Positions 1-64,000 of a stretch of 64,000 nucleotides of DNA are shown here, piece after piece. Each line of letters starts with the position of its first letter. Positions within the stretch are counted from its first letter, which is position 1. Source of the stretch: Natrinema marinum (GTDB lineage Archaea > Halobacteriota > Halobacteria > Halobacteriales > Natrialbaceae); assembly GCF_024296685.1 (NCBI RefSeq), contig NZ_CP100763.1:2480001-2544000 (forward strand). The letters run 5' to 3'. The position numbers and the translations under genes are program-made. The notes beneath the pieces are model-generated. The model ran no database searches and was not told the origin of the DNA. It was given only the letters and a program-made list of their open reading frames with translations.

Positions 1-1219
1 GATCGAGGCCGACGCGCTCGCAGAGGCCGTCGATGCTGATCTTCAGCGCGGGGACGAGCGTGACGAAGATGACGAATGCCGAGATGACGCCGAGCGTGAT
101 CCCGATCGCCATGTTCCGGATCGAGGTCACCGGGTTGACGACGTTCGAGAGGAAGCCGATCGCCGTCGTCACCGTGACCAGTGCGAGCGCGACGGCGACC
201 GACCGGACCGACCGCGTCATCGGCGGGCGGATCCCCTCGCCGTCTCCACGCTGTTCGCGATAGCGCATGAAGACGTGGAACCCGAAGTCGATGCTGATGC
301 CGGCGATCATCACCGGCCCGATGATCATCGTGATTCCTGCCGAGACGCCTAACCAGCCCAAGATGCCGAACATCCAGACGATCGAGACGACGACGCCGAT
401 CATCCCGACGATGACGTCGACGAGATCGCGGTAGGTGAATGCGAGAATGCCGAGGATGAGCGCCAGCGCGACCGGCAGGACGAGCGTCACCGTGTTCGAG
501 TACATCTGCTGGTTGAGGTCGCCGACCGCGTGCTCGCCGAGAGTGAAGAAGGATGGCTCGTCGTGGTCGGCGGCCGCCTCGTAGAGTGCCCGCTGTGCGT
601 CGCTTGGCGTCCCAGCCGACTCGGCCGCCCCATCCGTTTCGAAACGGAAGATCATCCGACGACTCTCAGCCGTCGCGGTTCCCGGTTCGTAGCTGCGGGG
701 CAACAGCGAGAGCGCGCCCGACTCCGCGGTCAGCGTCTCCGCGACGAGCGCTTCGACCTCGTCGTCGTCGGTCGACTCGAGGGCTGCGATCTGTTCCTCG
801 AGCGTCGCGTTCAGGTCGCCCGCCGCTCGCGTCGCGATCACGTTCGCGACGCCGGTGACGCCCCGCTCGCCAGCGAGCGCCGCCGACACCGACTCGTTTT
901 TCAGCACCGTCCGCTGGTACTCGAGGGACTCGATCAAGGTCGCCTTCGAGAGCGCGTTGTCGCCTTCGTCTCGAACGTAGACGGCCGCGACCGAGACGTT
1001 CTCTCCCCGATTGCTCCCGTCGTCGTAGTGTTCGTCGATGTACGTCGCCTTCTGTGCGGCCGTCGTCTCGCCGACGTCGCCGCCGCCCGCCTGACTGGAC
1101 GTGTCGAGATTCCCCATCCCGACGACCATCCCGGCGGTCATGAGCAACAAAACGACGATCACGAGCCGATTGTGGCTCGTGACCGCGTCGATACACCCGT
1201 CGAGTACGTCTCGTACCAT
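1..1219 (-). CDS. RND superfamily (MMPL-type) membrane transporter, truncated by window edge
   Basis: Only the first ~406 codons are present; the gene continues past the left edge. The ATG is the complement of 1217-1219. A single membrane segment (residues ~17-35) is followed by a ~200-residue extracytoplasmic region. From residue ~235 there is a run of hydrophobic segments containing GISIDFGFHVFMRYRE near residue 310, which matches the conserved acidic transmembrane motif of RND/MMPL proteins. A further helix pair with TTAIGFLSN follows. This is the usual half-repeat order of the family (TM1, large loop, TM2-6), so a second copy should lie outside the window. Members export lipids or other hydrophobic compounds using an ion gradient; the substrate cannot be told from sequence. 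Confidence 0.85.
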   Translation of the reverse strand, partial: MVRDVLDGCIDAVTSHNRLVIVVLLLMTAGMVVGMGNLDTSSQAGGGDVGETTAAQKATYIDEHYDDGSNRGENVSVAAVYVRDEGDNALSKATLIESLEYQRTVLKNESVSAALAGERGVTGVANVIATRAAGDLNATLEEQIAALESTDDDEVEALVAETLTAESGALSLLPRSYEPGTATAESRRMIFRFETDGAAESAGTPSDAQRALYEAAADHDEPSFFTLGEHAVGDLNQQMYSNTVTLVLPVALALILGILAFTYRDLVDVIVGMIGVVVSIVWMFGILGWLGVSAGITMIIGPVMIAGISIDFGFHVFMRYREQRGDGEGIRPPMTRSVRSVAVALALVTVTTAIGFLSNVVNPVTSIRNMAIGITLGVISAFVIFVTLVPALKISIDGLCERVGLD

Positions 1220-1351
1220 GTCGTTTCCATCTCGAGGCGGAAATAGCATAAAAAGGGAATCACGGTTTCCGACCGTGAAACTCGCCGAGGGCCCGCGACT
1301 GCGGCCGGTCGGCAGACGGCCACCTATGCGCTCGAGGCGGCGGGCAGCCCG

Positions 1352-1702
1352 TTATAGTCCGCCGTCGACCGCCTCGTACTCGTGGGCGGCGCTCGAGGTA
1401 AGGAGAACGCCGATCACGCCGAGATAGCCGGCGAAGAACTCGATATCGAGGCCGTTCGTGACGACGACACCGAAGATACCCGCACCGAAGAGTCCGATCG
1501 CGTAGCCGAGTTTATCCGTCGATCGGTCGAATACGAACGCCTCGCGGGAGAGCAGCGCCGGGTACTGGACGACGAAATACGCCCAGCCGGTGTAAAGCGC
1601 ACCCACGCCGATTGCAGCGTAGACACTGGCTTCACCGAATCCGAACACGGCTCCGCAAGCGATCACGCCGACGCCGACTGCGATCGGAAGTGCGCGATCC
1701 AT
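1352..1702 (-). CDS. Small four-helix membrane protein, unknown function
   Basis: A 116-residue protein starting at MDRALPIAVG (ATG complement of 1700-1702). A longer in-frame extension upstream overlaps the next gene and has a non-haloarchaeal, Arg/Ser-rich composition, so it was not used. Four hydrophobic helices are visible at about residues 3-23, 25-45, 64-84 and 89-106, with a short acidic C-terminus (HEYEAVDGGL). No enzyme motif is visible. It lies 82 bp downstream of the dephospho-CoA kinase gene on the same strand and could be cotranscribed. I do not recognise the family by function. Confidence 0.7.
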   Translation of the reverse strand: MDRALPIAVGVGVIACGAVFGFGEASVYAAIGVGALYTGWAYFVVQYPALLSREAFVFDRSTDKLGYAIGLFGAGIFGVVVTNGLDIEFFAGYLGVIGVLLTSSAAHEYEAVDGGL

Positions 1703-1784
1703 ATCATCTTCGCGAACGCACCTGATAATAAGTATCGCGTACAAGCACAGCCGAAAGCGGGATCCGTCCGAGAACGAACGATAC

Positions 1785-2369
1785 TCAGTCCTCGCTCGAG
1801 CCCTCGAGCAGGGTCCAAAAGCGCTCGGTGTCGCCCTCGAAGCGCTCGAGCAACTCGCGCATCTCCGCGCGGTGGTCGTCGGTGATCTCGACGTGGACCA
1901 TCCCCTCGTCGGGTTGGCCGTAGACGACGCTTGCGCCGTCGGGTGCGGCGACGATGGCGGGCAGCGCGACCAGGTCCTCTTCGCCGTCGACGAGAATCGT
2001 GGTCGGCTCGTCGGCCGCGAGCGCACGTCGGAGCGCCCGGACGACGGGCGCGCCGAGTTCGGCGGGCGGGTTCTTCACCTCGATGCTCGCGCCGTCGGTG
2101 ACCGTCTCGCGGATCTCCTCGTCGACTGCCGTCCGCTTGGTCCGACCGTCGACCAGCGCCACGTCGGGCTGGCGCCCCGCCTGCAGCAGGTGGTAGGTGA
2201 CGACGTCGCCGACGGCGATCAGCGGGCCGTCGACGGCCTCGAGGAGCCGGTCGGCGTCGGTTTCGATCGGGCCGAGTGGCTCTTTGAGTTCGTGACGGAG
2301 GTCGTCGGGAAGGACCAGTAGCTGCTCGTCGGGGTCGACGCGGTCGTCGTCGTTGTCGTCGCGAGTCAC
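1785..2369 (-). CDS. GTP-dependent dephospho-CoA kinase (DUF359 family)
   Basis: 194 residues, the usual size of the archaeal DUF359 family, whose Thermococcus member was shown to phosphorylate dephospho-CoA with GTP, the last step of CoA synthesis. Recognisable family blocks are LIAVGDVVTYHLL (residues ~50-62), PDVALVDGRTKR (~69-80), the central VKNPPAELGAP and the C-terminal LVALPAIVAAPDGASVVYGQP. The gene starts 4 bp after spt4 and belongs to the same operon, an arrangement common in archaea. This is an archaea-specific replacement for bacterial/eukaryal CoaE. The assignment rests on family likeness; activity in halophiles is inferred. Confidence 0.85.
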   Translation of the reverse strand: MTRDDNDDDRVDPDEQLLVLPDDLRHELKEPLGPIETDADRLLEAVDGPLIAVGDVVTYHLLQAGRQPDVALVDGRTKRTAVDEEIRETVTDGASIEVKNPPAELGAPVVRALRRALAADEPTTILVDGEEDLVALPAIVAAPDGASVVYGQPDEGMVHVEITDDHRAEMRELLERFEGDTERFWTLLEGSSED

Positions 2370-2373
2370 GGTC

Positions 2374-2571
2374 TCAGCGGACCTTCAGGGCGTACGCGCC
2401 CGGTTCGGTGATCTGCATCTCCGTCGCGATCTGACTCTCTTCGGGGTGGGCGATGATGACGTATCCCGCCCAGTCCTCGGTCAGCGACGAGGAGTTGCAG
2501 GCCTCACAGGTCTCGTTGTCGGGTTCGTTGACCCGGTGACACTCGCGACAGACGAGGCGGTCTGCTGCCAT
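2374..2571 (-). CDS. spt4: Transcription elongation factor Spt4 (RNA polymerase subunit E'')
   Basis: 65 residues. A single zinc ribbon is formed by CRECHRVNEPDNETCEAC near the N-terminus (two CxxC pairs). It is followed by the family blocks DWAGYVIIAHPEES and GAYALKVR at the C-terminus. Spt4 pairs with the NGN domain of Spt5 and stabilises the clamp of archaeal RNA polymerase during elongation. It starts 2 bp after the stop of the Rpo7 gene, the classic archaeal rpoE'-rpoE'' gene pair, so both are almost certainly cotranscribed. Confidence 0.95.
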   Translation of the reverse strand: MAADRLVCRECHRVNEPDNETCEACNSSSLTEDWAGYVIIAHPEESQIATEMQITEPGAYALKVR

Positions 2572-2573
2572 GG

Positions 2574-3143
2574 TTATTCACCTGCGGTCGCTTCGCGCTT
2601 CTCGCGTTCTTCCTCGAGCCAGCCGTGCTTGCCGAGGCCGGGCTGTTTCGCGGTGAGCCCGATCTTGGAGTCGCGGGGATTGCGCTCGTCGATGCTCTTG
2701 GTGACGATACGAGCCCGAACGGCGTCGTCGACGCCGAGCGAACGGGCGGACTCGTTCGAGGCGAGACGCTGGTTCTCGCCGTCGAACGCCAGATACTCGT
2801 CGCTGATCTGGGAGACGTGGAGCAGTCCGTCGACGGGGCCGATGCCGACGAAGGCCCCGAACTCGACGACCTCGACGACGGTGCCGTCGACGACCTCCTG
2901 CATCTGCGGATCGAAGGTGACGGCGTCGAACTCGGCCTCGTAGTAGACGCCCGGCCGGTTGGGCAACACCGTCCCCTCGCCGATGTCGTGGACTTCGGTG
3001 ACGGAGACGACGCTGCCGACCTCCTCGTCCATCCGCCCCTCGAGTTTGTCCTGGAGCAGTCGCTTGACTCGGTCCGGCGAGACGTCGCCGAGTTCTTCCG
3101 GCGGTACTTCCACTGTATCCTTCAATCTGACCCGTTTGTACAT
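2574..3143 (-). CDS. rpoE1: DNA-directed RNA polymerase subunit Rpo7 (RpoE')
   Basis: 189 residues with the two expected domains. Residues 1-80 form the N-terminal tip domain (MYKRVRLKDTVEVPPEELG; then GEGTVLPNRPGVYYEAEFDA). Residues ~82-165 form an S1 RNA-binding domain (GTVVEVVEFGAFVGIGPVDG, LLHVSQISDEY). Together with Rpo4 it makes the RNA polymerase stalk that binds nascent RNA and helps open-complex formation. The start codon directly abuts the stop of the PIN-domain gene, and spt4 follows 2 bp downstream. Length and domain order are normal. Confidence 0.96.
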   Translation of the reverse strand: MYKRVRLKDTVEVPPEELGDVSPDRVKRLLQDKLEGRMDEEVGSVVSVTEVHDIGEGTVLPNRPGVYYEAEFDAVTFDPQMQEVVDGTVVEVVEFGAFVGIGPVDGLLHVSQISDEYLAFDGENQRLASNESARSLGVDDAVRARIVTKSIDERNPRDSKIGLTAKQPGLGKHGWLEEEREKREATAGE

Positions 3144-3536
3144 CTATGGTTGAGTGATCGCTAACTTGTTTCTCCCGCGTAATGCAATTACCGGTATACT
3201 CGCCTCGAGTACCCGGTCGCGCAGCGGGCGGTCGTTCGTGACGACGTAGTCGACCGCGCCCTCGCGGGCGAGTTCGACCAGCGCGTCGTCGGCGTACGAT
3301 GCCTCCGTGTCGACGGCGAGACAGCGCTCGGTCGCCAGATCGTGACCGACGTTCGCGGCCGTCCCCTCCTCGCCGCCCTTCTCGGAGAGCCGTCTGAGTT
3401 CCTCTAAGACGGCCTGGGGAATCGTCGGCTCGTAGTCGTCTAAGAGGCGCTCGAGTTCGTCGAACAGCCGCACGTCGAGTTCGACGGGCATCATGAGCGC
3501 GCTCGTGTCGAGGGCGACTCGCGTCCGCGCTGCCAT
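3144..3536 (-). CDS. PIN-domain protein of the aIF2-gamma/rpoE operon
   Basis: 130 residues making up a single PIN domain. Candidate metal-binding acids are Asp in VALDTSALM (residue ~9), Glu in QAVLEEL (~44), Asp in YADDALVELA (~84) and the late TNDRPLRDR motif (~100). PIN folds are usually Mg/Mn-dependent RNases. This branch resembles Fcf1/Utp24-like archaeal proteins rather than a VapC toxin, since no antitoxin gene is adjacent. The gene lies 1 bp after aIF2-gamma and abuts rpoE1, a conserved archaeal arrangement that suggests a role in rRNA or mRNA processing. The precise substrate is unknown. Confidence 0.85.
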   Translation of the reverse strand: MAARTRVALDTSALMMPVELDVRLFDELERLLDDYEPTIPQAVLEELRRLSEKGGEEGTAANVGHDLATERCLAVDTEASYADDALVELAREGAVDYVVTNDRPLRDRVLEASIPVIALRGRNKLAITQP

Positions 3537-3537
3537 G

Positions 3538-4770
3538 CTATTCCGTGAGCGTTCCCAGGCCGATCAGTCGCCAGCGCGCGCCGATGCGACGGTTGATCGC
3601 GATCTTCGTGCCCGGATCGGCGGCGACCGGTCGTTTGAGGTTGACCTCGCACTCGCCGCTTCGGGCGCTGGTGACGGCTCCGACGGTGGTCGCGGTGCCG
3701 ACGGTCATCATCAGGGGTTCGCCGGTGGAGATCTCGTCGACCGTCTCGCCGCTTTCCGCGCCGACGACCCGCTCGAGTAAGTCGACTTCCATCGTGAACT
3801 CGTTCCACGTCGGCGGGAGCGTGCCGGGCGGACCCGCCATCCGGCCCGCCAGCGCGTCGCCTTTGGTGAGCGACGGGTCGAGCCCGGTACCGACGCCGAG
3901 CAAGCCGCCGGGCGTGACGGTGTCGACGGTCTCGCCGCCGGCCTGCAGCGATCGAACCGTCGTCTCGATGGGGACGTACTCGGTCCGGCCGCCCTCCTCG
4001 ACCTCGCGGCCGGGCCGGATCTCGATCTCGTCGCCGACCGCGAGTTCGCCCCGGACGAGACTGCCGCCTAAGACGCCCCCAGCGAGGTTTTCGGCGGTCG
4101 TACCGGGTTTGTTGATGTCGAAACTGCGGGCGACGTGCATCCGAGGATCGGCCTCGGGGTCCCGCTCGGGGGTCGGAATCTCCTCCTCGATGGCCTGAAT
4201 GAGCAGGTCGAGGTTGACCTCCTGGCCCGCGGAGACGGGGACGATCGGTGCGTCCTCGGCGACCGTGCCGGAGACGAACTCCTTGATCTGCTCGTAGTTG
4301 TTCCGGGCGGTGTCGGCGTCGACGAGGTCGACCTTGTTCTGGGCGATGACGATGTTGTCGATGCCGATGATGTCGAGCGCCATCAGGTGCTCCTCGGTCT
4401 GGGGCTGGGGGACGGGCTCGTTGGCGCTGACCACGAGCACCGCGCCGTCCATCAGGGACGCGCCGGAGAGCATCGTCGCCATCAGGGTCTCGTGACCCGG
4501 GGCGTCGACGAACGAGACGGTCCGGAGCGGCTCGCTTTCCGAGCCGTCCGCACACTCCTCCTCGACGGTGTAACAGTCGGGCTCCTCGAGGCCCTCGCAG
4601 TAGCGGAACGTCGCGTCGGCGTAGCCGAGCCTGATCGAGATGCCGCGTTTCATCTCTTCTGAGTGCTGATCCGTCCACGAGCCGCTGAGGGCTTGCACCA
4701 GCGTCGTCTTGCCGTGGTCGACGTGACCGACGAGCCCGATGTTCACCTCCGGTTGTCGATTTCCTGCCAT
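3538..4770 (-). CDS. eif2g: Translation initiation factor aIF2 subunit gamma
   Basis: 410 residues. The GTPase core shows G1 GHVDHGKTT (residues ~15-23), switch II DAPGHE and G4 QNKVDL. The Cys-containing insertion typical of eIF2-gamma is present ([11 protein letters not shown] and EEECA, ~55-75), followed by the two beta-barrel domains common to EF-Tu-like factors. The C-terminus [18 protein letters not shown] matches family members. The protein binds initiator tRNA and GTP within aIF2 and delivers it to the small ribosomal subunit. It is the first gene of the operon running down to the dephospho-CoA kinase. A TTTATC promoter element lies about 42 bp upstream of the ATG. Confidence 0.97.
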
Positions 4771-4811
4771 AAGACGAGAGTAATCTTAGGTAGAGGTTCC
4801 GCTGTGCGCTT

Positions 4812-4818
4812 GATAAAG
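4812..4818 (-). promoter_or_regulatory. Putative TATA box of the aIF2-gamma operon
   Basis: CTTTATC on the minus strand, centred ~45 bp before the aIF2-gamma ATG. Transcription would start about 19 nt ahead of the start codon. It fits the haloarchaeal TATA consensus and is the only AT-rich element in the short upstream region. Confidence 0.45.
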
Positions 4819-4977
4819 GTTGCGAGCTATCCCCGCCGCTCGAGCGCCGAACCCGCCCGACGGTAGCGATTCACACGATTCTCTCGTCCGGGCGAATTCG
4901 GACGCGAAAGCGGCGGAATCGCGGAGCTTCGTCGGCGAACCCGACAGCTTTTCTCGCGTCCGCCCCTGCCTCAGACC

Positions 4978-6003
4978 GTGTCCGAATTCGCGTTCGAACT
5001 CGAGCTCTGTGCCGCCCTCGAGTCGCGTCGGGCGGGGATCGTCGCCCGCCAGCTCGGCGCGAGCGTCGCCGATCCCGGCGGTCGGATCCTCGACGTCGTC
5101 TGCGTCGAGCCCGGCCCGGAGTTCGACGACCGCGTCGCGCTCGCGAGCGAGTCGATCCCCGACGCGGCCATCGAATCCGCCGTCGGCACCGGCCGGGCGC
5201 GCTACTGGAAGGAGACCTTCGACTGCCACGCCGAGCGCGCCCGCAGCGCCGTCGAGCGGGCGCTCGAGATCGGCTTCTTCGAGCGCGACCACGGCGCGAG
5301 CGCGGACGCGGGCCGCGACTACGTCCGGCAGGTCGCGCGCTATCCTGACTGGTACGGCCGCATCGTCGGGATCGAAAACAAGCCGGACCTCGGCCGGCCG
5401 GGCGACCTCGCAGCCCAGTTACGCACGGACGCGAGCCTCGCCGTCGTCGACGAGGCGATCCTCGCGACCGAGAGCTACGTCACGCGCGCCCACCTGAACC
5501 GCATCCCCGAGGAGATCGGCGTCTGGCGGATCCATCGCGAGGGGGAGGGGGCGGACGGCGAATCCGCGACCACCGACGCCGGCCTCGAGATCGACGTGAT
5601 CCGCGAACCGGCGTCACTGCCCGTCGACGAGCCGGGAATCGAGCCCCTCGCCGCCCACCCCGGCCGAACCGAGATCGAAGTCGTCTCACCCGACGAGAAG
5701 GCCCGCGCCCGCCGCCGGCTCGCCGAACGGGCCTACGGCAAGGGCTGGCGAACGTACGGGTTTGCCGAGTGCGAGTCCTGCGTCGCGGACGCCACGAGCG
5801 GCGCGACGCTACCACACTGCGACTGGAAAGGGCGCGTCGTCGACGCCCCGACGGAGTGCGGTGCCGCGTGTCCGGGCTACGAGTCCGCCGCGGCTCCGGC
5901 GGACGAGAGCGACCTCGAGGCCGAACGCGACCGGCGGACGCCGTGGCGGGGGGACCCTGACGGGAGACGGCGACGGCAGTCCGGTCTGGATCGGTTTGGC
6001 TGA
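4978..6003 (+). CDS. DUF5787-like haloarchaeal protein with PD-(D/E)XK-like and Cys motifs
   Basis: 341 residues from a GTG at 4978; no in-frame ATG lies nearby. The first residues are strongly haloarchaeal in style. I associate it with the haloarchaeal DUF5787 family, with moderate certainty. The middle contains YPDWYGRIVGIENKPDL (residues ~123-139), which has the PD...ExK spacing of restriction-like nucleases. A Gln follows in DLAAQLRTD, then a strand-like IGVWRIH. One Cys lies near the N-terminus (ELCAALES), and a cluster lies near residues 264-302 (CESC, PHC, TECGAAC). A Cys pattern of this kind occurs in Cas4/AddB-type Fe-S nucleases. The nuclease role is inference. The gene is divergent from the aIF2-gamma operon and convergent with the PhnP-like gene. 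Confidence 0.75.
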   Translation: MSEFAFELELCAALESRRAGIVARQLGASVADPGGRILDVVCVEPGPEFDDRVALASESIPDAAIESAVGTGRARYWKETFDCHAERARSAVERALEIGFFERDHGASADAGRDYVRQVARYPDWYGRIVGIENKPDLGRPGDLAAQLRTDASLAVVDEAILATESYVTRAHLNRIPEEIGVWRIHREGEGADGESATTDAGLEIDVIREPASLPVDEPGIEPLAAHPGRTEIEVVSPDEKARARRRLAERAYGKGWRTYGFAECESCVADATSGATLPHCDWKGRVVDAPTECGAACPGYESAAAPADESDLEAERDRRTPWRGDPDGRRRRQSGLDRFG

Positions 6004-6038
6004 CGGCCGTCCGATCGCTCGGCCCACTGGCGAGGGGC

Positions 6039-6863
6039 TTACAGCACGTACTCCTCGCCATCGACGGCAAGCGATTCCTCGAACGCCTCGTCGGCGGGGT
6101 AGAAGTGGGCGACGTGTACGAGGCGCGTCCGATCGGCGTTCAGGTCGTCGGCCAGCGCGAGTGCCCCCTCTCGAGTCATGTGTTTCGTTCCGAACGTCCG
6201 GGGGACGCCGTCGTCGTCCTCGTGGCGGCCGCCGAGGGGGTGGTACTCGCAGAGGTCCGCGGGGACGATGCCGTCGGCTAACAGCAAGTCGGGGTCGGCG
6301 AGCACCTCGCGGGAGACTTCGGGCACGCCGTAGCTCGTGTCGCCCGAGAGCGACAGTTTCGCGCCGGTCTCGGGGTCCTCGATCGCGAGGCCGTAACAGA
6401 GCAGCGGCGGGTGATCGACCGGTACCAGCGTCACGTCGAGCCCGCAGATCCGAACCGACTCGAGCGGCGTCGTCGGTCTGACGGTGACGGCATCGAGGTA
6501 GTGGTAGTCGTCACGGACCGTCTCGGCGACGCTCTTGTCGGTCTCCGGGTCGGTCTCGTCGGCCGCGTACACCGCGAGGTCCTCGAGGATACGAAAGACG
6601 TTGCCGAGGCCGTCGAGGTGGTCGAAGTGGATGTGCGTGATGATCGCCGCGTCGGGTAGGGGGACCTCGTCGCGGAGGAACTGGTAGCGAAAATCGGGGC
6701 TGAAATCGACTAGCAGCGACTCGCCGGTGCGCTCGTTTTCGACGTGGACCGAAAAGCGCGTGCGCTCGACGCCGCGTTCTCGGGCCGCGGCGCAGGTGTC
6801 ACAGTCACAACCGACGGTCGGCGTTCCGGTCGTGTCGCCGGTACCGAGCAGCGTCACCCGCAT
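6039..6863 (-). CDS. MBL-fold phosphodiesterase, PhnP-like
   Basis: 274 residues. The metallo-beta-lactamase signature HIHFDHLDG is at residues ~97-105, with a later Asp (LSGDTSYG) and a final His in LVHVAHFYP. Near the N-terminus GCDCDTCAAARERG matches the structural zinc Cys cluster of PhnP (5-phosphoribosyl 1,2-cyclic phosphate phosphodiesterase). MTREGALALAD is typical of the same branch. The preferred substrate may be a cyclic phosphodiester. No phn genes are nearby, so a phosphonate role is not supported by context. It is 72 bp downstream of the nucleotidyltransferase-like gene on the same strand. Confidence 0.8.
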   Translation of the reverse strand: MRVTLLGTGDTTGTPTVGCDCDTCAAARERGVERTRFSVHVENERTGESLLVDFSPDFRYQFLRDEVPLPDAAIITHIHFDHLDGLGNVFRILEDLAVYAADETDPETDKSVAETVRDDYHYLDAVTVRPTTPLESVRICGLDVTLVPVDHPPLLCYGLAIEDPETGAKLSLSGDTSYGVPEVSREVLADPDLLLADGIVPADLCEYHPLGGRHEDDDGVPRTFGTKHMTREGALALADDLNADRTRLVHVAHFYPADEAFEESLAVDGEEYVL

Positions 6864-6935
6864 CGTCGAGTCTCCTCCCGTCGGTCAGCTGCCCGCGCTG
6901 CGTGGCGCCCACCTGCGGGCGCGAGCGCCATCGTC

Positions 6936-7265
6936 CTACACATACGCTCGCCCTTCCTCGAGGGCCGTCCGAACGAACGGATGCTCCGCGTTCGACTCGA
7001 ACCGATCGGCCGGCAACACGTGCAGGGAGACGACCACGCTGTGTTCGAGCCCGACGGTCTCGGCGAGGCGCTCGAGGTCGCGTTCGACCGTCGACTCGTC
7101 TGACTCGAGAACCAGCAGTACCTCGACTTCGGTGTGGACGCCGCGGTCGTCGCCCCGGACGGCCGCGCCGAACGCGACGAGACGGCGAATCGACTCGCCG
7201 TGGGCCGCCCGTGCCCGCTTGGCGAACGCGTCCGCGGCGTCGCCCGCTGGCGCTCCATCGCTCAT
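6936..7265 (-). CDS. MNT-type nucleotidyltransferase-fold protein with altered active site
   Basis: 109 residues. The region FGAAVRGDDRG...HTEVEVLLVLE (residues ~31-55) aligns with the GSxxxG...SDxDLLV signature of minimal nucleotidyltransferases. The glycine-serine is replaced by Gly-Ala, the metal-binding Asp-x-Asp by Glu-x-Glu, and the third acid position reads VVVSLHVL instead of an Asp-containing strand. Activity is therefore doubtful. No HEPN-type partner gene is adjacent: the neighbours are a PhnP-like hydrolase downstream and an AAA ATPase upstream on the same strand. It may be a non-catalytic regulatory domain. Confidence 0.7.
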   Translation of the reverse strand: MSDGAPAGDAADAFAKRARAAHGESIRRLVAFGAAVRGDDRGVHTEVEVLLVLESDESTVERDLERLAETVGLEHSVVVSLHVLPADRFESNAEHPFVRTALEEGRAYV

Positions 7266-7387
7266 GCGTCGTGATAGACGGCCGTCGCATAAAGGGTATG
7301 CTGTTCGTCAGACACGGTCGAACGCGCTCCGTCGCGGGGCCGCTGGTAGTCGGAGCGAAACCGACGCCTCGAGCGGCGGCGGCAGAA

Positions 7388-8878
7388 TCAGTGATCGTGG
7401 TCGTGGTCGTGATCGTGATCGTGCGAGCGGTCGCTCGGCTCACCGGCGTCGGACTCGTCCGACGAGGATCGCCTCGCGTTGCTCGGCTCACCACCGTCGC
7501 TGGCGGCGTCACCGAGGTCGCCGCCGGCGACGAGCGCGTCGTGGTCGCCGCCCATCATGTCCATGTTCTTCAGGGTGTCGCGCTCCTCGAACTCCTCGAC
7601 GGCGTTGAGCAGGTCTTCCTGGGTGAGTTCGGTGCGATCCTCGGTCAGCGCCTCGAGGACGGCTTCGCGAAGCACCATTCGGAGGTCGCTGCCGGTCAGT
7701 CCCTCGGTCACGTCGGCGATGAGGTGGGGGTCGAACTCCTCGATCTGCATCTGCTGGGTGATGACCGTGAGGATGTCCGCCCGCATGTCGTAGTCGGGTT
7801 TGGGGAAGTTGATGATCTCGTCGAAGCGTCGCCAGGCGGCGTCGTCGAGTTGGTCGGGGTGGTTCGTCGCGCCGATGAGCAAGACGTCGTCCTCGATGAG
7901 CGAGACGTTGTCGATGCTCTTGAGCAGGGTGTTGACCGCGCGCTTGAGGGCGGCGTGTTCGTCGCTGCGCCGGGTTTTGGCGACGAAATCGAACTCGTCG
8001 ATAAAGAGGATACACGGCGAGAGTCGCTTGGCGACCTCGAAGGTTTTGTCGACGTTTTTGGCCGTCTCGCCGAGGTACTGCGAGGTGATCATCGAGAGCT
8101 TGACCTCGACGAACGGCAGGTCCATGTCCTGGGCCAGCGCCTGTGCAGTCGAGGTCTTTCCGGTCCCCGGCGGCCCGACGAACAGCAGCTTGCCGATCTC
8201 GCGCAGGCCGATATCGGAGAGATACTCCCGGTGTTCGATCGCCTTCGAGATCTTGTCGAGTTCGTTCTCCTGGTCCCGGGTGAGGACCAGATCGTCGAGC
8301 GTCGTCTCGACCTCTTCGGGCGCACGGACCTCGACGAGGTCGAGCATCTCCTCGTCTTCCTCCTCGTCGAAGTACTCGCTGAGCAGGCCGTCGATCCAGA
8401 CGCGGTCGGCCTGAATCGGCCGATTTTGATCGCGGGCCTCCTCGTGGGTGGCGGCGAACTCGTAGTCGTCGTGGCGCTCGAAGTGTTTCGCCAGCGTCGG
8501 GTTCGCGAGCAGGCGCTCGTCGTCGACGCGTTCGGCGTACCACTCCTCGGCCATCCCTTGCTGGGCGAGGGTGATCGTCCCGGAGAACTCGTCGCGCTCG
8601 GTGAACATCAGGTCGGAGACGGCCTCCCACGGCCGGTCGACGCCGGTCGCCTCGCGTGCGGTGCTCGTCGTGACAGACAGCGGGCGACTGATACCGGCCG
8701 GCTTCCGGTTGCTTCCGCCGGTCCCCCCATTGGCGCCCCCGCTCTCGTCGTCGACGCCGCCGGTCCAGAAGACCCGGCGGAACGACGGCGGAAGATCGTT
8801 CTCGTCTAGCGTCCGGTCATCCGAATACACGCTCGTCGTGAGCAGAAACTCCACGACATCGAGCGCCGCGTCACTCAT
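7388..8878 (-). CDS. AAA-family ATPase with Asp/His-repeat C-terminus
   Basis: 496 residues. A ~200-residue N-terminal region has no recognisable domain but includes a Gly/Ser/Asn-rich linker at ~41-60. It is followed by one AAA module: Walker A GPPGTGKTS (235-243), Walker B LFIDEFD (~291-297), sensor 1/second region of homology GATNHPDQLDDAAWRRFDE, and an AAA lid (GLTGSDLRMVLREAV). It resembles proteasome-ATPase and Cdc48-like modules, so it is probably a remodelling ATPase. The C-terminus ends in alternating Asp-His pairs (HDHDHDHDHDH), encoded by a simple GAY-CAY repeat, which could bind metal ions. It stands alone, 122 bp upstream of the nucleotidyltransferase-like gene. Confidence 0.85.
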   Translation of the reverse strand: MSDAALDVVEFLLTTSVYSDDRTLDENDLPPSFRRVFWTGGVDDESGGANGGTGGSNRKPAGISRPLSVTTSTAREATGVDRPWEAVSDLMFTERDEFSGTITLAQQGMAEEWYAERVDDERLLANPTLAKHFERHDDYEFAATHEEARDQNRPIQADRVWIDGLLSEYFDEEEDEEMLDLVEVRAPEEVETTLDDLVLTRDQENELDKISKAIEHREYLSDIGLREIGKLLFVGPPGTGKTSTAQALAQDMDLPFVEVKLSMITSQYLGETAKNVDKTFEVAKRLSPCILFIDEFDFVAKTRRSDEHAALKRAVNTLLKSIDNVSLIEDDVLLIGATNHPDQLDDAAWRRFDEIINFPKPDYDMRADILTVITQQMQIEEFDPHLIADVTEGLTGSDLRMVLREAVLEALTEDRTELTQEDLLNAVEEFEERDTLKNMDMMGGDHDALVAGGDLGDAASDGGEPSNARRSSSDESDAGEPSDRSHDHDHDHDHDH

Positions 8879-9038
8879 TCCGTGAACCTATTCGCCACAC
8901 GTTCTTAACAGCGTCGTCATGCGCAGCGTATGCGATAGCGTTCCACAGACGCTGAGTCGTTGTGCCACGGCGACCGCTGGGACCGCGCCCCACCCGAATG
9001 GCACAACCGTTTTCGTCCATCGGCTCACACTCACCCGT

Positions 9039-9410
9039 ATGAACGTGTTGCTGGGTCTCGGCGGCAGCGACGAGTCGGTGAAGACGCTGCGACGGACCAT
9101 CGAGCGGACGAGTGAGGTCGGTGACGACCTCACCATCGTCGTCGTCGACAAGCCCGAGTCGAAACGCTCGCAAGACGAGATGTACCGGGAGGCGGTCGAC
9201 GAACTCGAGGACGCCGGCCTCGACGACGTCACCGTCGAAACGCTCGAGGGCGATCCGGGAAGCGCGCTGGTCAACTACGCCGAACAGGGCGAGTACGACC
9301 AGCTCGTCATCGGCGGCGGCACCCTGAGCCCGATGGGGAAGATCCAGCTCGGGCCGATCACCGAGTTCGTCCTGTTGAACGCCCCGACGACGGTCAAACT
9401 GGTGCGATAA
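9039..9410 (+). CDS. Universal stress protein-fold protein (short form)
   Basis: 123 residues from MNVLLGLGGSDES (ATG 9039). The Rossmann-like USP pattern is clear: N-terminal strand with GGSDES, TIVVVDKPES after helix 1, and LVIGGGTLSPMGKIQLG near residue 90. It ends with a short strand, TTVKLVR. The usual ATP-binding GxxGx9G(S/T) is only approximate (GGGTLSPMGKIQLG). A GNAT acetyltransferase gene begins 2 bp after the stop, so the two are cotranscribed and may act together. Longer starts upstream add low-complexity sequence and were rejected. Confidence 0.8.
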   Translation: MNVLLGLGGSDESVKTLRRTIERTSEVGDDLTIVVVDKPESKRSQDEMYREAVDELEDAGLDDVTVETLEGDPGSALVNYAEQGEYDQLVIGGGTLSPMGKIQLGPITEFVLLNAPTTVKLVR

Positions 9411-9412
9411 CG

Positions 9413-9994
9413 ATGGCGGGTTCGCGCCAGTATCCCGACGAACCGTCCGGCCCCTTCCCCTCGCCGACGACGACGGTCGAGGACCGCGAGGGGCGATCGA
9501 TCGAGATCCAGTCACCGGCAGGGTTCACCGATGAGACGCTCGAGGACATCGTCACGATGTACACCGAGTTCGACCCGACCGACCGGGCACAGGGGATTCC
9601 CCCGACCGGCGAAGCCCGCATCCGCAACTGGCTCGAGGCCATCGGCGACCACAGCGTCAACGTCGTCGCTCGCCACGACGGCAACGTCGTCGCGCACGCG
9701 ATGTTGGTCCCCGACACCGACGATCCGTCCGCGATCGAACACAACGGAGACATCGAGTGGGAACTCGCCATCTTCGTCCTGCAGGCCTACCAGCGGGCCG
9801 GGATCGGCACGGTGTTGCTCGAGAACTTGCTGGGCCACGCGAGCGAGGTCGGCATCACCCACGTCTGGCTGACCGTCGAGCGGTGGAACAACCCGGCGAT
9901 CGCCCTCTACAAGCGGGTCGGCTTCGAGTCGACCGGGACCGAGAGCTTCGAACAGGAGATGGCGATCCTGCTCGAGGCCGACGGCGACCGGTGA
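9413..9994 (+). CDS. GNAT-family N-acetyltransferase
   Basis: 193 residues. After a ~40-residue N-terminal extension the GNAT fold follows: strand WELAIFVLQAYQ, acetyl-CoA pyrophosphate loop QRAGIGTVLLENLL (residues ~123-136), then HVWLTVERWNNPAIALYKRVGF, the classic motif B with Asn and Tyr. Substrate unknown. It starts 2 bp after the short universal stress protein gene, so translation is probably coupled. The next gene, a second USP, is convergent on the opposite strand. Confidence 0.88.
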   Translation: MAGSRQYPDEPSGPFPSPTTTVEDREGRSIEIQSPAGFTDETLEDIVTMYTEFDPTDRAQGIPPTGEARIRNWLEAIGDHSVNVVARHDGNVVAHAMLVPDTDDPSAIEHNGDIEWELAIFVLQAYQRAGIGTVLLENLLGHASEVGITHVWLTVERWNNPAIALYKRVGFESTGTESFEQEMAILLEADGDR

Positions 9995-10031
9995 CCGCCG
10001 GTTCGACCGGTAGCGCGTTCTCTGGTGACGA

Positions 10032-10490
10032 TCACACCGACAGCACGGGCTGGCTCGCGTAGGAGAGGACGTACTCGGCGGCCTGCTCCAAGACCTCCGC
10101 CTCGGTGCCGGTGACGGGCTCTCGCGGGAGGACGATGAAGTCGGCTTCGACGGCGTCGGCGGTGTCGAGGACGACGTTCCCGGGGTGGCGCGTCTTCCGC
10201 GTCCGCGAGAAGCCGTCGTCGACGGAGGTGGCCAGCGGCACGTCGGCCTCGGTGGCGACCTCGCCGATGTCGGCGAAAAAGCCCTGCGTGTTCTCCGCGA
10301 CGTCGGCTTCGTCCACGGTGCCGGCGTCCAGTCCGTAGACGACGCCGCGTCCGAGGATGAACAGCGCGTGGACGGCGGCGTCGTAGCGGTCGGCGACGGC
10401 GACGGCGTACTCGACGGCGGTGGCTGACTCGTCGCTTCCGTCGACCGGCGCGAGAACGGTGTCGACGGTAAACGGCTCGCTGGCGTCCAT
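10032..10490 (-). CDS. Universal stress protein lacking the ATP-binding motif
   Basis: 152 residues from MDASEPFTVDTV (ATG complement of 10488-10490). The USP opening is clear (VDTVLAPVDGSDESATAVEYAVAVADRY) with AAVHALFIL after it. The C-terminal part, EADFIVLPREPVTGTEAEVL, ends in YASQPVLSV. The glycine-rich ATP loop found in UspA/MJ0577-type proteins is absent, so this member likely does not bind ATP in the usual way. It is divergent from a canonical USP gene 118 bp away. Confidence 0.85.
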   Translation of the reverse strand: MDASEPFTVDTVLAPVDGSDESATAVEYAVAVADRYDAAVHALFILGRGVVYGLDAGTVDEADVAENTQGFFADIGEVATEADVPLATSVDDGFSRTRKTRHPGNVVLDTADAVEADFIVLPREPVTGTEAEVLEQAAEYVLSYASQPVLSV

Positions 10491-10608
10491 ACGCGGCAGT
10501 GGGCGGCCCGTCACAAAAAAGCCACCCCACGCCCAAGAGAAGCGAGGTCGCCAGCCCACCCACGGGCTGAACGGTGATATTTAAGCAATCACGGATGAAC
10601 GTCCGAGT

Positions 10609-11070
10609 ATGTTCGATACGGTCGTGATCGCAACCGACGGCTCAGACAGCGTGAAACGGGCCGTCGACGTCGCCCTCGACCTCGCCGGCCGATTCGACGC
10701 CGAAGTCCACGCGCTCTCGGTGATCGACGCCAGCGAGGTCGACGCCTCGCCCCAGCAGCTCCGGGACGAACTCGAGACCGCCCTCGAGACGACCGCCGAC
10801 GCCGCGCTCGCCACCGTCGAGAATCGCGCACAGCGGGACGTGACGACGGCGGTCCGCAAGGGGCACCCGGCCGTCGAGACCTGCGAGTATGCCCGCGATG
10901 TCGACGCCGACGCGATCGCGACCGGCACCCGCGGCCGCCATGGCGAGAACCGCCTCCTGCTCGGCAGCGTCGCCGAGCGGATCGTCCGCACCTCGCCGGT
11001 CCCCGTGCTGACGGTTCGGCAACTCGATCCAACGGGCGACGACGGGACCGAGACGGCCGCGGACGCCTGA
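10609..11070 (+). CDS. Universal stress protein, UspA/MJ0577 type
   Basis: 153 residues. N-terminal MFDTVVIATDGSDSVKRAVD has the Asp that contacts adenine. VHALSVIDASEVD follows, and the ATP-binding loop GTRGRHGENRLLLGSV (residues ~109-124) fits G-2X-G-9X-G-S. The C-terminal VPVLTVRQL strand is present, with a short acidic tail. This is the ATP-binding kind of USP. It is transcribed away from the motif-less USP at 10032-10490, which suggests that the two share control. Confidence 0.92.
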   Translation: MFDTVVIATDGSDSVKRAVDVALDLAGRFDAEVHALSVIDASEVDASPQQLRDELETALETTADAALATVENRAQRDVTTAVRKGHPAVETCEYARDVDADAIATGTRGRHGENRLLLGSVAERIVRTSPVPVLTVRQLDPTGDDGTETAADA

Positions 11071-11172
11071 CTGCGATCGACGGCTCGGGAGCGCTCGCCC
11101 CGACGCATCCGCGCCGCCGTTCGGGCTCGCGATACCGGCGATTACTTCCCCGCCGGTCACGCAGCAGGGAGC

Positions 11173-12435
11173 ATGTACGACGAACTCATCGAGAGCGGCG
11201 ATCTCCCTCTCGCCCGCAAATCCGTGCTGCCGGGAACCGGCTTCTTCCTGCCCGACACGCTCGAGGAAGACCTGGAGGACCAGCAGACCGAAGCCGCGCT
11301 CGAGGGGGCCGAGGCCGCCGTCATCGCGGACCCGGACGCTGACGGGCTGGCCTGTGTGGCCCTCATCCGGGAGGCCTACGGTGACGTGCAGAACATTCCG
11401 GAGCCCGACGAGGCCGAAGAGAGCGACGCCGACGCCCAATCGGAGCCGGTCGCCGACGCGACGGACGACGCGGATGCGGAGAACGTCCTCCCGGCTGGCG
11501 AGGCCGACGCTCCGCTCGAGGAGCCCGAACCGACGCCGCACACCGTCGCGCTCGTCCCTGCCAGCCCCCACGACGTGGAAGACGCGCTGGCGCGCGTCGC
11601 CGAGTACGGCGACGAGGGGATCGATCTCTTCGTCTGCGACCTCGCGCCCGACCGATACGAGTACGTCGCAGACGAACTCGCCGCGGCGCTCGAGACCGCC
11701 GACCGGATCGCGTGGTACGACCACCACCAGTGGGGCGACGACGTGGCGGCGGCCGTCCGCGAGGCCGGCGTCGACCTCGTCGTCGGCGACTCCGACGAGG
11801 AGTGTTCCGCCGACGTGGTCTATCGCTCGCTCGAGTACGACTTCGACCCGCTGTACGAGGAACTGGCCGCTGTGACTCGAGACCACGATCTCTGGCTGCG
11901 CGAGGACCCGCGTAGCGACGATCTGGCGGACTACGCCTACTGGACCGACCCGGCCGAGTACGTCGAGGTTGTCCGCGAGTACGGCGTCGACCTGCCCGAC
12001 TGGGTCACCGAGTACATCGCCGAGCGCCGCGTCGAGAAAGAGGCGCTCATCGAACAGGCCGTCGGCCGGGCCGAACTCCGCGAGATCGGCGGCTACACGG
12101 TGGGCATCACCTACGGCCGCTGTTCGCAAAACGAGGTCGCAGAGGCCATGCGCGAGCAGGGTGCCGATGCCTCGGTAATCGTCAAACCCGCCGGCTCGGC
12201 CTCCATCCGCGGCACCGACGAGTTCGACCGCTGCCACGAGGTCGCGGGGAAAGTAAACGGCGGCGGCCACCCGAAGGCCGCCGGCTGCAAACCCGACATC
12301 TACGACGACATGCTCGACTACGCGAACCACTGGACGACCCGCGGCGCCGTGACGAAGCGGGTCATCCTCGATGCGTTCCGTGATGTCGTCGAAGAAGCCG
12401 ACGAGGACGCCGAGAGCGACGCGGGCGACAACTAA
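11173..12435 (+). CDS. DHH/DHHA1-family phosphoesterase (RecJ/NrnA-like)
   Basis: 420 residues. DHH motif I is IADPDADGLAC (residues ~51-61), the central Asp lies in FVCDLAPD (~157), the DHH motif proper is WYDHHQWGD (~180), and the C-terminal DHHA1 module has VNGGGHPKAAGC (~360-371). These make a Mn-dependent phosphodiesterase active on single-stranded DNA ends, nanoRNA or cyclic dinucleotides. A ~50-residue acidic insertion (about residues 78-125), rich in Asp, Glu and Ala, separates motif I from motif II. A C-terminal acidic tail is also present. It is a single gene with its own upstream region; no DNA-repair neighbour helps narrow the substrate. Confidence 0.88.
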   Translation: MYDELIESGDLPLARKSVLPGTGFFLPDTLEEDLEDQQTEAALEGAEAAVIADPDADGLACVALIREAYGDVQNIPEPDEAEESDADAQSEPVADATDDADAENVLPAGEADAPLEEPEPTPHTVALVPASPHDVEDALARVAEYGDEGIDLFVCDLAPDRYEYVADELAAALETADRIAWYDHHQWGDDVAAAVREAGVDLVVGDSDEECSADVVYRSLEYDFDPLYEELAAVTRDHDLWLREDPRSDDLADYAYWTDPAEYVEVVREYGVDLPDWVTEYIAERRVEKEALIEQAVGRAELREIGGYTVGITYGRCSQNEVAEAMREQGADASVIVKPAGSASIRGTDEFDRCHEVAGKVNGGGHPKAAGCKPDIYDDMLDYANHWTTRGAVTKRVILDAFRDVVEEADEDAESDAGDN

Positions 12436-12767
12436 AGACGGGTACCCGGCGGCGGTGGCGCGCGCTAGGCCGCGGTGAGGCGAGCGAGGCGCGAGCCGTG
12501 CGAGCACCTCGAAACGCGAACGGCGACGCCGTGAGCGCACGACGAACCGCGGAACGACTCCGTTCGAGGGATGAGCGCGCGAACGGAGTGAGTGAGCGAA
12601 TCGGTTGGGGAGGGCGTGGAAATCCCGTGTTGCCGCGATAGCAAGAGCACGCTATATTCTGTACACGATCGTTCGCGAGTATCCCGTTCGATCCACGGGG
12701 ACCAGCTAACGCATGCTCTGATTCCAGCATTGCCTCCGTGTATCACATCCGATCGAGCGGACGACAA
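12436..12767. other. Gene-free stretch between the DHH gene and a convergent membrane-protein gene
   Basis: 332 bp with no credible gene. The left part is made of short GC-rich units of the GCGAGCGAGGCGCGAG kind plus a perfect 10-bp inverted repeat; the right part is more mixed in composition. Frames open across it are Arg/Ser-rich and lack haloarchaeal acidity. It probably contains terminators for both flanking genes. Confidence 0.5.
12557..12589. repeat. Inverted repeat, 10-bp arms
   Basis: ACTCCGTTCG (12557-12566) and CGAACGGAGT (12580-12589) are perfect reverse complements around a 13-nt loop. They lie between convergent genes. Such palindromes are common in haloarchaeal intergenic DNA; it could serve as a hairpin or terminator, or be a relic of a small repeat family. 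Confidence 0.6.
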
Positions 12768-13463
12768 TCACTGTCGCGACGCGAAGTAGCGCAACACGAG
12801 CTGTAAGACGTGAACGAAGACGCCGGCGACGGCGATGTAGACGCCGATCGTCTGCAAGGCGACCGACGCGGTCCGCTGATCGCGCACCTTCCAGATTTCC
12901 CAGCCCAGCCGCAACAGGAATCCAAGAAAGATCAGCACGAAGCCGAGGAGCAACACCGGCGGGACGAACGTCCCGACGAGAATCGCGACGAGGCCGCCGA
13001 TGAACGCGTAGTTAGCGTACGACCCCCAGTGCTCGAACGTCTTCGACCGCGCGTAGACGTAGGCCGCGATAGCGGCGGTCAGCACGGCCACGACGACCGC
13101 CGTCACGAGGAGGATCGTCAACTGGGCCGCTCGAGGGGCGAAGCGCAACACGCCGGCCCCGAAGATACCGAACGCCAGTTGCAAGAGAACCATCCCGACG
13201 AACGCGATCCCCGTATCGCCGCCCCGGACGCCTCGTTCGGCGACGAGTTGGCCGGCCATGATCGCCGCGCCGTAGACGACCGCACCGATGATCGGCACCG
13301 AGAACAGGTAGTCGTTGATCGTCGCGAGCGGCGTCGCGACGAGGACGTACATCACCGCCACGTTGATCGCCATCAGCGCGCTCGCGCCGCCGATCACGCG
13401 TGCGTCCCGACTCGAGAGACCGACCCCGCTGCCGGTCTCGTACGGGGTTTCGGTCGAGCTCAT
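12768..13463 (-). CDS. Polytopic membrane protein, unknown (weakly Bax-inhibitor-1-like)
   Basis: 231 residues from MSSTETPYETG (ATG complement of 13461-13463). The first ~30 residues are soluble, and six to seven hydrophobic helices follow up to the C-terminus. The layout (several short-looped helices, then YARSKTFEHWGSYANY before a Gly-rich helix) is reminiscent of the Bax inhibitor-1/YccA family, but I see no decisive signature. The gene is convergent with the DHH phosphoesterase and lies 108 bp downstream of the small Cys-containing protein gene on the same strand. Confidence 0.65.
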   Translation of the reverse strand: MSSTETPYETGSGVGLSSRDARVIGGASALMAINVAVMYVLVATPLATINDYLFSVPIIGAVVYGAAIMAGQLVAERGVRGGDTGIAFVGMVLLQLAFGIFGAGVLRFAPRAAQLTILLVTAVVVAVLTAAIAAYVYARSKTFEHWGSYANYAFIGGLVAILVGTFVPPVLLLGFVLIFLGFLLRLGWEIWKVRDQRTASVALQTIGVYIAVAGVFVHVLQLVLRYFASRQ

Positions 13464-13571
13464 CGATCCCGCTACGTCCTCGAGCGTCAAAGGTCGATGG
13501 CCGACAGGTGCCGGTCGCGGTGCGAAGACGACCGAAAACGACGCGCAACCGACGACCCAAAAGCGGCGGAA

Positions 13572-14006
13572 TTACGCCTCGGGCGCGTCGCCTGCGTTCC
13601 ACCGGTCCGAGTACGCCGTCCCGCAGGTACACTGCGCGTAGGCGTGGACGACATCCCCCTCGGCGTAGATGCCGCCGACCTCTTCGTTCTGTTCCTCGGC
13701 GAACGCGAAGATGAACTGCACCGCGTGACCCTCGCCGTCGGCCTCCGGACACTGCCCGGTAGTCAGGGCGTCGTCGATGTCGCCCTCCGTGCTCATCGCC
13801 GACTTGGCGAACTCCATCGCGCCGGTGCCGGTCGCGGCCTGAAAGGCGCTTCGACCGCTCTCGCCGTCGACGACGATCAGTATCCCGTCGTCGACTCGGT
13901 CGCCGAACTGCTCGAGTCGGTCGTCGGAGACGTACGAATCGGCCAGAAACAGCGCGACATCCTCGGGGCGCTCGCCCGCCAGAAACTCTTCGCGTGGGTT
14001 GCTCAT
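13572..14006 (-). CDS. Conserved haloarchaeal protein, unknown function (DUF5807-like)
   Basis: 144 residues. The body reads like an alpha/beta domain (DVALFLADSYVSDDRLEQ, DDGILIVVDGESGR). Three Cys residues lie in the second half: GQCPEADG and CTCG near the C-terminus (AYAQCTCGTAYSDRW). They could bind metal, but a fourth ligand is not obvious. I associate it, with low certainty, with a haloarchaeal domain of unknown function numbered DUF5807. It sits between a membrane protein gene and the archaellin operon on the minus strand, with no clear operon link. Confidence 0.7.
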   Translation of the reverse strand: MSNPREEFLAGERPEDVALFLADSYVSDDRLEQFGDRVDDGILIVVDGESGRSAFQAATGTGAMEFAKSAMSTEGDIDDALTTGQCPEADGEGHAVQFIFAFAEEQNEEVGGIYAEGDVVHAYAQCTCGTAYSDRWNAGDAPEA

Positions 14007-14157
14007 ACCGGCGGATTGGCGCTCGAGGTGGAAAAAGGACTGTATTCGCGTCCGCGCTTGTCCGCGAGTCCGCGGTCGACCGTGGCTATCGCTGGCAATC
14101 GAGTGTCGAAAAATGAACGCCGTGGTACTCCCTGTCGTTCGTGAAGCGGCCGACGAG

Positions 14158-14607
14158 TCAGACCTCGAGATCGGACGCGGCCAGCATGACCTGCAGCGCT
14201 TCGCTCGGCGACATGTCGTCGTCGAGCTGGCCGGCGTACCAGGTCAGGAGGTCCACGAACACTTCGCGGACGTCGTTCGACGTCGCGCGGTGGTGTGCGA
14301 GTTCCCCGTCGGTCTTCAGTGTGATATCGACCCCATGCGGTTCGGACGCGTCGGCGAGTGCGTGATCGGCGCGGTGTGTGCGTGCGTGATCGTCACCCTC
14401 GCCGCGGCCGTCTCCGGCGGGCCGATCGCCCGCTGGAGGGGTGGCCGCGGCCTCGAGGGCCGCCGAGTTCGCCGTGCGATTCGGTCCGGATTCCTCCGAG
14501 CGAACGAGAAAGCGATTCTCGCCCAGTTCGTCGACGCGGTCGTCTTCTAACCGCAAGTCGTCGGGGACGAGAACGCCGTCGTCGTGCTCAATGGAATCGG
14601 AGGTCAT
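14158..14607 (-). CDS. Archaellin-linked haloarchaeal protein, unknown function
   Basis: 149 residues beginning 30 bp after the second archaellin stop, so probably the third gene of the archaellin operon. The N-terminal segment GVLVPDDLRLEDDRVDELGENRF is followed by a low-complexity Ala/Asp/Gly/His linker (~45-90). A folded-looking C-terminal part then follows: VDITLKTDGELAHHRATSNDVREVFVDLLTWYAGQL. No membrane segment or signal peptide is present. Proteins of this kind occur beside archaellin genes in haloarchaea as I recall. Cytoplasmic roles such as archaellin chaperone or regulator are possible but not shown. Confidence 0.7.
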   Translation of the reverse strand: MTSDSIEHDDGVLVPDDLRLEDDRVDELGENRFLVRSEESGPNRTANSAALEAAATPPAGDRPAGDGRGEGDDHARTHRADHALADASEPHGVDITLKTDGELAHHRATSNDVREVFVDLLTWYAGQLDDDMSPSEALQVMLAASDLEV

Positions 14608-14637
14608 AGCAGTGGTTGGTTATAGGTGGAGGTGGCG

Positions 14638-15237
14638 TTAGACCGAGACGACCTCTTTGTCACCGAAGGTCGACGGCACGGTCACGCCGTAGCTGAACTG
14701 CGCACCGGACTGGTCGATGAGCTTGACGGTCGCACCCTCTCCGCCCTCGAGTCCGTTCGTCTCGATCGCGGAGACGTTGATACCGAGTTTGACGCGGTCG
14801 TCAGTGTTCAGCAGTTCGGTGCTGCTTCCGGCTCCGGTGATGTTCTCGGTTGCGAACTCCGTCGCGCTCGCTCCGGCGACGCTGTCGCCACCGTTGTCGT
14901 AAACTAGTGTCACGTCAGCGTCGTCGCTGGTATACTGTACCGTCAGCGAGGACAGGTCGATCGCGTTTGACCCGGCCGACTTCATGATCGTCATGTTGAC
15001 CTTGTCGACGTAGTCACCGCTGACGTTCCCACTCGCGTGGACGACTTCGACCTGGTTCGCGACGGCTTCCTGCGTCTCGGAGCCGGTGTCGGACGCCTGG
15101 CTCTGCAAGACACCAGCCGTGTTGATCAGCACGCCTGCCGCAATCGCCGCGACCAGGACCATCGCGATGAACACGATGAGCGTCCCGATTCCGACCTGCC
15201 CGCGGTCGTCATCGGAGACTTGAAGTTTTTCGAACAT
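14638..15237 (-). CDS. Archaellin (archaeal flagellin), second copy
   Basis: 199 residues. The class III signal peptide ends at DDRG, followed by mature [19 protein letters not shown], the hydrophobic helix that packs in the filament core; cleavage by the PibD/FlaK peptidase is expected after the Gly. The outer beta domain carries N-glycosylation sequons (NVS, NMT, NIT, NVS). It ends in [13 protein letters not shown], typical of haloarchaeal archaellins. It lies 5 bp downstream of a close paralogue. The N-terminal half matches that copy almost exactly at DNA level, while the central region differs. Major or minor filament status cannot be told. Confidence 0.96.
15001..15210. repeat. Archaellin 5' direct repeat, copy in second archaellin
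   Basis: Near-identical at nucleotide level to 15609-15818 (offset 608). From 15061 on I count only three mismatches over ~150 bp. It encodes the conserved N-terminal filament-core segment. Confidence 0.85.
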
Positions 15238-15242
15238 CAGTG

Positions 15243-15848
15243 TTAGACCTCCACGACCTGCTTGTCACCGAATGTAGACGGGACGCTGATGCCGTAGGTG
15301 AACTGCGCACCGGACTGGTCGACCAGCGAGACGGACGCACTACCGCCACCTTCGAGCCCGTTTCCGCCGTTGATCGTCGCGACGTCGATAGCGAGTTTGA
15401 CGCGGTCGTCGGTGTTGAGCAGTTCGCTACTGTCACCGGCACCGGTGATGTTCTCGGTCGCGAACGTCGTTCCGCTCGAGAGCGACGCCGGCGTCGCAGT
15501 GCTGTTGTACGTAAGTGTCACGTCGTCTTTGTCGCTCGTGTACTGGACGGTCATAGCCGACAGGTCGATCGCTTCGGAACCCGCCGATTTCATGATCGTC
15601 ATATTGACCTTGTCGACGTAATCACCGGAAACGGTACCACTCGCGTGGACGACTTCGACCTGATTCGCGACGGCTTCCTGCGTCTCGGAACCGGTGTCGG
15701 ACGCCTGGCTCTGCAAGACACCAGCCGTGTTGATCAGTACGCCTGCCGCAATCGCCGCGACCAGGACCATCGCGATGAACACGATGAGCGTCCCGATCCC
15801 GACCTGCCCGCGGTCGTCGGTATCGTAGTCTGTTATTGCTTCGAACAT
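15243..15848 (-). CDS. Archaellin (archaeal flagellin), first copy
   Basis: 201 residues from [14 protein letters not shown] (ATG complement of 15846-15848). It has the same class III signal peptide and [13 protein letters not shown] core helix as the downstream archaellin, with sequons NMT, NST and NIT in the outer domain and the ending [13 protein letters not shown]. The frame is open further upstream, but that sequence is Arg-rich and lacks an archaellin-like start. As first gene of the operon it is the likely major filament subunit. It is divergent from flaCE across a 438-bp gap. Confidence 0.96.
15609..15818. repeat. Archaellin 5' direct repeat, copy in first archaellin
   Basis: Partner of 15001-15210. 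Synonymous positions are conserved here but not in the 3' halves of the two genes, as expected from recent duplication of the 5' part or from gene conversion. Confidence 0.85.
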
Positions 15849-16286
15849 TGTGTGTACACCCTGTATGCCGTCCTCGCCCGCATCGTGCCAGCTGCGTCGC
15901 GACACGAGCCGTCCGCGCGGACGCTCCCCGCCGGCTCGACGGGCCGAACCCGTCGCTCCCACCGTGGGCGTGGCGACGGGACACCGGTGGCGTCCCGTCG
16001 AAGGCCGGCGCGTGACGAGGTGTGTGGCATCACAGATTCTGGGGATGTACCCCAGCCGCCACAAGGGATAGTCGGAGTATCAAGCTCAGTATCACTTCAG
16101 TCGGCGTATCGAGCCTCGACTCACGACTCGAAACACGGACCGATTCGGCGGACGAACTCGAGCGTACACCTTTAGGACCGCTCTCGCTACAGGGGAGTAG
16201 CATGACCGCATCGTCCGATGGGGACCGCCACCACCGCTGCACTCGGCGATCGGCGACGAGCCGACTGACGCGTCCGCGGAGGTAAG
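15849..16286. other. Divergent control region between archaellins and flaCE
   Basis: 438 bp without a convincing gene. On the plus strand CCTTTAGG (16169-16176) could be a TATA box. A GGAGGT Shine-Dalgarno at 16278-16283 sits 3 nt before the flaCE ATG. A 27-codon Arg-rich frame (16202-16285) ends 1 nt before flaCE. On the minus strand no consensus TATA box lies close to the archaellin start, so the archaellin message may have a long leader. Confidence 0.5.
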
Positions 16287-17414
16287 ATGGATTTCGGACT
16301 CGACTCCCTGCGCGACCTCATCGAAGACTTCCTCAGTGCCAGCGGCGGCCGCCGGGGCCGCGAGCGCGAGCAGCGCCGACAACAGCAACCCGACGAACCC
16401 GCAGGCGACGCTGCGACGGCCGACGCGCAGGCACGCGATGACACTGGATCGACGACGGCCGAAACGACGGCCGACGCGGGAGCCGTCGAGGACGATACCG
16501 GGGGCGGCAGCGGAGGCGGTGGCGGCTTCTTCGGCCGCGGATCGGGAGCCACCGACGAGGACGACCTCGACGACCTCTACTACCGACTCGAGGAACTCGA
16601 GGAGGAACTCGAGGAGAAGGAGTCGACGCTTGGCACGGTACGCGACTCCCAACAGCAGGTCGCGGACCAAGTCGAAGAGATGAACGACACGGTCCGCCAG
16701 CTGCTCGGCGTCTACGATATGTTGACCGACGACGTGAACCCGTTCACCGGCGACGGTGAGGAACGGAAGGGGTTCGGCGTCTTCGGCGAGGACGAACCGG
16801 CGGCCGACGGCGGCACGCAGGCGGAACTCGGCCTCGAGGACTCGAAGCGATCGAGCAGCGAGGAGACGGTGTCGTTCGACGATCTGAAGGGCGTCATCGA
16901 AGACGCGGCGGCCGCACAGGCCGACGGAAGCGGTGGCGGCGAGCGGATCACGTTCGACGAGGACGACATCGGCAGGACTGACGACGGAGACGACGATACC
17001 CGCGTGGAAGTGCAGGCGACCGAGAACGTCGACGGCCCCGACACGGACGACGGGGGCGATGCGAGTGACGCAGACGACGGCTCGGACGTGACCCTCGAGA
17101 CGCTCGCGGACACGTACGCGACGGACATCATCGTCTTCGAGTGGCTGACCGAACTGGTGCGGACGGCTGGACCGGCGGCGACGCTGCGGGCGATCTCGTA
17201 CTACGCCGAGATCGGCTGGATCGACGACGGGGTCAAAGAACAGCTCGAGGCAGTGCTCAGTGGCCCGGATCTCGACATCCACGTCGATCCGGGAACGACG
17301 CCGGACGAACTGACCGCGGAGGATCACGCCGACAGCTACACGTACATCATGAAGCTCCAGGAGATCCACGAGACGAAACGGGAAGTCGAACCGGACGTCG
17401 AGTCGGGGGCGTAG
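16287..17414 (+). CDS. flaCE: Archaellum accessory protein FlaCE (FlaC-FlaE fusion type)
   Basis: 375 residues. A charged/low-complexity N-terminal region is followed by a coiled coil around residues 97-145 (YRLEELEEELEEKES, EEMNDTVRQLLGVYDML), which matches FlaC. A long acidic linker separates this from a C-terminal FlaD/E domain (~275-330: FEWLTELVRTAGPAATLRAI, YYAEIGWIDDGVKEQL). The same C-terminal domain occurs in the FlaD protein at 22629-23090. In Euryarchaeota FlaC/D/E form the cytoplasmic ring that couples chemotaxis signals (via CheF) to the motor. It has a strong GGAGGT ribosome-binding site and is the first gene of the fla operon. Confidence 0.93.
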   Translation: MDFGLDSLRDLIEDFLSASGGRRGREREQRRQQQPDEPAGDAATADAQARDDTGSTTAETTADAGAVEDDTGGGSGGGGGFFGRGSGATDEDDLDDLYYRLEELEEELEEKESTLGTVRDSQQQVADQVEEMNDTVRQLLGVYDMLTDDVNPFTGDGEERKGFGVFGEDEPAADGGTQAELGLEDSKRSSSEETVSFDDLKGVIEDAAAAQADGSGGGERITFDEDDIGRTDDGDDDTRVEVQATENVDGPDTDDGGDASDADDGSDVTLETLADTYATDIIVFEWLTELVRTAGPAATLRAISYYAEIGWIDDGVKEQLEAVLSGPDLDIHVDPGTTPDELTAEDHADSYTYIMKLQEIHETKREVEPDVESGA

Positions 17415-17452
17415 CCGTGACCCGAGTCGGCGGCAACGGAGGGTGATCGAAC

Positions 17453-17884
17453 GTGGGATTCAGTACCAGCGGGGCGACGGCGATCATCTTCGTCGGCGTC
17501 CTCGTCGCCGCGGGGATCGCCGTCCCCGTCCTCCAGACGGCCCAAGAGGAGCGACGGACGGCGATAGCAGAGCGCGACGATCGGGCGCTGGCGATGCGAA
17601 ACACCGCGATCGAGGTCGCGTCGTGGAGCTACAACGAAAGCGGGAACGACGATTTCACAATGGACGTGAACAACACCGGCTCGACGGTGCTCTCGGTCTC
17701 CGAGACGGATCTACTGGTCGACGGCGTCTACCAGGGGTCGTACGCGACGAGCGTCGACGGGACCGCCGACCGCGAACTGTGGCAGCCCGGCGAGACCCTG
17801 ACGGTGACGGTCTCGACGTCACGGCCTGACAGGGTAAAGATCGTGACCGAACACGGGATCGCCGACACGGTGACGGGGGTGTGA
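17453..17884 (+). CDS. flaF: Archaellum stator protein FlaF
   Basis: 143 residues from a GTG at 17453, preceded 4 nt upstream by GGAGGGTGATC, a near-perfect anti-16S match that fixes the start. One N-terminal membrane helix (GATAIIFVGVLVAAGIAVPV, residues ~7-26) is followed by a beta-sandwich ectodomain (MDVNNTGSTVLSVSETDLLVD). FlaF is thought to bind the S-layer and act as stator with FlaG in the pseudoperiplasm. It is followed 3 bp later by flaG. Confidence 0.92.
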   Translation: MGFSTSGATAIIFVGVLVAAGIAVPVLQTAQEERRTAIAERDDRALAMRNTAIEVASWSYNESGNDDFTMDVNNTGSTVLSVSETDLLVDGVYQGSYATSVDGTADRELWQPGETLTVTVSTSRPDRVKIVTEHGIADTVTGV

Positions 17885-17887
17885 TCG

Positions 17888-18352
17888 ATGGCAGGTGACT
17901 CCGTCTCGACGCTGATCCTCTTTATCGCCGCGATGCTCGTCGCCGCCGGCGTCGCCGGAACGCTGGTGACCAACGTCAACGAACTCAGCAACTCGGTCGA
18001 CACCCACAGCGCCGAAGTCACCGAGAAAATCGACACCGACATCGAGATCATCAGCGATCCGGGCAGCGAGGCGGTGTACAATGCCAGCGGGTCGGAAAAC
18101 GTCACGATCCTCGTGAAAAATACCGGCCAGGAGACGCTGCCAACGGACGGGACGGCAATCGACGTGCTGGTCAACGGCTCGTACGTCTCGAGCGACGGGT
18201 TCACCGTGACGGTTCGAGACGGCGGCGGCCCCTGGCGGGACGGGACGGTCGCCGAACTCGAGATCGACCGGTCGCTCGCGACGCCGGGCGAACACCGGGT
18301 CGTCGTGACCATCAACGGCGCGGAGGAGGTGTTCGAATTCTACGCACCATGA
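17888..18352 (+). CDS. flaG: Archaellum stator protein FlaG
   Basis: 154 residues. A single N-terminal helix (STLILFIAAMLVAAGVAGTL, residues ~7-26) is followed by a beta-rich ectodomain with NVTILVKNTGQETL and GEHRVVVTINGAEEVFEFYAP at the end. It is homologous in layout to FlaF, and together they form the stator filament anchored to the S-layer. Its stop codon overlaps the flaH start (ATGA-type overlap at 18349-18352), which indicates coupled translation. Confidence 0.92.
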   Translation: MAGDSVSTLILFIAAMLVAAGVAGTLVTNVNELSNSVDTHSAEVTEKIDTDIEIISDPGSEAVYNASGSENVTILVKNTGQETLPTDGTAIDVLVNGSYVSSDGFTVTVRDGGGPWRDGTVAELEIDRSLATPGEHRVVVTINGAEEVFEFYAP

Positions 18353-19077
18353 CCGACTACTACTCCATCGGACTGAGCGGGCGGGATCGCGTGAACAACG
18401 CCATCGGGGGCGGCATCCCCGAAGGGAGCATCGTCCTCATCGAGGGACAGGACGGCGCGGGCAAGAGCGCGCTCTCCCAGCGGCTCTCCTACGGGATGGC
18501 GACCGAGGACGCCTTCGTCACCTACGTCTCGACGGAGCTCGAGTCCTGGGAGTTCGTCCAGCAGATGAACTCGCTGTCCTACGACGTGGTCGACCTCCTG
18601 CTGGGCGAACAGCTGTTGTTCCTCCACGCGAACGTCGACACGCACAACGACGGGCGGGAACGCCAGCTGCTGGCGCGACTCGCGAGCGCGGAGACGCTCT
18701 GGAAGGCGGACGTGGTCTTCGTCGACACGCTCTCGGCGCTGCTGCGCAACGACCCGAACTACGAGGCGGTGATCGAGGAGGGCGACGAGGATCACGTCAT
18801 TCAGCGGCTCGTCACGTTCCTGCGCCAGATGACCATGCGGGACAAGGCCGTCGTCCTGACGGTCGACCCGACCAGCGTCAGGGAGGACGCGTTGCGCCCG
18901 CTACGGAACGTTGCGGACGTCTACTTCGAGATCGAGACGAACACCGTCGGTCAGGAGATCAGGCGGAAGATCCTGGTCCGGCGGTTCCAGAACATGAAGA
19001 ATCCGGTCGACGACTCCATCGGCTTCAGCGTTCAACAGGGCCGCGGGGTCTCGATCGTCAGCAGGACGGTGGCATAA
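18349..19077 (+). CDS. flaH: Archaellum regulatory ATPase FlaH
   Basis: 242 residues, a RecA/KaiC-like ATPase. Walker A is EGQDGAGKSALSQ (residues ~28-40) and Walker B is VVFVDTLSALL (~122-132). The Glu normally used for catalysis is not evident after the Walker B Asp, in line with FlaH binding ATP with little or no hydrolysis. FlaH forms a ring under FlaI/FlaJ at the motor base. It overlaps flaG by 4 bp and abuts flaI directly. Confidence 0.95.
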   Translation: MTDYYSIGLSGRDRVNNAIGGGIPEGSIVLIEGQDGAGKSALSQRLSYGMATEDAFVTYVSTELESWEFVQQMNSLSYDVVDLLLGEQLLFLHANVDTHNDGRERQLLARLASAETLWKADVVFVDTLSALLRNDPNYEAVIEEGDEDHVIQRLVTFLRQMTMRDKAVVLTVDPTSVREDALRPLRNVADVYFEIETNTVGQEIRRKILVRRFQNMKNPVDDSIGFSVQQGRGVSIVSRTVA

Positions 19078-20757
19078 ATGTCCGACTTCGGCACCGCACG
19101 ACTCGAGAACGAACTGGATGCACTGGCCGCAGAGTACCCCCATCTCCGAGAGCACCTCGACTGGTTCTACGAGGAGTACGGCGAGTACCCGAAGCTCATC
19201 GACGAGCCGTCGGGCGAGTGGGAGTCAGACAGGCCGAACGTCATCTACGAGGCCGAGGCGCCGATCTTCTGTCACGTCCACGGCGATCTGGGGATCGACA
19301 CCACCTACTACTGCGTCGAGCCGACGCTCGAGGACGAGGACAAGGCGCTGTACGACCGAATTCGACAGCGCATTCTGGACAAGAGCGTCACGCGGCCGGC
19401 CCCGGGTGACAACGAGGAGTTCGAAGAGCACTTGGACGAGCTACTGGACGAAGTCGTCGAGATCACGTCGGGGATCACCGGCCAGTCGATCGGCCGGCTC
19501 AAGTCCATCGGCGGGAGCAAGGTCTCCCTTTCGAAGAACCAGTTCGACCGGCTGCGCTACCAGCTTCAACGCGACATCGTCGGCCTCGGGCCGCTTGAGC
19601 CGGTGATGGTCGACCCGGCCAACGAGGACATCCACGTCATCGGCCCGAAGCAGTGTTACCTCGATCACGGCACCTACGGCATGATCTCGGCGACGGTCGA
19701 CTTCGGGACTCCCGAGGAGTTCGAACAGTGGCTGCGGAACATGGGCGAGCGGATGAACCACCCGGTCAGCGACTCCGACCCGGTGATCGACGCGACGCTG
19801 CCCGACGGCTCGCGTATCAACATCATCTACTCCGACGACGTCTCCGTGCAGGGGCCCTCGCTGACCATTCGCCAGGGCGAGGAGATTCCGCTGTCGGTCT
19901 TCCAGATCACGAAGTGGGGAACGATCAGCCCGGAACTGGCGGCCTATCTCTGGCTCTGCCTCGAGAACGAACAGACCGTCTTCGTCGTCGGGGAGACGGC
20001 GTCGGGGAAGACGACGACGCTGAACGCCGCGCTCTCGTTCATCCCGCGGGACGCGAAGATCTACACCGCAGAGGACACCGCAGAGGTCATCCCGCCTCAC
20101 GATACCTGGCAGCAGCTACTCACTCGGGAAGGGTCGGGCGACGAATCGGCTGACGTGGACATGTTCGATCTGGTCGCGGCCGCGCTGCGTTCGCGACCCG
20201 ACTACATCATCGTGGGCGAGGTCCGCGGGGAGGAGGGCCAGATGGCCTTCCAGGCGGCCCAGACCGGTCACCCCGTCATGCTGACGTTCCACGCCAGCGA
20301 CATCGTCTCGATGATCCAGCGCTTTACCGGGGCCCCGATCAACGTCCCCGAGACGTTCATGGACAACTGCGACGTGGCGCTGTTCCAGAACCGCGTCAAG
20401 CAGGGCGACGACGTCCTCCGGCGGGTCACCTCGGTCCAGGAGATCGAGGGCTACTCCGACTACGAGGGCGGCGTCGTCACCCGACAGGCGTTCAAGTGGG
20501 ACCCCCGCGACGACGAGGTTTCCTTCACCGGTCGGAACAACTCCTACGTCCTGGAAGAACAGATCGCGACGCTGCTGGGCTACCAGGACACCCGGCTGAT
20601 CTACGACGAACTCGATCGCCGCGCGGAGATCATCCGCCAGCTCATCGACGCCGACGTGCTGGGCTACCACGAGGTCAACAAGGCGATCGCCGACTTCCAG
20701 CGCGACGGCCTCGAGGGGCTGCCCATCCGGATCAGCGGCATCGATCAGTTCGCCTGA
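19078..20757 (+). CDS. flaI: Archaellum assembly and rotation ATPase FlaI
   Basis: 559 residues, a type II/IV secretion-type ATPase. The N-terminal domain extends to ~residue 230. The CTD follows with Walker A VVGETASGKTTTLNA (~302-316), an Asp box (IYTAEDTAEVIPPH), Walker B YIIVGEVRGEEG and a His box (HPVMLTFHASD). It powers filament assembly and switches to drive rotation. The start immediately follows the flaH stop, and flaJ begins 9 bp downstream. Length is normal for haloarchaeal FlaI. Confidence 0.97.
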   Translation: MSDFGTARLENELDALAAEYPHLREHLDWFYEEYGEYPKLIDEPSGEWESDRPNVIYEAEAPIFCHVHGDLGIDTTYYCVEPTLEDEDKALYDRIRQRILDKSVTRPAPGDNEEFEEHLDELLDEVVEITSGITGQSIGRLKSIGGSKVSLSKNQFDRLRYQLQRDIVGLGPLEPVMVDPANEDIHVIGPKQCYLDHGTYGMISATVDFGTPEEFEQWLRNMGERMNHPVSDSDPVIDATLPDGSRINIIYSDDVSVQGPSLTIRQGEEIPLSVFQITKWGTISPELAAYLWLCLENEQTVFVVGETASGKTTTLNAALSFIPRDAKIYTAEDTAEVIPPHDTWQQLLTREGSGDESADVDMFDLVAAALRSRPDYIIVGEVRGEEGQMAFQAAQTGHPVMLTFHASDIVSMIQRFTGAPINVPETFMDNCDVALFQNRVKQGDDVLRRVTSVQEIEGYSDYEGGVVTRQAFKWDPRDDEVSFTGRNNSYVLEEQIATLLGYQDTRLIYDELDRRAEIIRQLIDADVLGYHEVNKAIADFQRDGLEGLPIRISGIDQFA

Positions 20758-20766
20758 GCACAGACC

Positions 20767-22494
20767 ATGTCGACCGACACCCAGTCCGCGCCCGATATGA
20801 GCGCTCGAACGGCTCTCGAGTCGCTCAACCGGGCGTACGCGAACATGGAGATGTCCGCGTCGCGGTACCTCCTGTTGATCGTCTTCCCCTCGTTCGTCTT
20901 CTTCCTCGGGACTGGCGTGGCGGCGCTCGTCCTCGGGCTCTCCTTGATGCTCGCGCTTCCGGTCGTGCTGTTGGGCGTGCTGGCGATGGTGGTCGCGGTC
21001 ATCTACCCGAAACTGGCCCAAGACCGCAAACGCAAGCAGGTCCGCCAGCGCTTTCACCTCTTCTTGACTCATATCACCGTCCTCTCGATGACGAACATCA
21101 ACCGCGTCGAGATCTTCCGCACGCTGGCGGAGGAAGACGAGTACGACGCCTTAGCCGAGGAGATGGGCCACCTCGTCGCGATGGTCGACACCTGGAACCA
21201 GAGCTTAGACGACGCCTGTCGACTGCGGGCGAAGCAGACGACGAGTCCGCTCCTGACGGACTTCCTGGAGCGACTGGCGTACACGGTCGGCGGCGGCCAG
21301 CAGATCAGCGAGTTCCTGATGGACGAACAGGGGACGATCATCCAGCAGTTCGTCACCCGATACGAGGCGGACCTGGCGAAACTCGACGTGATGAAGGAGC
21401 TGTACATGTCGATGATGCTGTCGGTGGCGTTCGTCCTCGTGTTCGCCATCGTGCTCCCGATCCTGATCGGAATCAGCCCGACGCTGCTGATCGCCGGGAC
21501 GATCGTCATGTTCTCGATCGTTCAGGCGGGGTTCGTCTACGCGATCCACGTCGTCTCGCCGTACGATCCCATCTGGTACATCGAGGAGACCGAAGGGACC
21601 GGCCCCTTGACGCGGATTCCGCGGGCGCTCGCGATCGGCGCCGGCTGTAGCCTCCTCCTCGCGGTCGTCATGGTGCTCGCGGTCCTCGGAATCGTCCCAG
21701 GGATCGCGAGCCGCGTCCCACTGCCGATCATGGCCGCGCTCCCCGTGACGCCGCTGCTCCTGCCGGGCTGGCGGATGCGCCAGGAAGAACAGAAGGTGAA
21801 GGTCCGCGACGGGGAGTTCCCGAGCTTCATCCGCGCGCTCGGTGCCGTCGAGAGCGTCAAGCAGACCTCGACCGGGAGCGTCCTCGAAAGTCTTCGGCGC
21901 AAGGACTTCGGGGCATTGACCGACAACGTCGACGCACTCTACAAGCGGCTCAACATGCGGATCGACGATGTCCGCTCCTGGCGACTGTTCGCCGCCGAAA
22001 CCGGCTCCTATCTCATCCAGAAGTTCGGCGACATGTACGTCGTCGGCCGACAGATGGGCGGCGACCCGCAAGTGCTCGGGCAGGTCATCAGCGAGAACCA
22101 AAACGAGGTGCTGAAAGTTCGCGAAAAACGGGAGCAAGCGACGATGACGCTGATCGGCGTCCTCTACGGCATCACCGCGGCGGCCGTCTTCTCGTTTTTC
22201 GTCGGCCTCGAGGTCGTCGAGATCATGATGAATATCACGAGCGAAATGAATCTCCAAGAGCAGAGCAACGTCGCCGGCAACCTCCTCAGCACCGAACAGT
22301 ACGATATTCGGACCATCGAGTACCTGCTCTTGTTGACGATCCTCATCAACGCCGCGCTCTCGGCGGTCATGATCCGGATCACCGACCGCGGCCACATCAT
22401 CAGCGGGCTGGTCCATTTCGTGTTCATGACCTGGCTCGGGGCCGTGATCGCGGTCGTCACGCAGTACGTGGTCAACGCGGTCATCAGCGTCTGA
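20767..22494 (+). CDS. flaJ: Archaellum membrane platform protein FlaJ
   Basis: 575 residues. Two T2SF-type cytoplasmic domains alternate with hydrophobic helix groups at about residues 37-80, 220-265, 290-340, 465-490 and 520-570. The soluble stretches contain RQRFHLFLTHITVLSMTNINR and the paralogous second copy EFPSFIRALGAVESVKQTSTG. FlaJ is the membrane core that contacts FlaI and archaellin. It is the last gene of the tightly packed block; flaD follows after 134 bp. Confidence 0.95.
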   Translation: MSTDTQSAPDMSARTALESLNRAYANMEMSASRYLLLIVFPSFVFFLGTGVAALVLGLSLMLALPVVLLGVLAMVVAVIYPKLAQDRKRKQVRQRFHLFLTHITVLSMTNINRVEIFRTLAEEDEYDALAEEMGHLVAMVDTWNQSLDDACRLRAKQTTSPLLTDFLERLAYTVGGGQQISEFLMDEQGTIIQQFVTRYEADLAKLDVMKELYMSMMLSVAFVLVFAIVLPILIGISPTLLIAGTIVMFSIVQAGFVYAIHVVSPYDPIWYIEETEGTGPLTRIPRALAIGAGCSLLLAVVMVLAVLGIVPGIASRVPLPIMAALPVTPLLLPGWRMRQEEQKVKVRDGEFPSFIRALGAVESVKQTSTGSVLESLRRKDFGALTDNVDALYKRLNMRIDDVRSWRLFAAETGSYLIQKFGDMYVVGRQMGGDPQVLGQVISENQNEVLKVREKREQATMTLIGVLYGITAAAVFSFFVGLEVVEIMMNITSEMNLQEQSNVAGNLLSTEQYDIRTIEYLLLLTILINAALSAVMIRITDRGHIISGLVHFVFMTWLGAVIAVVTQYVVNAVISV

Positions 22495-22628
22495 GAAGGG
22501 GCTCCCACCAGTTCGTCGCTGCCGACGGATCGGTCCGGTGGCGACCGCGACTCACGGCTCGTAATGACGTGAATCTTCTTGAGTGTTCGGTGGCTGAAAC
22601 ACCAATAGACCGGCGACGCCGGCCACCC

Positions 22629-23090
22629 ATGTCAGACACACAACCCTACCTCGAGACGCTCGAACGATCGGCCGGGCGAACCGACGCCACCATCCAATGG
22701 GCGCGCTTTCTCGGCGAGACCTTCGGCACGACCGGCGCGCTGAACTGCCTGCGCTACTACGAGGACCTGGGCTGGATCAGCCCGCTCGTCCGCGAGCAGA
22801 TGACCTCGTACCTGCGCGGCCTCTCGCTGGGCGAAATCCACAACAAGCGCTACGACGAACCGACGACCCTCGAGTACCCCCTCGAGTCGCTCAGCGGGAC
22901 GCTCTTTGGCGCACACGCCCAGAGTCTCGAGTACATCGCGGAGATTCGCGGCGACGACCTCGAAGAACACGTCATGATCGCACGGATGGCCGAACGACGA
23001 GTCGAACGACGGATCGACGACGACGAAGACGACGCTGACGAGCCGAACGAGATGGTGAGTATCATCCGCGACGGACCGTCGACACACTGA
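22629..23090 (+). CDS. flaD: Archaellum accessory protein FlaD
   Basis: 153 residues from MSDTQPYLETL (ATG 22629). A longer in-frame start at 22569 adds an Arg-rich leader and is less likely. The central domain (ATIQWARFLGETFGTTGALN, CLRYYEDLGWISPLVREQMT, YLRGLSLGEIH) is the same FlaD/E fold found at the C-terminus of FlaCE. It is followed by a short helical, Asp-rich tail. In haloarchaea FlaD works with FlaCE and CheF at the motor's cytoplasmic ring. No che genes are in this window. Confidence 0.88.
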   Translation: MSDTQPYLETLERSAGRTDATIQWARFLGETFGTTGALNCLRYYEDLGWISPLVREQMTSYLRGLSLGEIHNKRYDEPTTLEYPLESLSGTLFGAHAQSLEYIAEIRGDDLEEHVMIARMAERRVERRIDDDEDDADEPNEMVSIIRDGPSTH

Positions 23091-23426
23091 TCATTCATCC
23101 GGCAGGAGGCCACAACGCTTATCAGTAATTTCGTGTCCGGGGAGAAAATAGACCATTTAAACACTTAGTTTAGATATTATATTCTTTCCACCCATTTATG
23201 AGAGTCGAGTAGGCACATAGTGGACGAGTCCGCAACGAGACAGTTATTATGTCATTCACGTATGCTTAATTTACAACCCCCCAGTACTGTTCATATCCCT
23301 GTCTCTTAATATGTGACAGCGTCAGACACTGAGTACTCGTGCGTGGATCAGCTTCGATCGGCCGGCGGCAGTGCGTGGTCGCCAGTCGCGGATCGACCGC
23401 GTCACGAACCCCCTAGGTGATCGTCA
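23091..23426. other. AT-rich gap between flaD and the PadR-type gene
   Basis: 336 bp, one of the most AT-rich stretches in the window (for example around 23150-23200 and 23255-23315). No gene is visible. TTAATATG near 23305 could be a TATA box for the regulator gene; other AT-rich patches (TTTAGATATTATATTC near 23170) might be promoter or operator elements. Confidence 0.5.
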
Positions 23427-23927
23427 ATGCGTGAGGACACACCCGATACCGAATCCGTACTCGACGAACTGTCGAGGGCGGCGACTGCGGACGCTCAGTC
23501 GGAATCGTACGACATCTCGCTCGGAACGGCCGAGGACACGACCAGAGACGTCGAGCGTGAACTCGACGAACTGATGGAGCAGGTAAACAGTGCGCTCCCG
23601 ACCGAGGAGGTCCAGTTCGACGAGGCCATCATCAAGGAGAACTTAGACGAGATCCTCCTGATGCTCATCGCGCTTCACGAAGAAACCCACGGGAAGGAAC
23701 TGCTCTCGGACCTGACCCACCTCTTCGGTGCCCAGTTGAGCCCGGGGACCGTCTACCCGAGCCTCCACAACTTGGAGGAAGAGGACGTGCTCTCGATGCA
23801 CGCCAAAGTCAGAACCAAGGAGTACTCGATCGCCGACGAGGAGTACGTCCGTGCGACCGTCGAGCGAACGATGGTCCAGCACCTCGCCTTCGGCCTGCTG
23901 CTGTACGCCTTCCTCCCGCGGCTCTGA
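23427..23927 (+). CDS. PadR-family transcriptional regulator
   Basis: 166 residues. An acidic ~65-residue N-terminal extension precedes a PadR winged helix. The recognisable stretch runs EILLMLIALHEETHGKEL, LSDLTHLFGAQLSPGTVYPS, LHNLEEEDVLSMHAKVRTKE, with SPGTVYPSLHNLEEE as the PadR recognition helix motif. Its C-terminus is a hydrophobic helix (LAFGLLLYAFLPRL). Position next to the archaellum cluster, behind an AT-rich region, suggests control of motility genes. This is inference from context only. Confidence 0.88.
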   Translation: MREDTPDTESVLDELSRAATADAQSESYDISLGTAEDTTRDVERELDELMEQVNSALPTEEVQFDEAIIKENLDEILLMLIALHEETHGKELLSDLTHLFGAQLSPGTVYPSLHNLEEEDVLSMHAKVRTKEYSIADEEYVRATVERTMVQHLAFGLLLYAFLPRL

Positions 23928-24066
23928 GGCCGCACTCATTTCGACTTTATTTTCGATCCGAGAGCGACCGCGATGCCGGGTTCACCGTAGATTCAGCCCA
24001 CGCAGCAAGCGCTGTTTACGGCGAATCCGACGCTCGATCGTCGACGACCGACCACGGTAGACCGGC

Positions 24067-24501
24067 TCAGTCCTCGAGGTCCTTCGCGATCTCGCTCAGG
24101 CTATCGCTGGGCGGCTCACGGGCGTCGTAGAAGGCCGTCTCGCCGGGCGCGCGAAGTCCGTAGAGGAACTCGGGTTCGACGACGTCGATCAGGACCGAGC
24201 CGCCCGCGGGCACGTCGGCCTCGTCGGTCCACTCGCGGAGTCGATCCGTCGCGCCGCTGGGGTCACGCGCCTGGTCTGGCGTCTCGTAGACGCCCGGCAC
24301 CGCGAGCTCGTCGCCCGTCAGCGCCCGCTCGACCCGCGCGAACAGTTCCTCGCCCTCGAGGACGACCCGGACGACCTCGTCGGTCGTGAACGCGTCGCGG
24401 TCCTCGGCCGGTACCTCGAGTTTGACGCCGGTCGCCGTCTCCGTACACGTCGACCGAACCGTCTGCACCGAGGGATGGTCGCTCGCAATTCTGTCAGCCA
24501 T
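24067..24501 (-). CDS. Conserved haloarchaeal protein, unknown function (DUF7112-like)
   Basis: 144 residues, acidic. Visible segments are HPSVQTVRSTCTETATGVKL, EVVRVVLEGEELFARVERAL and the later GGSVLIDVVEPEFLYGLRAP, suggesting a mostly beta fold. There is no membrane segment or catalytic motif that I recognise; the DUF number is a tentative memory. It lies 29 bp downstream of the S6e gene on the same strand, so it is probably cotranscribed with a ribosomal protein gene. Confidence 0.7.
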   Translation of the reverse strand: MADRIASDHPSVQTVRSTCTETATGVKLEVPAEDRDAFTTDEVVRVVLEGEELFARVERALTGDELAVPGVYETPDQARDPSGATDRLREWTDEADVPAGGSVLIDVVEPEFLYGLRAPGETAFYDAREPPSDSLSEIAKDLED

Positions 24502-24530
24502 GGGAAAACGAATGGGTGAGTCGGCGTCGC

Positions 24531-24935
24531 TTACTCCTCGTCGCCGTCGCCGCCCTCGCCGAGCAGCTCGTCGACATCCGCGCTGCCGCGGTCGACGATC
24601 GAGGCGTTGATCTGTGCGACCGCGTCGGAGACCTCGCGGCCTCGCACCGTGATCCGGCGGCGCTCGCCGTCACGCGAGGGCTTGTACCCGGTCTGGCGCT
24701 CTTTCATCAGCACTTCCTTCAGGTTCGAGCCGGCGACCTCGCCGTTGAGCGGGCGCCCGGCGTCGTCGGAGCCGCCGGTGATCTCGAGCGTGTAGCCGTC
24801 GAGTCCGACCGAACCGCCGTCGACTTCCTCGCCGATCGACTTGCCGATGAATCGGTTCGCGTCCTGCTCCTCTGCTTCGAGCTGGTAGGACGACCCCGAA
24901 TCCGGGTCGCCGACAACGACAGTGAAACTTGCCAT
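24531..24935 (-). CDS. rps6e: Small-subunit ribosomal protein eS6
   Basis: 134 residues from [14 protein letters not shown] (ATG complement of 24933-24935). Family blocks are [51 protein letters not shown] and [20 protein letters not shown]. The acidic C-terminal tail GEGGDGDEE is a haloarchaeal feature. Length is normal for archaeal S6e, which lacks the phosphorylated eukaryal tail. A more distal in-frame Met upstream gives a long Arg-rich extension and was rejected. Confidence 0.96.
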
Positions 24936-24960
24936 GCCCGACGGAAGACGGCGGTCGCTC

Positions 24961-24983
24961 AAAAGATCATCGATCGATCTTTT
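24961..24983. repeat. Inverted repeat upstream of rps6e
   Basis: AAAAGATC (24961-24968) and GATCTTTT (24976-24983) flank a 7-nt spacer, 26 bp upstream of the rps6e ATG. It overlaps the likely promoter, so it may be an operator or simply a TATA-containing palindrome. Confidence 0.5.
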
Positions 24984-24998
24984 ACACTGCGGCCTATG

Positions 24999-25030
24999 GC
25001 GCTGACGGCAGCGTAGCTGCCGTACAGCGC
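24999..25030. repeat. Hairpin-forming inverted repeat
   Basis: GCGCTGACGGCAG (24999-25011) pairs with CTGCCGTACAGCGC (25017-25030), with one bulged base and a 5-nt loop. It lies in the divergent region between rps6e and the next plus-strand gene. Function unknown; a transcribed leader hairpin is possible. Confidence 0.55.
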
Positions 25031-25209
25031 GATGTCCCTCGGTAAAAGGTCGATCAAAAGCACTCCTCCCTCCCCGCCACTCCGTTTCGGGTCGGTCGTC
25101 GGCCCGCTCGTTCGCGCCTCCGGCGCTCACTCGCGGAGAGTATCGGTGAACGGCCTGCCCTCCCCCGGGTTGGACAGCTCTCGCGGTGCTCGAGCCGTCC
25201 GCCCGGCCG

Positions 25210-25557
25210 ATGAAAGCGGCGACGCGTCACATCCAACTCGCTCGAACAGTCAAGTACGTCGCTCCCGTACGTCCGCACGTGTTCATCGATCCCGGGCGAC
25301 TCGAGATACGCCTGCGAGACGAGTTCGGCGGGACGACGGGTCAGTCCCGCGTCGTCGTGCGTCAAGCCGTCGATCTGGCGGATTCCGGCCAGTACGAGGA
25401 CGACGCGGGGACGACGCTGACGAACGACCTCGTCATCGGCGAGCTGTCGGACGCCCCCGAGGGGAACCCGCCGGAGCGGTGGAACTGGTGGATCGGCTCG
25501 CTCGAGGTCGCATACGGCGGCTACGGCCGGTTTGGAATCAGGGCGTATCGGAAATGA
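25210..25557 (+). CDS. Hypothetical haloarchaeal protein
   Basis: 115 residues from ATG 25210 ([17 protein letters not shown]); a GTG at 25186 would add eight residues. Predicted beta-rich domain with [31 protein letters not shown] and the aromatic end [17 protein letters not shown]. No known motif. Its stop overlaps the ATG of the next gene (ATGA at 25554-25557), so it is translationally coupled to a small membrane protein. Confidence 0.65.
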
Positions 25558-25955
25558 CCGATCGATTCGGAGGGCAACACCGAATAGGGTCCGCGACGAA
25601 GGTGGTGGCGATGAGACAGCTGTCGCGACCGGTCTGGCCGGCCTACCTGCTGTCGGTACTCGTCGCTGGCCTCGGCCACTGTTACCTCGGGCGGTGGAAA
25701 CGCGGCGGGATCTGGTTCGGCTGTTACGGCCTCGCGATCGCGTTTCTAAGCGCGCGATCGCTGGCGGGTGCGTTCGCACCGGGCGAACCGTTCGTCGTGT
25801 CGGCACTGCAGGTCGAGTCGGTGAGCTACACCGACGTAGCCGTGCCCCTCGCGATCCTGCTCGTCTGCCTGCTCGACGTCTACCTCATCGGGCTGACCGA
25901 GCGGACGGCCGCCCGAACGACCGGGACCGAAGACCTCAGTTCGAACAGCACCTGA
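25554..25955 (+). CDS. Small TM2-like membrane protein
   Basis: 133 residues from the overlapping ATG at 25554; an alternative ATG at 25611 (MRQLSRPVW) would drop 19 residues. Three hydrophobic helices are visible (about residues 28-42, 50-68 and 93-112). The short GLGHCYLGRWKRGGIWFG segment resembles the TM2-domain pattern of two helices joined by a Gly/aromatic turn. Function unknown. It is coupled to the upstream hypothetical gene. Confidence 0.65.
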   Translation: MTDRFGGQHRIGSATKVVAMRQLSRPVWPAYLLSVLVAGLGHCYLGRWKRGGIWFGCYGLAIAFLSARSLAGAFAPGEPFVVSALQVESVSYTDVAVPLAILLVCLLDVYLIGLTERTAARTTGTEDLSSNST

Positions 25956-26061
25956 GCGGCCGTCGCGTCACGAGCGGTCACCAGAGAAGACGGTCACGAG
26001 CGCCTGAAAGCCCGCTTTCGACCCACGCTACGCTTTTGTATCCGTCCGACGAACGACGCCT

Positions 26062-26484
26062 ATGGGACGCCTCAGTTTCGTCCTGTTGCGAGCGGTCGGC
26101 GCGCTCCTCCTGACACTCGTCGTGTTGAGCGTTGTCGCGACGATCGTCAGCATCGCGCTGTCCGTGATCGCCGCCGTCCTCTCGCTCGTCGTGACGCTCA
26201 CCGTTCTGGGCGTATTCACGCTGGCGCTCGTCGGAGCCGTCTCGCTGCTCCGTCGCGGCTCGAGCGCCGGTAGCGAGACGAACGACCGACCGCAGTCGGA
26301 GCCACGCGGGGATGCCGAAGCGCGACTCCGCTCGCAATACGTCGCCGGTGAACTCGACGATGTGGAGTTCGAACGGGAACTCGAGCGCGTCCTCGGCCCC
26401 GACGAGCGGACCGGCCGAGATCGAGCGAGCCGGCCGTTCGGCCGGGAACGCGGCACCGAACACCGTCGCCACCGGAGCCGGTAG
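26062..26484 (+). CDS. Membrane protein with C-terminal SHOCT-like segment
   Basis: 140 residues. Two hydrophobic helices near the N-terminus (about residues 8-32 and 34-64) are followed by a polar linker and a short helical segment RLRSQYVAGELDDVEFEREL (~89-108), which matches the SHOCT motif (short C-terminal domain with YxxGxIxxxEFE). SHOCT segments are often oligomerisation tails of membrane proteins. The C-terminus is Arg-rich. The gene sits 76 bp upstream of the beta-CASP gene on the same strand. Confidence 0.75.
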   Translation: MGRLSFVLLRAVGALLLTLVVLSVVATIVSIALSVIAAVLSLVVTLTVLGVFTLALVGAVSLLRRGSSAGSETNDRPQSEPRGDAEARLRSQYVAGELDDVEFERELERVLGPDERTGRDRASRPFGRERGTEHRRHRSR

Positions 26485-26560
26485 CGCCGCGCACCGACCT
26501 CGCGAGCGGGGTCGCCGGAAATCAACGGAGGCAAACCGCCCGAGTTCCAAGCGGATCGCA

Positions 26561-27799
26561 ATGGAGGTCGAGTTTCTGGGCGGAGCGGGCGAGATCGGTC
26601 GGAGCGCGATCTGTATCGACGACGAGCTCTTGCTCGATTTCGGCATGGATTCCGGAAACCCGCCCGCGTTTCCCGTCGGCAATGTCGACCCCGAGGCCGT
26701 CGTCGTCAGTCACGGCCACCTCGATCACGTCGGCTCGATCCCGTCGCTGCTGTCGGGCGACGCGCGGCCGTCGATCCACTGGACGCGACCGACCTACGAC
26801 CTCACGATGGTGCTTGCCCGCGACACGCTGAAACTCCACGGCGGGAGCTACGACTGCCCGTTCACCGAGGCGGAACTCGCTCGCGTCGCGGAAGTCTCGA
26901 CGACCCACGGCTACCGCGAGCCCTTCGAGGCCGCCGGCTACGAGGTTACCTTCTTCGACGCCGGCCACGTCCCCGGCAGCGCCCACGTTCTCGTGGACGA
27001 CGGCGACACCCGACTACTCTACACTGGGGACTTTCACACCGAAGAACAGCGGCTGCTCGCCGGTACGACGGCGCGGCCCGAGGCCGACGCCGTCATCTGC
27101 GAGAGCACGTACTCGGATGTGACGCGCCCGCCGCGCGAGGAAATCGAACGCGAGTTCGCCGAGAGTCTCCGGACCACGATCTGGGAGGGCGGCACCGTTG
27201 TCGTCCCCGCCTTCGGGATCGGCCGCACGCAGGAAGTGCTGTGCATCTGTGAGGAGCACGACCTCGAGTGCTACGTCGACGGGATGGGCAAACGCGTCAC
27301 GGAGCTCTTCTTGCGGGAGGGAAACCGCGACTACCTGCGCGACCCCGACTTGCTGCGCCGAGCGAAGGGCAACGCCCGTTTCGTCGACGGCCGTGACGGC
27401 CAGCGCAAGCGCATCGCCGAGCAAAACACCGTGATCGTCACCACAAGCGGAATGCTCCACGGCGGCCCCGCGATGACGTACGTGCCCGCGATCCGCTCGC
27501 ATCCGACGAACAAGATCGCCATGACCGGCTACCAGGTCGAGGGCACGCCCGGACGGGACCTGCTCGAGACCGGCAGCGCCGAGATCGACGGCCGGATGCT
27601 GCCCGTCAGCGCACAGGTCGAGCAGTACGACTTTTCCGCACACGCGGATCGAGACGGGCTGCGTTCGTTCCTCGCGGCCTACGACGACGAGCGGATACTC
27701 GTCAATCACGGCGATCGCTGCCCGGCGTTCGCGGCGGAATTACAAGAGGACGGATACGACGCCGCCGCGCCCGAACTGGGGGAGCGACTCGTCGTCTGA
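26561..27799 (+). CDS. MBL/beta-CASP family nuclease (aCPSF2-like)
   Basis: 412 residues from ATG 26561 (MEVEFLGGAGEIGRS); the frame is open further upstream but that part overlaps the SHOCT gene. MBL motif SHGHLDHVG (residues ~47-55) and metal ligands GHVPGSAHVLVDDG and LLYTGDFHTEE are followed by a beta-CASP domain: CESTYSD, VVVPAFGIGRTQE, then YQVEGTPGRDLLETG, and the RNA-specificity end QYDFSAHADRDGL with HGDRC. Such enzymes are zinc-dependent endo/exoribonucleases acting in mRNA 3'-end processing and decay. There is no KH domain, so it is aCPSF2-like rather than aCPSF1. Confidence 0.88.
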   Translation: MEVEFLGGAGEIGRSAICIDDELLLDFGMDSGNPPAFPVGNVDPEAVVVSHGHLDHVGSIPSLLSGDARPSIHWTRPTYDLTMVLARDTLKLHGGSYDCPFTEAELARVAEVSTTHGYREPFEAAGYEVTFFDAGHVPGSAHVLVDDGDTRLLYTGDFHTEEQRLLAGTTARPEADAVICESTYSDVTRPPREEIEREFAESLRTTIWEGGTVVVPAFGIGRTQEVLCICEEHDLECYVDGMGKRVTELFLREGNRDYLRDPDLLRRAKGNARFVDGRDGQRKRIAEQNTVIVTTSGMLHGGPAMTYVPAIRSHPTNKIAMTGYQVEGTPGRDLLETGSAEIDGRMLPVSAQVEQYDFSAHADRDGLRSFLAAYDDERILVNHGDRCPAFAAELQEDGYDAAAPELGERLVV

Positions 27800-28003
27800 C
27801 CGCCCGCCGGATCGCCCGCACCCCGCCGCGCGATCAGCGACCAGTGGACGTTCGAACTCGTCGAGGAGTTCTCGAACGAGTTCTTGGAGGAAGTCGACGC
27901 CTTCGAGGCGAGCGTCAGGGAGGAGATGGCCGACGGCGTTGATTACGTGACCGAGCGCCGGCAGAAGCGCCGGCTTCGCGAGCGCGCCGAAAACGACGAT
28001 TGA
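27800..28003 (+). pseudogene. Start-less open frame, possible gene remnant
   Basis: The frame continues for 67 codons after the beta-CASP stop to a TGA at 28001-28003. It has no ATG or GTG before codon ~44; only a TTG near 27888 could start it. The product is strikingly haloarchaeal: WTFELVEEFSNEFLEEVDAF, then VREEMADGVDYVTERRQKRR and an acidic end. That composition is unlike the shadow frames around it. It could be the 3' remnant of a deleted gene or a very small protein with a non-standard start. Confidence 0.35.
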
Positions 28004-28047
28004 TCGGTCGGAAGCGCTCGAGCGCTCCGGTACCAGTGGCGAGCGCG

Positions 28048-28434
28048 CTACTCGTCTTTCCAGATGATCCCGTCGGTCGACGAGGTCAACACGGTCTCTC
28101 CGTCCCCGTTCTCGCAGACGACGTCCGACGTGAACTCGTAGCGGTCGTCACGCTCGACGACCGTGTCGAACGTCGATCGGCACGTGATCGGTTCGCCGGT
28201 GTAGACCGGCCGATGGAAGTTGAACTCCATCGTACTGGCCAGCACTTCGTTATCGCTTCCCAGCTTCGTCGGCAGCGTCGCGGTCAGCAACCCTTGTACC
28301 ATCACTCGGCCGTCCTCGTCCGGCTCGGTGTGCCGGGCTTGGTCGTCGCCGGAGAGTTCCGCGAACCGCCGTACGTCTTCGACCGTGAACGTTCGCTCGA
28401 ACGTTCTCGTCTCGCCTTCGATTGGCTGCGTCAT
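28048..28434 (-). CDS. MaoC-family (R)-specific enoyl-CoA hydratase-like protein
   Basis: 128 residues from MTQPIEGETRTFERT (ATG complement of 28432-28434). Single hot-dog domain. The hydratase-2 active-site stretch is FAELSGDDQARHTEPDEDGR, with the Asp and His of the catalytic dyad in the usual spacing. VMVQGLLTATLPTKLG and the strand MEFNFHRPVYTGEPITC follow. Members hydrate 2-enoyl-CoA to (R)-3-hydroxyacyl-CoA, for polyhydroxyalkanoate supply or fatty acid breakdown. No pha gene is adjacent, so the pathway is uncertain. Confidence 0.85.
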   Translation of the reverse strand: MTQPIEGETRTFERTFTVEDVRRFAELSGDDQARHTEPDEDGRVMVQGLLTATLPTKLGSDNEVLASTMEFNFHRPVYTGEPITCRSTFDTVVERDDRYEFTSDVVCENGDGETVLTSSTDGIIWKDE

Positions 28435-28522
28435 CGGATTCGATCTCGAGAATGCAGGTCGGCGTACAACAAGATAGCGGTGGAGGGAGGACGCGTGGTC
28501 GCCGGCCGGGTGTCGCGATCGC

Positions 28523-29788
28523 TCAGAGCTCGCCGCCGCAGAACGGACAGAAGTTGTAGACCCCGTCGGAGGGGATCTCTTTCTCGCAGTCGGGACACCG
28601 ATCGACGGGCGTTTCGTCGGCGCCGTACTGATCGAAGTCGGCGGTGAAGATCTGCGTATCGGAGCCGGTCCCGGTGTCGTCGGTGCTCGAGTCAGCGACG
28701 GCACCGGCGGTCTCGGCGGCCCCAGCGGTCCCCGCGGCGTCGTCGTTCCCCTCGCTCGGAGATCCGTCGTCTCGCGCCGTCGCGTCCGAATCGTCCGCGC
28801 TTCGATCGTCGGTAGCCGACGACGCCGCGGTGCTGTCGTCAGCGGAGGCTCCCGCGTCGCCGTCGCGGTCGTCACTCGAGCGACTGCGACGCGTAGCCCC
28901 CGATCCCGGGCTGGACGGGACGACCGCGTTCGACGGGTTGCGAGGTGTCTGCCGGGCCGTGCCGCGAGATGAGCGGCCGGACTCCGACGACGCGCGGCCG
29001 CTCGCCGCGCCGGCGGGCCGTCGGCCGGACGACTCCGTTCGGTTCCGAAGCCGGTGAGCGAGCCGCGACAGCCGGGGTCGCGGAAGCGACCAGTTGGGCC
29101 GCTCCCACCGCGACTGCGTCCCGAGAAGGGCTTCAACGCCGTAGAGCGCCGTGACGAGCAGCGGAACGGCAATCACGGCGGTTCGGACGATCTGGGACTC
29201 CGGTCCGGCAACGACCGTCTCGAGCGTCCGGCCGATCGGCCGATCGGGGCCGAGCGTTGCGTTGGCGAGCGCGACGAGCGCGACGACGGCGGGGAGCCCC
29301 GTGAGGGAGCCGACCACTAGACTCGTTCGGCCGCGATCCTCGCGAAGCGAGACGAGCGCGATCGTTCGGTACGCGAACGCGTGTGCGGCGACCGCAACGA
29401 GAAGAAAGAGCGGCGACGACAGCCGTAGCGCGCCGGTGTCCCAGACGGCGTACCCGATCGGACAGACGATACCGACGGCGGGAACGAGCAACAGGGGCAG
29501 CGGACTGACCACGTCGAAGCGATCGTCGACGTAGCGACGATAGCCGGCGACGAGGGACCCGGCACCGACCACGAGTACCAGTAGCGTTCCGAACGCGAGG
29601 ACGGCCGTCCCGAGTTCCGCGACCGCGTCACCGCCACCCGCAGCCGTGACCGCCGTCCGGAAGGCGGCGAAGCCGACATCGGCGAGCACCAGAGTGAGCA
29701 CCGTCGCCAGCACCGCGACGGGAACCGCGACCAGCTCCAAAAGCGCGAGCGTTGCGTGGTCGGTGCCAGATCCGTTCGGGAGGCGCAT
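28523..29788 (-). CDS. Polytopic membrane protein with cytoplasmic C-terminal zinc ribbon
   Basis: 421 residues. Six or so hydrophobic helices occupy residues 1-235. A ~150-residue low-complexity Ser/Asp/Arg linker follows, then a C-terminal C4 zinc ribbon: RCPDCEKEIPSDGVYNFCPF with the last Cys in CPFCGGEL. The TATA-like ACTTATTTAC on the minus strand lies ~28 bp upstream, which predicts a nearly leaderless message. It is divergent from the zinc-ribbon/FHA gene that opens the kinase-phosphatase cluster, so it may be the membrane partner of that system (inference). I see no transport or enzyme signature. Confidence 0.75.
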   Translation of the reverse strand: MRLPNGSGTDHATLALLELVAVPVAVLATVLTLVLADVGFAAFRTAVTAAGGGDAVAELGTAVLAFGTLLVLVVGAGSLVAGYRRYVDDRFDVVSPLPLLLVPAVGIVCPIGYAVWDTGALRLSSPLFLLVAVAAHAFAYRTIALVSLREDRGRTSLVVGSLTGLPAVVALVALANATLGPDRPIGRTLETVVAGPESQIVRTAVIAVPLLVTALYGVEALLGTQSRWERPNWSLPRPRLSRLAHRLRNRTESSGRRPAGAASGRASSESGRSSRGTARQTPRNPSNAVVPSSPGSGATRRSRSSDDRDGDAGASADDSTAASSATDDRSADDSDATARDDGSPSEGNDDAAGTAGAAETAGAVADSSTDDTGTGSDTQIFTADFDQYGADETPVDRCPDCEKEIPSDGVYNFCPFCGGEL

Positions 29789-29813
29789 GATATCCAGACA
29801 TATTGTGTTTGAC

Positions 29814-29823
29814 GTAAATAAGT
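29814..29823 (-). promoter_or_regulatory. TATA box of the zinc-ribbon membrane protein
   Basis: ACTTATTTAC on the minus strand, centred ~30 bp before the ATG at 29788. This is the spacing expected for a leaderless haloarchaeal transcript. Confidence 0.55.
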
Positions 29824-30015
29824 AGTGTTCGGTGCTATCGGGATCGCAGATCGCTCCCGAACGGGCTCAAGCCCTCGTCAGATATACCACTCTTCTGAAC
29901 GATAGGGCGGAATCTACCCAGCAGCGTCCGTGAAGCGGGCCGCGACGGATCAATAAGAATACGCCAGTTCTGGCATACTTTTTTCTATTATGACTGAGAA
30001 AGTGCGCTGAATACC

Positions 30016-31068
30016 ATGGCAGAACAAACCGAATTCAGCTGCGTCTCGTGTGAAACGACGTTCGATCCGGTACCGAACGGCGGCTTCTGTCCGGACTGTG
30101 ATACGCCACATCCGGACTACGAAGCGCCGGCCGACGACGCCGACGAGGAACCCGAGACCGAGGACGACGTCGCCGACGACGGCGACGACTCGGCCGAGTT
30201 AGAATACGACGAGGACGAAAGCGAAGACGAGGCCGACGACGAGCCCGTCGTCGAGGACGCCGAAGACGAGGCGGCAGACGAACCCGCCGACGAAGACGAC
30301 GACACAACCGATGACGAGGCAGACGCGTCGGAACCCGAGGCCGACGAAGATGAGGCCAACGAAGACGAGGCCAACGAAGACGAGACCGACGAACCGGCGA
30401 CGGTCGAGTGCCAGTCCTGTGAGTCGTCGGTCGACGCGTCGGCGTCGTTCTGCCCGAACTGCGGCGAGGAACTCGCCGAAGAGGCCGACGACGAGCCGGT
30501 CGAACTCGAGGCCTGCCCGGACTGTGGCAACTCGGTCGACGACGAGTCGTTCTGTCCGAACTGCGGCACGGATCTGGACGCGATCCGCGAGGCCGGCGGC
30601 GTCGACGACGATGCGGCGGCGGCTGAAGAGGAGGACGAGACGGCTGCCGACGACGGGGCGGAAGACGAGAGCGACGCGGCCGACGACGACGCGAGCGAAG
30701 ACGAAGCGGCGGAAGACGACGGGGCGGAAGACGACGGGGCGGAAGACGACGCCGACGACGTTCCGACGGAAGTCACCCTCGAGATCGACGGCGAATCGTA
30801 CACGTTCGGCGACGGCGACGTGTTCGGCCGGCGGGACGAGGAGTGGCTCGCCGACCTCGTCGCGGCCAGCGGCGGCCGGGAAGAGGCCCGCTACCTCTCG
30901 AGTGACCACCTCGAGTTCTCGGCCGAGGACGACGGCGTCTACGTGACCGACGTGAGTACGAACGGGACGGCGCTCAACGGGTCTGCCATGGACGGCTCCA
31001 CCGAGAAACTCGAGGACGGCGACACGCTGACGCTCGCCGATCGCGCGGAGATCGACGTGACGCTGTAA
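30016..31068 (+). CDS. Triple zinc-ribbon protein with C-terminal FHA domain
   Basis: 350 residues. Three C4 ribbons occur: one at the N-terminus (Cys 9 and 12, then 25 and 28: FCPDC) and a pair in the middle (CQSCESSVDASASFCPNC and CPDCGNSVDDESFCPNC). Long Asp/Glu-rich linkers separate them. The last ~100 residues form an FHA domain: FGRRDE, then SSDHLEF, then the TNGTALNG phosphothreonine-pocket motif. FHA domains bind phosphothreonine peptides, so this protein is a candidate substrate reader or scaffold for the kinases downstream. No membrane segment is visible. It begins the plus-strand signalling cluster. Confidence 0.88.
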   Translation: MAEQTEFSCVSCETTFDPVPNGGFCPDCDTPHPDYEAPADDADEEPETEDDVADDGDDSAELEYDEDESEDEADDEPVVEDAEDEAADEPADEDDDTTDDEADASEPEADEDEANEDEANEDETDEPATVECQSCESSVDASASFCPNCGEELAEEADDEPVELEACPDCGNSVDDESFCPNCGTDLDAIREAGGVDDDAAAAEEEDETAADDGAEDESDAADDDASEDEAAEDDGAEDDGAEDDADDVPTEVTLEIDGESYTFGDGDVFGRRDEEWLADLVAASGGREEARYLSSDHLEFSAEDDGVYVTDVSTNGTALNGSAMDGSTEKLEDGDTLTLADRAEIDVTL

Positions 31069-31201
31069 CGTCGGCGACGCGAGCCGCGTGCCTAGAGCGC
31101 GTAGTCGCAGCAATTCAGCCCGCCGGATTCGTCGGTCGGGCACGATGAGGCGCCGGTTTTTCCCGCTTCGCTGGATCGGATGGAATTCTTGTCAGGACCG
31201 A

Positions 31202-31210
31202 GTAAATATT
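31202..31210 (+). promoter_or_regulatory. Putative TATA box of the VWA gene
   Basis: GTAAATATT, centred ~53 bp before the VWA ATG. This predicts a ~25-nt leader and suggests that the VWA-kinase-phosphatase-kinase genes have their own promoter, separate from the zinc-ribbon/FHA gene. Confidence 0.45.
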
Positions 31211-31258
31211 GGGGAAAAAGTTATCAGATCATCCTGAGACATACGAGCAGTTACCGCA

Positions 31259-32464
31259 ATGACGACCGACCTCTCAGTCGAACTCAATCGGCCGTACGTA
31301 CCAGCGAACGGTGGCGGAATTAGCTGCGAGCTGACGATCGAACCGGACGAGACGCAACGCGACGAGCCAGCCGAGCGACACATCGCGCTCTGTATCGACA
31401 GCAGTGGCTCGATGTCCTACAAGAAGATGGACCAGGTCCGGGACGCGACAAATCTCGTCTTCGGGCTGCTGAACGACCAGGACTATCTGAGCATCGTCAC
31501 GTTCGACACCGAAGTCGACGTCATCATGGAAGCGACCCGCTGGGGCGACATCGAGCGAAGCGAGGCCGAAGCGAAGCTCGACGACATCGAAACCCGAGGC
31601 GGGACCGACATCTACGCCGGCCTCGAGGAAGCCCGGAAGTCGCTGCGCGGCTTAGACGAAGGCGAGGGGATCGCAAAGCGCATCCTGCTGCTCTCGGACG
31701 GCCGCGACATCCGCCTCGAGGAGCCGGATTTCGAGCCGCTCGCGAAGGCGACCGCCGACGGCGGCACCTCCATCTACTCCGCCGGCATCGGCTCGAACTA
31801 CGACAAAGGGATCATCCGCACACTCGGCGAACACTCGCAGGGCCAGTGGGCCCACGTCGAGAACCCGACGGACATCCGGTCGTTCTTCGGGGATGTCGTC
31901 CAAGAGGCGTCGACGGTCGTCGCGAACAACCCCGAACTGGTGATCGACCTGGCGGAGGGCTGTGAAGTCGGCGACGTCTACCGCCGGCTCCCGCAGGTCC
32001 AAGAGGTCGACGTCGAGTACGCGGGCAGCCGCGCGGTCATCGGACTCCCGGACCTGCTCGACCGCGAGAAACAGCAACTCGTCCTGACGATGGACGCTCC
32101 GGCGGGCGAACTCGAGACGACGGCGGCGATCGCGGACGTGGAACTGCAGGCCGGTTCGTCCTCTGCGACGACCGACATCTCGGTGAGTTACACCGACGAC
32201 GAGTCGAAGCTGGCGACCCAAAACGAGGACGTTACCCTCACTTACCACGAGACCGACCTCCGGACGCGCATCGCCCACGCCGAAGAGGACGACCTCGACG
32301 ATGTCAAGGACCTGATCGACGAGACCGAAGTCATCACCGGCGAGACGGAGATCACGGACGCGCTCCGGGAGAACGTGACCCGGATCGAGGAGGGTGACGA
32401 GGAAGAGGTCCGCGAGATTCAAGAAGACACCACGGTCGTCTACGACGCCGGTCGGTTCGACTGA
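31259..32464 (+). CDS. VWA-domain protein with intact MIDAS (TerY-like component)
   Basis: 401 residues. A short N-terminal beta segment leads into a von Willebrand factor A domain with a full metal-ion-dependent adhesion site: CIDSSGSMSYKK (Asp ~47, Ser ~49, Ser ~51), GGTDIYAGLE (Thr ~119) and LLLSDGRD (Asp ~143). A beta-rich region follows (~220-330), then a helical acidic C-terminus (LDDVKDLIDETEVITGETEI). There is no signal peptide, so it acts in the cytoplasm, as TerY-type VWA proteins do. It is followed by kinase, PP2C and kinase genes, so it likely serves as metal-dependent scaffold of that set. Confidence 0.88.
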   Translation: MTTDLSVELNRPYVPANGGGISCELTIEPDETQRDEPAERHIALCIDSSGSMSYKKMDQVRDATNLVFGLLNDQDYLSIVTFDTEVDVIMEATRWGDIERSEAEAKLDDIETRGGTDIYAGLEEARKSLRGLDEGEGIAKRILLLSDGRDIRLEEPDFEPLAKATADGGTSIYSAGIGSNYDKGIIRTLGEHSQGQWAHVENPTDIRSFFGDVVQEASTVVANNPELVIDLAEGCEVGDVYRRLPQVQEVDVEYAGSRAVIGLPDLLDREKQQLVLTMDAPAGELETTAAIADVELQAGSSSATTDISVSYTDDESKLATQNEDVTLTYHETDLRTRIAHAEEDDLDDVKDLIDETEVITGETEITDALRENVTRIEEGDEEEVREIQEDTTVVYDAGRFD

Positions 32465-32502
32465 GTGTAGACGACCGCGACGGACGATTCGAATACATTA
32501 CA

Positions 32503-33777
32503 ATGAGCATGTCAGAGCCAACAGTCGGGGACGAACTCGCCGGCCGGTACGAGATCCGCGAACAGCTCGGGCGAGGCGGGTTCGGCGTCGTCTGGGGCGC
32601 CGACGACGCCGAAACGGGTCGCCCGGTCGCACTGAAACACCCCAACTACAACGGCAACGCGCCGGACGACCTCGTCGACAAGTACTTCGAGCGAGAGACG
32701 GACGTGCTGGAGGACATCCGCGAGGCGGGCGGGCACCCGAACATCATGGGATACCACGGGACCGAACGCGGGTTCGGGATGCCGGTGCTCGTCGTCGAGT
32801 CGATCGACGGCGAGGAACTGGGTACCGTCGTCCGAAACGACGATCCGATCACCGACGACGAGAAGGTCCGCGAGATCGGCATCGGGATCTGCGACGCGCT
32901 ATCCTTCCTCCACGATCACGACCTCATCTACCGCGACCTAAAGCCCGACAACGTCATGATCACCGGCTCCGGAACGCCGAAGATCATCGACTTTACCACT
33001 GCCAAGGGCTTCGTCCCCGAACGAGGCGGCGCCGAGTTCACGACGGGCGAGGCCGCGAGTTCCGCGGCCGGAGAATCGAACGCCGACTCGACCGTGCCAG
33101 GTGAGTTCAAACCGCCGGAGCTGAATCAAGGCTCGGAACAGCGCCAGGGCCCCTGGAGCGACGTTTACTCGATCGGGAAGATCCTCTGCTTTCTCAAGGT
33201 CGGCTGGGTGCCCGACGCCGACGGCGTCGCGCCTTCGGACTTCGGTATCGAGACGGCACCGTACATGGACGAGATCATCGAGCGCTCGACCCGCCACGAC
33301 ACCGTCGACCGCTATCCCAACGCGTCCGTGCTCAAGCGGTCCCTCGAGGAGCGCGACGCGACGATGCCGACGCAGGCGTCGGTCCGCTGGCTCGGCCGCG
33401 ACGAGCGATGGACGATCAGCCCGGGCGACACCATCGGCCGAAAGACGGCGGACGGACCGCGGCCCTCGATCATGCTCGCGGACGACCGCCACAAGGCGCT
33501 GTCCGCCGTCCACTGTCGGTTCGACACCGACGAGGCCGGCAACTGGCGCGTGATCGACACCAGCCTCAACGGCACCTACATCAGCAAACACGACGAGCGG
33601 GAGTGGAACCTCCTGCTCTCGGAAACCGGACAGGAACGTCAGCGACGCCGCGGCGAGTCGGTCCCCGACGACCTCGAGGCCGCGAGCGCCCTCGAGCCGG
33701 GCGACACTATCGCCCTGGTCAGTCCCTCGTATCCGGAACGGTTCTACTTCCAGTTCGACCACCAACCCGCGGAATGA
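32503..33777 (+). CDS. Serine/threonine protein kinase with C-terminal FHA domain
   Basis: 424 residues. Kinase domain: glycine loop LGRGGFGVV (~22-30), Lys in VALKH (~45), catalytic loop YRDLKPDNVM (Asp ~146, Lys ~148, Asn ~151), and metal-binding Asp in IIDFTTAKG (~164), where DFG is DFT. The APE-like motif is KPPEL. From ~300 a C-terminal FHA domain follows (TIGRKTADGPRPS, SAVHCRF, SLNGTYISK), with the extra segment EWNLLLSETGQERQRRR also found in the two next proteins. No membrane helix. Its stop overlaps the PP2C start (ATGA), so kinase and phosphatase are translationally coupled. Confidence 0.92.
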   Translation: MSMSEPTVGDELAGRYEIREQLGRGGFGVVWGADDAETGRPVALKHPNYNGNAPDDLVDKYFERETDVLEDIREAGGHPNIMGYHGTERGFGMPVLVVESIDGEELGTVVRNDDPITDDEKVREIGIGICDALSFLHDHDLIYRDLKPDNVMITGSGTPKIIDFTTAKGFVPERGGAEFTTGEAASSAAGESNADSTVPGEFKPPELNQGSEQRQGPWSDVYSIGKILCFLKVGWVPDADGVAPSDFGIETAPYMDEIIERSTRHDTVDRYPNASVLKRSLEERDATMPTQASVRWLGRDERWTISPGDTIGRKTADGPRPSIMLADDRHKALSAVHCRFDTDEAGNWRVIDTSLNGTYISKHDEREWNLLLSETGQERQRRRGESVPDDLEAASALEPGDTIALVSPSYPERFYFQFDHQPAE

Positions 33778-35456
33778 CCATGGAATACGCGAGCACCATC
33801 GACATCGGCGCGCGAAAGCAACGACGCGACGGAATCAACGAAGACGCGATCGCGACGGCGGTCTTCGAGAACCACCACCGGCAGACGGATCGGCCGGTCG
33901 GGATCTTCGTTCTCGGCGACGGCGTCGGTGGCGAGGCCTGCGGCGACGTAGCTGCCTTCCTGGCGACGACCGTGGTCAGAAAGCGACTCACGGACGAACT
34001 CCTCGGCCCCGGCACCGATCTCCCGGAGGCGTTCGAGATCGACTCCTACGAGCCGACGCCGCCGACGGTCGACACCGCCGACGGATCGGCCGGCTCCATC
34101 TCCGAGGAGCGGATTCGGGCCGCGATTCAGGACGGGATCGACGCCGCACAGCAACACGTCCAGGAGTTCGCCCGCACCATCGGCGGCCGCCCGGCGACGA
34201 CGCTCGTCGTCGGCGTCTACGTCGACGGGATACTCCACTACGGCTGGGTCGGCGACAGCCGGATTTACGTCATCAACGAGCGCCACGAGGAGACGCGACA
34301 ACTCACGCGAGACCACGCCGTCACGAACGACCTGCTCGAGCGCGGCGAGATCGACGACGAGGTGTACGCCCGCATCCACCCCGACGCGACGGCGATCACG
34401 AACGCCGTCGGCGGCTCGGCACACGGCCAGCCGAGCGTCGACGTCGAGTTCGGCACTGCGGAGATCTACCGCGACGACATCGTCCTGTTCACCAGCGACG
34501 GGCTGATCGACGCGTTCCCGGACAACCGCTCCCTTCGGCAGGCTTACCAGCAGGCGTCCGACGTGGACGCCGTCCGCGAGGAGATCCGCGAGTCGCTCGT
34601 CACCGAAGACGAGATCCGGGAGATCGTCCTCGAGGCCGAAGACCTCCACGACGCCGTCGAACGGCTCGTCTCCTTTGCCAACGAGCGCGGCGGCAAGGAC
34701 AACCTCTCGATCACGCTCGCGCGGGATCCGGGGACGACGCCCTCGCCGGACACGCCGCCGTTCAGAGGCGAGATCGACTCCCGCGAGCTGACCGACCGCG
34801 AGACGGTCATCGAGCCGGCCGGGAGCGACGATGGCACAGACGCGACTGCGGAGCCGGACTCGGCTAACACAGAACGCGAGTCGGACGGGACGGTGGACTC
34901 GGACTCCGACGGGTCGAGCGCCGCGCCGAGGGAGGGCGGCACCGCGAAAGTGGTCTCGGCCGGCGAGGGCGAGCCGCCATCGGCGGCGGTCACGATTGCA
35001 GGCGACGAGACCATCTTCGAGGTCGTCGACGGCGTCACCATCGGCCGGACGACGGACGACCGCGAGCACACTCCCAACATCGGCCTCGTCGTCGACGAGG
35101 ACGATCCCGTCGAGTCGAACCACGCCCGTCTCGAGTTCGACGACGGCGACTGGCACGTTCGCGACATCAGCGCCGTCGGCACGTTCGTCGAGGAGACCGA
35201 CGGGCAGTGGGCGGTGCTCCTCTCGAGCGAAGGGGCGGCGCTGCACCGAGAGCACGGGTTCGATCCGACCGCCGCCGCGGAGGGCGAGCTGTCGGAGACG
35301 TCGCGACTGCGGGACGGGACGGCGTTCACGCTCGAGGACCCCCGGAAGGAGAACCCGATCACGTTCCGCTTCTTCTCGTCGGTCGACCACGCCCGGAACC
35401 GGACGCGCTGGAGCGATTCGACCGGCGGACGACCCTTCAGCGGGTTCCGGACGTAA
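33774..35456 (+). CDS. PP2C-family protein phosphatase with C-terminal FHA domain
   Basis: 560 residues from ATG 33774, overlapping the kinase stop. The PP2C core occupies roughly residues 5-320: RRDGINEDAI (metal Asp ~24), VLGDGVGGEACGD (Asp ~49), WVGDSRIYVI, LTRDHAVTNDL, FTSDGLIDAF and GGKDNLSITLA, so all metal ligands are visible. An Asp/Ser/Glu-rich linker (~325-405) leads to an FHA-like domain (VTIGRTTDDRE, ESNHARLEF, SAVGTFVEE) in which the usual Asn-Gly is Val-Gly. It shares the WAVLLSSEG insertion with the kinases. It would reverse phosphorylation by the flanking kinases. Confidence 0.92.
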   Translation: MTMEYASTIDIGARKQRRDGINEDAIATAVFENHHRQTDRPVGIFVLGDGVGGEACGDVAAFLATTVVRKRLTDELLGPGTDLPEAFEIDSYEPTPPTVDTADGSAGSISEERIRAAIQDGIDAAQQHVQEFARTIGGRPATTLVVGVYVDGILHYGWVGDSRIYVINERHEETRQLTRDHAVTNDLLERGEIDDEVYARIHPDATAITNAVGGSAHGQPSVDVEFGTAEIYRDDIVLFTSDGLIDAFPDNRSLRQAYQQASDVDAVREEIRESLVTEDEIREIVLEAEDLHDAVERLVSFANERGGKDNLSITLARDPGTTPSPDTPPFRGEIDSRELTDRETVIEPAGSDDGTDATAEPDSANTERESDGTVDSDSDGSSAAPREGGTAKVVSAGEGEPPSAAVTIAGDETIFEVVDGVTIGRTTDDREHTPNIGLVVDEDDPVESNHARLEFDDGDWHVRDISAVGTFVEETDGQWAVLLSSEGAALHREHGFDPTAAAEGELSETSRLRDGTAFTLEDPRKENPITFRFFSSVDHARNRTRWSDSTGGRPFSGFRT

Positions 35457-35473
35457 CCGCCGAGCCCGACGTA

Positions 35474-36691
35474 ATGTCAGGTGAACTCCGTCCCGGATCC
35501 GTCGTCGACGATCGGTTTCGACTCGAGGAGCGCCTCGGCGCCGGCGGGCTCGGAACGGTCTGGCGGGCGATCGACCGCGAACGAGAGCAGCCGATCGCAC
35601 TCAAGTGTGAGACCGACGGCGCTCACGATCGAGAACAGATCCGAGCACACTTTCGGGGGGAACTGCAGTGGTTCCGCCGGTTCGAAGGCGGGCCGGTTCC
35701 GGGCTCGCTCGTCCACTTTCTCGACGGATCGGTCGGCGGTGAGACGGCGTACATCGCCACGGAGCTGATCGACGGCGGCTCGGTCGCCGAACGCTTCGAC
35801 CGCGGAGACACGGAGCCGTCGCTCGAGGCCGTCCGCGCGATCGGCGGCCCCGTCTGCAGGGCGCTCGCGTTCCTCCACCGCAACGGCGTCGCCCACCTCG
35901 ATCTGAAGCCGAGTAACGTGCTCGTTCGTCGCTCCGGGCAGCCGGCCGTGATCGATCTGAACGCCGCGGTGTCGACCGAGACGGAGCCGGACGTGCGCTT
36001 CGGGGAGGACCCGTTCAAGGCGCCCGAACTGACGCGGACGAACGGCCGCGCGTCGCCGATCGGACCGCGGTCCGACGTGTACGCGCTCGGCGTGCTGATC
36101 GCGTTTCTGTTGACCGGAACGGCCGCGGCGGAGACGCCCACGTCGACGGCGCGGACGGGTGCCGCGTTGCGATCGGCCGGCGCGGACCCGCCGTCCGCCA
36201 TCGTCGACGCGATCCGGCGGGCGACCGCACCGGACCCTCGCGATCGGTTCGACGACGCGGCCGAACTGTCCGACGCCCTCGTTCCCGGTCTCGAGGTGCC
36301 GGCGCGGTCTGCCCGCCTCGTCCACGAGCCGTCCGGACGGACGGTTCGCGTTCGCCCCGGAGACACCTTCGGTCGCTGGGCCGCGGACAGCCGGATTCCG
36401 ACGGTCGTGCTCCCCGACGACGAGCGGTTCCTCGATCCGGAACACGCCGTCCTCGAACACGACGGCGTCGCCTGGCACCTGCGAGATCGGAGCCTCAACG
36501 GCACCGCCGTCCGCCGGGACGCCGGCTGGGAGTTCCTGCTCTCTCGAGACGGTCGCAAGCAGCGCCAGAGCGCCGACGCGCCGCTTCCCCGGCCCGATCC
36601 GCCGACATCGACCCGGCTCTCCGACGGCGATCGAATCGCTCCCGTCAGTCCCGACTACGGCTGTCGGATAACGTTTCGAACCGAGGCGTAA
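35474..36691 (+). CDS. Second Ser/Thr kinase-like protein with C-terminal FHA domain
   Basis: 405 residues from ATG 35474. Kinase domain: LGAGGLGTVW (~21-30), Lys in IALKCE (~44), catalytic loop HLDLKPSNVL (Asp ~143, Lys ~145, Asn ~148). The metal-binding motif is VIDLNAAV (DLN for DFG), and the activation segment is short with an intact APE (KAPEL). The C-terminal FHA domain (TFGRWAADSR, LDPEHAVLEH, SLNGTAVRR) has the same EFLLSRDGRKQRQ insertion as its neighbours; the usual Ser before His is Asp-Pro-Glu. It may be a weak kinase or pseudokinase partner of the first. It ends the cluster; the next gene is convergent. Confidence 0.9.
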   Translation: MSGELRPGSVVDDRFRLEERLGAGGLGTVWRAIDREREQPIALKCETDGAHDREQIRAHFRGELQWFRRFEGGPVPGSLVHFLDGSVGGETAYIATELIDGGSVAERFDRGDTEPSLEAVRAIGGPVCRALAFLHRNGVAHLDLKPSNVLVRRSGQPAVIDLNAAVSTETEPDVRFGEDPFKAPELTRTNGRASPIGPRSDVYALGVLIAFLLTGTAAAETPTSTARTGAALRSAGADPPSAIVDAIRRATAPDPRDRFDDAAELSDALVPGLEVPARSARLVHEPSGRTVRVRPGDTFGRWAADSRIPTVVLPDDERFLDPEHAVLEHDGVAWHLRDRSLNGTAVRRDAGWEFLLSRDGRKQRQSADAPLPRPDPPTSTRLSDGDRIAPVSPDYGCRITFRTEA

Positions 36692-36760
36692 CGGCGCGAC
36701 TCGAGCCGTCGGTGGCGGGACCGGTATCCGCGTCGAGGGCGGCTGGAAACGGTCGTATCG

Positions 36761-37681
36761 CTACGGTCCGTCGATGAGCTCGTCGGCGAACGTCGACAGC
36801 GCCTGCTTGGGCTCGTCGCTCTGGAGGCCAACGATGACGTGGTCGACGCCGAGTGCCTCGAGATCGCGGAAATACTCCCGAAACCACTCGAGGCCGGCGC
36901 GATAGCCGAGATGGAGCGGCTCGGGCTCGTCCTCGGGGTCGTCGGCCAGTTCGACGCGGACGGCCATCGCGTAGGGTTTCTCGCCCGCGTCCGCGCGCCA
37001 GTCAGCGACGTAGTCCTCGAGCGTGCGCTCGGGCAGGTGATAGAACAGCCAGCCGTCGCCGTGTTCGGCGATCCACTCGCGGGACTGGCGGGCGTGGCCC
37101 GTCGGGAGGAGGGGAATCGTCTCGGCCGTCGGCTTCGGAACTACGTCGAGGTCACCCTCGAGCGAGCCCCAGCGCCCCTCGAGTTCGGGGAAGTCCTCGC
37201 ACCAGACCGTCCGCATGGCCTCGACGCTCTCGCGAAAGAGCGCGCCGCGCTCGTCGTGCTCGACATCGAAGGCGGGATACTCGGGGTCGCGGTCACCGGA
37301 GGCGACGCCGAGGACGAGCCGCCCGTCCGAGAGTCGGTCGACGGTCGCGGCGGATTTCGCGACGTGCAGCGGGTGGCGGAGCGTGAGGACGACGCTCGCG
37401 GTGCCGAGCGCGACCTCGTCGGTGTGGGCCGCGACGTGGGAGAGCCACGGCCAGGTGTCGAACGTCTGGCCGGCGTCGCCGAACTTCGGCCAGTAGGTCG
37501 GCACGTCCCGCGTCCAGAGGCCGTCGAAGCCGACCGATTCGGCGTGCGCTGCGAGTCGGAGCTCGTCCTCGATCGACGGCGTCGATCGGTTGGCCCCCGT
37601 CAGCGGAAAACCGGTGCCGAACGTCATCCCGTCGCCCGAAAACAACCGCCGATATCCGGCGTTCTCGTGTCCGTCGGCCAT
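36761..37681 (-). CDS. Luciferase-like (LLM class) flavin-dependent oxidoreductase
   Basis: 306 residues, a bacterial-luciferase-type TIM barrel. Features include HAESVGFDGLWTRDVP, HPLHVAKSAATVDRLSDGRL, VLGVASGDRDPEYPAF and LPTGHARQSREWIAEHGDGW. In this superfamily the enzyme uses reduced FMN or F420. Haloarchaea make F420, so either is possible. The substrate is unknown. It is convergent with the kinase cluster and is not part of it by strand. Confidence 0.85.
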   Translation of the reverse strand: MADGHENAGYRRLFSGDGMTFGTGFPLTGANRSTPSIEDELRLAAHAESVGFDGLWTRDVPTYWPKFGDAGQTFDTWPWLSHVAAHTDEVALGTASVVLTLRHPLHVAKSAATVDRLSDGRLVLGVASGDRDPEYPAFDVEHDERGALFRESVEAMRTVWCEDFPELEGRWGSLEGDLDVVPKPTAETIPLLPTGHARQSREWIAEHGDGWLFYHLPERTLEDYVADWRADAGEKPYAMAVRVELADDPEDEPEPLHLGYRAGLEWFREYFRDLEALGVDHVIVGLQSDEPKQALSTFADELIDGP

Positions 37682-37817
37682 TCAGTAGTGCTATCGGGCG
37701 CTGGGCCATGACGGTGACGATACGAGTTGCCGCCGGCATCGGCCGCCGTCGCTCGTCGGCGAGTAAAAAACGGAAAATCGAAGCGAGAGTCGGCAGCCGG
37801 GTCGTCGCTCGAGTTGA

Positions 37818-39788
37818 TCAGTCGTCGGCGGGTGCGCCAGAGCTGCCGCCTTCGGCCTGCTCTTTGGTCCAGGAGAGCTTGCCGCCGGCCGCGAGGATGG
37901 CGCGTTCGCGCTCGGAGGCGTCGAGCGTCGCGGTGTACTCATCGCCGTTGACGCGGACGGTGAACTCCTCCTGTCCGCTCGTGACGGCGTCGTAGACGTC
38001 GTCGACGATCTCGATCTCGTCGCCCTGGTCGATGTTCTCGTAGGTGTCCTCGTCGATCGTCAGCGGGACGATCCCGAAGTTGAAGAGGTTCGCGCGGTGG
38101 ATCCGGGCGAAGCTCTGTGCGAGGACGCCCTCGATGCCGAGGTACATCGGACAGAGGGCGGCGTGCTCGCGCGAGGAGCCCTGACCGTAGTTCTCGCCGG
38201 CGACGAGGAAGCCGCCGTCGGCCTCGAGCGCGCGGTCAGCGAAGGTCTCGTCGACACGCGAGAGGGTGAACTCGGAGAGTTTGGGGACGTTCGACCGGTA
38301 CATCAGGATGTCCTGCGTTGCAGGGATGATGTGGTCGGTCGTGATGTTGTCCTCCATCTTCAGGAGCGCCTCGCCCGCGATGTCGGAGTCGAGCTGGTCT
38401 TTCAGCGGCACGTCGCCGATGTTGGGGCCCTTGATGAGCTCGTCGTCGACGGCCTCGTCGGGGCTGATGAGGTCCGTCTTGGAGCCGTCGTACTCGTCGG
38501 GGAGTTCGACGCCGGGGGCCTCGAGGTCGCCGAGTTCGTCGGCGAGGTTCCGGGGGTCGACGATTTCGCCCTTGAGCGACGCGGCGGCGGCGACCTCCGG
38601 CGAGCAGAGGTAGACGTTGTCGTCTTCGATACCCGAGCGGCCCTCGAAGTTGCGGTTGAACGTCCGCAGCGAGACGGAGTCCGAGGAGGGGACGTGACCG
38701 ATGCCGATACAGGCACCACACGTCGCCTCGGAGAAGTTAACGCCGGCGGCCATCATCTCAGCGACCCAGCCCTCGCGGGCGAGCATCTCGGAGGCCTGCT
38801 TGGAGCCGGGCGCGACGATGGTGTCGGTTTCCATCGAGGTCTCGCGACCCTCGAGCATCTTGGCGACGGGGAGGATGTCCTCGTAGCCGCCGTTGGTACA
38901 GGAGCCGACGATGACCTGCTCGACGGACTCGCCTTCGACTTCGCTGACGGGAACGACCTTGTCGGGCATCGAGGGCTGAGCGATCAGCGGCTCGAGGTCC
39001 GAGAGGTCGACGACGATCTCGTCGTCGTAGTCGGCGTCGTCGTCGGGCTGGAGCTCGACGTATTCGTCGCCGCGGCCGACGCGCTGGAGGTAGTCCTCGG
39101 TCTGCTCGTCGGTCGGGAAGATCGACGTCGTCGCGCCGAGTTCCGTACCCATGTTGGTGATCGTCATCCGCTCGGGCGCGGTCAGCGTCTCGACACCGGG
39201 GCCGGTGTACTCGAGGATCTTGCCGACGCCGCCCTTGACGGAGAGCCGTCGCAGAAGCTCGAGGATGACGTCTTTCGCGGTGGCCCACTCGGGGAGCTCG
39301 CCCTCGAGGCGGACGTTGACGACTTCGGGCATCTCGATGTAGTACGGTGCGCCGCCCATGGCGACGGTGACGTCGATCCCGCCGGCGCCGATGGCGAGTT
39401 CGCCGAGGCCGCCGGGCGTGGGCGTGTGGCTGTCCGAACCGAGCAGCGTCTTGCCGGGAGCCGCGAAGTTCTCGCGGTGGACGTTGTGGCAGATGCCGTT
39501 ACCGGGGCGAGAGAAGTGAGCGCCGTATTTGCCGGCCGCAGAACGGAGGAAACGGTGGTCGTCGGTGTTTTTAAAGTCGAACTGATAGGTCTGGTGATCA
39601 CAGTACTGTGCAGCGATCTCGGTCTGCACTTCGTCCAGCCCCATCGCTTCGAACTGGAGCCAGACCATCGTACCGGTCGTGTCCTGAGTGAGCACCTGAT
39701 CGATCTCGATCCCGATCTCCTCGCCGGTCTCGAGTTCGCCCTCGACGAGGTGGTCGTCGAGAATCTTCTCGGTGAGAGTCTGTCCCAT
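37818..39788 (-). CDS. acn: Aconitate hydratase
   Basis: 656 residues, starting MGQTLTEKILDDHLVEGELE. The three cysteines holding the 4Fe-4S cluster are visible in VGSCTNGGYED and in ATCGACIGIGHVPSSDS. Substrate-binding blocks are LGSDSHTPTPGG, LCSPEVAAAASLKGEI and the C-terminal swivel domain GENYGQGSSREHAAL. It interconverts citrate and isocitrate in the TCA cycle. Length is typical of haloarchaeal aconitase, shorter than bacterial AcnA. Single gene with its own upstream region. Confidence 0.95.
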   Translation of the reverse strand: MGQTLTEKILDDHLVEGELETGEEIGIEIDQVLTQDTTGTMVWLQFEAMGLDEVQTEIAAQYCDHQTYQFDFKNTDDHRFLRSAAGKYGAHFSRPGNGICHNVHRENFAAPGKTLLGSDSHTPTPGGLGELAIGAGGIDVTVAMGGAPYYIEMPEVVNVRLEGELPEWATAKDVILELLRRLSVKGGVGKILEYTGPGVETLTAPERMTITNMGTELGATTSIFPTDEQTEDYLQRVGRGDEYVELQPDDDADYDDEIVVDLSDLEPLIAQPSMPDKVVPVSEVEGESVEQVIVGSCTNGGYEDILPVAKMLEGRETSMETDTIVAPGSKQASEMLAREGWVAEMMAAGVNFSEATCGACIGIGHVPSSDSVSLRTFNRNFEGRSGIEDDNVYLCSPEVAAAASLKGEIVDPRNLADELGDLEAPGVELPDEYDGSKTDLISPDEAVDDELIKGPNIGDVPLKDQLDSDIAGEALLKMEDNITTDHIIPATQDILMYRSNVPKLSEFTLSRVDETFADRALEADGGFLVAGENYGQGSSREHAALCPMYLGIEGVLAQSFARIHRANLFNFGIVPLTIDEDTYENIDQGDEIEIVDDVYDAVTSGQEEFTVRVNGDEYTATLDASERERAILAAGGKLSWTKEQAEGGSSGAPADD

Positions 39789-40074
39789 AGCACACAGAAG
39801 TCGGCTGTCCGCCCTGATAAATCCAGCGTGTTTCTATGAGGCTGGACCGGCGTACTGCCCATCGTAACGGAACGTTTCGAGAAAATATTGCCAGTCTGAC
39901 GACCGTTCGTCAACCGGGCCGGGATCGCGCTTCGTGATCCGTGAGTACCGGGACCGAGTCCCGGTCCGTGCCCAGTCGGTCGGATCCATCGAGCCGGGGC
40001 GTGTCGAATGGTAGCGTCCCGTCGAGCCGCCGCGAACGGATACGTTTTTCTCGTCCCCGCGGCCTTGCCACCAC

Positions 40075-40557
40075 ATGTTCCGTTCCGGTGTGTTCGTCGC
40101 CGACCACGTTTCGCCGACGACCGACGCGCAGATCCAGCCGAACGGAGTGGATCTCACCGCCGACGTCGTCTTCGAGCAGCTCGAGCCGGGCCGCATCGGC
40201 CGGGACGGCAAGGAGATCGGCGAGCGGATCGCTCGCCCCCTCGAGGAACTCGAGCAGGCCGACCCCGATACGTACTACCTACCGAAAGGGGCCTACGTCG
40301 TCCGGTACGGCGAGCGGATCGCGATCCCGGAGGGCCACGTCGGCTTCGTCTACCCGCGGTCGTCGCTCATGCGCAACTCCTGTATGCTCAACACGGCGGT
40401 CTGGGACGCCGGCTACGAGGGACGCGGCGAGGGACTGCTACAGGTCCACCACGACATCGAACTCGAGCGCGGTGCCCGGATCGCGCAACTGGTCTTCGCC
40501 GAGGCCGGCCACGAGGAGGTCTACGACGGCAGCTATCAGGGCGAGAACCTCGACTGA
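40075..40557 (+). CDS. dut: dUTP nucleotidohydrolase (dUTPase/DCD family)
   Basis: 160 residues. Trimeric dUTPase motifs are readable: VGFVYPRSSLMRNSC, AVWDAGYEGRGEGLLQVH, ERGARIAQLVFAEA and the C-terminal SYQGENLD. The layout, with QIQPNGVDLTADVVFEQLE near the N-terminus, is that of archaeal dUTPases related to dCTP deaminase. It removes dUTP to keep uracil out of DNA and supplies dUMP. Single gene; the 286-bp gap upstream towards acn holds divergent promoters only. Confidence 0.88.
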   Translation: MFRSGVFVADHVSPTTDAQIQPNGVDLTADVVFEQLEPGRIGRDGKEIGERIARPLEELEQADPDTYYLPKGAYVVRYGERIAIPEGHVGFVYPRSSLMRNSCMLNTAVWDAGYEGRGEGLLQVHHDIELERGARIAQLVFAEAGHEEVYDGSYQGENLD

Positions 40558-40653
40558 CCGCCTCGACTGACCGACGGATCCCCGGAGCGTGCCCCAGACC
40601 GCCGGTTCGCGTACCGTTTTGCACCTCCCCGCCGTAGGCTCGAGCGAGTAGCG

Positions 40654-41208
40654 ATGATGGCGACCACCCACGTGTTCACCGGGCTGGCGGTCGTCGCCCC
40701 GGTCGCGTACCTCGTCCCCGAGTTCGCAGTCGCGCTCGCGGTCGGCGCGATCGTCGGCGGGCTCGCACCCGATTTCGACCTCGTCTTGGCCCATCGGCGG
40801 ACGCTGCACTTTCCGGTCGCCGGTCTCGCGGTGGCCGTTCCGGCGGTCGCGGTGGCCGCGGTCGCCCCCTCGAGCCCGACGCTCGCGCTGGCCGCCGTCG
40901 CGGTCACGGCCTGGCTCCACGCCGCCAGCGACGCCCTCGGCGGCGGACTGGAGATGGACCCGTGGAACGATCGTACGGAGCGGGCAGTCTACGACCACGT
41001 TCGTCGTCGGTGGATCCGACCGCGCCGGTGGATTCGCTACGACGGCGCGCCCGAGGACGCCGCCGTCGCGGTAGCGCTGGCGGTGCCGACACTGGTCGTC
41101 TTCGACGGCTGGCTCACGTCCGTGATCGCCGGCGGAGTCGCTATCTCGCTGGTCTACGCGCTGCTCCGACGACGGCTGGTCGCGTGGACGCCCGACTGGC
41201 TCGAGTGA
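40654..41208 (+). CDS. YdjM-like membrane-bound metal-dependent hydrolase family protein
   Basis: 184 residues; two adjacent ATGs (40654 and 40657). N-terminal MATTHVFTGLAVVAPVAYL carries the His typical of YdjM/YfhO-like integral membrane proteins. GGLAPDFDLVLAHRRTLHF has the Asp and His pair, and WLHAASDALGGGLEMDPW is a further His/Asp block. Four or five hydrophobic helices surround these. Members are called metal-dependent hydrolases from sequence; the real substrate is not known. Confidence 0.78.
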   Translation: MMATTHVFTGLAVVAPVAYLVPEFAVALAVGAIVGGLAPDFDLVLAHRRTLHFPVAGLAVAVPAVAVAAVAPSSPTLALAAVAVTAWLHAASDALGGGLEMDPWNDRTERAVYDHVRRRWIRPRRWIRYDGAPEDAAVAVALAVPTLVVFDGWLTSVIAGGVAISLVYALLRRRLVAWTPDWLE

Positions 41209-41293
41209 CTCCGTCTCGGAACGGTCGCCGATGGCGACTCTCAAGCGAGCCGAAGTCGGAACGCTGATACGCCCGCTCGCCGAGCGACCCCGT

Positions 41294-41758
41294 ATGATCG
41301 ACGAGGTCGTCGCCAGAACGACACACCTCCTGTTTGCCGCTCTCTGGGCCGGCAGCGTCTGCTTCGTCGCCGCCGTCGTCCTGCCGCTGGCCCGCGATGG
41401 GGCGTTCAACACGACTCGACCGCTCGAAGTCATCTCAGGCAAGCTCACGGCGATTTCTCGCGTGAGTTCGCTCGTCCTCTTTCTCTCCGGGGGCCACATG
41501 GCCGGCACCGGCTACACCGCGGAGGGGCTCTTCGGGTCGATCAACGGCCGCCTGGTGCTCGCGATGGTCGCGCTCTGGCTCGTCCTGACCGCACTCGTCG
41601 AAATCGGCACGAAGCGACTCGAGGCGGGGCTCACCGGCAAGAAGATCCGCGAACCGGCCCGCGAGGCGCTGCCGGTGTTTCGCGGGGCCGCACTCGCCGC
41701 GATCGGCTTGCTCGTGGTGGCGGGCCTGATCTCGGCCAACGTCGGCGGGTTGTTCTGA
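41294..41758 (+). CDS. Four-helix membrane protein, CopD-like
   Basis: 154 residues from MIDEVVARTTHLLFAALW (ATG 41294). An upstream ATG at 41231 adds 21 residues without membrane character. Four helices lie at about residues 9-31, 49-66, 80-98 and 127-148, with a His in the first helix and another near LSGGHMAGTGY. This layout recalls CopD/DUF420-type haem or copper membrane proteins, but the match is loose. Confidence 0.6.
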   Translation: MIDEVVARTTHLLFAALWAGSVCFVAAVVLPLARDGAFNTTRPLEVISGKLTAISRVSSLVLFLSGGHMAGTGYTAEGLFGSINGRLVLAMVALWLVLTALVEIGTKRLEAGLTGKKIREPAREALPVFRGAALAAIGLLVVAGLISANVGGLF

Positions 41759-41846
41759 GACGCCGATCGCGGTTTTCGTTCCGAACGTATTAGAAATGAA
41801 CATTCTTGCGAAAGATACTTAGTCGGTTACTGTAAGGTAGTGGCTA

Positions 41847-42281
41847 ATGATCAGGGGTAAAGACATGGCAATCACACTGCTCGCAGTGGGAACGGCTGCC
41901 GTGGCTGGCTACGTCCTGCATACGGAGCAGTCGGAGACCTACACGTCGCGATCGAAGGCGGATCTCGGCGCACGTCTCATCCGATCGGAGGACGTCCCGG
42001 CCGACGCGGTCGTCGTCGATGCCTCCGCACAGCGTCTCGGCGAGATTCCGGGCGCGCGGCGGGCGCTCGATCGGGCGGTTCGAAACGGCGCACGAAACGA
42101 ATGGGAGCACATCACGATCGAGCGAGACGGCGCCTGGTCCGTCGTCGACCGCATTCGAGAGTCACTCCCCTACTACGACGGTGACGACAACGCGTACAAC
42201 GGCGTCTACGTCCGATACAACGACCGGATCGTCGTCCTCGACGCGATCGGCTGGGCGCGACTCGAAGATCCGATCCAGTGA
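41847..42281 (+). CDS. Hypothetical protein with N-terminal membrane anchor
   Basis: 144 residues; ATGs at 41847 and 41865 are both possible. One N-terminal hydrophobic segment (MAITLLAVGTAAVAGYVL) is followed by an acidic alpha/beta domain: VVVDASAQRLGEIPGARRAL, EWEHITIERDGAWSVVDRIR, and YNGVYVRYNDRIVVLDAIGW. No recognised family motif. It lies between a membrane protein and a sensor kinase on the same strand, with ~80-bp gaps on each side. Confidence 0.6.
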   Translation: MIRGKDMAITLLAVGTAAVAGYVLHTEQSETYTSRSKADLGARLIRSEDVPADAVVVDASAQRLGEIPGARRALDRAVRNGARNEWEHITIERDGAWSVVDRIRESLPYYDGDDNAYNGVYVRYNDRIVVLDAIGWARLEDPIQ

Positions 42282-42358
42282 TCGGCCGCGATCACGTCGC
42301 TGGGCCGACCAATCCGCCATAACATTCATTTCTGCCGACTGCCTCCGTAGGCCCGACA

Positions 42359-44335
42359 GTGACTCGAGCCGGACAGTCCGTCGTCGTCGTCGGCGACGAG
42401 CCGACGTCGGCCCACGAACTCGGCGGCGCGTTCGATGTCGTGGCGATCCAAGACCGAGGGGCGGTCCTCGAGCGCATCGAAACGGCCGCCGTCGACTGCG
42501 TCGTCGTCGACGGGAGCGACGCCGATCGCGTCGAGACGGTGGCCGCGATCCGGAAGGGGGCTCCCGCGGTGCCGATCATCTACGCGACGGCGACGCCCGA
42601 CGGTGCCGCCGCGGCGGCAGCGACGCGCGCGGGCGCGACCGAGTACTTCACAGCGACGGCCGACGAGACCCTCGCGGATCGCATCGCGGCCGTCTCTGCC
42701 GACCGGGCGCGAACGGCCACACAGACCACCGCGACCGAGATCGTGTGCGGCGACTCTGCAGAGCGCGACGCGGCCGCCGATACCGAGACATTAGTCGCCG
42801 AGCGACCGGCCGCGCTCACGGACGCGACCGGTCGGCACCGCCGCGCGGACGTCGTCACCGAGTTACTCGAGACGACGCAGGCCCTGTTCTCCTGTGAGTC
42901 ACAGACGGATGTCGCGAGCGTCGTCGTCGAGGCTGCAGAGCGCGTCCTCGGGTTCGACATCGTTGGGGTCCGCCTCTACGATCCCGAGGCAGAAGCGCTG
43001 ATACTGACGGCCGCCTCCGACACCGTCGACGACCACTTTGAGGAGCGAAAGCGCGTCGGCATCTACGAGAGCAAGATGAGCGAAGCGTTCCGACGGACCG
43101 AGCCGATCGTCTTCGAGAACATCGAGACCGAGTCGCCGTACGACTACGGATCGATCCGCGGCGCGATGACCATCCCGCTGGGCGACCACGGGCTCCTCAA
43201 CGTCGGCTCGCCGAAAAGCGGGGCGTTCGACGACCACCACGTCCAGCTCGCACAGCTACTGACGGCGAGCGCCGCCGCCGCGCTCGAGCGGGCCGACCGC
43301 CGCGAGGACCTCCTGCGACACGAACAGGTCCTCGAGACCGTCGAGGGGATGGTGTACGCGACCGACGAGGACGCCCGGTTCTCGCTGGTGACGGATCCCT
43401 TCGCCGAGCGGCTGGGCTACGACCGCGAGGAACTGCTCGGCGAGCCCGCCTCGATGGTCTTCGACGAGTCGAAATACGACCGCGCGGTCGAACACGTCAA
43501 GCGGCTCCTCTCGGACCCCGAAGCGAATACCGGCCCGTTCGAGACCGCCTATATCACCGCCGACGGCGAGCAGTTCCCGGTCGAAATCGAGTGTTCGCTC
43601 CTCCCGGGCGACGACGAGGGCGGAACCGAGGAGTTCCGAGGGACCGTCAACGTCGTCAGGGATATCACCCAGCGAAAGGAGCGCGAGCAGTACCTTCAGG
43701 TGTTGAACCGCGTCCTCCGGCACAACCTGCGCAACGACCTCACCGTCGTCATCGGCTACGCCGAACTCCTCTGTGAACACCTCGAGGACCGCGACCTCGC
43801 GGCCGCCGCGAGCACGCTCCGCCAGACCGCGACCGACCTCGCCGCCACCAGCGAGAAGACGCGAGCGATCCAGTACGCCCTCGAGCGCGACGGCGAGCGC
43901 CAACCGGTCGACATCGCCGCGATCGTCGACGAGACCGTCGCGAACTGCGACATCGCCGACGGGACCGTCACCGTCTCGGCGGCGGGCCCCCACCGAGCCC
44001 TGGCCGACCCCGGAGTCGAACTCGTCGTCGACAACCTGCTCGAGAACGCGATCCGACACGCGACACCGGAGCCGGCCGTCGAGATTTCGGTCACACGCGA
44101 CGACGGGCAGATTCGGCTCGCGGTCGCCGACGACGGCCCCGGCATCCCGCCGGCCGAGATCGACGTGGTCACCGGCGAGAGCGACATCACGCAGCTCACT
44201 CACAGCAGCGGGCTCGGCCTCTGGCTCGTCCGCTGGATGGTCGACAGCTACGGCGGCACCATCTCGTTCTCCAAGTCAGCCGCCGGCGGCAGCCGCGTCG
44301 AGGTCACCCTCGAGGCCGCGCCGTCGTCGCCCTGA
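42359..44335 (+). CDS. Sensor histidine kinase with receiver-like, GAF and PAS domains
   Basis: 658 residues from a GTG at 42359. Order: degenerate receiver (~1-115; Asp kept in CVVVDGSD, but the conserved Lys near the end is missing), GAF (~165-305), PAS (~315-440 with the GTVNVVRDITQRKERE PAC tail), then HisKA-type dimerisation with H-box RVLRHNLRNDL (~452-462). The HATPase domain has N-box DNLLENAIRHA, G1 DDGPGIP and G2 GLGLWLVRWM. There is no membrane helix, so it is a soluble sensor. The GAF region suggests a small-molecule, haem or redox input. No response regulator is adjacent. This architecture is frequent in haloarchaea. Confidence 0.88.
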   Translation: MTRAGQSVVVVGDEPTSAHELGGAFDVVAIQDRGAVLERIETAAVDCVVVDGSDADRVETVAAIRKGAPAVPIIYATATPDGAAAAAATRAGATEYFTATADETLADRIAAVSADRARTATQTTATEIVCGDSAERDAAADTETLVAERPAALTDATGRHRRADVVTELLETTQALFSCESQTDVASVVVEAAERVLGFDIVGVRLYDPEAEALILTAASDTVDDHFEERKRVGIYESKMSEAFRRTEPIVFENIETESPYDYGSIRGAMTIPLGDHGLLNVGSPKSGAFDDHHVQLAQLLTASAAAALERADRREDLLRHEQVLETVEGMVYATDEDARFSLVTDPFAERLGYDREELLGEPASMVFDESKYDRAVEHVKRLLSDPEANTGPFETAYITADGEQFPVEIECSLLPGDDEGGTEEFRGTVNVVRDITQRKEREQYLQVLNRVLRHNLRNDLTVVIGYAELLCEHLEDRDLAAAASTLRQTATDLAATSEKTRAIQYALERDGERQPVDIAAIVDETVANCDIADGTVTVSAAGPHRALADPGVELVVDNLLENAIRHATPEPAVEISVTRDDGQIRLAVADDGPGIPPAEIDVVTGESDITQLTHSSGLGLWLVRWMVDSYGGTISFSKSAAGGSRVEVTLEAAPSSP

Positions 44336-44404
44336 TCGACCGATCGCGGTCGCGACCGCCGCCGAACCGCAACCACTACCACACCGGCCGGCCGACGCCT
44401 ACCC

Positions 44405-45304
44405 ATGCAACTGGGCCTGATCGGACTCGGGCGGATGGGACAGATCGTCGTCGAGCGCACCCTCGCGGCGGGCCACGATATCGTCGCCTTCGATCTGGAC
44501 GAGGAAGCCGTCGCGACGGCGGCCGACGCCGGTGCCGAGCCGGCGGACTCGATCGAAGACCTCGTCGATCGACTCGAGGGCGACAAGCGCATCTGGCTGA
44601 TGGTCCCCGCCGGCGAGGCGGTCGATGTCACGCTCGAGGAACTCGAATCCCACCTCGACGGCGACGATGTCGTCGTCGACGGCGGCAACTCCTACTTCGA
44701 GGACTCCGTGCGCCGCGCCGAATCTTGTCCCGCGGCCTACCTCGACTGTGGCACCTCCGGCGGCCCCGCCGGTGCCGAACTCGGCTTTTCGCTGATGGTC
44801 GGCGGCCCGCAGTGGGCCTACGACGAACTCGCGCCGATCTTCGACGCCGTCGCGACCGGCCCCGACGGTCACGAGCGGATGGGGGCCGCGGGATCGGGAC
44901 ACTACGTCAAGATGATCCACAACGGCGTCGAGTACGCCCTGATGCAGGCCTACGGCGAGGGCTTCGAGTTGCTCCACGAGGGCCGGTACGACCTGGACCT
45001 CGAGAACGTGGCCTCGGTCTGGAACAACGGCGCGGTCATCCGCTCGTGGCTGCTCGAGCTCTGCGAGGAGGCATTCCGCGAGGAGGGCAGCGATCTGGGG
45101 ACCGTCGCCGATCGCATCGAGGGCGGCTCGACCGGCACCTGGACCGTCCAGGAGGGGCTCGAACAGGAGGTCCCGCTCCCGCTGATCTACACGGCGCTGG
45201 CCGAGCGGTTCGGCTCGCGGGCCGACGACGGCCGGTTCTCGCGGCGACTCGCGAACCGGCTCCGGTACGGCTTCGGCCGCCACGAGGTCCCGCGCCGCGA
45301 GTGA
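44405..45304 (+). CDS. gndA: 6-phosphogluconate dehydrogenase, short archaeal type
   Basis: 299 residues. Rossmann start MQLGLIGLGRMGQ. The active-site blocks are VVDGGNSYFED, CGTSGGPAGAELG and SGHYVKMIHNGVEYALMQAY, with catalytic Lys in HYVKMIHN. This short form lacks the C-terminal duplicated helical domain of the bacterial 470-residue enzyme. It oxidises 6-phosphogluconate to ribulose-5-phosphate with release of CO2. In haloarchaea it gives a pentose-phosphate route. Single gene. Confidence 0.93.
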   Translation: MQLGLIGLGRMGQIVVERTLAAGHDIVAFDLDEEAVATAADAGAEPADSIEDLVDRLEGDKRIWLMVPAGEAVDVTLEELESHLDGDDVVVDGGNSYFEDSVRRAESCPAAYLDCGTSGGPAGAELGFSLMVGGPQWAYDELAPIFDAVATGPDGHERMGAAGSGHYVKMIHNGVEYALMQAYGEGFELLHEGRYDLDLENVASVWNNGAVIRSWLLELCEEAFREEGSDLGTVADRIEGGSTGTWTVQEGLEQEVPLPLIYTALAERFGSRADDGRFSRRLANRLRYGFGRHEVPRRE

Positions 45305-45468
45305 GAGGCGACCGAACATCGTAACACGTATCTACGCCTTCGGAATAGTCGGCGGCTGTCGAAACGTCTCTTCCGCGTAGTTCGGCGTGCTGAATCGTTC
45401 TTTTCTCCGATATCGGGCGGCCGAAATATTGGAATATCTTCTTTACTCCAGGTCTCCCAGCCGGAGTT

Positions 45469-45774
45469 ATGAATCCGTTCGAGTCCACATCGGTCCCAGC
45501 AGACGGATCGGTCAGCATGACTGTCATCGACCTCGTCGCCACCGCTACCGACACCGATCCGATCTCGCTCGAGCCGCTGTACGGTTCGATCGACCCCGAC
45601 CTCCTCGACTCGCTTCCGGATTCGGACGGCTTTACGCGCCTCGAGTTCGCCTATTACGGCTACACTGTGACGGTCGAGGATGCGGCCGACGGCGTCACGG
45701 TCGCCCTCGAGAGCAAGGGGGTTTCGACCGACGACTCGAACACCAATCTCCTCGACACCGGTTCGTCGACGTAG
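45469..45774 (+). CDS. HalOD1 output-domain protein
   Basis: 101 residues forming one HalOD1 (haloarchaeal output domain 1) unit. Visible blocks are SMTVIDLVATATDTDPISLE, PLYGSIDPDLLDSL and FAYYGYTVTVEDAADGVTVAL. Stand-alone copies of this domain are numerous in haloarchaea and also sit on response regulators. They probably take part in signal output, but no biochemical function is established. The gene lies downstream of the 6-phosphogluconate dehydrogenase with a 164-bp gap and no clear partner. Confidence 0.85.
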   Translation: MNPFESTSVPADGSVSMTVIDLVATATDTDPISLEPLYGSIDPDLLDSLPDSDGFTRLEFAYYGYTVTVEDAADGVTVALESKGVSTDDSNTNLLDTGSST

Positions 45775-46350
45775 CTACTCGAACACAGCCGGCGAGCGAT
45801 CCGGGGAAGGAACCAGTCAGTTTTCGTCGGCGCTGCTATCGCTCGAGTGCGCGTCGCCCGGCGGACGGAGTTCTCGCTTCCGGGCCGAGATTCGGGAGAG
45901 AACGGCCCCTCCGTGCCCGCCCAACCCGAACGAGAGACGCGGTTGGCAGCCAGTAATCGATGGGGAATCCGTGACGACATCGGTCTCGCAGTTGGTGGCC
46001 ACGACGCATAGAAGTGGCCGACGGCCGAGGGGTAGTCGATCAATGACGCGACGGATGTAACATTTGACTGCTCGTCGCTGAGCGGACCCAGTTACGACAC
46101 AACACGTAATTGGCATCGGACCGAGAGCTATCGGATTAAATCTGAGAGTGGGTAACACAGCACTCACGGGAGCCGCGTGTTCGTTCGAAAATAGACCCGA
46201 ATCGATCGACAACCACGCACTACATCGTATTATCGGCCGGCGTCTGATCGCCGTCCAGCAGAACGGTCAGCCCCCCTTATATCGATCGCTGGCGTAGACT
46301 ATTGTGCCTCTGGAGCGGGGACACCGGAGGGGAGACGAAGTGAGGGGAGT
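45775..46350. other. 576-bp gap without a convincing gene
   Basis: No frame has clear haloarchaeal coding character. A minus-strand frame ending at 45817 (up to 131 codons) has an acidic end (DAHSSDSSADEN), but the rest is Arg/Pro/Cys-rich and there is no promoter or ribosome-binding site. A short ~60-codon version from a GTG near 46000 cannot be excluded. The right end carries the promoter of the Tat-signal gene. Confidence 0.5.
46276..46284 (+). promoter_or_regulatory. Putative TATA box of the Tat-signal paralogue pair
   Basis: CTTATATCG, ~70 bp before the ATG at 46351, predicting a leader of ~45 nt. A purine-rich GAGGGG Shine-Dalgarno-like sequence at 46342-46347 precedes the start. Confidence 0.5.
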
Positions 46351-46845
46351 ATGAGTGATGAAACTACGGTGGGCGACACGAGGCGGTCGTTCATGGCGAG
46401 AAGCACCCTCGCGACGGCCGCGCTGACGCTCGGGACGGGCGCGTTCGGCACTGCCGCGGTCGGCGCTCAACAGGAACAAGTAGCGGTCTTCGCGGACAGC
46501 TATCACCCAGGGGCGACCTTCGAGGTCGTCGCACCGCTTCAACAGGGGACGACGGTCGACATCCTGCAGGTCGACGACGAACCGGTCGCGGAGATCTCCC
46601 AACCCGACGAGTGGACCGGGCACCTCATCCGATACGACATCGGCCAGGGAGCAGGGATCACGACGTTCCTGTTCGTTCGCGGACAGGGGCTGAACGCCGG
46701 TGACAGCGGAACGATCGGACCGGCGGCATCGGTGCTCAGTTCCGATCTGAACCTCCTCGAGACGACACTGGGCGAGGGTACCGGACCGAGGGGCGAGCAG
46801 GCAACCGAGGGGCCCGAGACACGCACCGAGAACGAAGGTGGATGA
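46351..46845 (+). CDS. Tat-exported small protein, unknown family
   Basis: 164 residues. The twin-arginine signal is clear: TRRSFMARSTLATAAL with a hydrophobic core, ending near VGAQ. The mature domain begins QVAVFADSYHPGATFEVVAP and runs through QPDEWTGHLIRYDIGQG and DLNLLETTL, followed by a hydrophilic tail (~140-164). The next gene encodes a clear paralogue without signal peptide, with the same order of blocks and the same spacing. Fold unknown. The ATGA-type overlap of stop and next start shows coupled translation. Confidence 0.75.
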   Translation: MSDETTVGDTRRSFMARSTLATAALTLGTGAFGTAAVGAQQEQVAVFADSYHPGATFEVVAPLQQGTTVDILQVDDEPVAEISQPDEWTGHLIRYDIGQGAGITTFLFVRGQGLNAGDSGTIGPAASVLSSDLNLLETTLGEGTGPRGEQATEGPETRTENEGG

Positions 46846-47174
46846 CGATGGCACAAGAACGGGTGGCGCGCGTCCTGCTCTTCACCTACGATTATGAAGC
46901 CGGCGCAACGTTCGACGTCATCTCGCAACTCGAGGCAGGGACGACGGTGGCACTGCTCCGGACCACCGACGGAGAGACCGTGCCGGAGATTCCACAGCCG
47001 GACGAGTACACCGGCTACGTCGTCCGGAACCGGAGCGACAACGGTCCGTTAGAGCCCACGACCGTTCTGTTCGTCCGCGATCGGACGTTCAGCGCCGACG
47101 ACAGTGAAACACTCAGCGAAGACGCGTCGATGTTCAGTTCCCGACTGAACCTCTTCGAGACATCGCTCGAGTAA
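46842..47174 (+). CDS. Cytoplasmic paralogue of the Tat-exported protein
   Basis: 110 residues; the ATG overlaps the upstream stop by 4 bp, and a second ATG follows at 46848. Without signal peptide, it aligns along its length with the mature part of its neighbour: YEAGATFDVISQLEAGTTVA versus HPGATFEVVAPLQQGTTVD, IPQPDEYTGYVVRN versus ISQPDEWTGHLIRY, and SRLNLFETSLE versus SDLNLLETTLG. The pair looks like a duplication in which one copy stayed in the cytoplasm. Function unknown. Confidence 0.72.
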   Translation: MTMAQERVARVLLFTYDYEAGATFDVISQLEAGTTVALLRTTDGETVPEIPQPDEYTGYVVRNRSDNGPLEPTTVLFVRDRTFSADDSETLSEDASMFSSRLNLFETSLE

Positions 47175-47327
47175 CGGCTCTAGGGGTGCGTTTCGGCGGG
47201 CTCGAGATCAGCGGTGCGAGCGTCGAACAGCGACGTGGCCCGCCTGCGAGGCGGTCCCGTCGTGGGCCCCAAGTAGTATTGTGCATTCATAGGATTATTA
47301 TACACGACCATCCTAGAGGGGGTACCG

Positions 47328-48089
47328 ATGAGCGAGAGCGGGAGCAACGACCCCGAGACATCTGCCAAAGACCGCCGGGACGCCGACACACCCGATCGGG
47401 AAGACACGGAGGTCGACGCGACCGACGAAGCCCACCGGGAGGTCGGCCGCGGCCTCCTCGACGAGGAGATGGGGCCGAGCGGAGCGATGGCCCACCTCTA
47501 CCGCGGCGAGATCCACCGCATGCGCTTCTGGCGCGAGCGCCTCGACCGGACGACCAACTGGGCCGTTATCGTGCTGGCGGCCCTCCTCACCTGGGCGTTC
47601 TCGAGCGAGTCGAACCCCCACTACGTGCTACTGGCGGGGGCGGCGGTCCTCGGCGTCTTCCTGGTCATCGAAGCGCGGCGGTATCGAGGGTACGACATCT
47701 GGCGATCGCGGATGCGGGCGTTACAGAAGAACGTCTTCGCGTACGGGCTCGATCCCTCACAGGGGCTGGCAGACGAGAACTGGCGAGCCAAGTTAAGCAA
47801 GGACTACCGACAGCCCCGGCTCGAGATCTCGCGGACGGAGGCCCTCGCCCACCGGCTCCGGCGCGTCTACCTACCGTTGATGAGCGTCCTGCTCGGGGCG
47901 TGGCTCGTTCGCGTGACGGCCTTCGCGGACGCCCAATGGCCGACCAGTGCGGCGATCGGTCAAATTCCGGGCAGCATCGTCACGGCGATCGTCGTGCTGG
48001 GGTACGGAGGGCTGCTCCTCGTCGCGCTCAACCGGAAGACGTGGCACGCCGAGACCGAGCTCATGACCGAGGACCTCCGCGAGAAGTAG
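47328..48089 (+). CDS. DUF2270 membrane protein
   Basis: 253 residues. An acidic N-terminal region precedes the family blocks GAMAHLYRGEIHRMRFWRER, LDRTTNWAVIVLAALLTWAF and IEARRYRGYDIWRSRMRALQ. Two helices form the first membrane pair (~82-120) and two more lie near the C-terminus (~180-240). DUF2270 proteins are widespread in archaea and some bacteria as predicted integral membrane proteins with no assigned role. It is convergent with the nuclease-like gene at 48178. Confidence 0.85.
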   Translation: MSESGSNDPETSAKDRRDADTPDREDTEVDATDEAHREVGRGLLDEEMGPSGAMAHLYRGEIHRMRFWRERLDRTTNWAVIVLAALLTWAFSSESNPHYVLLAGAAVLGVFLVIEARRYRGYDIWRSRMRALQKNVFAYGLDPSQGLADENWRAKLSKDYRQPRLEISRTEALAHRLRRVYLPLMSVLLGAWLVRVTAFADAQWPTSAAIGQIPGSIVTAIVVLGYGGLLLVALNRKTWHAETELMTEDLREK

Positions 48090-48177
48090 CGCGCGATAGC
48101 CGACGTATCGGGCCACCCGAAAGCGGCTTGGGTCGCTCTCGCGTGATCGCGGTATCACCGAGACTGCACGGGCGAAA

Positions 48178-49425
48178 TTAAACCGGTTCGCGGAGCGCCC
48201 AGACATCCTCGAGTGGCTCGAGGCGGTGCGGTTCCGCTCCGCGCTCGGTCAGGATGCCGGCGTGGTACAGCATCGCTTTCAGCTGGAAGACGGTCGGGGA
48301 GTGATACACCGAGCCGTCCGCGAGTTCCGATCGCCGAAGGTCGCCGTCGCCGGTCAGAACGCGGCCGCGAACGCCGTCGTCGCCCCGAACGAATAGCTCG
48401 ACGGTGAACGAGGGGTGGAGTTCGTGCAGGTACTCGACGAGGTCCACGAGCGACGGTTCGGCGATGCCGTCGTCGTGCATGGTCTGAAGTTCCGAGACCA
48501 GCAACTCGGTCGCCGGATAGGCGAAGATCACCCGGCGAGCGAGTTGTCCCCACGCTGGCGCGAGGTCGACGAACCGTTTGCGCGACCGGTACCAGCCCCC
48601 GAACTCCTCGAGCGCCCGCTCTACGGTCCCGGAGCGGTTCAGCGCGAACCTGACGACCTCGCGCCCGAGCCCCGTCAGTTCGACACCGCGCGGTCCGTCC
48701 TCGATCAGTCCCAGAAACGCAGCGCCCTGGCGAGCGTCGGCGACCGCACTCACAACGTCGTACTCCGACAGCAGCGCCGCCGTCTCCCCGTCCGCGTAGT
48801 GGGCCAGCGGATAGCCGAGGTAGTTCTTCGGGTGGTTCAGTCCGAACGATTCCCCCGCGACGCCCTGCGCGCTGGCCTGAAACCGCAGCGCCGTCGCCTC
48901 GGTGGTCGTCCGGGTACCGACGACGCGGGGTACCTCGAGCGGTTCGACCGTTCCCGCGGAATCGACGCCGAGGACGCCGACGTTCAGCTCGCGCGCGAGC
49001 GTCCGATCGGTCTCGGAGATCGACGCCGCCGGCGCGGCGAGGTAGGCCGCGTTGGCCTCGTGGAGCCGGTCGTAGGCCTGGACGATCCCGCGTTGCGTGT
49101 CGACGCCGCCGCCGGCGTACCCCTTCGCTTCGATCGCGATCAGCGGCGGCTCGTCGCCGAGGCGTTCGACGGCCAGCAGCTCGGACTCGAGGGTCCGCAC
49201 GCCCACGAGATCCGGATAGCCGCCGCCGATCCGGACGTGGTTGAACGGGGCCAGCCGCTCTCGAATCGCGGGATCGACCGGTTCGCCGGGCCGCCATTCG
49301 GCTTGGGAAAACTGCGTGTCGACCACCGCGTAGGTCGCCGACTCCTCCGAGTCCGTCGGAAAGAGCCGCCGCTTGGTGTGGGCCAGCACCTGCGGTTCCG
49401 AAAGCGACCGACCCGCGCTGCTCAT
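48178..49425 (-). CDS. PD-(D/E)XK nuclease-like protein with C-terminal helical region
   Basis: 415 residues. The N-terminal ~160 residues fit a restriction-like fold: GGGYPDLVGVRTLESELLAV (Asp ~72), then PPLIAIEAKGYAGG with the E-x-K signature (~94-100), followed by QRGIVQAYDRLHEANAAYLA with the Gln/Tyr helix and AAPAAS. The remaining ~250 residues look like winged-helix or helical segments (VELTGLGREVVRFAL, FGGWYRSRKRFVDLAP) and end in VFQLKAMLYHAGILTERGAE. I do not recognise the family. It could be a DNA repair or defence nuclease. It is a single gene on the minus strand. Confidence 0.72.
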   Translation of the reverse strand: MSSAGRSLSEPQVLAHTKRRLFPTDSEESATYAVVDTQFSQAEWRPGEPVDPAIRERLAPFNHVRIGGGYPDLVGVRTLESELLAVERLGDEPPLIAIEAKGYAGGGVDTQRGIVQAYDRLHEANAAYLAAPAASISETDRTLARELNVGVLGVDSAGTVEPLEVPRVVGTRTTTEATALRFQASAQGVAGESFGLNHPKNYLGYPLAHYADGETAALLSEYDVVSAVADARQGAAFLGLIEDGPRGVELTGLGREVVRFALNRSGTVERALEEFGGWYRSRKRFVDLAPAWGQLARRVIFAYPATELLVSELQTMHDDGIAEPSLVDLVEYLHELHPSFTVELFVRGDDGVRGRVLTGDGDLRRSELADGSVYHSPTVFQLKAMLYHAGILTERGAEPHRLEPLEDVWALREPV

Positions 49426-49476
49426 GCTCGAGGATCGAACAGTAGTCTCAATAACCTTCTGGCGACGACCGGTCGA

Positions 49477-49671
49477 TCACTCCTCGCCGACGGCGAACGC
49501 GCCCGGCTCGAGTTCGCTCGCGATCCCGGCAAAAACGCCGGCCCTCCCGAGCAGCGCGAGCGCGATCCCCGCCAGCCACGGGCCCGAGCCGAAATCGACG
49601 AGCGCCGCGAGCCAGAGCCCGCCGACCAGCACCACGCCGCCGGCGACCATCAGTCGGACGAACCGCTCCAT
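49477..49671 (-). CDS. Small two-helix membrane protein
   Basis: 64 residues. Two hydrophobic helices (about residues 8-26 and 32-52) are followed by an acidic tail (SELEPGAFAVGEE). It starts with MERFVRLMVAGGVV. Its codon use and the acidic end look genuine. It lies 51 bp upstream of the nuclease-like gene on the same strand. Function unknown. Confidence 0.55.
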   Translation of the reverse strand: MERFVRLMVAGGVVLVGGLWLAALVDFGSGPWLAGIALALLGRAGVFAGIASELEPGAFAVGEE

Positions 49672-49803
49672 ACCGCTCGGTTAGCCGTCCCGTCCCAAGT
49701 ATCCCGGCGCTCGAGCGATCCCACGCTGCGCGCACCGTAGCCCCGCTCGAGGACGATCATTACGGAGAACAAGCGTTTGTGTCTCGAGCCCGTGCAGACG
49801 GCT

Positions 49804-50190
49804 ATGACCGCGCCGACGCTCGTCTACGACGACGACTGCGGCTTCTGTACGTGGTGGGCGGAGTACTTCGATAGGCGGACCGACATCCGCATCGTCGGCT
49901 TTGCCGACCTCACGGACGACCTCCGCGAGCGGCTGCCGGCCGACTACGAGGACTGCGCGCACCTGGTGACCGACGACGGGGTCTACTCCTGTGGCGCATC
50001 GATCGAGCAGGCGTTCGTCCGCGCCGACCTCGCCGCGCCTGCCGACGAGGTCGTCGCGTTCCTCCGCCAGTTCGACGACTACCAGCGCCTCCGCGAGCGG
50101 TCCTACCGATGGGTCGCGAACCGCCGCGACACGTGGGGAAAGTTCGTCTCGCGGACGCCGCCGGCTCGCAGACAGTCGGACGACAGCTGA
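49804..50190 (+). CDS. DCC-family (DUF393) thiol-disulfide oxidoreductase-like protein
   Basis: 128 residues from MTAPTLVYDDDCGFCTWW (ATG 49804). The DxxCxxC signature DDDCGFC is close to the N-terminus, followed by the family pattern with the aromatic pair WWAEYFDR. Later VYSCGASIEQAFV and FLRQFDDYQRLRERSYRWVA fit DUF393. Predicted thiol-disulfide oxidoreductase of thioredoxin fold; the partner is unknown. An upstream in-frame start at 49777 adds nine residues. Confidence 0.85.
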   Translation: MTAPTLVYDDDCGFCTWWAEYFDRRTDIRIVGFADLTDDLRERLPADYEDCAHLVTDDGVYSCGASIEQAFVRADLAAPADEVVAFLRQFDDYQRLRERSYRWVANRRDTWGKFVSRTPPARRQSDDS

Positions 50191-50278
50191 GCAGGTGCTC
50201 ATCGAAGCCGCGGCTGTCGAGTCCGTAGCTCCTCGAGCGAGACCGACCGGACGTACGTCCCGACGCGCTCGCGCTCCG

Positions 50279-51517
50279 TCAGGAATCGCCGTACCGATAC
50301 CGCAACACGCCACCGGCGACGGCGACGACGAGCCCCCCGGAGGCCAACACGAGGAGTCCGGGGACGTACGACCCTGTGAGATCGCGCAACGTCCCCACGA
50401 GCACCGGACCGAGGAAGCCGCCGATCTCGCCGACGGCGAAGATGAAGCCGACGGCCGTGCCGGTCAGCCGCGCGCCGATCCCCTCGAGGTCCGGCGGGAT
50501 CGCCCGCACGAGCGGGGAGAGGCCGCCGAATCCGAATCCGGTGACGAGGATGCTCCCGAGCAAGAGGAGGCCGACACCGCTCGCGACCACGCCGGAGATG
50601 CCGAGGGCGGCGACGAGCCCGCAACCCATCAGCGCCGTGCGACGAGCGCCGAACCGATCCGCCACTACCGGGATGGTCAGCACGCCGACGACGTTGGCGG
50701 CCACGAGCAGACTCGTGGTCCGACCGGCTCGGTCCGCCGAAAAGCCGCGGGCCTCGAGCAGCGTCGGGAGCCACCCCTGCATTCCGTGGGCGATCAGCAG
50801 GTACATCGTCCCGACGACGACCACGAGCTGCAGCTCACGGTGGGTGAGGACGAGTTTCAGATCCCGGCGGATCGCGGCGAGCGTGAGCGACGAGTCCGCC
50901 GCGTCGGCGTCGTTGGCCGCGCGGTTTCGGGCGTCGATCCCCAACCGCTGTGCGACGACGAACCACAGCAGGCCGTAGCCGACCGCGACGACCCCGCTCC
51001 AGAAGAACAGGTCGCGCCAGCCCCCCAGTAGCGGCCCCAGGATCGGGCGACCGACGGCGAAGGCGCTCGCCGTCCCCGCCGACGCGCCGACGAGGTAGAT
51101 CGAGGAGGGAAAACCGGTTTCGTCGGGCGGAAAGAGCACCGAGACGAGCTTCGGTAATCCGAACGTGATGGCCGTCGCGCCGACGCCGATGAGCAGCGTC
51201 GCACCGAGCAGCGACGGAAAGCCGACGGCGAAGCTGCGGCCGACCTGCGCGACGCCGTAGACCAGCACGCCGGCCGCGAGGCTCCGCCCCGGCCCGACTC
51301 GGTCGACGACCATCCCCGTAAACAGCGCGATCGGGATGTACGTCAGCGGGACCGCCCCCGCGACGACGCCCGCTTGTGTTCCGGAGAGCGCGAGATCGTC
51401 GATGATCGTCGAGAGGTACGCTGGTAGCGAGAACCAGATAAACATCAGGCACGTGTAGCCGAGCGTCCCGACGACGACGGCGGCGTACGCGCGACGACGA
51501 TCCATCCGTTCGGTCAT
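50279..51517 (-). CDS. MFS transporter, CynX/NimT-like
   Basis: 412 residues with twelve predicted helices. The MFS loop motif between helices 2 and 3 reads GMVVDRVGPGRSLAAG and its second-half counterpart is VADRFGARRTALMG. The first helix lies at VVVGTLGYTCLMFIWFSLPA. Small-solute exporters or importers of this family use proton or sodium gradients. The substrate is unknown. It lies 166 bp upstream of the P1B-type ATPase gene on the same strand; a functional link is only possible. Confidence 0.88.
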   Translation of the reverse strand: MTERMDRRRAYAAVVVGTLGYTCLMFIWFSLPAYLSTIIDDLALSGTQAGVVAGAVPLTYIPIALFTGMVVDRVGPGRSLAAGVLVYGVAQVGRSFAVGFPSLLGATLLIGVGATAITFGLPKLVSVLFPPDETGFPSSIYLVGASAGTASAFAVGRPILGPLLGGWRDLFFWSGVVAVGYGLLWFVVAQRLGIDARNRAANDADAADSSLTLAAIRRDLKLVLTHRELQLVVVVGTMYLLIAHGMQGWLPTLLEARGFSADRAGRTTSLLVAANVVGVLTIPVVADRFGARRTALMGCGLVAALGISGVVASGVGLLLLGSILVTGFGFGGLSPLVRAIPPDLEGIGARLTGTAVGFIFAVGEIGGFLGPVLVGTLRDLTGSYVPGLLVLASGGLVVAVAGGVLRYRYGDS

Positions 51518-51683
51518 CCGTCCGTGCGTGGACGGCCCCGGCCCGAGTATCTTGCCGTAGCGGTAGCCTGGCCCGACGACGGCGGTGAGGACGGACTCGT
51601 TTCTATCCGGACGATGTCCGTCGACCCATGACGCCCGCCGAACGGGCGTTCGTAGAGCGCGCTCGAGGGAGAAAACGCACCGG

Positions 51684-54188
51684 TCAGTCGTCGACGAGTG
51701 GCCGTTCGGCGTTGCCGACGATGAGCAGCGCCCCCGTGACGACGGCGGCGGCCGTCACCAGCGGGTTGACGACGCCGAGGACGGCGGCGGGGACGGCGAT
51801 CGCGTTGTAGACGAACGCGAGCCCGACGTTCTGTCGGAGGCGGTCGCGGGCCGTCGTCGCCAGCGCGAACGCGCGCTCGACCGCGGCCAAGTCGTCGTCC
51901 GCGATCGCGATATCGGCCGCGTCGGCGGCGAGGGCGGTGCCGCTGCCAAGCGAGATGCCCAGATCGGCCGCGGCGAGCGCGGGCGCGTCGTTCGTCCCGT
52001 CGCCGACCATCGCGACACGGTTCTCGGCTCGCATCCGCCTGACGGCCGCCGTCTTCGCGTCCGGCGAGACGCCCGCGAAGACGTGATCGACGCCCGGATG
52101 CGCCGCGAAGCTTTCGGCGGCCGCCCCCTCGTCGCCGGTCAGTACGACGACGTCGACGCCGTCCGCATCGAGCGCCGCGACCGTCTCGTCCCACCCCTCG
52201 CGGGGATCGTCGCCGACGATGACGAGCCCCGCCGCCTCGCCGTCGCGGCCGACGACGACCGGGAGCCGGCCGGCCTCGCGGGCGCGCTCGAGTCGCGTCT
52301 CGAGGTCCGCACCGAGCGCCCAGTCGCGCTCCCGAAAGAGATCGGGGTGGCCGACCAGCACCCGCTTCCCGTCGACGGTTCCCTCGACGCCGGTCGCGTG
52401 GGTGTGGAAGTCCTCGACCGCCAAATCGGCGGACGCGGTGGAGCCGCCGTCCGCTCGCGCGTTCTCGCTTCCGTCACCGCTCCCGTCGAAGGCCTCGGCG
52501 ATCGCCGCCGCGGCCGGGTGGGCCGCGCGCTGCTCTAAGGCGGCCGCCGCCTCGAGTACGTCGGCGGGGGCGTCGGCCTCTCGGACGGCCATCTCGCCCG
52601 TGGTGAGCGTTCCGGTCTTGTCGAAGACGACGACATCGACCGCGCGCAGGCGCTCGAAGATCGTCTCGTCGAAGACGACGATCCCGCGCTCGAGGGCGGC
52701 CTGGAGGCTCGCGGCGACGGTGTACGGCGTCGCGAAGCCCAGCGCCCACGGGCTGGCGACCATGATCGTCATGCAGGCGGCCAGCGCGGTCGCCACCGGA
52801 CTCGCACCGAGGAGAAACGAGCCCGCGCCGACGACGACCGCAGCGGCGAGGACGATCGGGACGATAATCGCGGCGTACTCGTTAGCCCGGCGCGTGACGC
52901 CGTGGTCGGCGCTCTGGACGTTCCAGACGACCTGCGTGAGCCGCTCGATGCTGCTGGTCGTCCGCTCGCCGACGTCGACGACCGCCGCGTCGGTGGTGAC
53001 GACCGAACCGCCGATCACCGCGTCGCCCGCGCGTTTCGTGACCGGCAGCGACTCGCCCGTGACGACGGCCTCGTCGACCGCACACTCGCCCTCGGCGAGC
53101 GTCCCGTCGACGGGGATGCGCTCGCCCTCGCGGACGAGCACCCGATCGCTCGACTCGAGGTCGGCGACCGGAATCTCCGTCGTCGAGCCGTCCGACGCGT
53201 ACAGCCGGGCCGTGTCGACCTGCGAGACGGTGAGGTCAGTCAGCCGGTCAGCCGCGCGGCGCTTGATCGTCGACTCGTAGTAGATCGCGCCCATCACGAG
53301 CGCGGCGACGACGATCGTGAGGTCGAAGTAGACATCGGTCCCCCCAAGGACGGAGACGATCGCGGCGTAGACGTACGCGCTACAGATCGTCAGCGCCGCG
53401 AGCAGGTCCGTCGTCGGCCGCCGCAGCTTCAGGCTGACGTACGCGCCCCGGAGCAGCGGGCCGCCGGTCAGGTAGACGATCGCGCCCGTCAGCACGATGA
53501 ACAGGGGGAGATACAGCGAGCCGCTGAAGCCGGTGAACGCGCCCTCGAAGTGTTCGATCGCGCCCCAGTCGGTGAACGCGGTGAGATACATCGGGTAGAA
53601 CACCGCCACGAACGGCAACAGGAGGAACGAGCCGAAGACGACCCCCACCACGTACCGCATCTCGAGCATGTCGTCCGCCCGGCGCTTTCGCAGCCCGGAC
53701 ATCTCGCGGGAGCGACGCGTGCCGCCGCTCTCCTCGTCGGCCGTCGCCTCCTCCCGTAGATAGGCCGTGTAGCCGACCGTGCTCAGCGCGTCCTCGAGCT
53801 CGGCCGGCGAGATTCGCTCCGGATCGTGATCGACCCGGACCGTCTCCGTGACGTAGCTCGCCTCGGCGTCGGCCACGCCCTCGCGGCCCTCGGCGACTTT
53901 CTCGAGGAACGCCTCGCAGGTCGCCGAGTGCATGCCGTCGATCCGGAGGAACGTGCTGGTCGTCGCGTCCGCGTCCCCCTGTCCGTTGGTTCGGTCGTCG
54001 GGACCGCCGATATCGGCCGGCGTACCAGCGTCGCTATCGCCGTCGCTCGTCCCGTACTCGGCGGCGACATCGCGACAGCCGGTCGAACAGAAACCGTCCG
54101 ACTCGAGCCCGTCGTCGGCCGCCGACAGCGCCGTCCCACACAGCCGGCAGCGCTCGTGCCGGTCGCTCTCTGCGCGTCGATCGCTCAC
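51684..54188 (-). CDS. P1B-type (heavy-metal-type) ATPase with altered metal-binding motifs
   Basis: 834 residues. N-terminal TRASH-like zinc site (CRLCGTAL...CSTGC, ~14-44), then an HMA-like domain (~84-150) whose metal motif is GMHSATC instead of GMxCxxC. Membrane helices and the P-type core follow: TGES (~379), phosphorylation site DKTGTLT (~522) and the GDGTNDAPALAAAD hinge. The transmembrane motif, normally CPC, is SPW (ASPWALGFATP, ~481). The FixI/CcoI-like layout (Cys-rich N-terminus plus HMA) fits copper P1B ATPases, but the loss of Cys at both sites makes copper(I) doubtful. Fully intact otherwise. Confidence 0.9.
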   Translation of the reverse strand: MSDRRAESDRHERCRLCGTALSAADDGLESDGFCSTGCRDVAAEYGTSDGDSDAGTPADIGGPDDRTNGQGDADATTSTFLRIDGMHSATCEAFLEKVAEGREGVADAEASYVTETVRVDHDPERISPAELEDALSTVGYTAYLREEATADEESGGTRRSREMSGLRKRRADDMLEMRYVVGVVFGSFLLLPFVAVFYPMYLTAFTDWGAIEHFEGAFTGFSGSLYLPLFIVLTGAIVYLTGGPLLRGAYVSLKLRRPTTDLLAALTICSAYVYAAIVSVLGGTDVYFDLTIVVAALVMGAIYYESTIKRRAADRLTDLTVSQVDTARLYASDGSTTEIPVADLESSDRVLVREGERIPVDGTLAEGECAVDEAVVTGESLPVTKRAGDAVIGGSVVTTDAAVVDVGERTTSSIERLTQVVWNVQSADHGVTRRANEYAAIIVPIVLAAAVVVGAGSFLLGASPVATALAACMTIMVASPWALGFATPYTVAASLQAALERGIVVFDETIFERLRAVDVVVFDKTGTLTTGEMAVREADAPADVLEAAAALEQRAAHPAAAAIAEAFDGSGDGSENARADGGSTASADLAVEDFHTHATGVEGTVDGKRVLVGHPDLFRERDWALGADLETRLERAREAGRLPVVVGRDGEAAGLVIVGDDPREGWDETVAALDADGVDVVVLTGDEGAAAESFAAHPGVDHVFAGVSPDAKTAAVRRMRAENRVAMVGDGTNDAPALAAADLGISLGSGTALAADAADIAIADDDLAAVERAFALATTARDRLRQNVGLAFVYNAIAVPAAVLGVVNPLVTAAAVVTGALLIVGNAERPLVDD

Positions 54189-54278
54189 GGTCGTCGCTCC
54201 GGGTTCGACGGCAATAACAGTGACCGATCCGGTCGCTCGCCGAGCACGGCGTCGACCCGATGGGTCCGACCCGGTCCG

Positions 54279-55406
54279 TCACGTCGTGTCCAGATCGAGC
54301 CGCGAGAACGACCACGCGTCGATCGAACTCGACTCGAGACCGATCCCGTCACCGAGATCGCGCGCGAGGAGCGTCCGCGCGGTCGGCTGGAGCAGCGCCG
54401 ACAGCGGCAAGCGCGTGTCCGGATAGAAGCGAAATCGCAGGGGCGCCGGCAGCGTCTCGCCGAACGCCTCGACGTAGCCGCGGTCCGCGTGGTCGTCGAG
54501 CGCCGCCGCGAGCAGGCGTTCTATCGCCGCCCCCGCCTCGAGCGTCCGCGGGAGCGTCTCGACGACGCGGGTGTACGCGTCGGTGCTCGAGGTGACGAGC
54601 GCGGCGACGGGCTCGTCGTCCCGCCGGGCAACGTAAGCCGCGTACGTCCGCGCAGGGTTGGCGAACCGCCAGCGGTAGAACGCGGCGGTGCGGTTCGTGT
54701 GGATCGCGTCGGGGATCGAACGCCGGTAGACCGTCTCGAGGATCTCGGGCGGCGGCGTCTCGTGGCGTTCGATCTCGAGGTCGCCGTCGGCGCCGACGAG
54801 CAGCCGGTCGCCGGCCCGGTGGGAGGTCGCGATCGCACCCTCGAGAGCGTCCGCGAGCGCGGCGATCCGCCGGCCGTCGGCCGCTCGCGGGTCGGTAGCG
54901 GGCGACGACGGGCCGGCGTCGGTTCGATCCTCGAGGACGCTGACGGGGTTTTGCGGGCGGTAGTAGGCCGGTACCGTTCCGATCTCTTTCCAGCCGTGTG
55001 CGAGGTTGCCGGGTTTCGAGTGCTCGTTGGGGAAGTTGAAGAAAAACGACGGCTGGCCGGTGCGATAGCGCTCGATGGCGTGCTCGTTCATCCGGCCGAA
55101 CAGGCCCTGACCGCGATGGTCGGCGTGGATCATCGTATCACAGGGCTGGAACGCGGTCCGAACGACGCCGCTGAGCCGCATCTCCTGGGCGAAAAACGAC
55201 CGGAAGCCGACCGGCTCGCCGCCGACGGTCGCGGCGACGATCGGGACGTGATCAACGTAGGGGTTCTCGCGGAACTTCCAGCGAAACCAGTCGGCGCTTC
55301 TCTCGTGACCGAACACGGTCTCGTACAGCGACAAGAACGCCGCTCTATCGGCGGGTGCGAACGCGCGGACGGTCTGTCGCGTCGCCGCTCGTGGTGACGT
55401 GCTCAT
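54279..55406 (-). CDS. GNAT-family N-acetyltransferase (two-domain)
   Basis: 375 residues from MSTSPRAATRQTVRAF (ATG complement of 55404-55406); the open frame extends upstream but the extra part is Arg-rich. The N-terminal GNAT domain shows FHGQ-like CoA loop ADHRGQGLFGRMNEHAI (~117-133) and RSFFAQEMRL. The second half (~190-375) has a weaker GNAT-like pattern with YRRSIPDAIHTNRTAAFYRW. Such double GNAT proteins in haloarchaea often modify sugars or amines. Substrate unknown. No operon partner. Confidence 0.75.
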   Translation of the reverse strand: MSTSPRAATRQTVRAFAPADRAAFLSLYETVFGHERSADWFRWKFRENPYVDHVPIVAATVGGEPVGFRSFFAQEMRLSGVVRTAFQPCDTMIHADHRGQGLFGRMNEHAIERYRTGQPSFFFNFPNEHSKPGNLAHGWKEIGTVPAYYRPQNPVSVLEDRTDAGPSSPATDPRAADGRRIAALADALEGAIATSHRAGDRLLVGADGDLEIERHETPPPEILETVYRRSIPDAIHTNRTAAFYRWRFANPARTYAAYVARRDDEPVAALVTSSTDAYTRVVETLPRTLEAGAAIERLLAAALDDHADRGYVEAFGETLPAPLRFRFYPDTRLPLSALLQPTARTLLARDLGDGIGLESSSIDAWSFSRLDLDTT

Positions 55407-55671
55407 AGTCGAGGCCGTTTCACGCCCGGCTGCGAGGCGAACTCGAGCGACCCGCAGCGTGGCTGTGACGCGTGGGCCTTCGCCCGAGATGGGAATACCA
55501 GTTGGCCCTGAATACGCCGATTTCGACAGGTTCGCGGACTGTTCCGCGAATCCGACTATCAGCCGATCGTATCTTCGGTGGCGGACGAGAGGGGAAGAAA
55601 TCGACCGGTAGGGGAGGAATGGTTTCGCAGCTGAGAAGGAGCGGCCGTGGGCCGATCGTGCCGGGATCGCG

Positions 55672-56994
55672 TCAGCGCCGCTCGAGGACCGTCCCATCCA
55701 CGCCGACTGCCACCGCCTGCTCACCGTCCGAATCGACCGAGACGGCCAACAGCGACGCCGGCGCGTCCGCGTCCGCTCGCTCCCAATCCGCTGTGTCGGT
55801 TCGCTCGTAGATTCCCCCGTCGGCGCTGCAGGCGACCGTCTCTCCATCGCGGCGGGCCAGCCCCGGCAGCGCGCCGTCGGCGACCCGCTCCGGCGTCCAC
55901 GTTCCGCCGCCGTAGCGGTGGACGACACCGTCGTCCGCGCTCACCAGACAGTCCTCGCGGCCGCGCGTCGCGACGGCCTCGAGCGTCCCCTCTGCATCGA
56001 CCGGCCCGATCTCCTCGAACGAGCGGCCGCCGTCGGTCGTCTCGAAGACGCCGTCGTTCGTATCACAGCAGTAGCCGACCGCGGCGTCCGCGAGGGCGAC
56101 CGCGTTCAGGCTCGAGCCGCCGCCGGGCGCGACCGGCTCGCTCCAGGAGAGGTCGCCGTCGCGATAGCGGCCGCGACAGACCGCGCCGGAGCCGGTGATC
56201 AGGAGGATCGTCTCGTCGCCGCCGGTCCCGCCGACGGCGATGCCCAGCCAGTTGTCGGTGATCCCCGTGGGCGCCGTAAAGTCCGTGTGCCGGCCGCTGT
56301 CGGCCTCGAGCCGGGCCACCGCGCCGCCGTCGCCCGCGATCCAGACCGCGTCGCCGTCTGCGGTCGCGTCGACGCCGCGGAGGTCGGCCCCCGAAGCGGC
56401 CGGCCCGTCCTCGAGGACGACCGACCACTCTCGCGCGTCGCCGTCCGCAGCGGTTCCCTCATCGGTGAGGGTCACGCCGCCGTCACCGACCGCGTAGACC
56501 GCGCCGCCGTCGGTGACGGTAACGTCTCGAAGCGTCGTCTCGGTCGGCGCGTCGGCGACGCGCCATACGAGGGACCGGTCGGCCGGGGAGACGGTAGCTG
56601 CGCTGTCAGCCGGCGTTTCGGCAGCCGCGCTGTCGGCCGTCGTTTCGGCCCCTGCCCCGTCGTCCGTTACCGCGGTCAACCCACGGTCGGCCGTCGACAC
56701 GTGGGGTTTGCGCGCTCCCGGTGTCGTGTCCGTCCCGCGGTCGTTCGGAGTCGCGCGATCGACGCTGTTCCCCGGATCGACGCCGTCGATATCGGCCAGC
56801 GGCCGCCGGAGGTACAGTACGAGCGGCGGCAGCACGTACGCGGCGATCGCGAGGACGGCGAACCAACGGTTGACGAACGTCAGCGTCCCGAACGCGGTCA
56901 GTCCGGCCGTCGCGACCCCGTGGACCCACGTCTTCGCGTAGCGACGGAAGAAGGGGACGAACCCGTCGGCGGAGCGCGCGTCGTGGGTAGCCAT
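55672..56994 (-). CDS. Membrane-anchored beta-propeller (BNR/YCF48-like) protein
   Basis: 440 residues from MATHDARSADGFVPFF (ATG complement of 56992-56994). Two N-terminal hydrophobic helices (~25-65) are followed by a linker and repeated units of the kind AVGDGGVTLTDEG, WIAGDGGAVARLEAD, NDGVFETTDGGRSFEEIG and SADDGVVHRYGGGTW. These are BNR/YCF48-like blades, about six or seven, making a beta-propeller outside the membrane. YCF48-like propellers often aid assembly of membrane complexes. The role here is unknown. Confidence 0.72.
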   Translation of the reverse strand: MATHDARSADGFVPFFRRYAKTWVHGVATAGLTAFGTLTFVNRWFAVLAIAAYVLPPLVLYLRRPLADIDGVDPGNSVDRATPNDRGTDTTPGARKPHVSTADRGLTAVTDDGAGAETTADSAAAETPADSAATVSPADRSLVWRVADAPTETTLRDVTVTDGGAVYAVGDGGVTLTDEGTAADGDAREWSVVLEDGPAASGADLRGVDATADGDAVWIAGDGGAVARLEADSGRHTDFTAPTGITDNWLGIAVGGTGGDETILLITGSGAVCRGRYRDGDLSWSEPVAPGGGSSLNAVALADAAVGYCCDTNDGVFETTDGGRSFEEIGPVDAEGTLEAVATRGREDCLVSADDGVVHRYGGGTWTPERVADGALPGLARRDGETVACSADGGIYERTDTADWERADADAPASLLAVSVDSDGEQAVAVGVDGTVLERR

Positions 56995-57198
56995 CGGTCG
57001 AGCGAGGTACTGCGTTGGCGCACCTACCCGACTGGCGAGCAAAAGCGTGTTGCCGGCATCCGACCGCCGAAACCGGTCCGAACCTCGAGTGACGGCTCGA
57101 GCAGTTCGTCGATCGAACCGAGGTCCCCACCGGTCGGCAATCCGCTCAGACAGTCGGAGCGAGCAACTGCCGACATCGGTGGCTGAGCGGAGGTCGCG

Positions 57199-57495
57199 CT
57201 ATCGGCGGCGAGGGACGGTCTCGAGCGAGAGGGTAAGAACACCGTTGTTGTAAACTCCCTCGCGGTCGGCACCGAAGGCGAGGCCGCGGGGAAGCGGCGT
57301 GACGGTCCGCTCGGCAACGTCGTCGCCGCGAGCGACTGTGATCCGGAGGCGTCTCGGGCCGGCCTCGACCGTCAGATCGTCGACGGTCGCAGGGGCAACG
57401 TCGACGGTGATGCGCAGTCGGTCGGCCGGGCCGTCGTAGACGACCTGCGTCGGATACGGAAACGACGTCGTTTCGGGAGGCGAAGTGGAGGACAC
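57199..57495 (-). CDS. Hsp20/alpha-crystallin-like small protein
   Basis: 98 residues from a GTG (complement of 57493-57495, VSSTSPPETTSFPYPTQVV); upstream alternatives are Arg/Ser-rich and less likely. The core (VVYDGPADRLRITVDVAPAT, VDDLTVEAGPRRLRITVARG) and the closing YNNGVLTLSLETV fit the alpha-crystallin strand pattern, with the final strand of type NGVLxLxLP. It lacks an obvious C-terminal IxI motif. Similar small Hsp20-like proteins occur in haloarchaea and in gas-vesicle operons. No gvp gene is nearby. Confidence 0.6.
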   Translation of the reverse strand: MSSTSPPETTSFPYPTQVVYDGPADRLRITVDVAPATVDDLTVEAGPRRLRITVARGDDVAERTVTPLPRGLAFGADREGVYNNGVLTLSLETVPRRR

Positions 57496-57670
57496 GGAGG
57501 GTAATCTCGACCGCGATCGGAAACGCATCCGGCTGGACAGCTGTACGATTGATATAGACACCCACAGTCTGCCCGATTTCGGTCGGTCAGGAGATCACGG
57601 AGCGCCACCGGTGTGCTCACACGCGCTGGCGAGACGACGCCCGAGACAGACATCGGCTCCCCCGGTCGCC

Positions 57671-59194
57671 TCAGAGATAGCCGAGATCCGCCAGCCGCTC
57701 TTTGGTCCCCTCGCGCATCGATACCTCGCCCGTCTCGTCTGCCGCCGAGAACGGCTCGAAGCGCTCCTCGAGCCGCCGTCGGAGCGTCCGCACCGTTTCG
57801 GGCCGGTCGTCGCTGATGTCGTCGCGTTCGAACGGGTCGGTCGAGACGCGATGGAGGCGCTCGAAGCCGTCGTCGCCGCGGACGTACTTGTACTCGTCCG
57901 TCCGGACCGCTCGCAGCCGCCGGTCGAACGCGCGGACGCGGTCCGGGATCTCGCCGAAACGGGCCTCGAGGCGCTCGATCGAGGGCTGCGGGGCAACGTA
58001 CTCGGCGAAGACGGCGTCGCGGGGTTCGGCGTCGGAATCGGGGTGAAACGACCGGCTCGACCACTGCTCGCGAAGTTCGGGGTCGTCGATGCCGACGCTC
58101 TCGAGCAACGTGGCGGGGAGATCGAGCAACTGGACGAGGTCGTCGCGCCGGCCGCCGCCGGTGAAGGGGCCGCCGTGACAGACCAGCGGGACGTGGAGGA
58201 GCGTGTCGTAGAGGTTGTACTGGTGGCCGAAGAAGCCGTGTTCGCCGACGTGTTCGCCGTGGTCGCCACAGACGACGAACAGGGTGTCTTCCCACTCGCC
58301 GGCCGCCTCGAGGGCGGTCCGGAGTCGACCGACCTGCTGGTCGACGTACGCGAGTTCGGCCCGATAGAGCCCGCGGAGCATGGCGAACTCGCGGTCGGAG
58401 ATGTCGTAGTCCTCGCAGTCGTAGGCGCGCGGATCTTGCCTGATCGATGCCGCGTCCTCGTAGTCGGCACCATCTGGAAGGAACCGCTCGGCGTACTCCC
58501 GCGGGGGATCGTACTGGACGTGGGGTTCGATGAAGTTACAGAACAGAAAAAACGGGCTATCGTCGTCGCGGTCGGCGAGCCAGTCGGCGACCCAGTCCGT
58601 CGATCGATCGGCCCCGTCGTCGCCGGCCGGCTGGAAGAACTCGCTGTAGAGGATGTTGGCCGCGTTGACGACGGGATTGCCGTCGAAAAGCCGGTTTCGG
58701 GTTGCCTCGAGCTTCTCGCGGAGGTCCTCGCCGCGGACGACTGCACCCATATCGGCGTCGGACTGGATGTACTGCCAGCCCTTGCGGAGGTCGTCGAACC
58801 CGCGGTCGAAGCCGAACTCCTCGGTGATCCAAGTGTTGTTCGAGACGCCGATCGTCCGAAAGCCGGCGTCGTCGAACGCCTCGGGGAGCGTCCGGAGGTC
58901 GTCGTCGAGGTAGGTGTGGCCGCCGTGAGTGCCGTGTTCGGAGGGAAAGGTACCGGTGAAAAACGACGCGTGGGAGGGGAGCGTCCAGGGGGCGGTCGCG
59001 AACGCGTTCTCGAGTGCGGTCCCTTCGTCGGCGAGACGCGTCAGGGTCGGCGTCGGATCCGCGTCGACGGTCCGCGGAGTCGCAGAAACGATGTCTCCGC
59101 CAACACTTTTCGCCCGAGCCGTATCGAGAACGACGAGAACGACGTTCCGCACAGTACGATGTGACTCGTCGTCACGTCCGTTGGAATCCGACAT
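57671..59194 (-). CDS. Sulfatase-fold hydrolase/transferase with Thr at the nucleophile position
   Basis: 507 residues from MSDSNGRDDESHRTV (ATG complement of 59192-59194). Alkaline-phosphatase-superfamily core: NVVLVVLDTARAKSV (metal Asp), ATAPWTLPSHASFFTGTFPS (~66-85), VCGDHGEHVGEHGFFGHQ and YDTLLHVPLVCHGG. In true sulfatases the region reads C/S-x-P-S-R; here it reads Thr71-L-P-S-H, as in related phosphoethanolamine or phosphoglycerol transferases, so formylglycine-type sulfatase activity is unlikely. No signal peptide is evident. No carbohydrate gene cluster is next to it. Confidence 0.8.
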   Translation of the reverse strand: MSDSNGRDDESHRTVRNVVLVVLDTARAKSVGGDIVSATPRTVDADPTPTLTRLADEGTALENAFATAPWTLPSHASFFTGTFPSEHGTHGGHTYLDDDLRTLPEAFDDAGFRTIGVSNNTWITEEFGFDRGFDDLRKGWQYIQSDADMGAVVRGEDLREKLEATRNRLFDGNPVVNAANILYSEFFQPAGDDGADRSTDWVADWLADRDDDSPFFLFCNFIEPHVQYDPPREYAERFLPDGADYEDAASIRQDPRAYDCEDYDISDREFAMLRGLYRAELAYVDQQVGRLRTALEAAGEWEDTLFVVCGDHGEHVGEHGFFGHQYNLYDTLLHVPLVCHGGPFTGGGRRDDLVQLLDLPATLLESVGIDDPELREQWSSRSFHPDSDAEPRDAVFAEYVAPQPSIERLEARFGEIPDRVRAFDRRLRAVRTDEYKYVRGDDGFERLHRVSTDPFERDDISDDRPETVRTLRRRLEERFEPFSAADETGEVSMREGTKERLADLGYL

Positions 59195-59483
59195 GATACG
59201 GTACTTCCACGCCACGCGGGGAAGGTCACAGGCCCGGAGTATGCAGGGCCATAATTGGATATGGCGGCCGTTCCCCGGTGAGCGCGTCCGTTCGCGAGGG
59301 GGGCGCTGGTCGGCGGCCCCTGTGACCGACGCGAGCGCGAACGGCGGTGTTCAGTTGCCGGTCGAATCTTCATCTGACCGGACCGCGTACATCCCGTGAG
59401 TGACGCCTGCGTCCGCCACGATCGGTCCCGTGTCGAGCCGTTCGATGGTGGCACCGCCAGCGCTGTCGCTCGGAGGCTTTCCG

Positions 59484-60281
59484 ATGACCGAGTACCACGA
59501 TCACGACGCAGCGACGAACGAGTCGATAGACGAATTTCTCGAGCGCGAGCAACGCGAGGAGCCGGCGGCACCGATCGAGAGCGCGACCGCGGCGGCAGCC
59601 GACGCACACGAGCGCGGAACGCTCCCGCTGGTCGGCGGCGGGCTCTTGCTCGCGGCCGCGATCCGGTCACTGGCCGCGAACCGGCCGCGGGCGATCCCCC
59701 TGGGTATCGCCGGTTCCGGCCTGATCGGGTACGGGCTCCGGAAGCGGCGTTCGAGCCGCGAGGAGGAAGCGAGCGGCCCGCCAACTGTTGCGGACGGCAT
59801 CGAGGACAAGGAGACCTCGGACGAGGCCAGCGCCGCCGCCGAGCGCGTCGACGCCGGCCGCGTCTCCGAGATCGAGCCCGACGGCGAGATCGCCGCGGAG
59901 CCCGCGATCGACGAGGCCGAACCCGGTGACTCGGAGATCGAGTTCACCGACGAACACGACCGCAGCGAACCGCGCTCGAGCCCGACCCTCGAGAGCGAGA
60001 CGGACGAGGACCCGCGACGCGAAACGGAGGCCGACGAGATCGAGATCGACGTCTCCGATCCGGCGATGGCCGAAGAGGAGAGCGAGGCGACGGGACCGGA
60101 CCCCGAACAGGCCCAGCCGACCCGGACCGAGGACACCGAACCGGAGGAAAGCCCCGCCGAGGACGCCTCGCACATGAAGGTGGATCCGCCGGACGGGGAC
60201 GAAGACGCGGCGTCGACGGACGATGAGGAGACCACCGCCGGAGACGACGAGAGCGGCGACGTGGACGAGCACGACAGCTGA
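59484..60281 (+). CDS. Acidic low-complexity protein with short hydrophobic segment
   Basis: 265 residues from ATG 59484, set by GGAGG at 59472-59476 (7 nt upstream). Residues ~45-85 contain a hydrophobic stretch (TLPLVGGGLLLAAAIRSLAA, then PLGIAGSGLIGYGLRKR), which looks like a membrane hairpin. The remaining ~180 residues are almost wholly Asp, Glu, Ala, Ser and Thr with no fold visible. It may be an anchored, disordered haloarchaeal protein. Function unknown. Confidence 0.65.
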   Translation: MTEYHDHDAATNESIDEFLEREQREEPAAPIESATAAAADAHERGTLPLVGGGLLLAAAIRSLAANRPRAIPLGIAGSGLIGYGLRKRRSSREEEASGPPTVADGIEDKETSDEASAAAERVDAGRVSEIEPDGEIAAEPAIDEAEPGDSEIEFTDEHDRSEPRSSPTLESETDEDPRRETEADEIEIDVSDPAMAEEESEATGPDPEQAQPTRTEDTEPEESPAEDASHMKVDPPDGDEDAASTDDEETTAGDDESGDVDEHDS

Positions 60282-60351
60282 AGCGGCGCGGTTCGAGTGA
60301 CGGTCGAGAACGGCGAGGCGGTCTAGTGTGAACTCGAGCCGGTGAGGCGAA

Positions 60352-61284
60352 CTACTGCGATCTCGAGGGTGATCCGCCCGTCGTCCGATAGAGATGTTCG
60401 CGACGGTAGAGAACGGGTGCCGTGACGAACGCGGCGCCGAGCAGGCCGAGCGCGCCGCTCCCGCCTGCCAGCGAGAAGGGGCCGGAGAGCGTGACGGCGG
60501 CCAGCGACGCGAGCAGAAGCGCCGCGACGACGGTTCTGACGGTCAGAACCCGATCCGAGCGGATCGGGCCGCGGCCCTCGCCCACCTGCCGCGCGACGAC
60601 GGCGAGTTGCCAGCCGGCGAACGCGCCGAGTGACGTGCCGAACAGGAGGACGGCGTCGGGCGTCAACTCGGAGACGACGAGGGCGGCGACGGCGAGGGCG
60701 ACTGCGAGACCGAACGCGAGCGTGCCGCGGTGGCCCCGCGAGCGGTCGAGAAGCGCGGACGCGAGGGCCAGAAACACCAGTCCAGCGGTGACGCCGGCGA
60801 CCACATCGGCCAGATAGTGGACGCCGAGCGCGACGCGGGAGAAACAAACGAGCGTTACCGTCACCGCGGCCCCGGCGTACCGACGCCTGGGCGTGCTGAC
60901 CGACCAGTACTGGGCCAGGCTCAGATAGACGACCGTCGACATCAGCGCGTGGCCGCTCGGAAACCCGTAACCGGTCGCCGTCGCCGTCGCCTCGTACAGC
61001 GGCCGGGCGACCGTCGGCAGCGTGCCGATCTCTACGAGCACGCGTTCCGGCCGCGGGAGCGCGAAGAAGGCTTTCAGGCCCGTGATGAGCGAGAGGCCGG
61101 AGAGAGTGAGCCCGAGAACGGCGGCGGCCTCGTCGCGATCCGACGTGTCCGTCCAGTAGACGGCACTGACGAGCAAGCCGAGAAACCAGACGTCGCCGAG
61201 CTGGGTGACGACGCCGAACAGGATCACGCTCCACTCGGGCGCGACCTCTCGGAAGGCGTCGAACCAGCCGATCCCGCGAGACAT
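60352..61284 (-). CDS. PAP2-family membrane phosphatase
   Basis: 310 residues with about eight helices. The three PAP2 active-site motifs are present: KAFFALPRPE (KxxxxxxRP, ~71-80), GFPSGHALMST (PSGH, ~107-117) and CFSRVALGVHYLADVVAG (SRxxxxxHxxxD, ~147-164). It dephosphorylates lipid phosphates, such as isoprenyl pyrophosphates or phosphatidic acid, at the outer membrane face. The C-terminal half adds further helices of unknown role. Single gene. Confidence 0.92.
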   Translation of the reverse strand: MSRGIGWFDAFREVAPEWSVILFGVVTQLGDVWFLGLLVSAVYWTDTSDRDEAAAVLGLTLSGLSLITGLKAFFALPRPERVLVEIGTLPTVARPLYEATATATGYGFPSGHALMSTVVYLSLAQYWSVSTPRRRYAGAAVTVTLVCFSRVALGVHYLADVVAGVTAGLVFLALASALLDRSRGHRGTLAFGLAVALAVAALVVSELTPDAVLLFGTSLGAFAGWQLAVVARQVGEGRGPIRSDRVLTVRTVVAALLLASLAAVTLSGPFSLAGGSGALGLLGAAFVTAPVLYRREHLYRTTGGSPSRSQ

Positions 61285-61468
61285 AGTTCACGGTAGGGAC
61301 GACGAGATACATAAGCGATTCCGCTGACGGTACAGGGGACAGCGTCTCGCCTCGAGCGGGAGCCTCGGGAGCCGGTACCGCCTTGGGCGCGTCAGGTACC
61401 TCTCGAGTCGACGCCGATTCAGCGCCGATTCGCAGCGCTCAAGACGCTCCCTTCCGTGGCCGACGGTA

Positions 61469-62131
61469 GTGGTTCGAGACATCGTCGGCGTGTTGCTCGG
61501 GGACCCGTTCGCCGTGATGAACACGATCGGGCTGGTCGCGTTCGCGCTGGTCGGCGCGACGAAGGCGATCCGCGAGGAGTTCGATCTGTTCGGCGTCGCC
61601 GTCGTCGGGCTGACGACGGCCTTCGCCGGTGGAGCTACCCGAGACGTCCTCGTCGGGCGTATGCCCCTGGCGCTCCGGTCGACGGGCGAAGTGACCCTCG
61701 GCGTGCTCGGCGTCTGCCTAGCGGTCGGGCTGAACGTCGCGCTGGCTCGCCCGGACGAGCACCCGATCGCACAGCTCTCCGACGCCGTCGGACTCGCCGC
61801 GTTCACTACCGCAGGGGCGATCGTCGCGACTGCCGCCGGGACCTCGGGCTTCGGCGTCGTCGCCATCGCCACGATCAACGCGGTCGGGGGCGGCGCGTTC
61901 GCGGACATCCTCCTGAACCGGTCGCCGTTCGTCCTGCTCGAGGACTTCTATGCCAGCTGTGCGGTTCTGGGCGGAGCCACCTATTGGCTCGCGACGACCG
62001 TCGGCGTGACGGGGAGTTCCGCCGCGGCGGCGTGCGCCCTCGTGACGATCGGAACGCGACTGGCCGCGGTCACGTACGGCTGGCGGCTGCCGACGGCGCA
62101 ACTGCGCGGACCGGCGCACGACGGGACCTAA
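61469..62131 (+). CDS. TRIC-type cation channel family protein (UPF0126)
   Basis: 220 residues; six or seven helices arranged as two related halves. The repeat signature appears twice: GGATRDVLVGRMPLAL (~53-68) and GGGAFADILLNRSPFVL (~139-155). Prokaryotic UPF0126 proteins form trimeric potassium/monovalent cation channels homologous to animal TRIC. Starts from an ATG at 61469 with MVRDIVGVLLGDPFAVMNTI. Downstream lies the interrupted membrane protein gene on the same strand. Confidence 0.9.
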   Translation: MVRDIVGVLLGDPFAVMNTIGLVAFALVGATKAIREEFDLFGVAVVGLTTAFAGGATRDVLVGRMPLALRSTGEVTLGVLGVCLAVGLNVALARPDEHPIAQLSDAVGLAAFTTAGAIVATAAGTSGFGVVAIATINAVGGGAFADILLNRSPFVLLEDFYASCAVLGGATYWLATTVGVTGSSAAAACALVTIGTRLAAVTYGWRLPTAQLRGPAHDGT

Positions 62132-62197
62132 GGTCGCTCGAGCGGGAGTCGAACGGCCGCCACGAACGTTTATTATAGCTGTCAAACAGGTCGGACT

Positions 62198-62650
62198 ATG
62201 GGCATCCGAAGCGCCATCGTCGGCGAACCGCGACCGCGATGGACCGTCGCGGTACTCGCGGTCGGGATCTCGCTTTCGGCGACCGTACTCTTTCTAATGG
62301 AGTACGACTGAGTCCTCGGCGCATCGGTGTTGCTTCCAGCGGTGTCGATCGCGTTCTACGCGGGGTGGACGCGCGCCGGCGCGCTCGCCGGGCTGGGGGC
62401 CGTCTTTCTCACCGTGCTCTGGCGGTTCGTCGTTCCGCCGTTCGTGGGTTACCTCCGGTGGTCGGCAGACACGCGATACACGCCGCCCCGAATCCTCGGC
62501 TACAAGCGTTCTCCGGGCGGCGAACTGCTCGAGGGGATCACCCACGGCCCCGTCTACGCCCTCCTGATCGCGGTCGTCCTCGGTGGCCTCGCCTACCTCG
62601 GGGGAGCGACGATTCGACGGGTCGCTCGCCAGCGGAGAGCGAAGCGCTAA
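62198..62650 (+). pseudogene. Small membrane protein gene interrupted by an in-frame TGA
   Basis: ATG at 62198 opens a 37-codon frame (MGIRSAIVGEPRPRWTVAVL, then ending MEYD) stopped by TGA at 62309-62311. The same frame continues after the stop without interruption to 62650, giving VLGASVLLPAVSIAFYAGWT, three more hydrophobic helices (for example GALAGLGAVFLTVLW), then an Arg-rich C-terminus. Joined, the two parts make one ~150-residue protein with helices spaced evenly, which suggests a single gene hit by a nonsense mutation (for example GGA to TGA). Alternatively, a second protein starts at a GTG or TTG at 62324-62327. Confidence 0.55.
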
Positions 62651-62733
62651 CGCGTGTCCCACGTTCCGTCGGTCCCACAACGGAACGGCGAACCGAACGG
62701 GCGGCGCGCTGACCGACGCCGACGCCACAAGAA

Positions 62734-62742
62734 CATATTTGG
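62734..62742 (+). promoter_or_regulatory. Putative TATA box of trpB
   Basis: CATATTTGG, centred ~30 bp before the trpB ATG (62768). This places the transcription start close to the start codon, so trpB probably has its own nearly leaderless transcript. Confidence 0.5.
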
Positions 62743-62767
62743 CAGTGAGCGCGCAATCCACCGGCGT

Positions 62768-63919
62768 ATGTCCAACGGAGAGTTCGAAGGGTACGGTGGG
62801 CGACACGTTCCGGAACCGCTTCGGGAACCGCTCGAGCAACTGGCGGCCGCGTACGACGAGGTCGCGAACACCGAGGAGTTCCAGTCGGAGTTACGCGGTC
62901 TGCTCGAGGAGTTCGCGGGCCGGCCGAGTCCGCTGTACTACGCGCGCAATCTGAGTGAGCGCTACGGCGCGGAGATCTACCTCAAACGCGAGGACCTGCT
63001 CCACGGCGGCGCACACAAGATCAACAACTGTCTCGGGCAGGCCCTGCTGGCGAAGCAGGCCGGCCGCGACCGGCTCATCGCCGAGACCGGAGCGGGCCAA
63101 CACGGTACGGCGACCGCGATGGTCGGTGCCTTACTCGGCCTCGACACGGAGATCTACATGGGGAAAAAAGACGTCGAGCGCCAGGAGATGAACGTCTTCC
63201 GCATGCGGCTGATGGGCGCGGAGGTCAACGAGGTCACCCGCGGCGACGAGGGCCTGGCCGACGCCGTCGACGCGGCGCTCGAGGACTTCGCCCAGAACGT
63301 CGAGCACACCCACTACCTGGTGGGCAGCGTCGTCGGCCCCGACCCGTTCCCGCGGATGGTCAGGGACTTCCAGAGCGTCATCGGCCGCGAAGCCCGCGAA
63401 CAAATCCAGGAGCGGACGGGCGATCTGCCCGACGCCGCGGTCGCCTGCGTCGGCGGCGGCTCGAACGCGATCGGGCTCTTCCACGCCTTCCGCGACGACG
63501 ATGTCGACTTCTTCGGCGCCGAGGGCGGCGGCGAGGGCTCGGACTCGAGTCGCCACGCCGCCCCGCTCGCGAAGGGGACCGACGACGTGATCCACGGGAT
63601 GAAAACGCGAGTCATCGACGAGGACGTGGAGGTACACTCCGTCTCCGCGGGCCTGGACTACCCCGGCGTCGGCCCCGAACACGCCATGTACCGGGCCGTC
63701 GGTCGCTGCGAGTACACCGGCGTCACCGACGACGAGGCGCTCGCGGCCTTCCGCGAACTCAGCGAGACGGAGGGGATCATTCCGGCGCTCGAGTCCAGCC
63801 ACGCGATCGCCCGCGCGATCGAACTCGCGGAGGCGGGCGAGCACGATACCATCCTCGTGAACCTCTCGGGCCGGGGCGACAAGGACATGGAGACTGCCGC
63901 CGCGAAGTTCGACCTCTGA
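62768..63919 (+). CDS. trpB: Tryptophan synthase beta chain (TrpB1)
   Basis: 383 residues from [16 protein letters not shown] (ATG 62768). The PLP Lys lies in [14 protein letters not shown] (Lys ~87), the Glu and loop in [12 protein letters not shown], and the Gly-rich phosphate loop in [25 protein letters not shown] and NLSGRGDKD follow. The sequence is TrpB1-type, normally found with TrpA, yet no trpA or trpC is in view: upstream is the interrupted membrane gene and downstream a convergent gene. It makes tryptophan from indole and serine. Confidence 0.95.
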
Positions 63920-63960
63920 GCGGGGCCTCCGGCATCGAGCGCGGGTCGGCGCGTCCCGGT

Positions 63961-64000
63961 CTAGCCCTCGAGGTGCGCCCGGACGCGCTCTGCCACCGCC
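63961..64000 (-). CDS. C-terminal end of a minus-strand gene, cut by window edge
   Basis: Thirteen codons ending in TAG (complement of 63961-63963), with the product ending AVAERVRAHLEG. The sequence has a haloarchaeal helical character and is convergent with trpB. Too short to identify. Confidence 0.4.
   Translation of the reverse strand, partial: AVAERVRAHLEG

Follow-up and report, generated by a model that had tools for sequence, protein, structure and literature searches.

A discrete, loss-prone haloarchaeal gene cassette that probably encodes an ArnAB-type phosphothreonine switch

The window, by which we mean the whole 64,000-nucleotide stretch of the Natrinema marinum genome analysed here, contains five consecutive genes on one strand, together with a divergent gene for a membrane zinc-ribbon protein. 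An earlier note made from the sequence alone had described this arrangement, and the coordinates and the domains of all these genes were confirmed (Pfam, NCBIfam). The genes, and the shorter features within them to which we refer below, are the following.

28523-29788, minus strand: membrane protein with several transmembrane helices, a long disordered linker and a C-terminal zinc ribbon; divergent, core member of the module
28538-28597, minus strand: C-terminal zinc ribbon of the membrane protein (CxxC...CxxC), four Cys invariant
28646-28657, minus strand: membrane-protein motif T378-Q-I-F, a phosphothreonine docking site predicted from motif conservation
30016-31068, plus strand: ZnR-FHA, three zinc ribbons with acidic linkers and a C-terminal FHA domain (Pfam DZR 1e-9, FHA 6e-7); predicted ArnA-like reader
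30040-30099, plus strand: first zinc ribbon of ZnR-FHA, at its N terminus, through which it may dock on the VWA protein (C9, C12 and C25 invariant in 19 orthologues)
31259-32464, plus strand: ArnB-like VWA scaffold with split beta-sandwich, VWA domain, helical bundle and tail (Pfam VWA 6e-20)
32426-32446, plus strand: C-terminal tail of the VWA protein, DTTVVYD with T391/T392, a phosphothreonine docking site predicted from conservation of T392
32503-33777, plus strand: KF1, Hanks-type kinase with C-terminal FHA domain (Pfam Pkinase 6e-28, FHA 1.5e-6); predicted writer
33774-35456, plus strand: PP2C phosphatase with linker and degenerate C-terminal FHA domain (PP2C_2 4e-9; Stp1-type 2.7e-37); predicted eraser
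34800-34811, plus strand: PP2C linker motif E343-T344-V-I (residues 343-346), a phosphothreonine docking site predicted from motif conservation
35474-36691, plus strand: KF2, second Hanks-type kinase with FHA domain (Pfam Pkinase 1.7e-28, FHA 4e-4); optional member

KF1 and the PP2C gene overlap by a 4-bp ATGA if the first ATG of the latter is used; several orthologues match its second ATG at 33780. The MIDAS of the VWA protein is intact, as had been noted, with D47, S49, S51, T116 and D147 invariant in every orthologue that covers them. Both kinases keep the catalytic Lys and the two Asp (K45, D145 and D163 in KF1, where they are conserved), and the PP2C motifs NED, DGxGG, GDSR, SDGL and GGKDN can be read in the translation. 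At another locus (L058, 5993-7240), the activation segment of a KF1-type kinase is interrupted by a zinc ribbon (DZR match at 162-193). Pfam-grade FHA matches in the whole genome (3.77 Mb, one contig) are confined to the module, and KF1 and KF2 give the only Pkinase matches above the Pfam cut-off, which supports the description of the module as self-contained, within this genome and for FHA domains and Hanks kinases. The four FHA domains counted earlier are all recognizable, but a full phosphothreonine pocket is found in two only, those of ZnR-FHA and KF1. The KF1 pocket (R313, S334, N356) is kept as Arg, Ser and Asn across both groups of orthologues described below, and in ZnR-FHA the Arg and Asn occur in nearly all members, while the Ser of close relatives is replaced by His in distant ones. 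In KF2 of the window, Asp replaces the pocket Ser. The FHA domain of the PP2C protein lacks the phosphothreonine-binding Ser and Asn in every close relative and is missing altogether from most members of the distant group; that of the window lies below the Pfam threshold and is recognizable by NCBIfam FhaB (0.001), and a distant orthologue (L056) carries a clear one (8e-8).

The limits of the module can be drawn by comparison within the genus. The flanking genes for a beta-CASP hydrolase and a luciferase-like protein were found in 21 of 21 congeners searched. Six module-free congeners (L078-L083) show a precise empty site, at which sequence corresponding to window positions 27821 to about 27990 runs on, almost without a gap, into that of position 36759, and the genome G208 has a full module at the same site. 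What is left in G542 (L084, about 2853-4383) is the last part of the membrane gene, fused to a KF2 gene without a start and with an internal stop, all genes in between being gone, which is the picture of a decayed module. Empty sites and remnant together indicate that the cassette is discrete, spans about 28.5-36.76 kb and has been lost at least once. A MaoC-like gene at 28048-28434, between a small-gene remnant and the module, is not present at this place in G208 or in the empty sites, and is not part of the cassette. The small-gene remnant itself (27821-27999) is what remains, at the 3' end, of a small conserved gene that immediately follows the beta-CASP hydrolase gene. The part encoding its N terminus is missing from the window genome; G208 and L036 have an intact copy of about 144 aa. 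This segment was also considered as a structured RNA and rejected as such, since Rfam returned nothing and it is the 3' end of this gene.

Among 293 genomes of the haloarchaeal order, 39, from five families and 14 of 87 genera, have a VWA orthologue (E < 1e-70, a cut-off set after seeing the natural gap before the next matches near 1e-45). KF1 orthologues (E < 1e-30) accompany the VWA gene in 39 of 39 genomes, always as the adjacent gene, and both are absent from the other 254 of 254, a clustering far beyond chance. Co-conservation of the module genes across haloarchaeal genomes, on which the earlier note had made its reading depend, is borne out by this pairing and by the conserved gene order. 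Two groups can be distinguished. In the close group (VWA 60-91% identical) the order is divergent membrane gene, ZnR-FHA, VWA, KF1, PP2C and in some cases KF2, and Natrinema salsiterrestre (L004), whose VWA protein is 91% identical, has the same arrangement as the window. In the distant group (about 41-47% identical) the order is VWA, KF1, PP2C, ZnR-FHA and membrane protein. In L041 and L042, the membrane gene follows PP2C on the opposite strand. KF2 is absent from L002, L041, L042, L044 and the main distant group. The membrane gene adjoins the module in 11 of 11 close relatives and in 8 of the 9 main distant ones, and hhalign relates the membrane proteins of one group to those of the other (Prob 99.1). 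In L003 and L050, gene calling had missed this gene and it was recovered by tblastn or by its motif; L052 lacks one. Against the PDB, the tail of the membrane protein gave a weak zinc-ribbon match and nothing else. The five genes of the earlier parts list are present and linked, but the gene content of relatives makes the divergent membrane protein a core member and KF2 an optional one.

The tree of the VWA proteins and that of KF1 have the same broad shape. G191 and G286 have one module of each group per genome, and the close-type copy of G191, with its near twin L002, is nested in the trees among copies from another family, which indicates transfer of the cassette. Holding two modules of different groups (L044, L048), one of them apparently transferred, G191 raises the question of how cross-talk is avoided. 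In our sample, no full-length relative was found elsewhere in the phylum outside the haloarchaeal order, and a search for plasmid-borne copies of the module returned distant VWA proteins only. More distant haloarchaeal VWA proteins of similar length (L060, L062, L063, L064, L065) lie near Hsp70-like genes, with GrpE- or DnaJ-like genes in places, and represent a neighbourhood of a different, VWA-chaperone type. On a Gemmatimonadaceae contig (L005), divergent genes encode a Hanks kinase and a VWA protein (30% identical), which shows that VWA-kinase pairs occur in bacteria too. We found no earlier description of such a cassette in the open-licence literature; the Thermoproteus tenax genome paper, considered as a precedent, does not mention FHA or VWA.

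A profile built from 19 VWA orthologues matched the Sulfolobus ArnB structure best among PDB entries (8s05_A, 2.2e-20; 8S05 was confirmed to be the ArnAB complex), followed by 4cn8, 4fx5 and ArnE (5A8J). It is mostly the VWA domain that accounts for the match to ArnB; in addition, the C-terminal helical regions align colinearly over a second, weak stretch. The predicted secondary structure (two strands, VWA, more strands, four helices) follows the order described for ArnE and ArnB. Foldseek ranked 8S05, 4fx5 and 5A8J at the top, with low TM-scores for an AlphaFold model of low confidence (pLDDT 57), which is poor because only five sequences were usable. The Pfam family ArnB_C had no match among the 19 members at E values up to 1, and this model, built from Sulfolobales, may miss haloarchaeal tails. 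The ZnR-FHA profile matched ArnA (its zinc finger in 8s05_C, 2.8e-4; 5a8i, 7e-4), and also the FHA domains of Rad53 and GarA, that of GarA being among the best. As judged from these profiles, the ZnR-FHA gene corresponds to ArnA. The closest relatives of the VWA and ZnR-FHA proteins are best taken to be Sulfolobus ArnB and ArnA rather than TerY-P or type VI secretion proteins. The comparison with the latter two, made in the earlier note, was off the mark, as ArnB and ArnA are closer by profile and ArnB also, with a low-confidence model, by fold. Since 4fx5 and 5a8j have the same architecture, an ArnB-like structure does not prove an ArnB-like function, and ArnE does not bind ArnA (PMC12852372). 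The ArnB-like architecture has been noted in Halorubrum, where such a cassette was not described (PMC12852372). In Sulfolobus, the zinc finger of ArnA docks unphosphorylated ArnB, and the ArnA FHA domain binds C-terminal threonines of ArnB once these are phosphorylated by ArnC (PMC12852372).

Three of the partners share a short T-x-[IV] motif. In the linker of the membrane protein, T[RQ][IV][FY] is present in all 17 of 17 sequences (0.04 expected after shuffling), the linker or tail of PP2C has [DE]T.[IVLM] in 23 of 24 (4.4 expected), and T.[IV] falls within the last 20 residues of the VWA protein in 22 of 24 (5.5 expected). The observed counts were reached by 0 of 2000 shuffles, where shuffles and neighbouring genes form the background, the patterns were picked after viewing the sequences and the shuffles leave shared ancestry in. 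At position 392 of the VWA protein, T is found in 22 of 24 orthologues and S in 2 of 24. The sites sit in otherwise unconserved, low-complexity, disordered or terminal stretches, and the motif is kept even between groups with more than half of their residues different. ZnR-FHA orthologues have no such conserved motif. In the form T-x-[IV]-F, the motif of the three partners presumably resembles the GarA site beyond its ETTS. Conservation of T-x-[IV] in three partners is new here, and the sites are predicted to be docking sites for FHA domains.

We consider it reasonably probable that this discrete, loss-prone cassette encodes a phosphothreonine switch of the ArnAB type, together with a kinase, a phosphatase and a membrane partner of its own. 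The core idea of the earlier note, that haloarchaea have here a phosphothreonine switch built on a VWA scaffold and read by FHA domains, remains the best reading, while its analogues were off and its parts list needs changing. What the data show is the gene content and its co-conservation, the limits of the cassette, the residues of active sites and pockets, the relationship to ArnB and ArnA and the conservation of the motifs. As to phosphorylation, binding partners, direction of the switch, signal and output, we infer a course of events such as the following. In the resting state, ZnR-FHA would be loosely tethered to the VWA scaffold via a zinc ribbon. KF1, kept near its substrates by its own FHA domain, would phosphorylate the T-x-[IV] threonines in the VWA tail, the PP2C linker and the membrane-protein linker, and the FHA domains of ZnR-FHA and KF1 would then bind these phosphothreonines, so that a tight complex forms, in part at the membrane. 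PP2C, itself brought in by the motif that it carries, would undo this, and KF2 may serve as an added input.

An alternative is that the module regulates the archaellum as a direct functional counterpart of ArnAB. A complete archaellum locus (two archaellins and ArlCDE, F, G, H, I and J-type genes) lies at 14638-22494, about 6 kb from the module. It had been overlooked in the earlier reading, though the known archaeal FHA/VWA pair regulates archaella, and the claim that the 64-kb window has no Ter or secretion gene stands for Ter (TerD gave 0 matches genome-wide) but not for the archaellum, a type IV-pilus-like machine. We regard this alternative as rather unlikely. The archaellum locus is near the module in G208 as in the window genome, and archaellins are found in 2 of 2 module-positive against 2 of 13 module-negative genomes of the genus (Fisher p 0.057) and, over all genomes, in 35 of 39 against 180 of 254 (p 0.011). 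This association disappears at the level of genera (10 of 14 module-positive, 53 of 73 module-negative, p 1.0), and in most other lineages the module lies far from archaellum genes. Moreover, G273 (one contig, 99% complete) has the module and no archaellin match, and G249 has kept the archaellum and lacks the module. The module may control the archaellum in the window genome, but the comparison across genera does not support this as its general function.

Patchy presence, cassette-like loss and one inferred transfer would also suit an anti-phage or other kinase-using conflict system, and PADLOC reports matches to mad6 and PD-T4-6 kinases. We find this reading very improbable, as these matches are limited to the generic kinase domain (NCBIfam MAD6 scores 91-116 bits against a cut-off of 460), the cassette encodes no nuclease, NTPase or other effector, and no constant defence neighbours occur among the relatives. 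That the module is a TerY-P triad or a type VI secretion-type switch is hardly credible: the same enzyme classes are present (VWA, PP2C, kinase, FHA) and ZnR-FHA weakly matches TagH (VI_FHA), but at 29.9 bits against a cut-off of 120.25, TerD is without a match in the genome, TerY_C matches neither the VWA protein of the window nor the 19 VWA members, and ArnB is the closest solved relative of the VWA family. Nor were type VI secretion genes found among the module neighbours or in the window annotation; by these tests the set is not a known Ter- or secretion-linked module, which the earlier note had named as the other outcome that would go against its reading.

Returning to the ArnAB-type switch, we suggest, more tentatively, that the cassette might be a portable and complete archaeal phosphothreonine pathway, in which a single kinase writes, and FHA domains read, one short T-x-[IV] docking code found on scaffold, phosphatase and membrane protein, so that a switch of the ArnAB type would come to act at the membrane. 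Because the genes of all these partners (scaffold, writer, eraser, reader and membrane protein) travel together, the whole switch can be studied as one unit. As the docking sites are predicted to single residues, the assignments of writer, reader and target are directly testable, and haloarchaea include genetically tractable species. ArnAB-type signalling would thereby extend beyond the Sulfolobus lineage.

Compared with known systems, the PpkA/PppA/Fha set of type VI secretion likewise combines kinase, PP2C and FHA reader, but the cassette is without such secretion genes and has a VWA scaffold and a membrane zinc-ribbon protein. The bacterial TerY-P triad shares the VWA, PP2C and kinase classes; here there are no Ter genes and no TerY_C, FHA domains are found on the kinases and the phosphatase, and the VWA protein is ArnB-like. 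Mycobacterial GarA and corynebacterial OdhI are FHA proteins with an ETTS motif phosphorylated by Hanks kinases (PMC12321487), and the likeness is a Thr that lies outside the FHA domain, within a motif that is short, conserved and acidic. In GarA, motif and FHA domain are on one protein and metabolic enzymes are controlled, whereas in the module motifs and readers are on different proteins. In Sulfolobus acidocaldarius, ArnA and ArnB (Saci_1210/Saci_1211; PDB 8S05, 5A8I; PMC6509490, PMC12852372) are likewise encoded by adjacent zinc-ribbon-FHA and VWA genes. ArnB shares with the module VWA protein a split beta-sandwich, a C-terminal helical bundle, an intact MIDAS and C-terminal threonines, though its acceptors are ETT sites (T353, T363, T375) and the module motif is T-x-[IV]. 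Two enzyme classes of the module, Hanks kinase and phosphatase, also act on the Sulfolobus pair, but the Sulfolobus network is described as the ArnA/ArnB pair with separately described kinases and phosphatase, the latter a PP2A. In the haloarchaeal module, kinase and phosphatase are encoded within the cassette, with a PP2C as the phosphatase, an FHA domain on the kinase, three zinc ribbons in ZnR-FHA and a membrane zinc-ribbon protein added.
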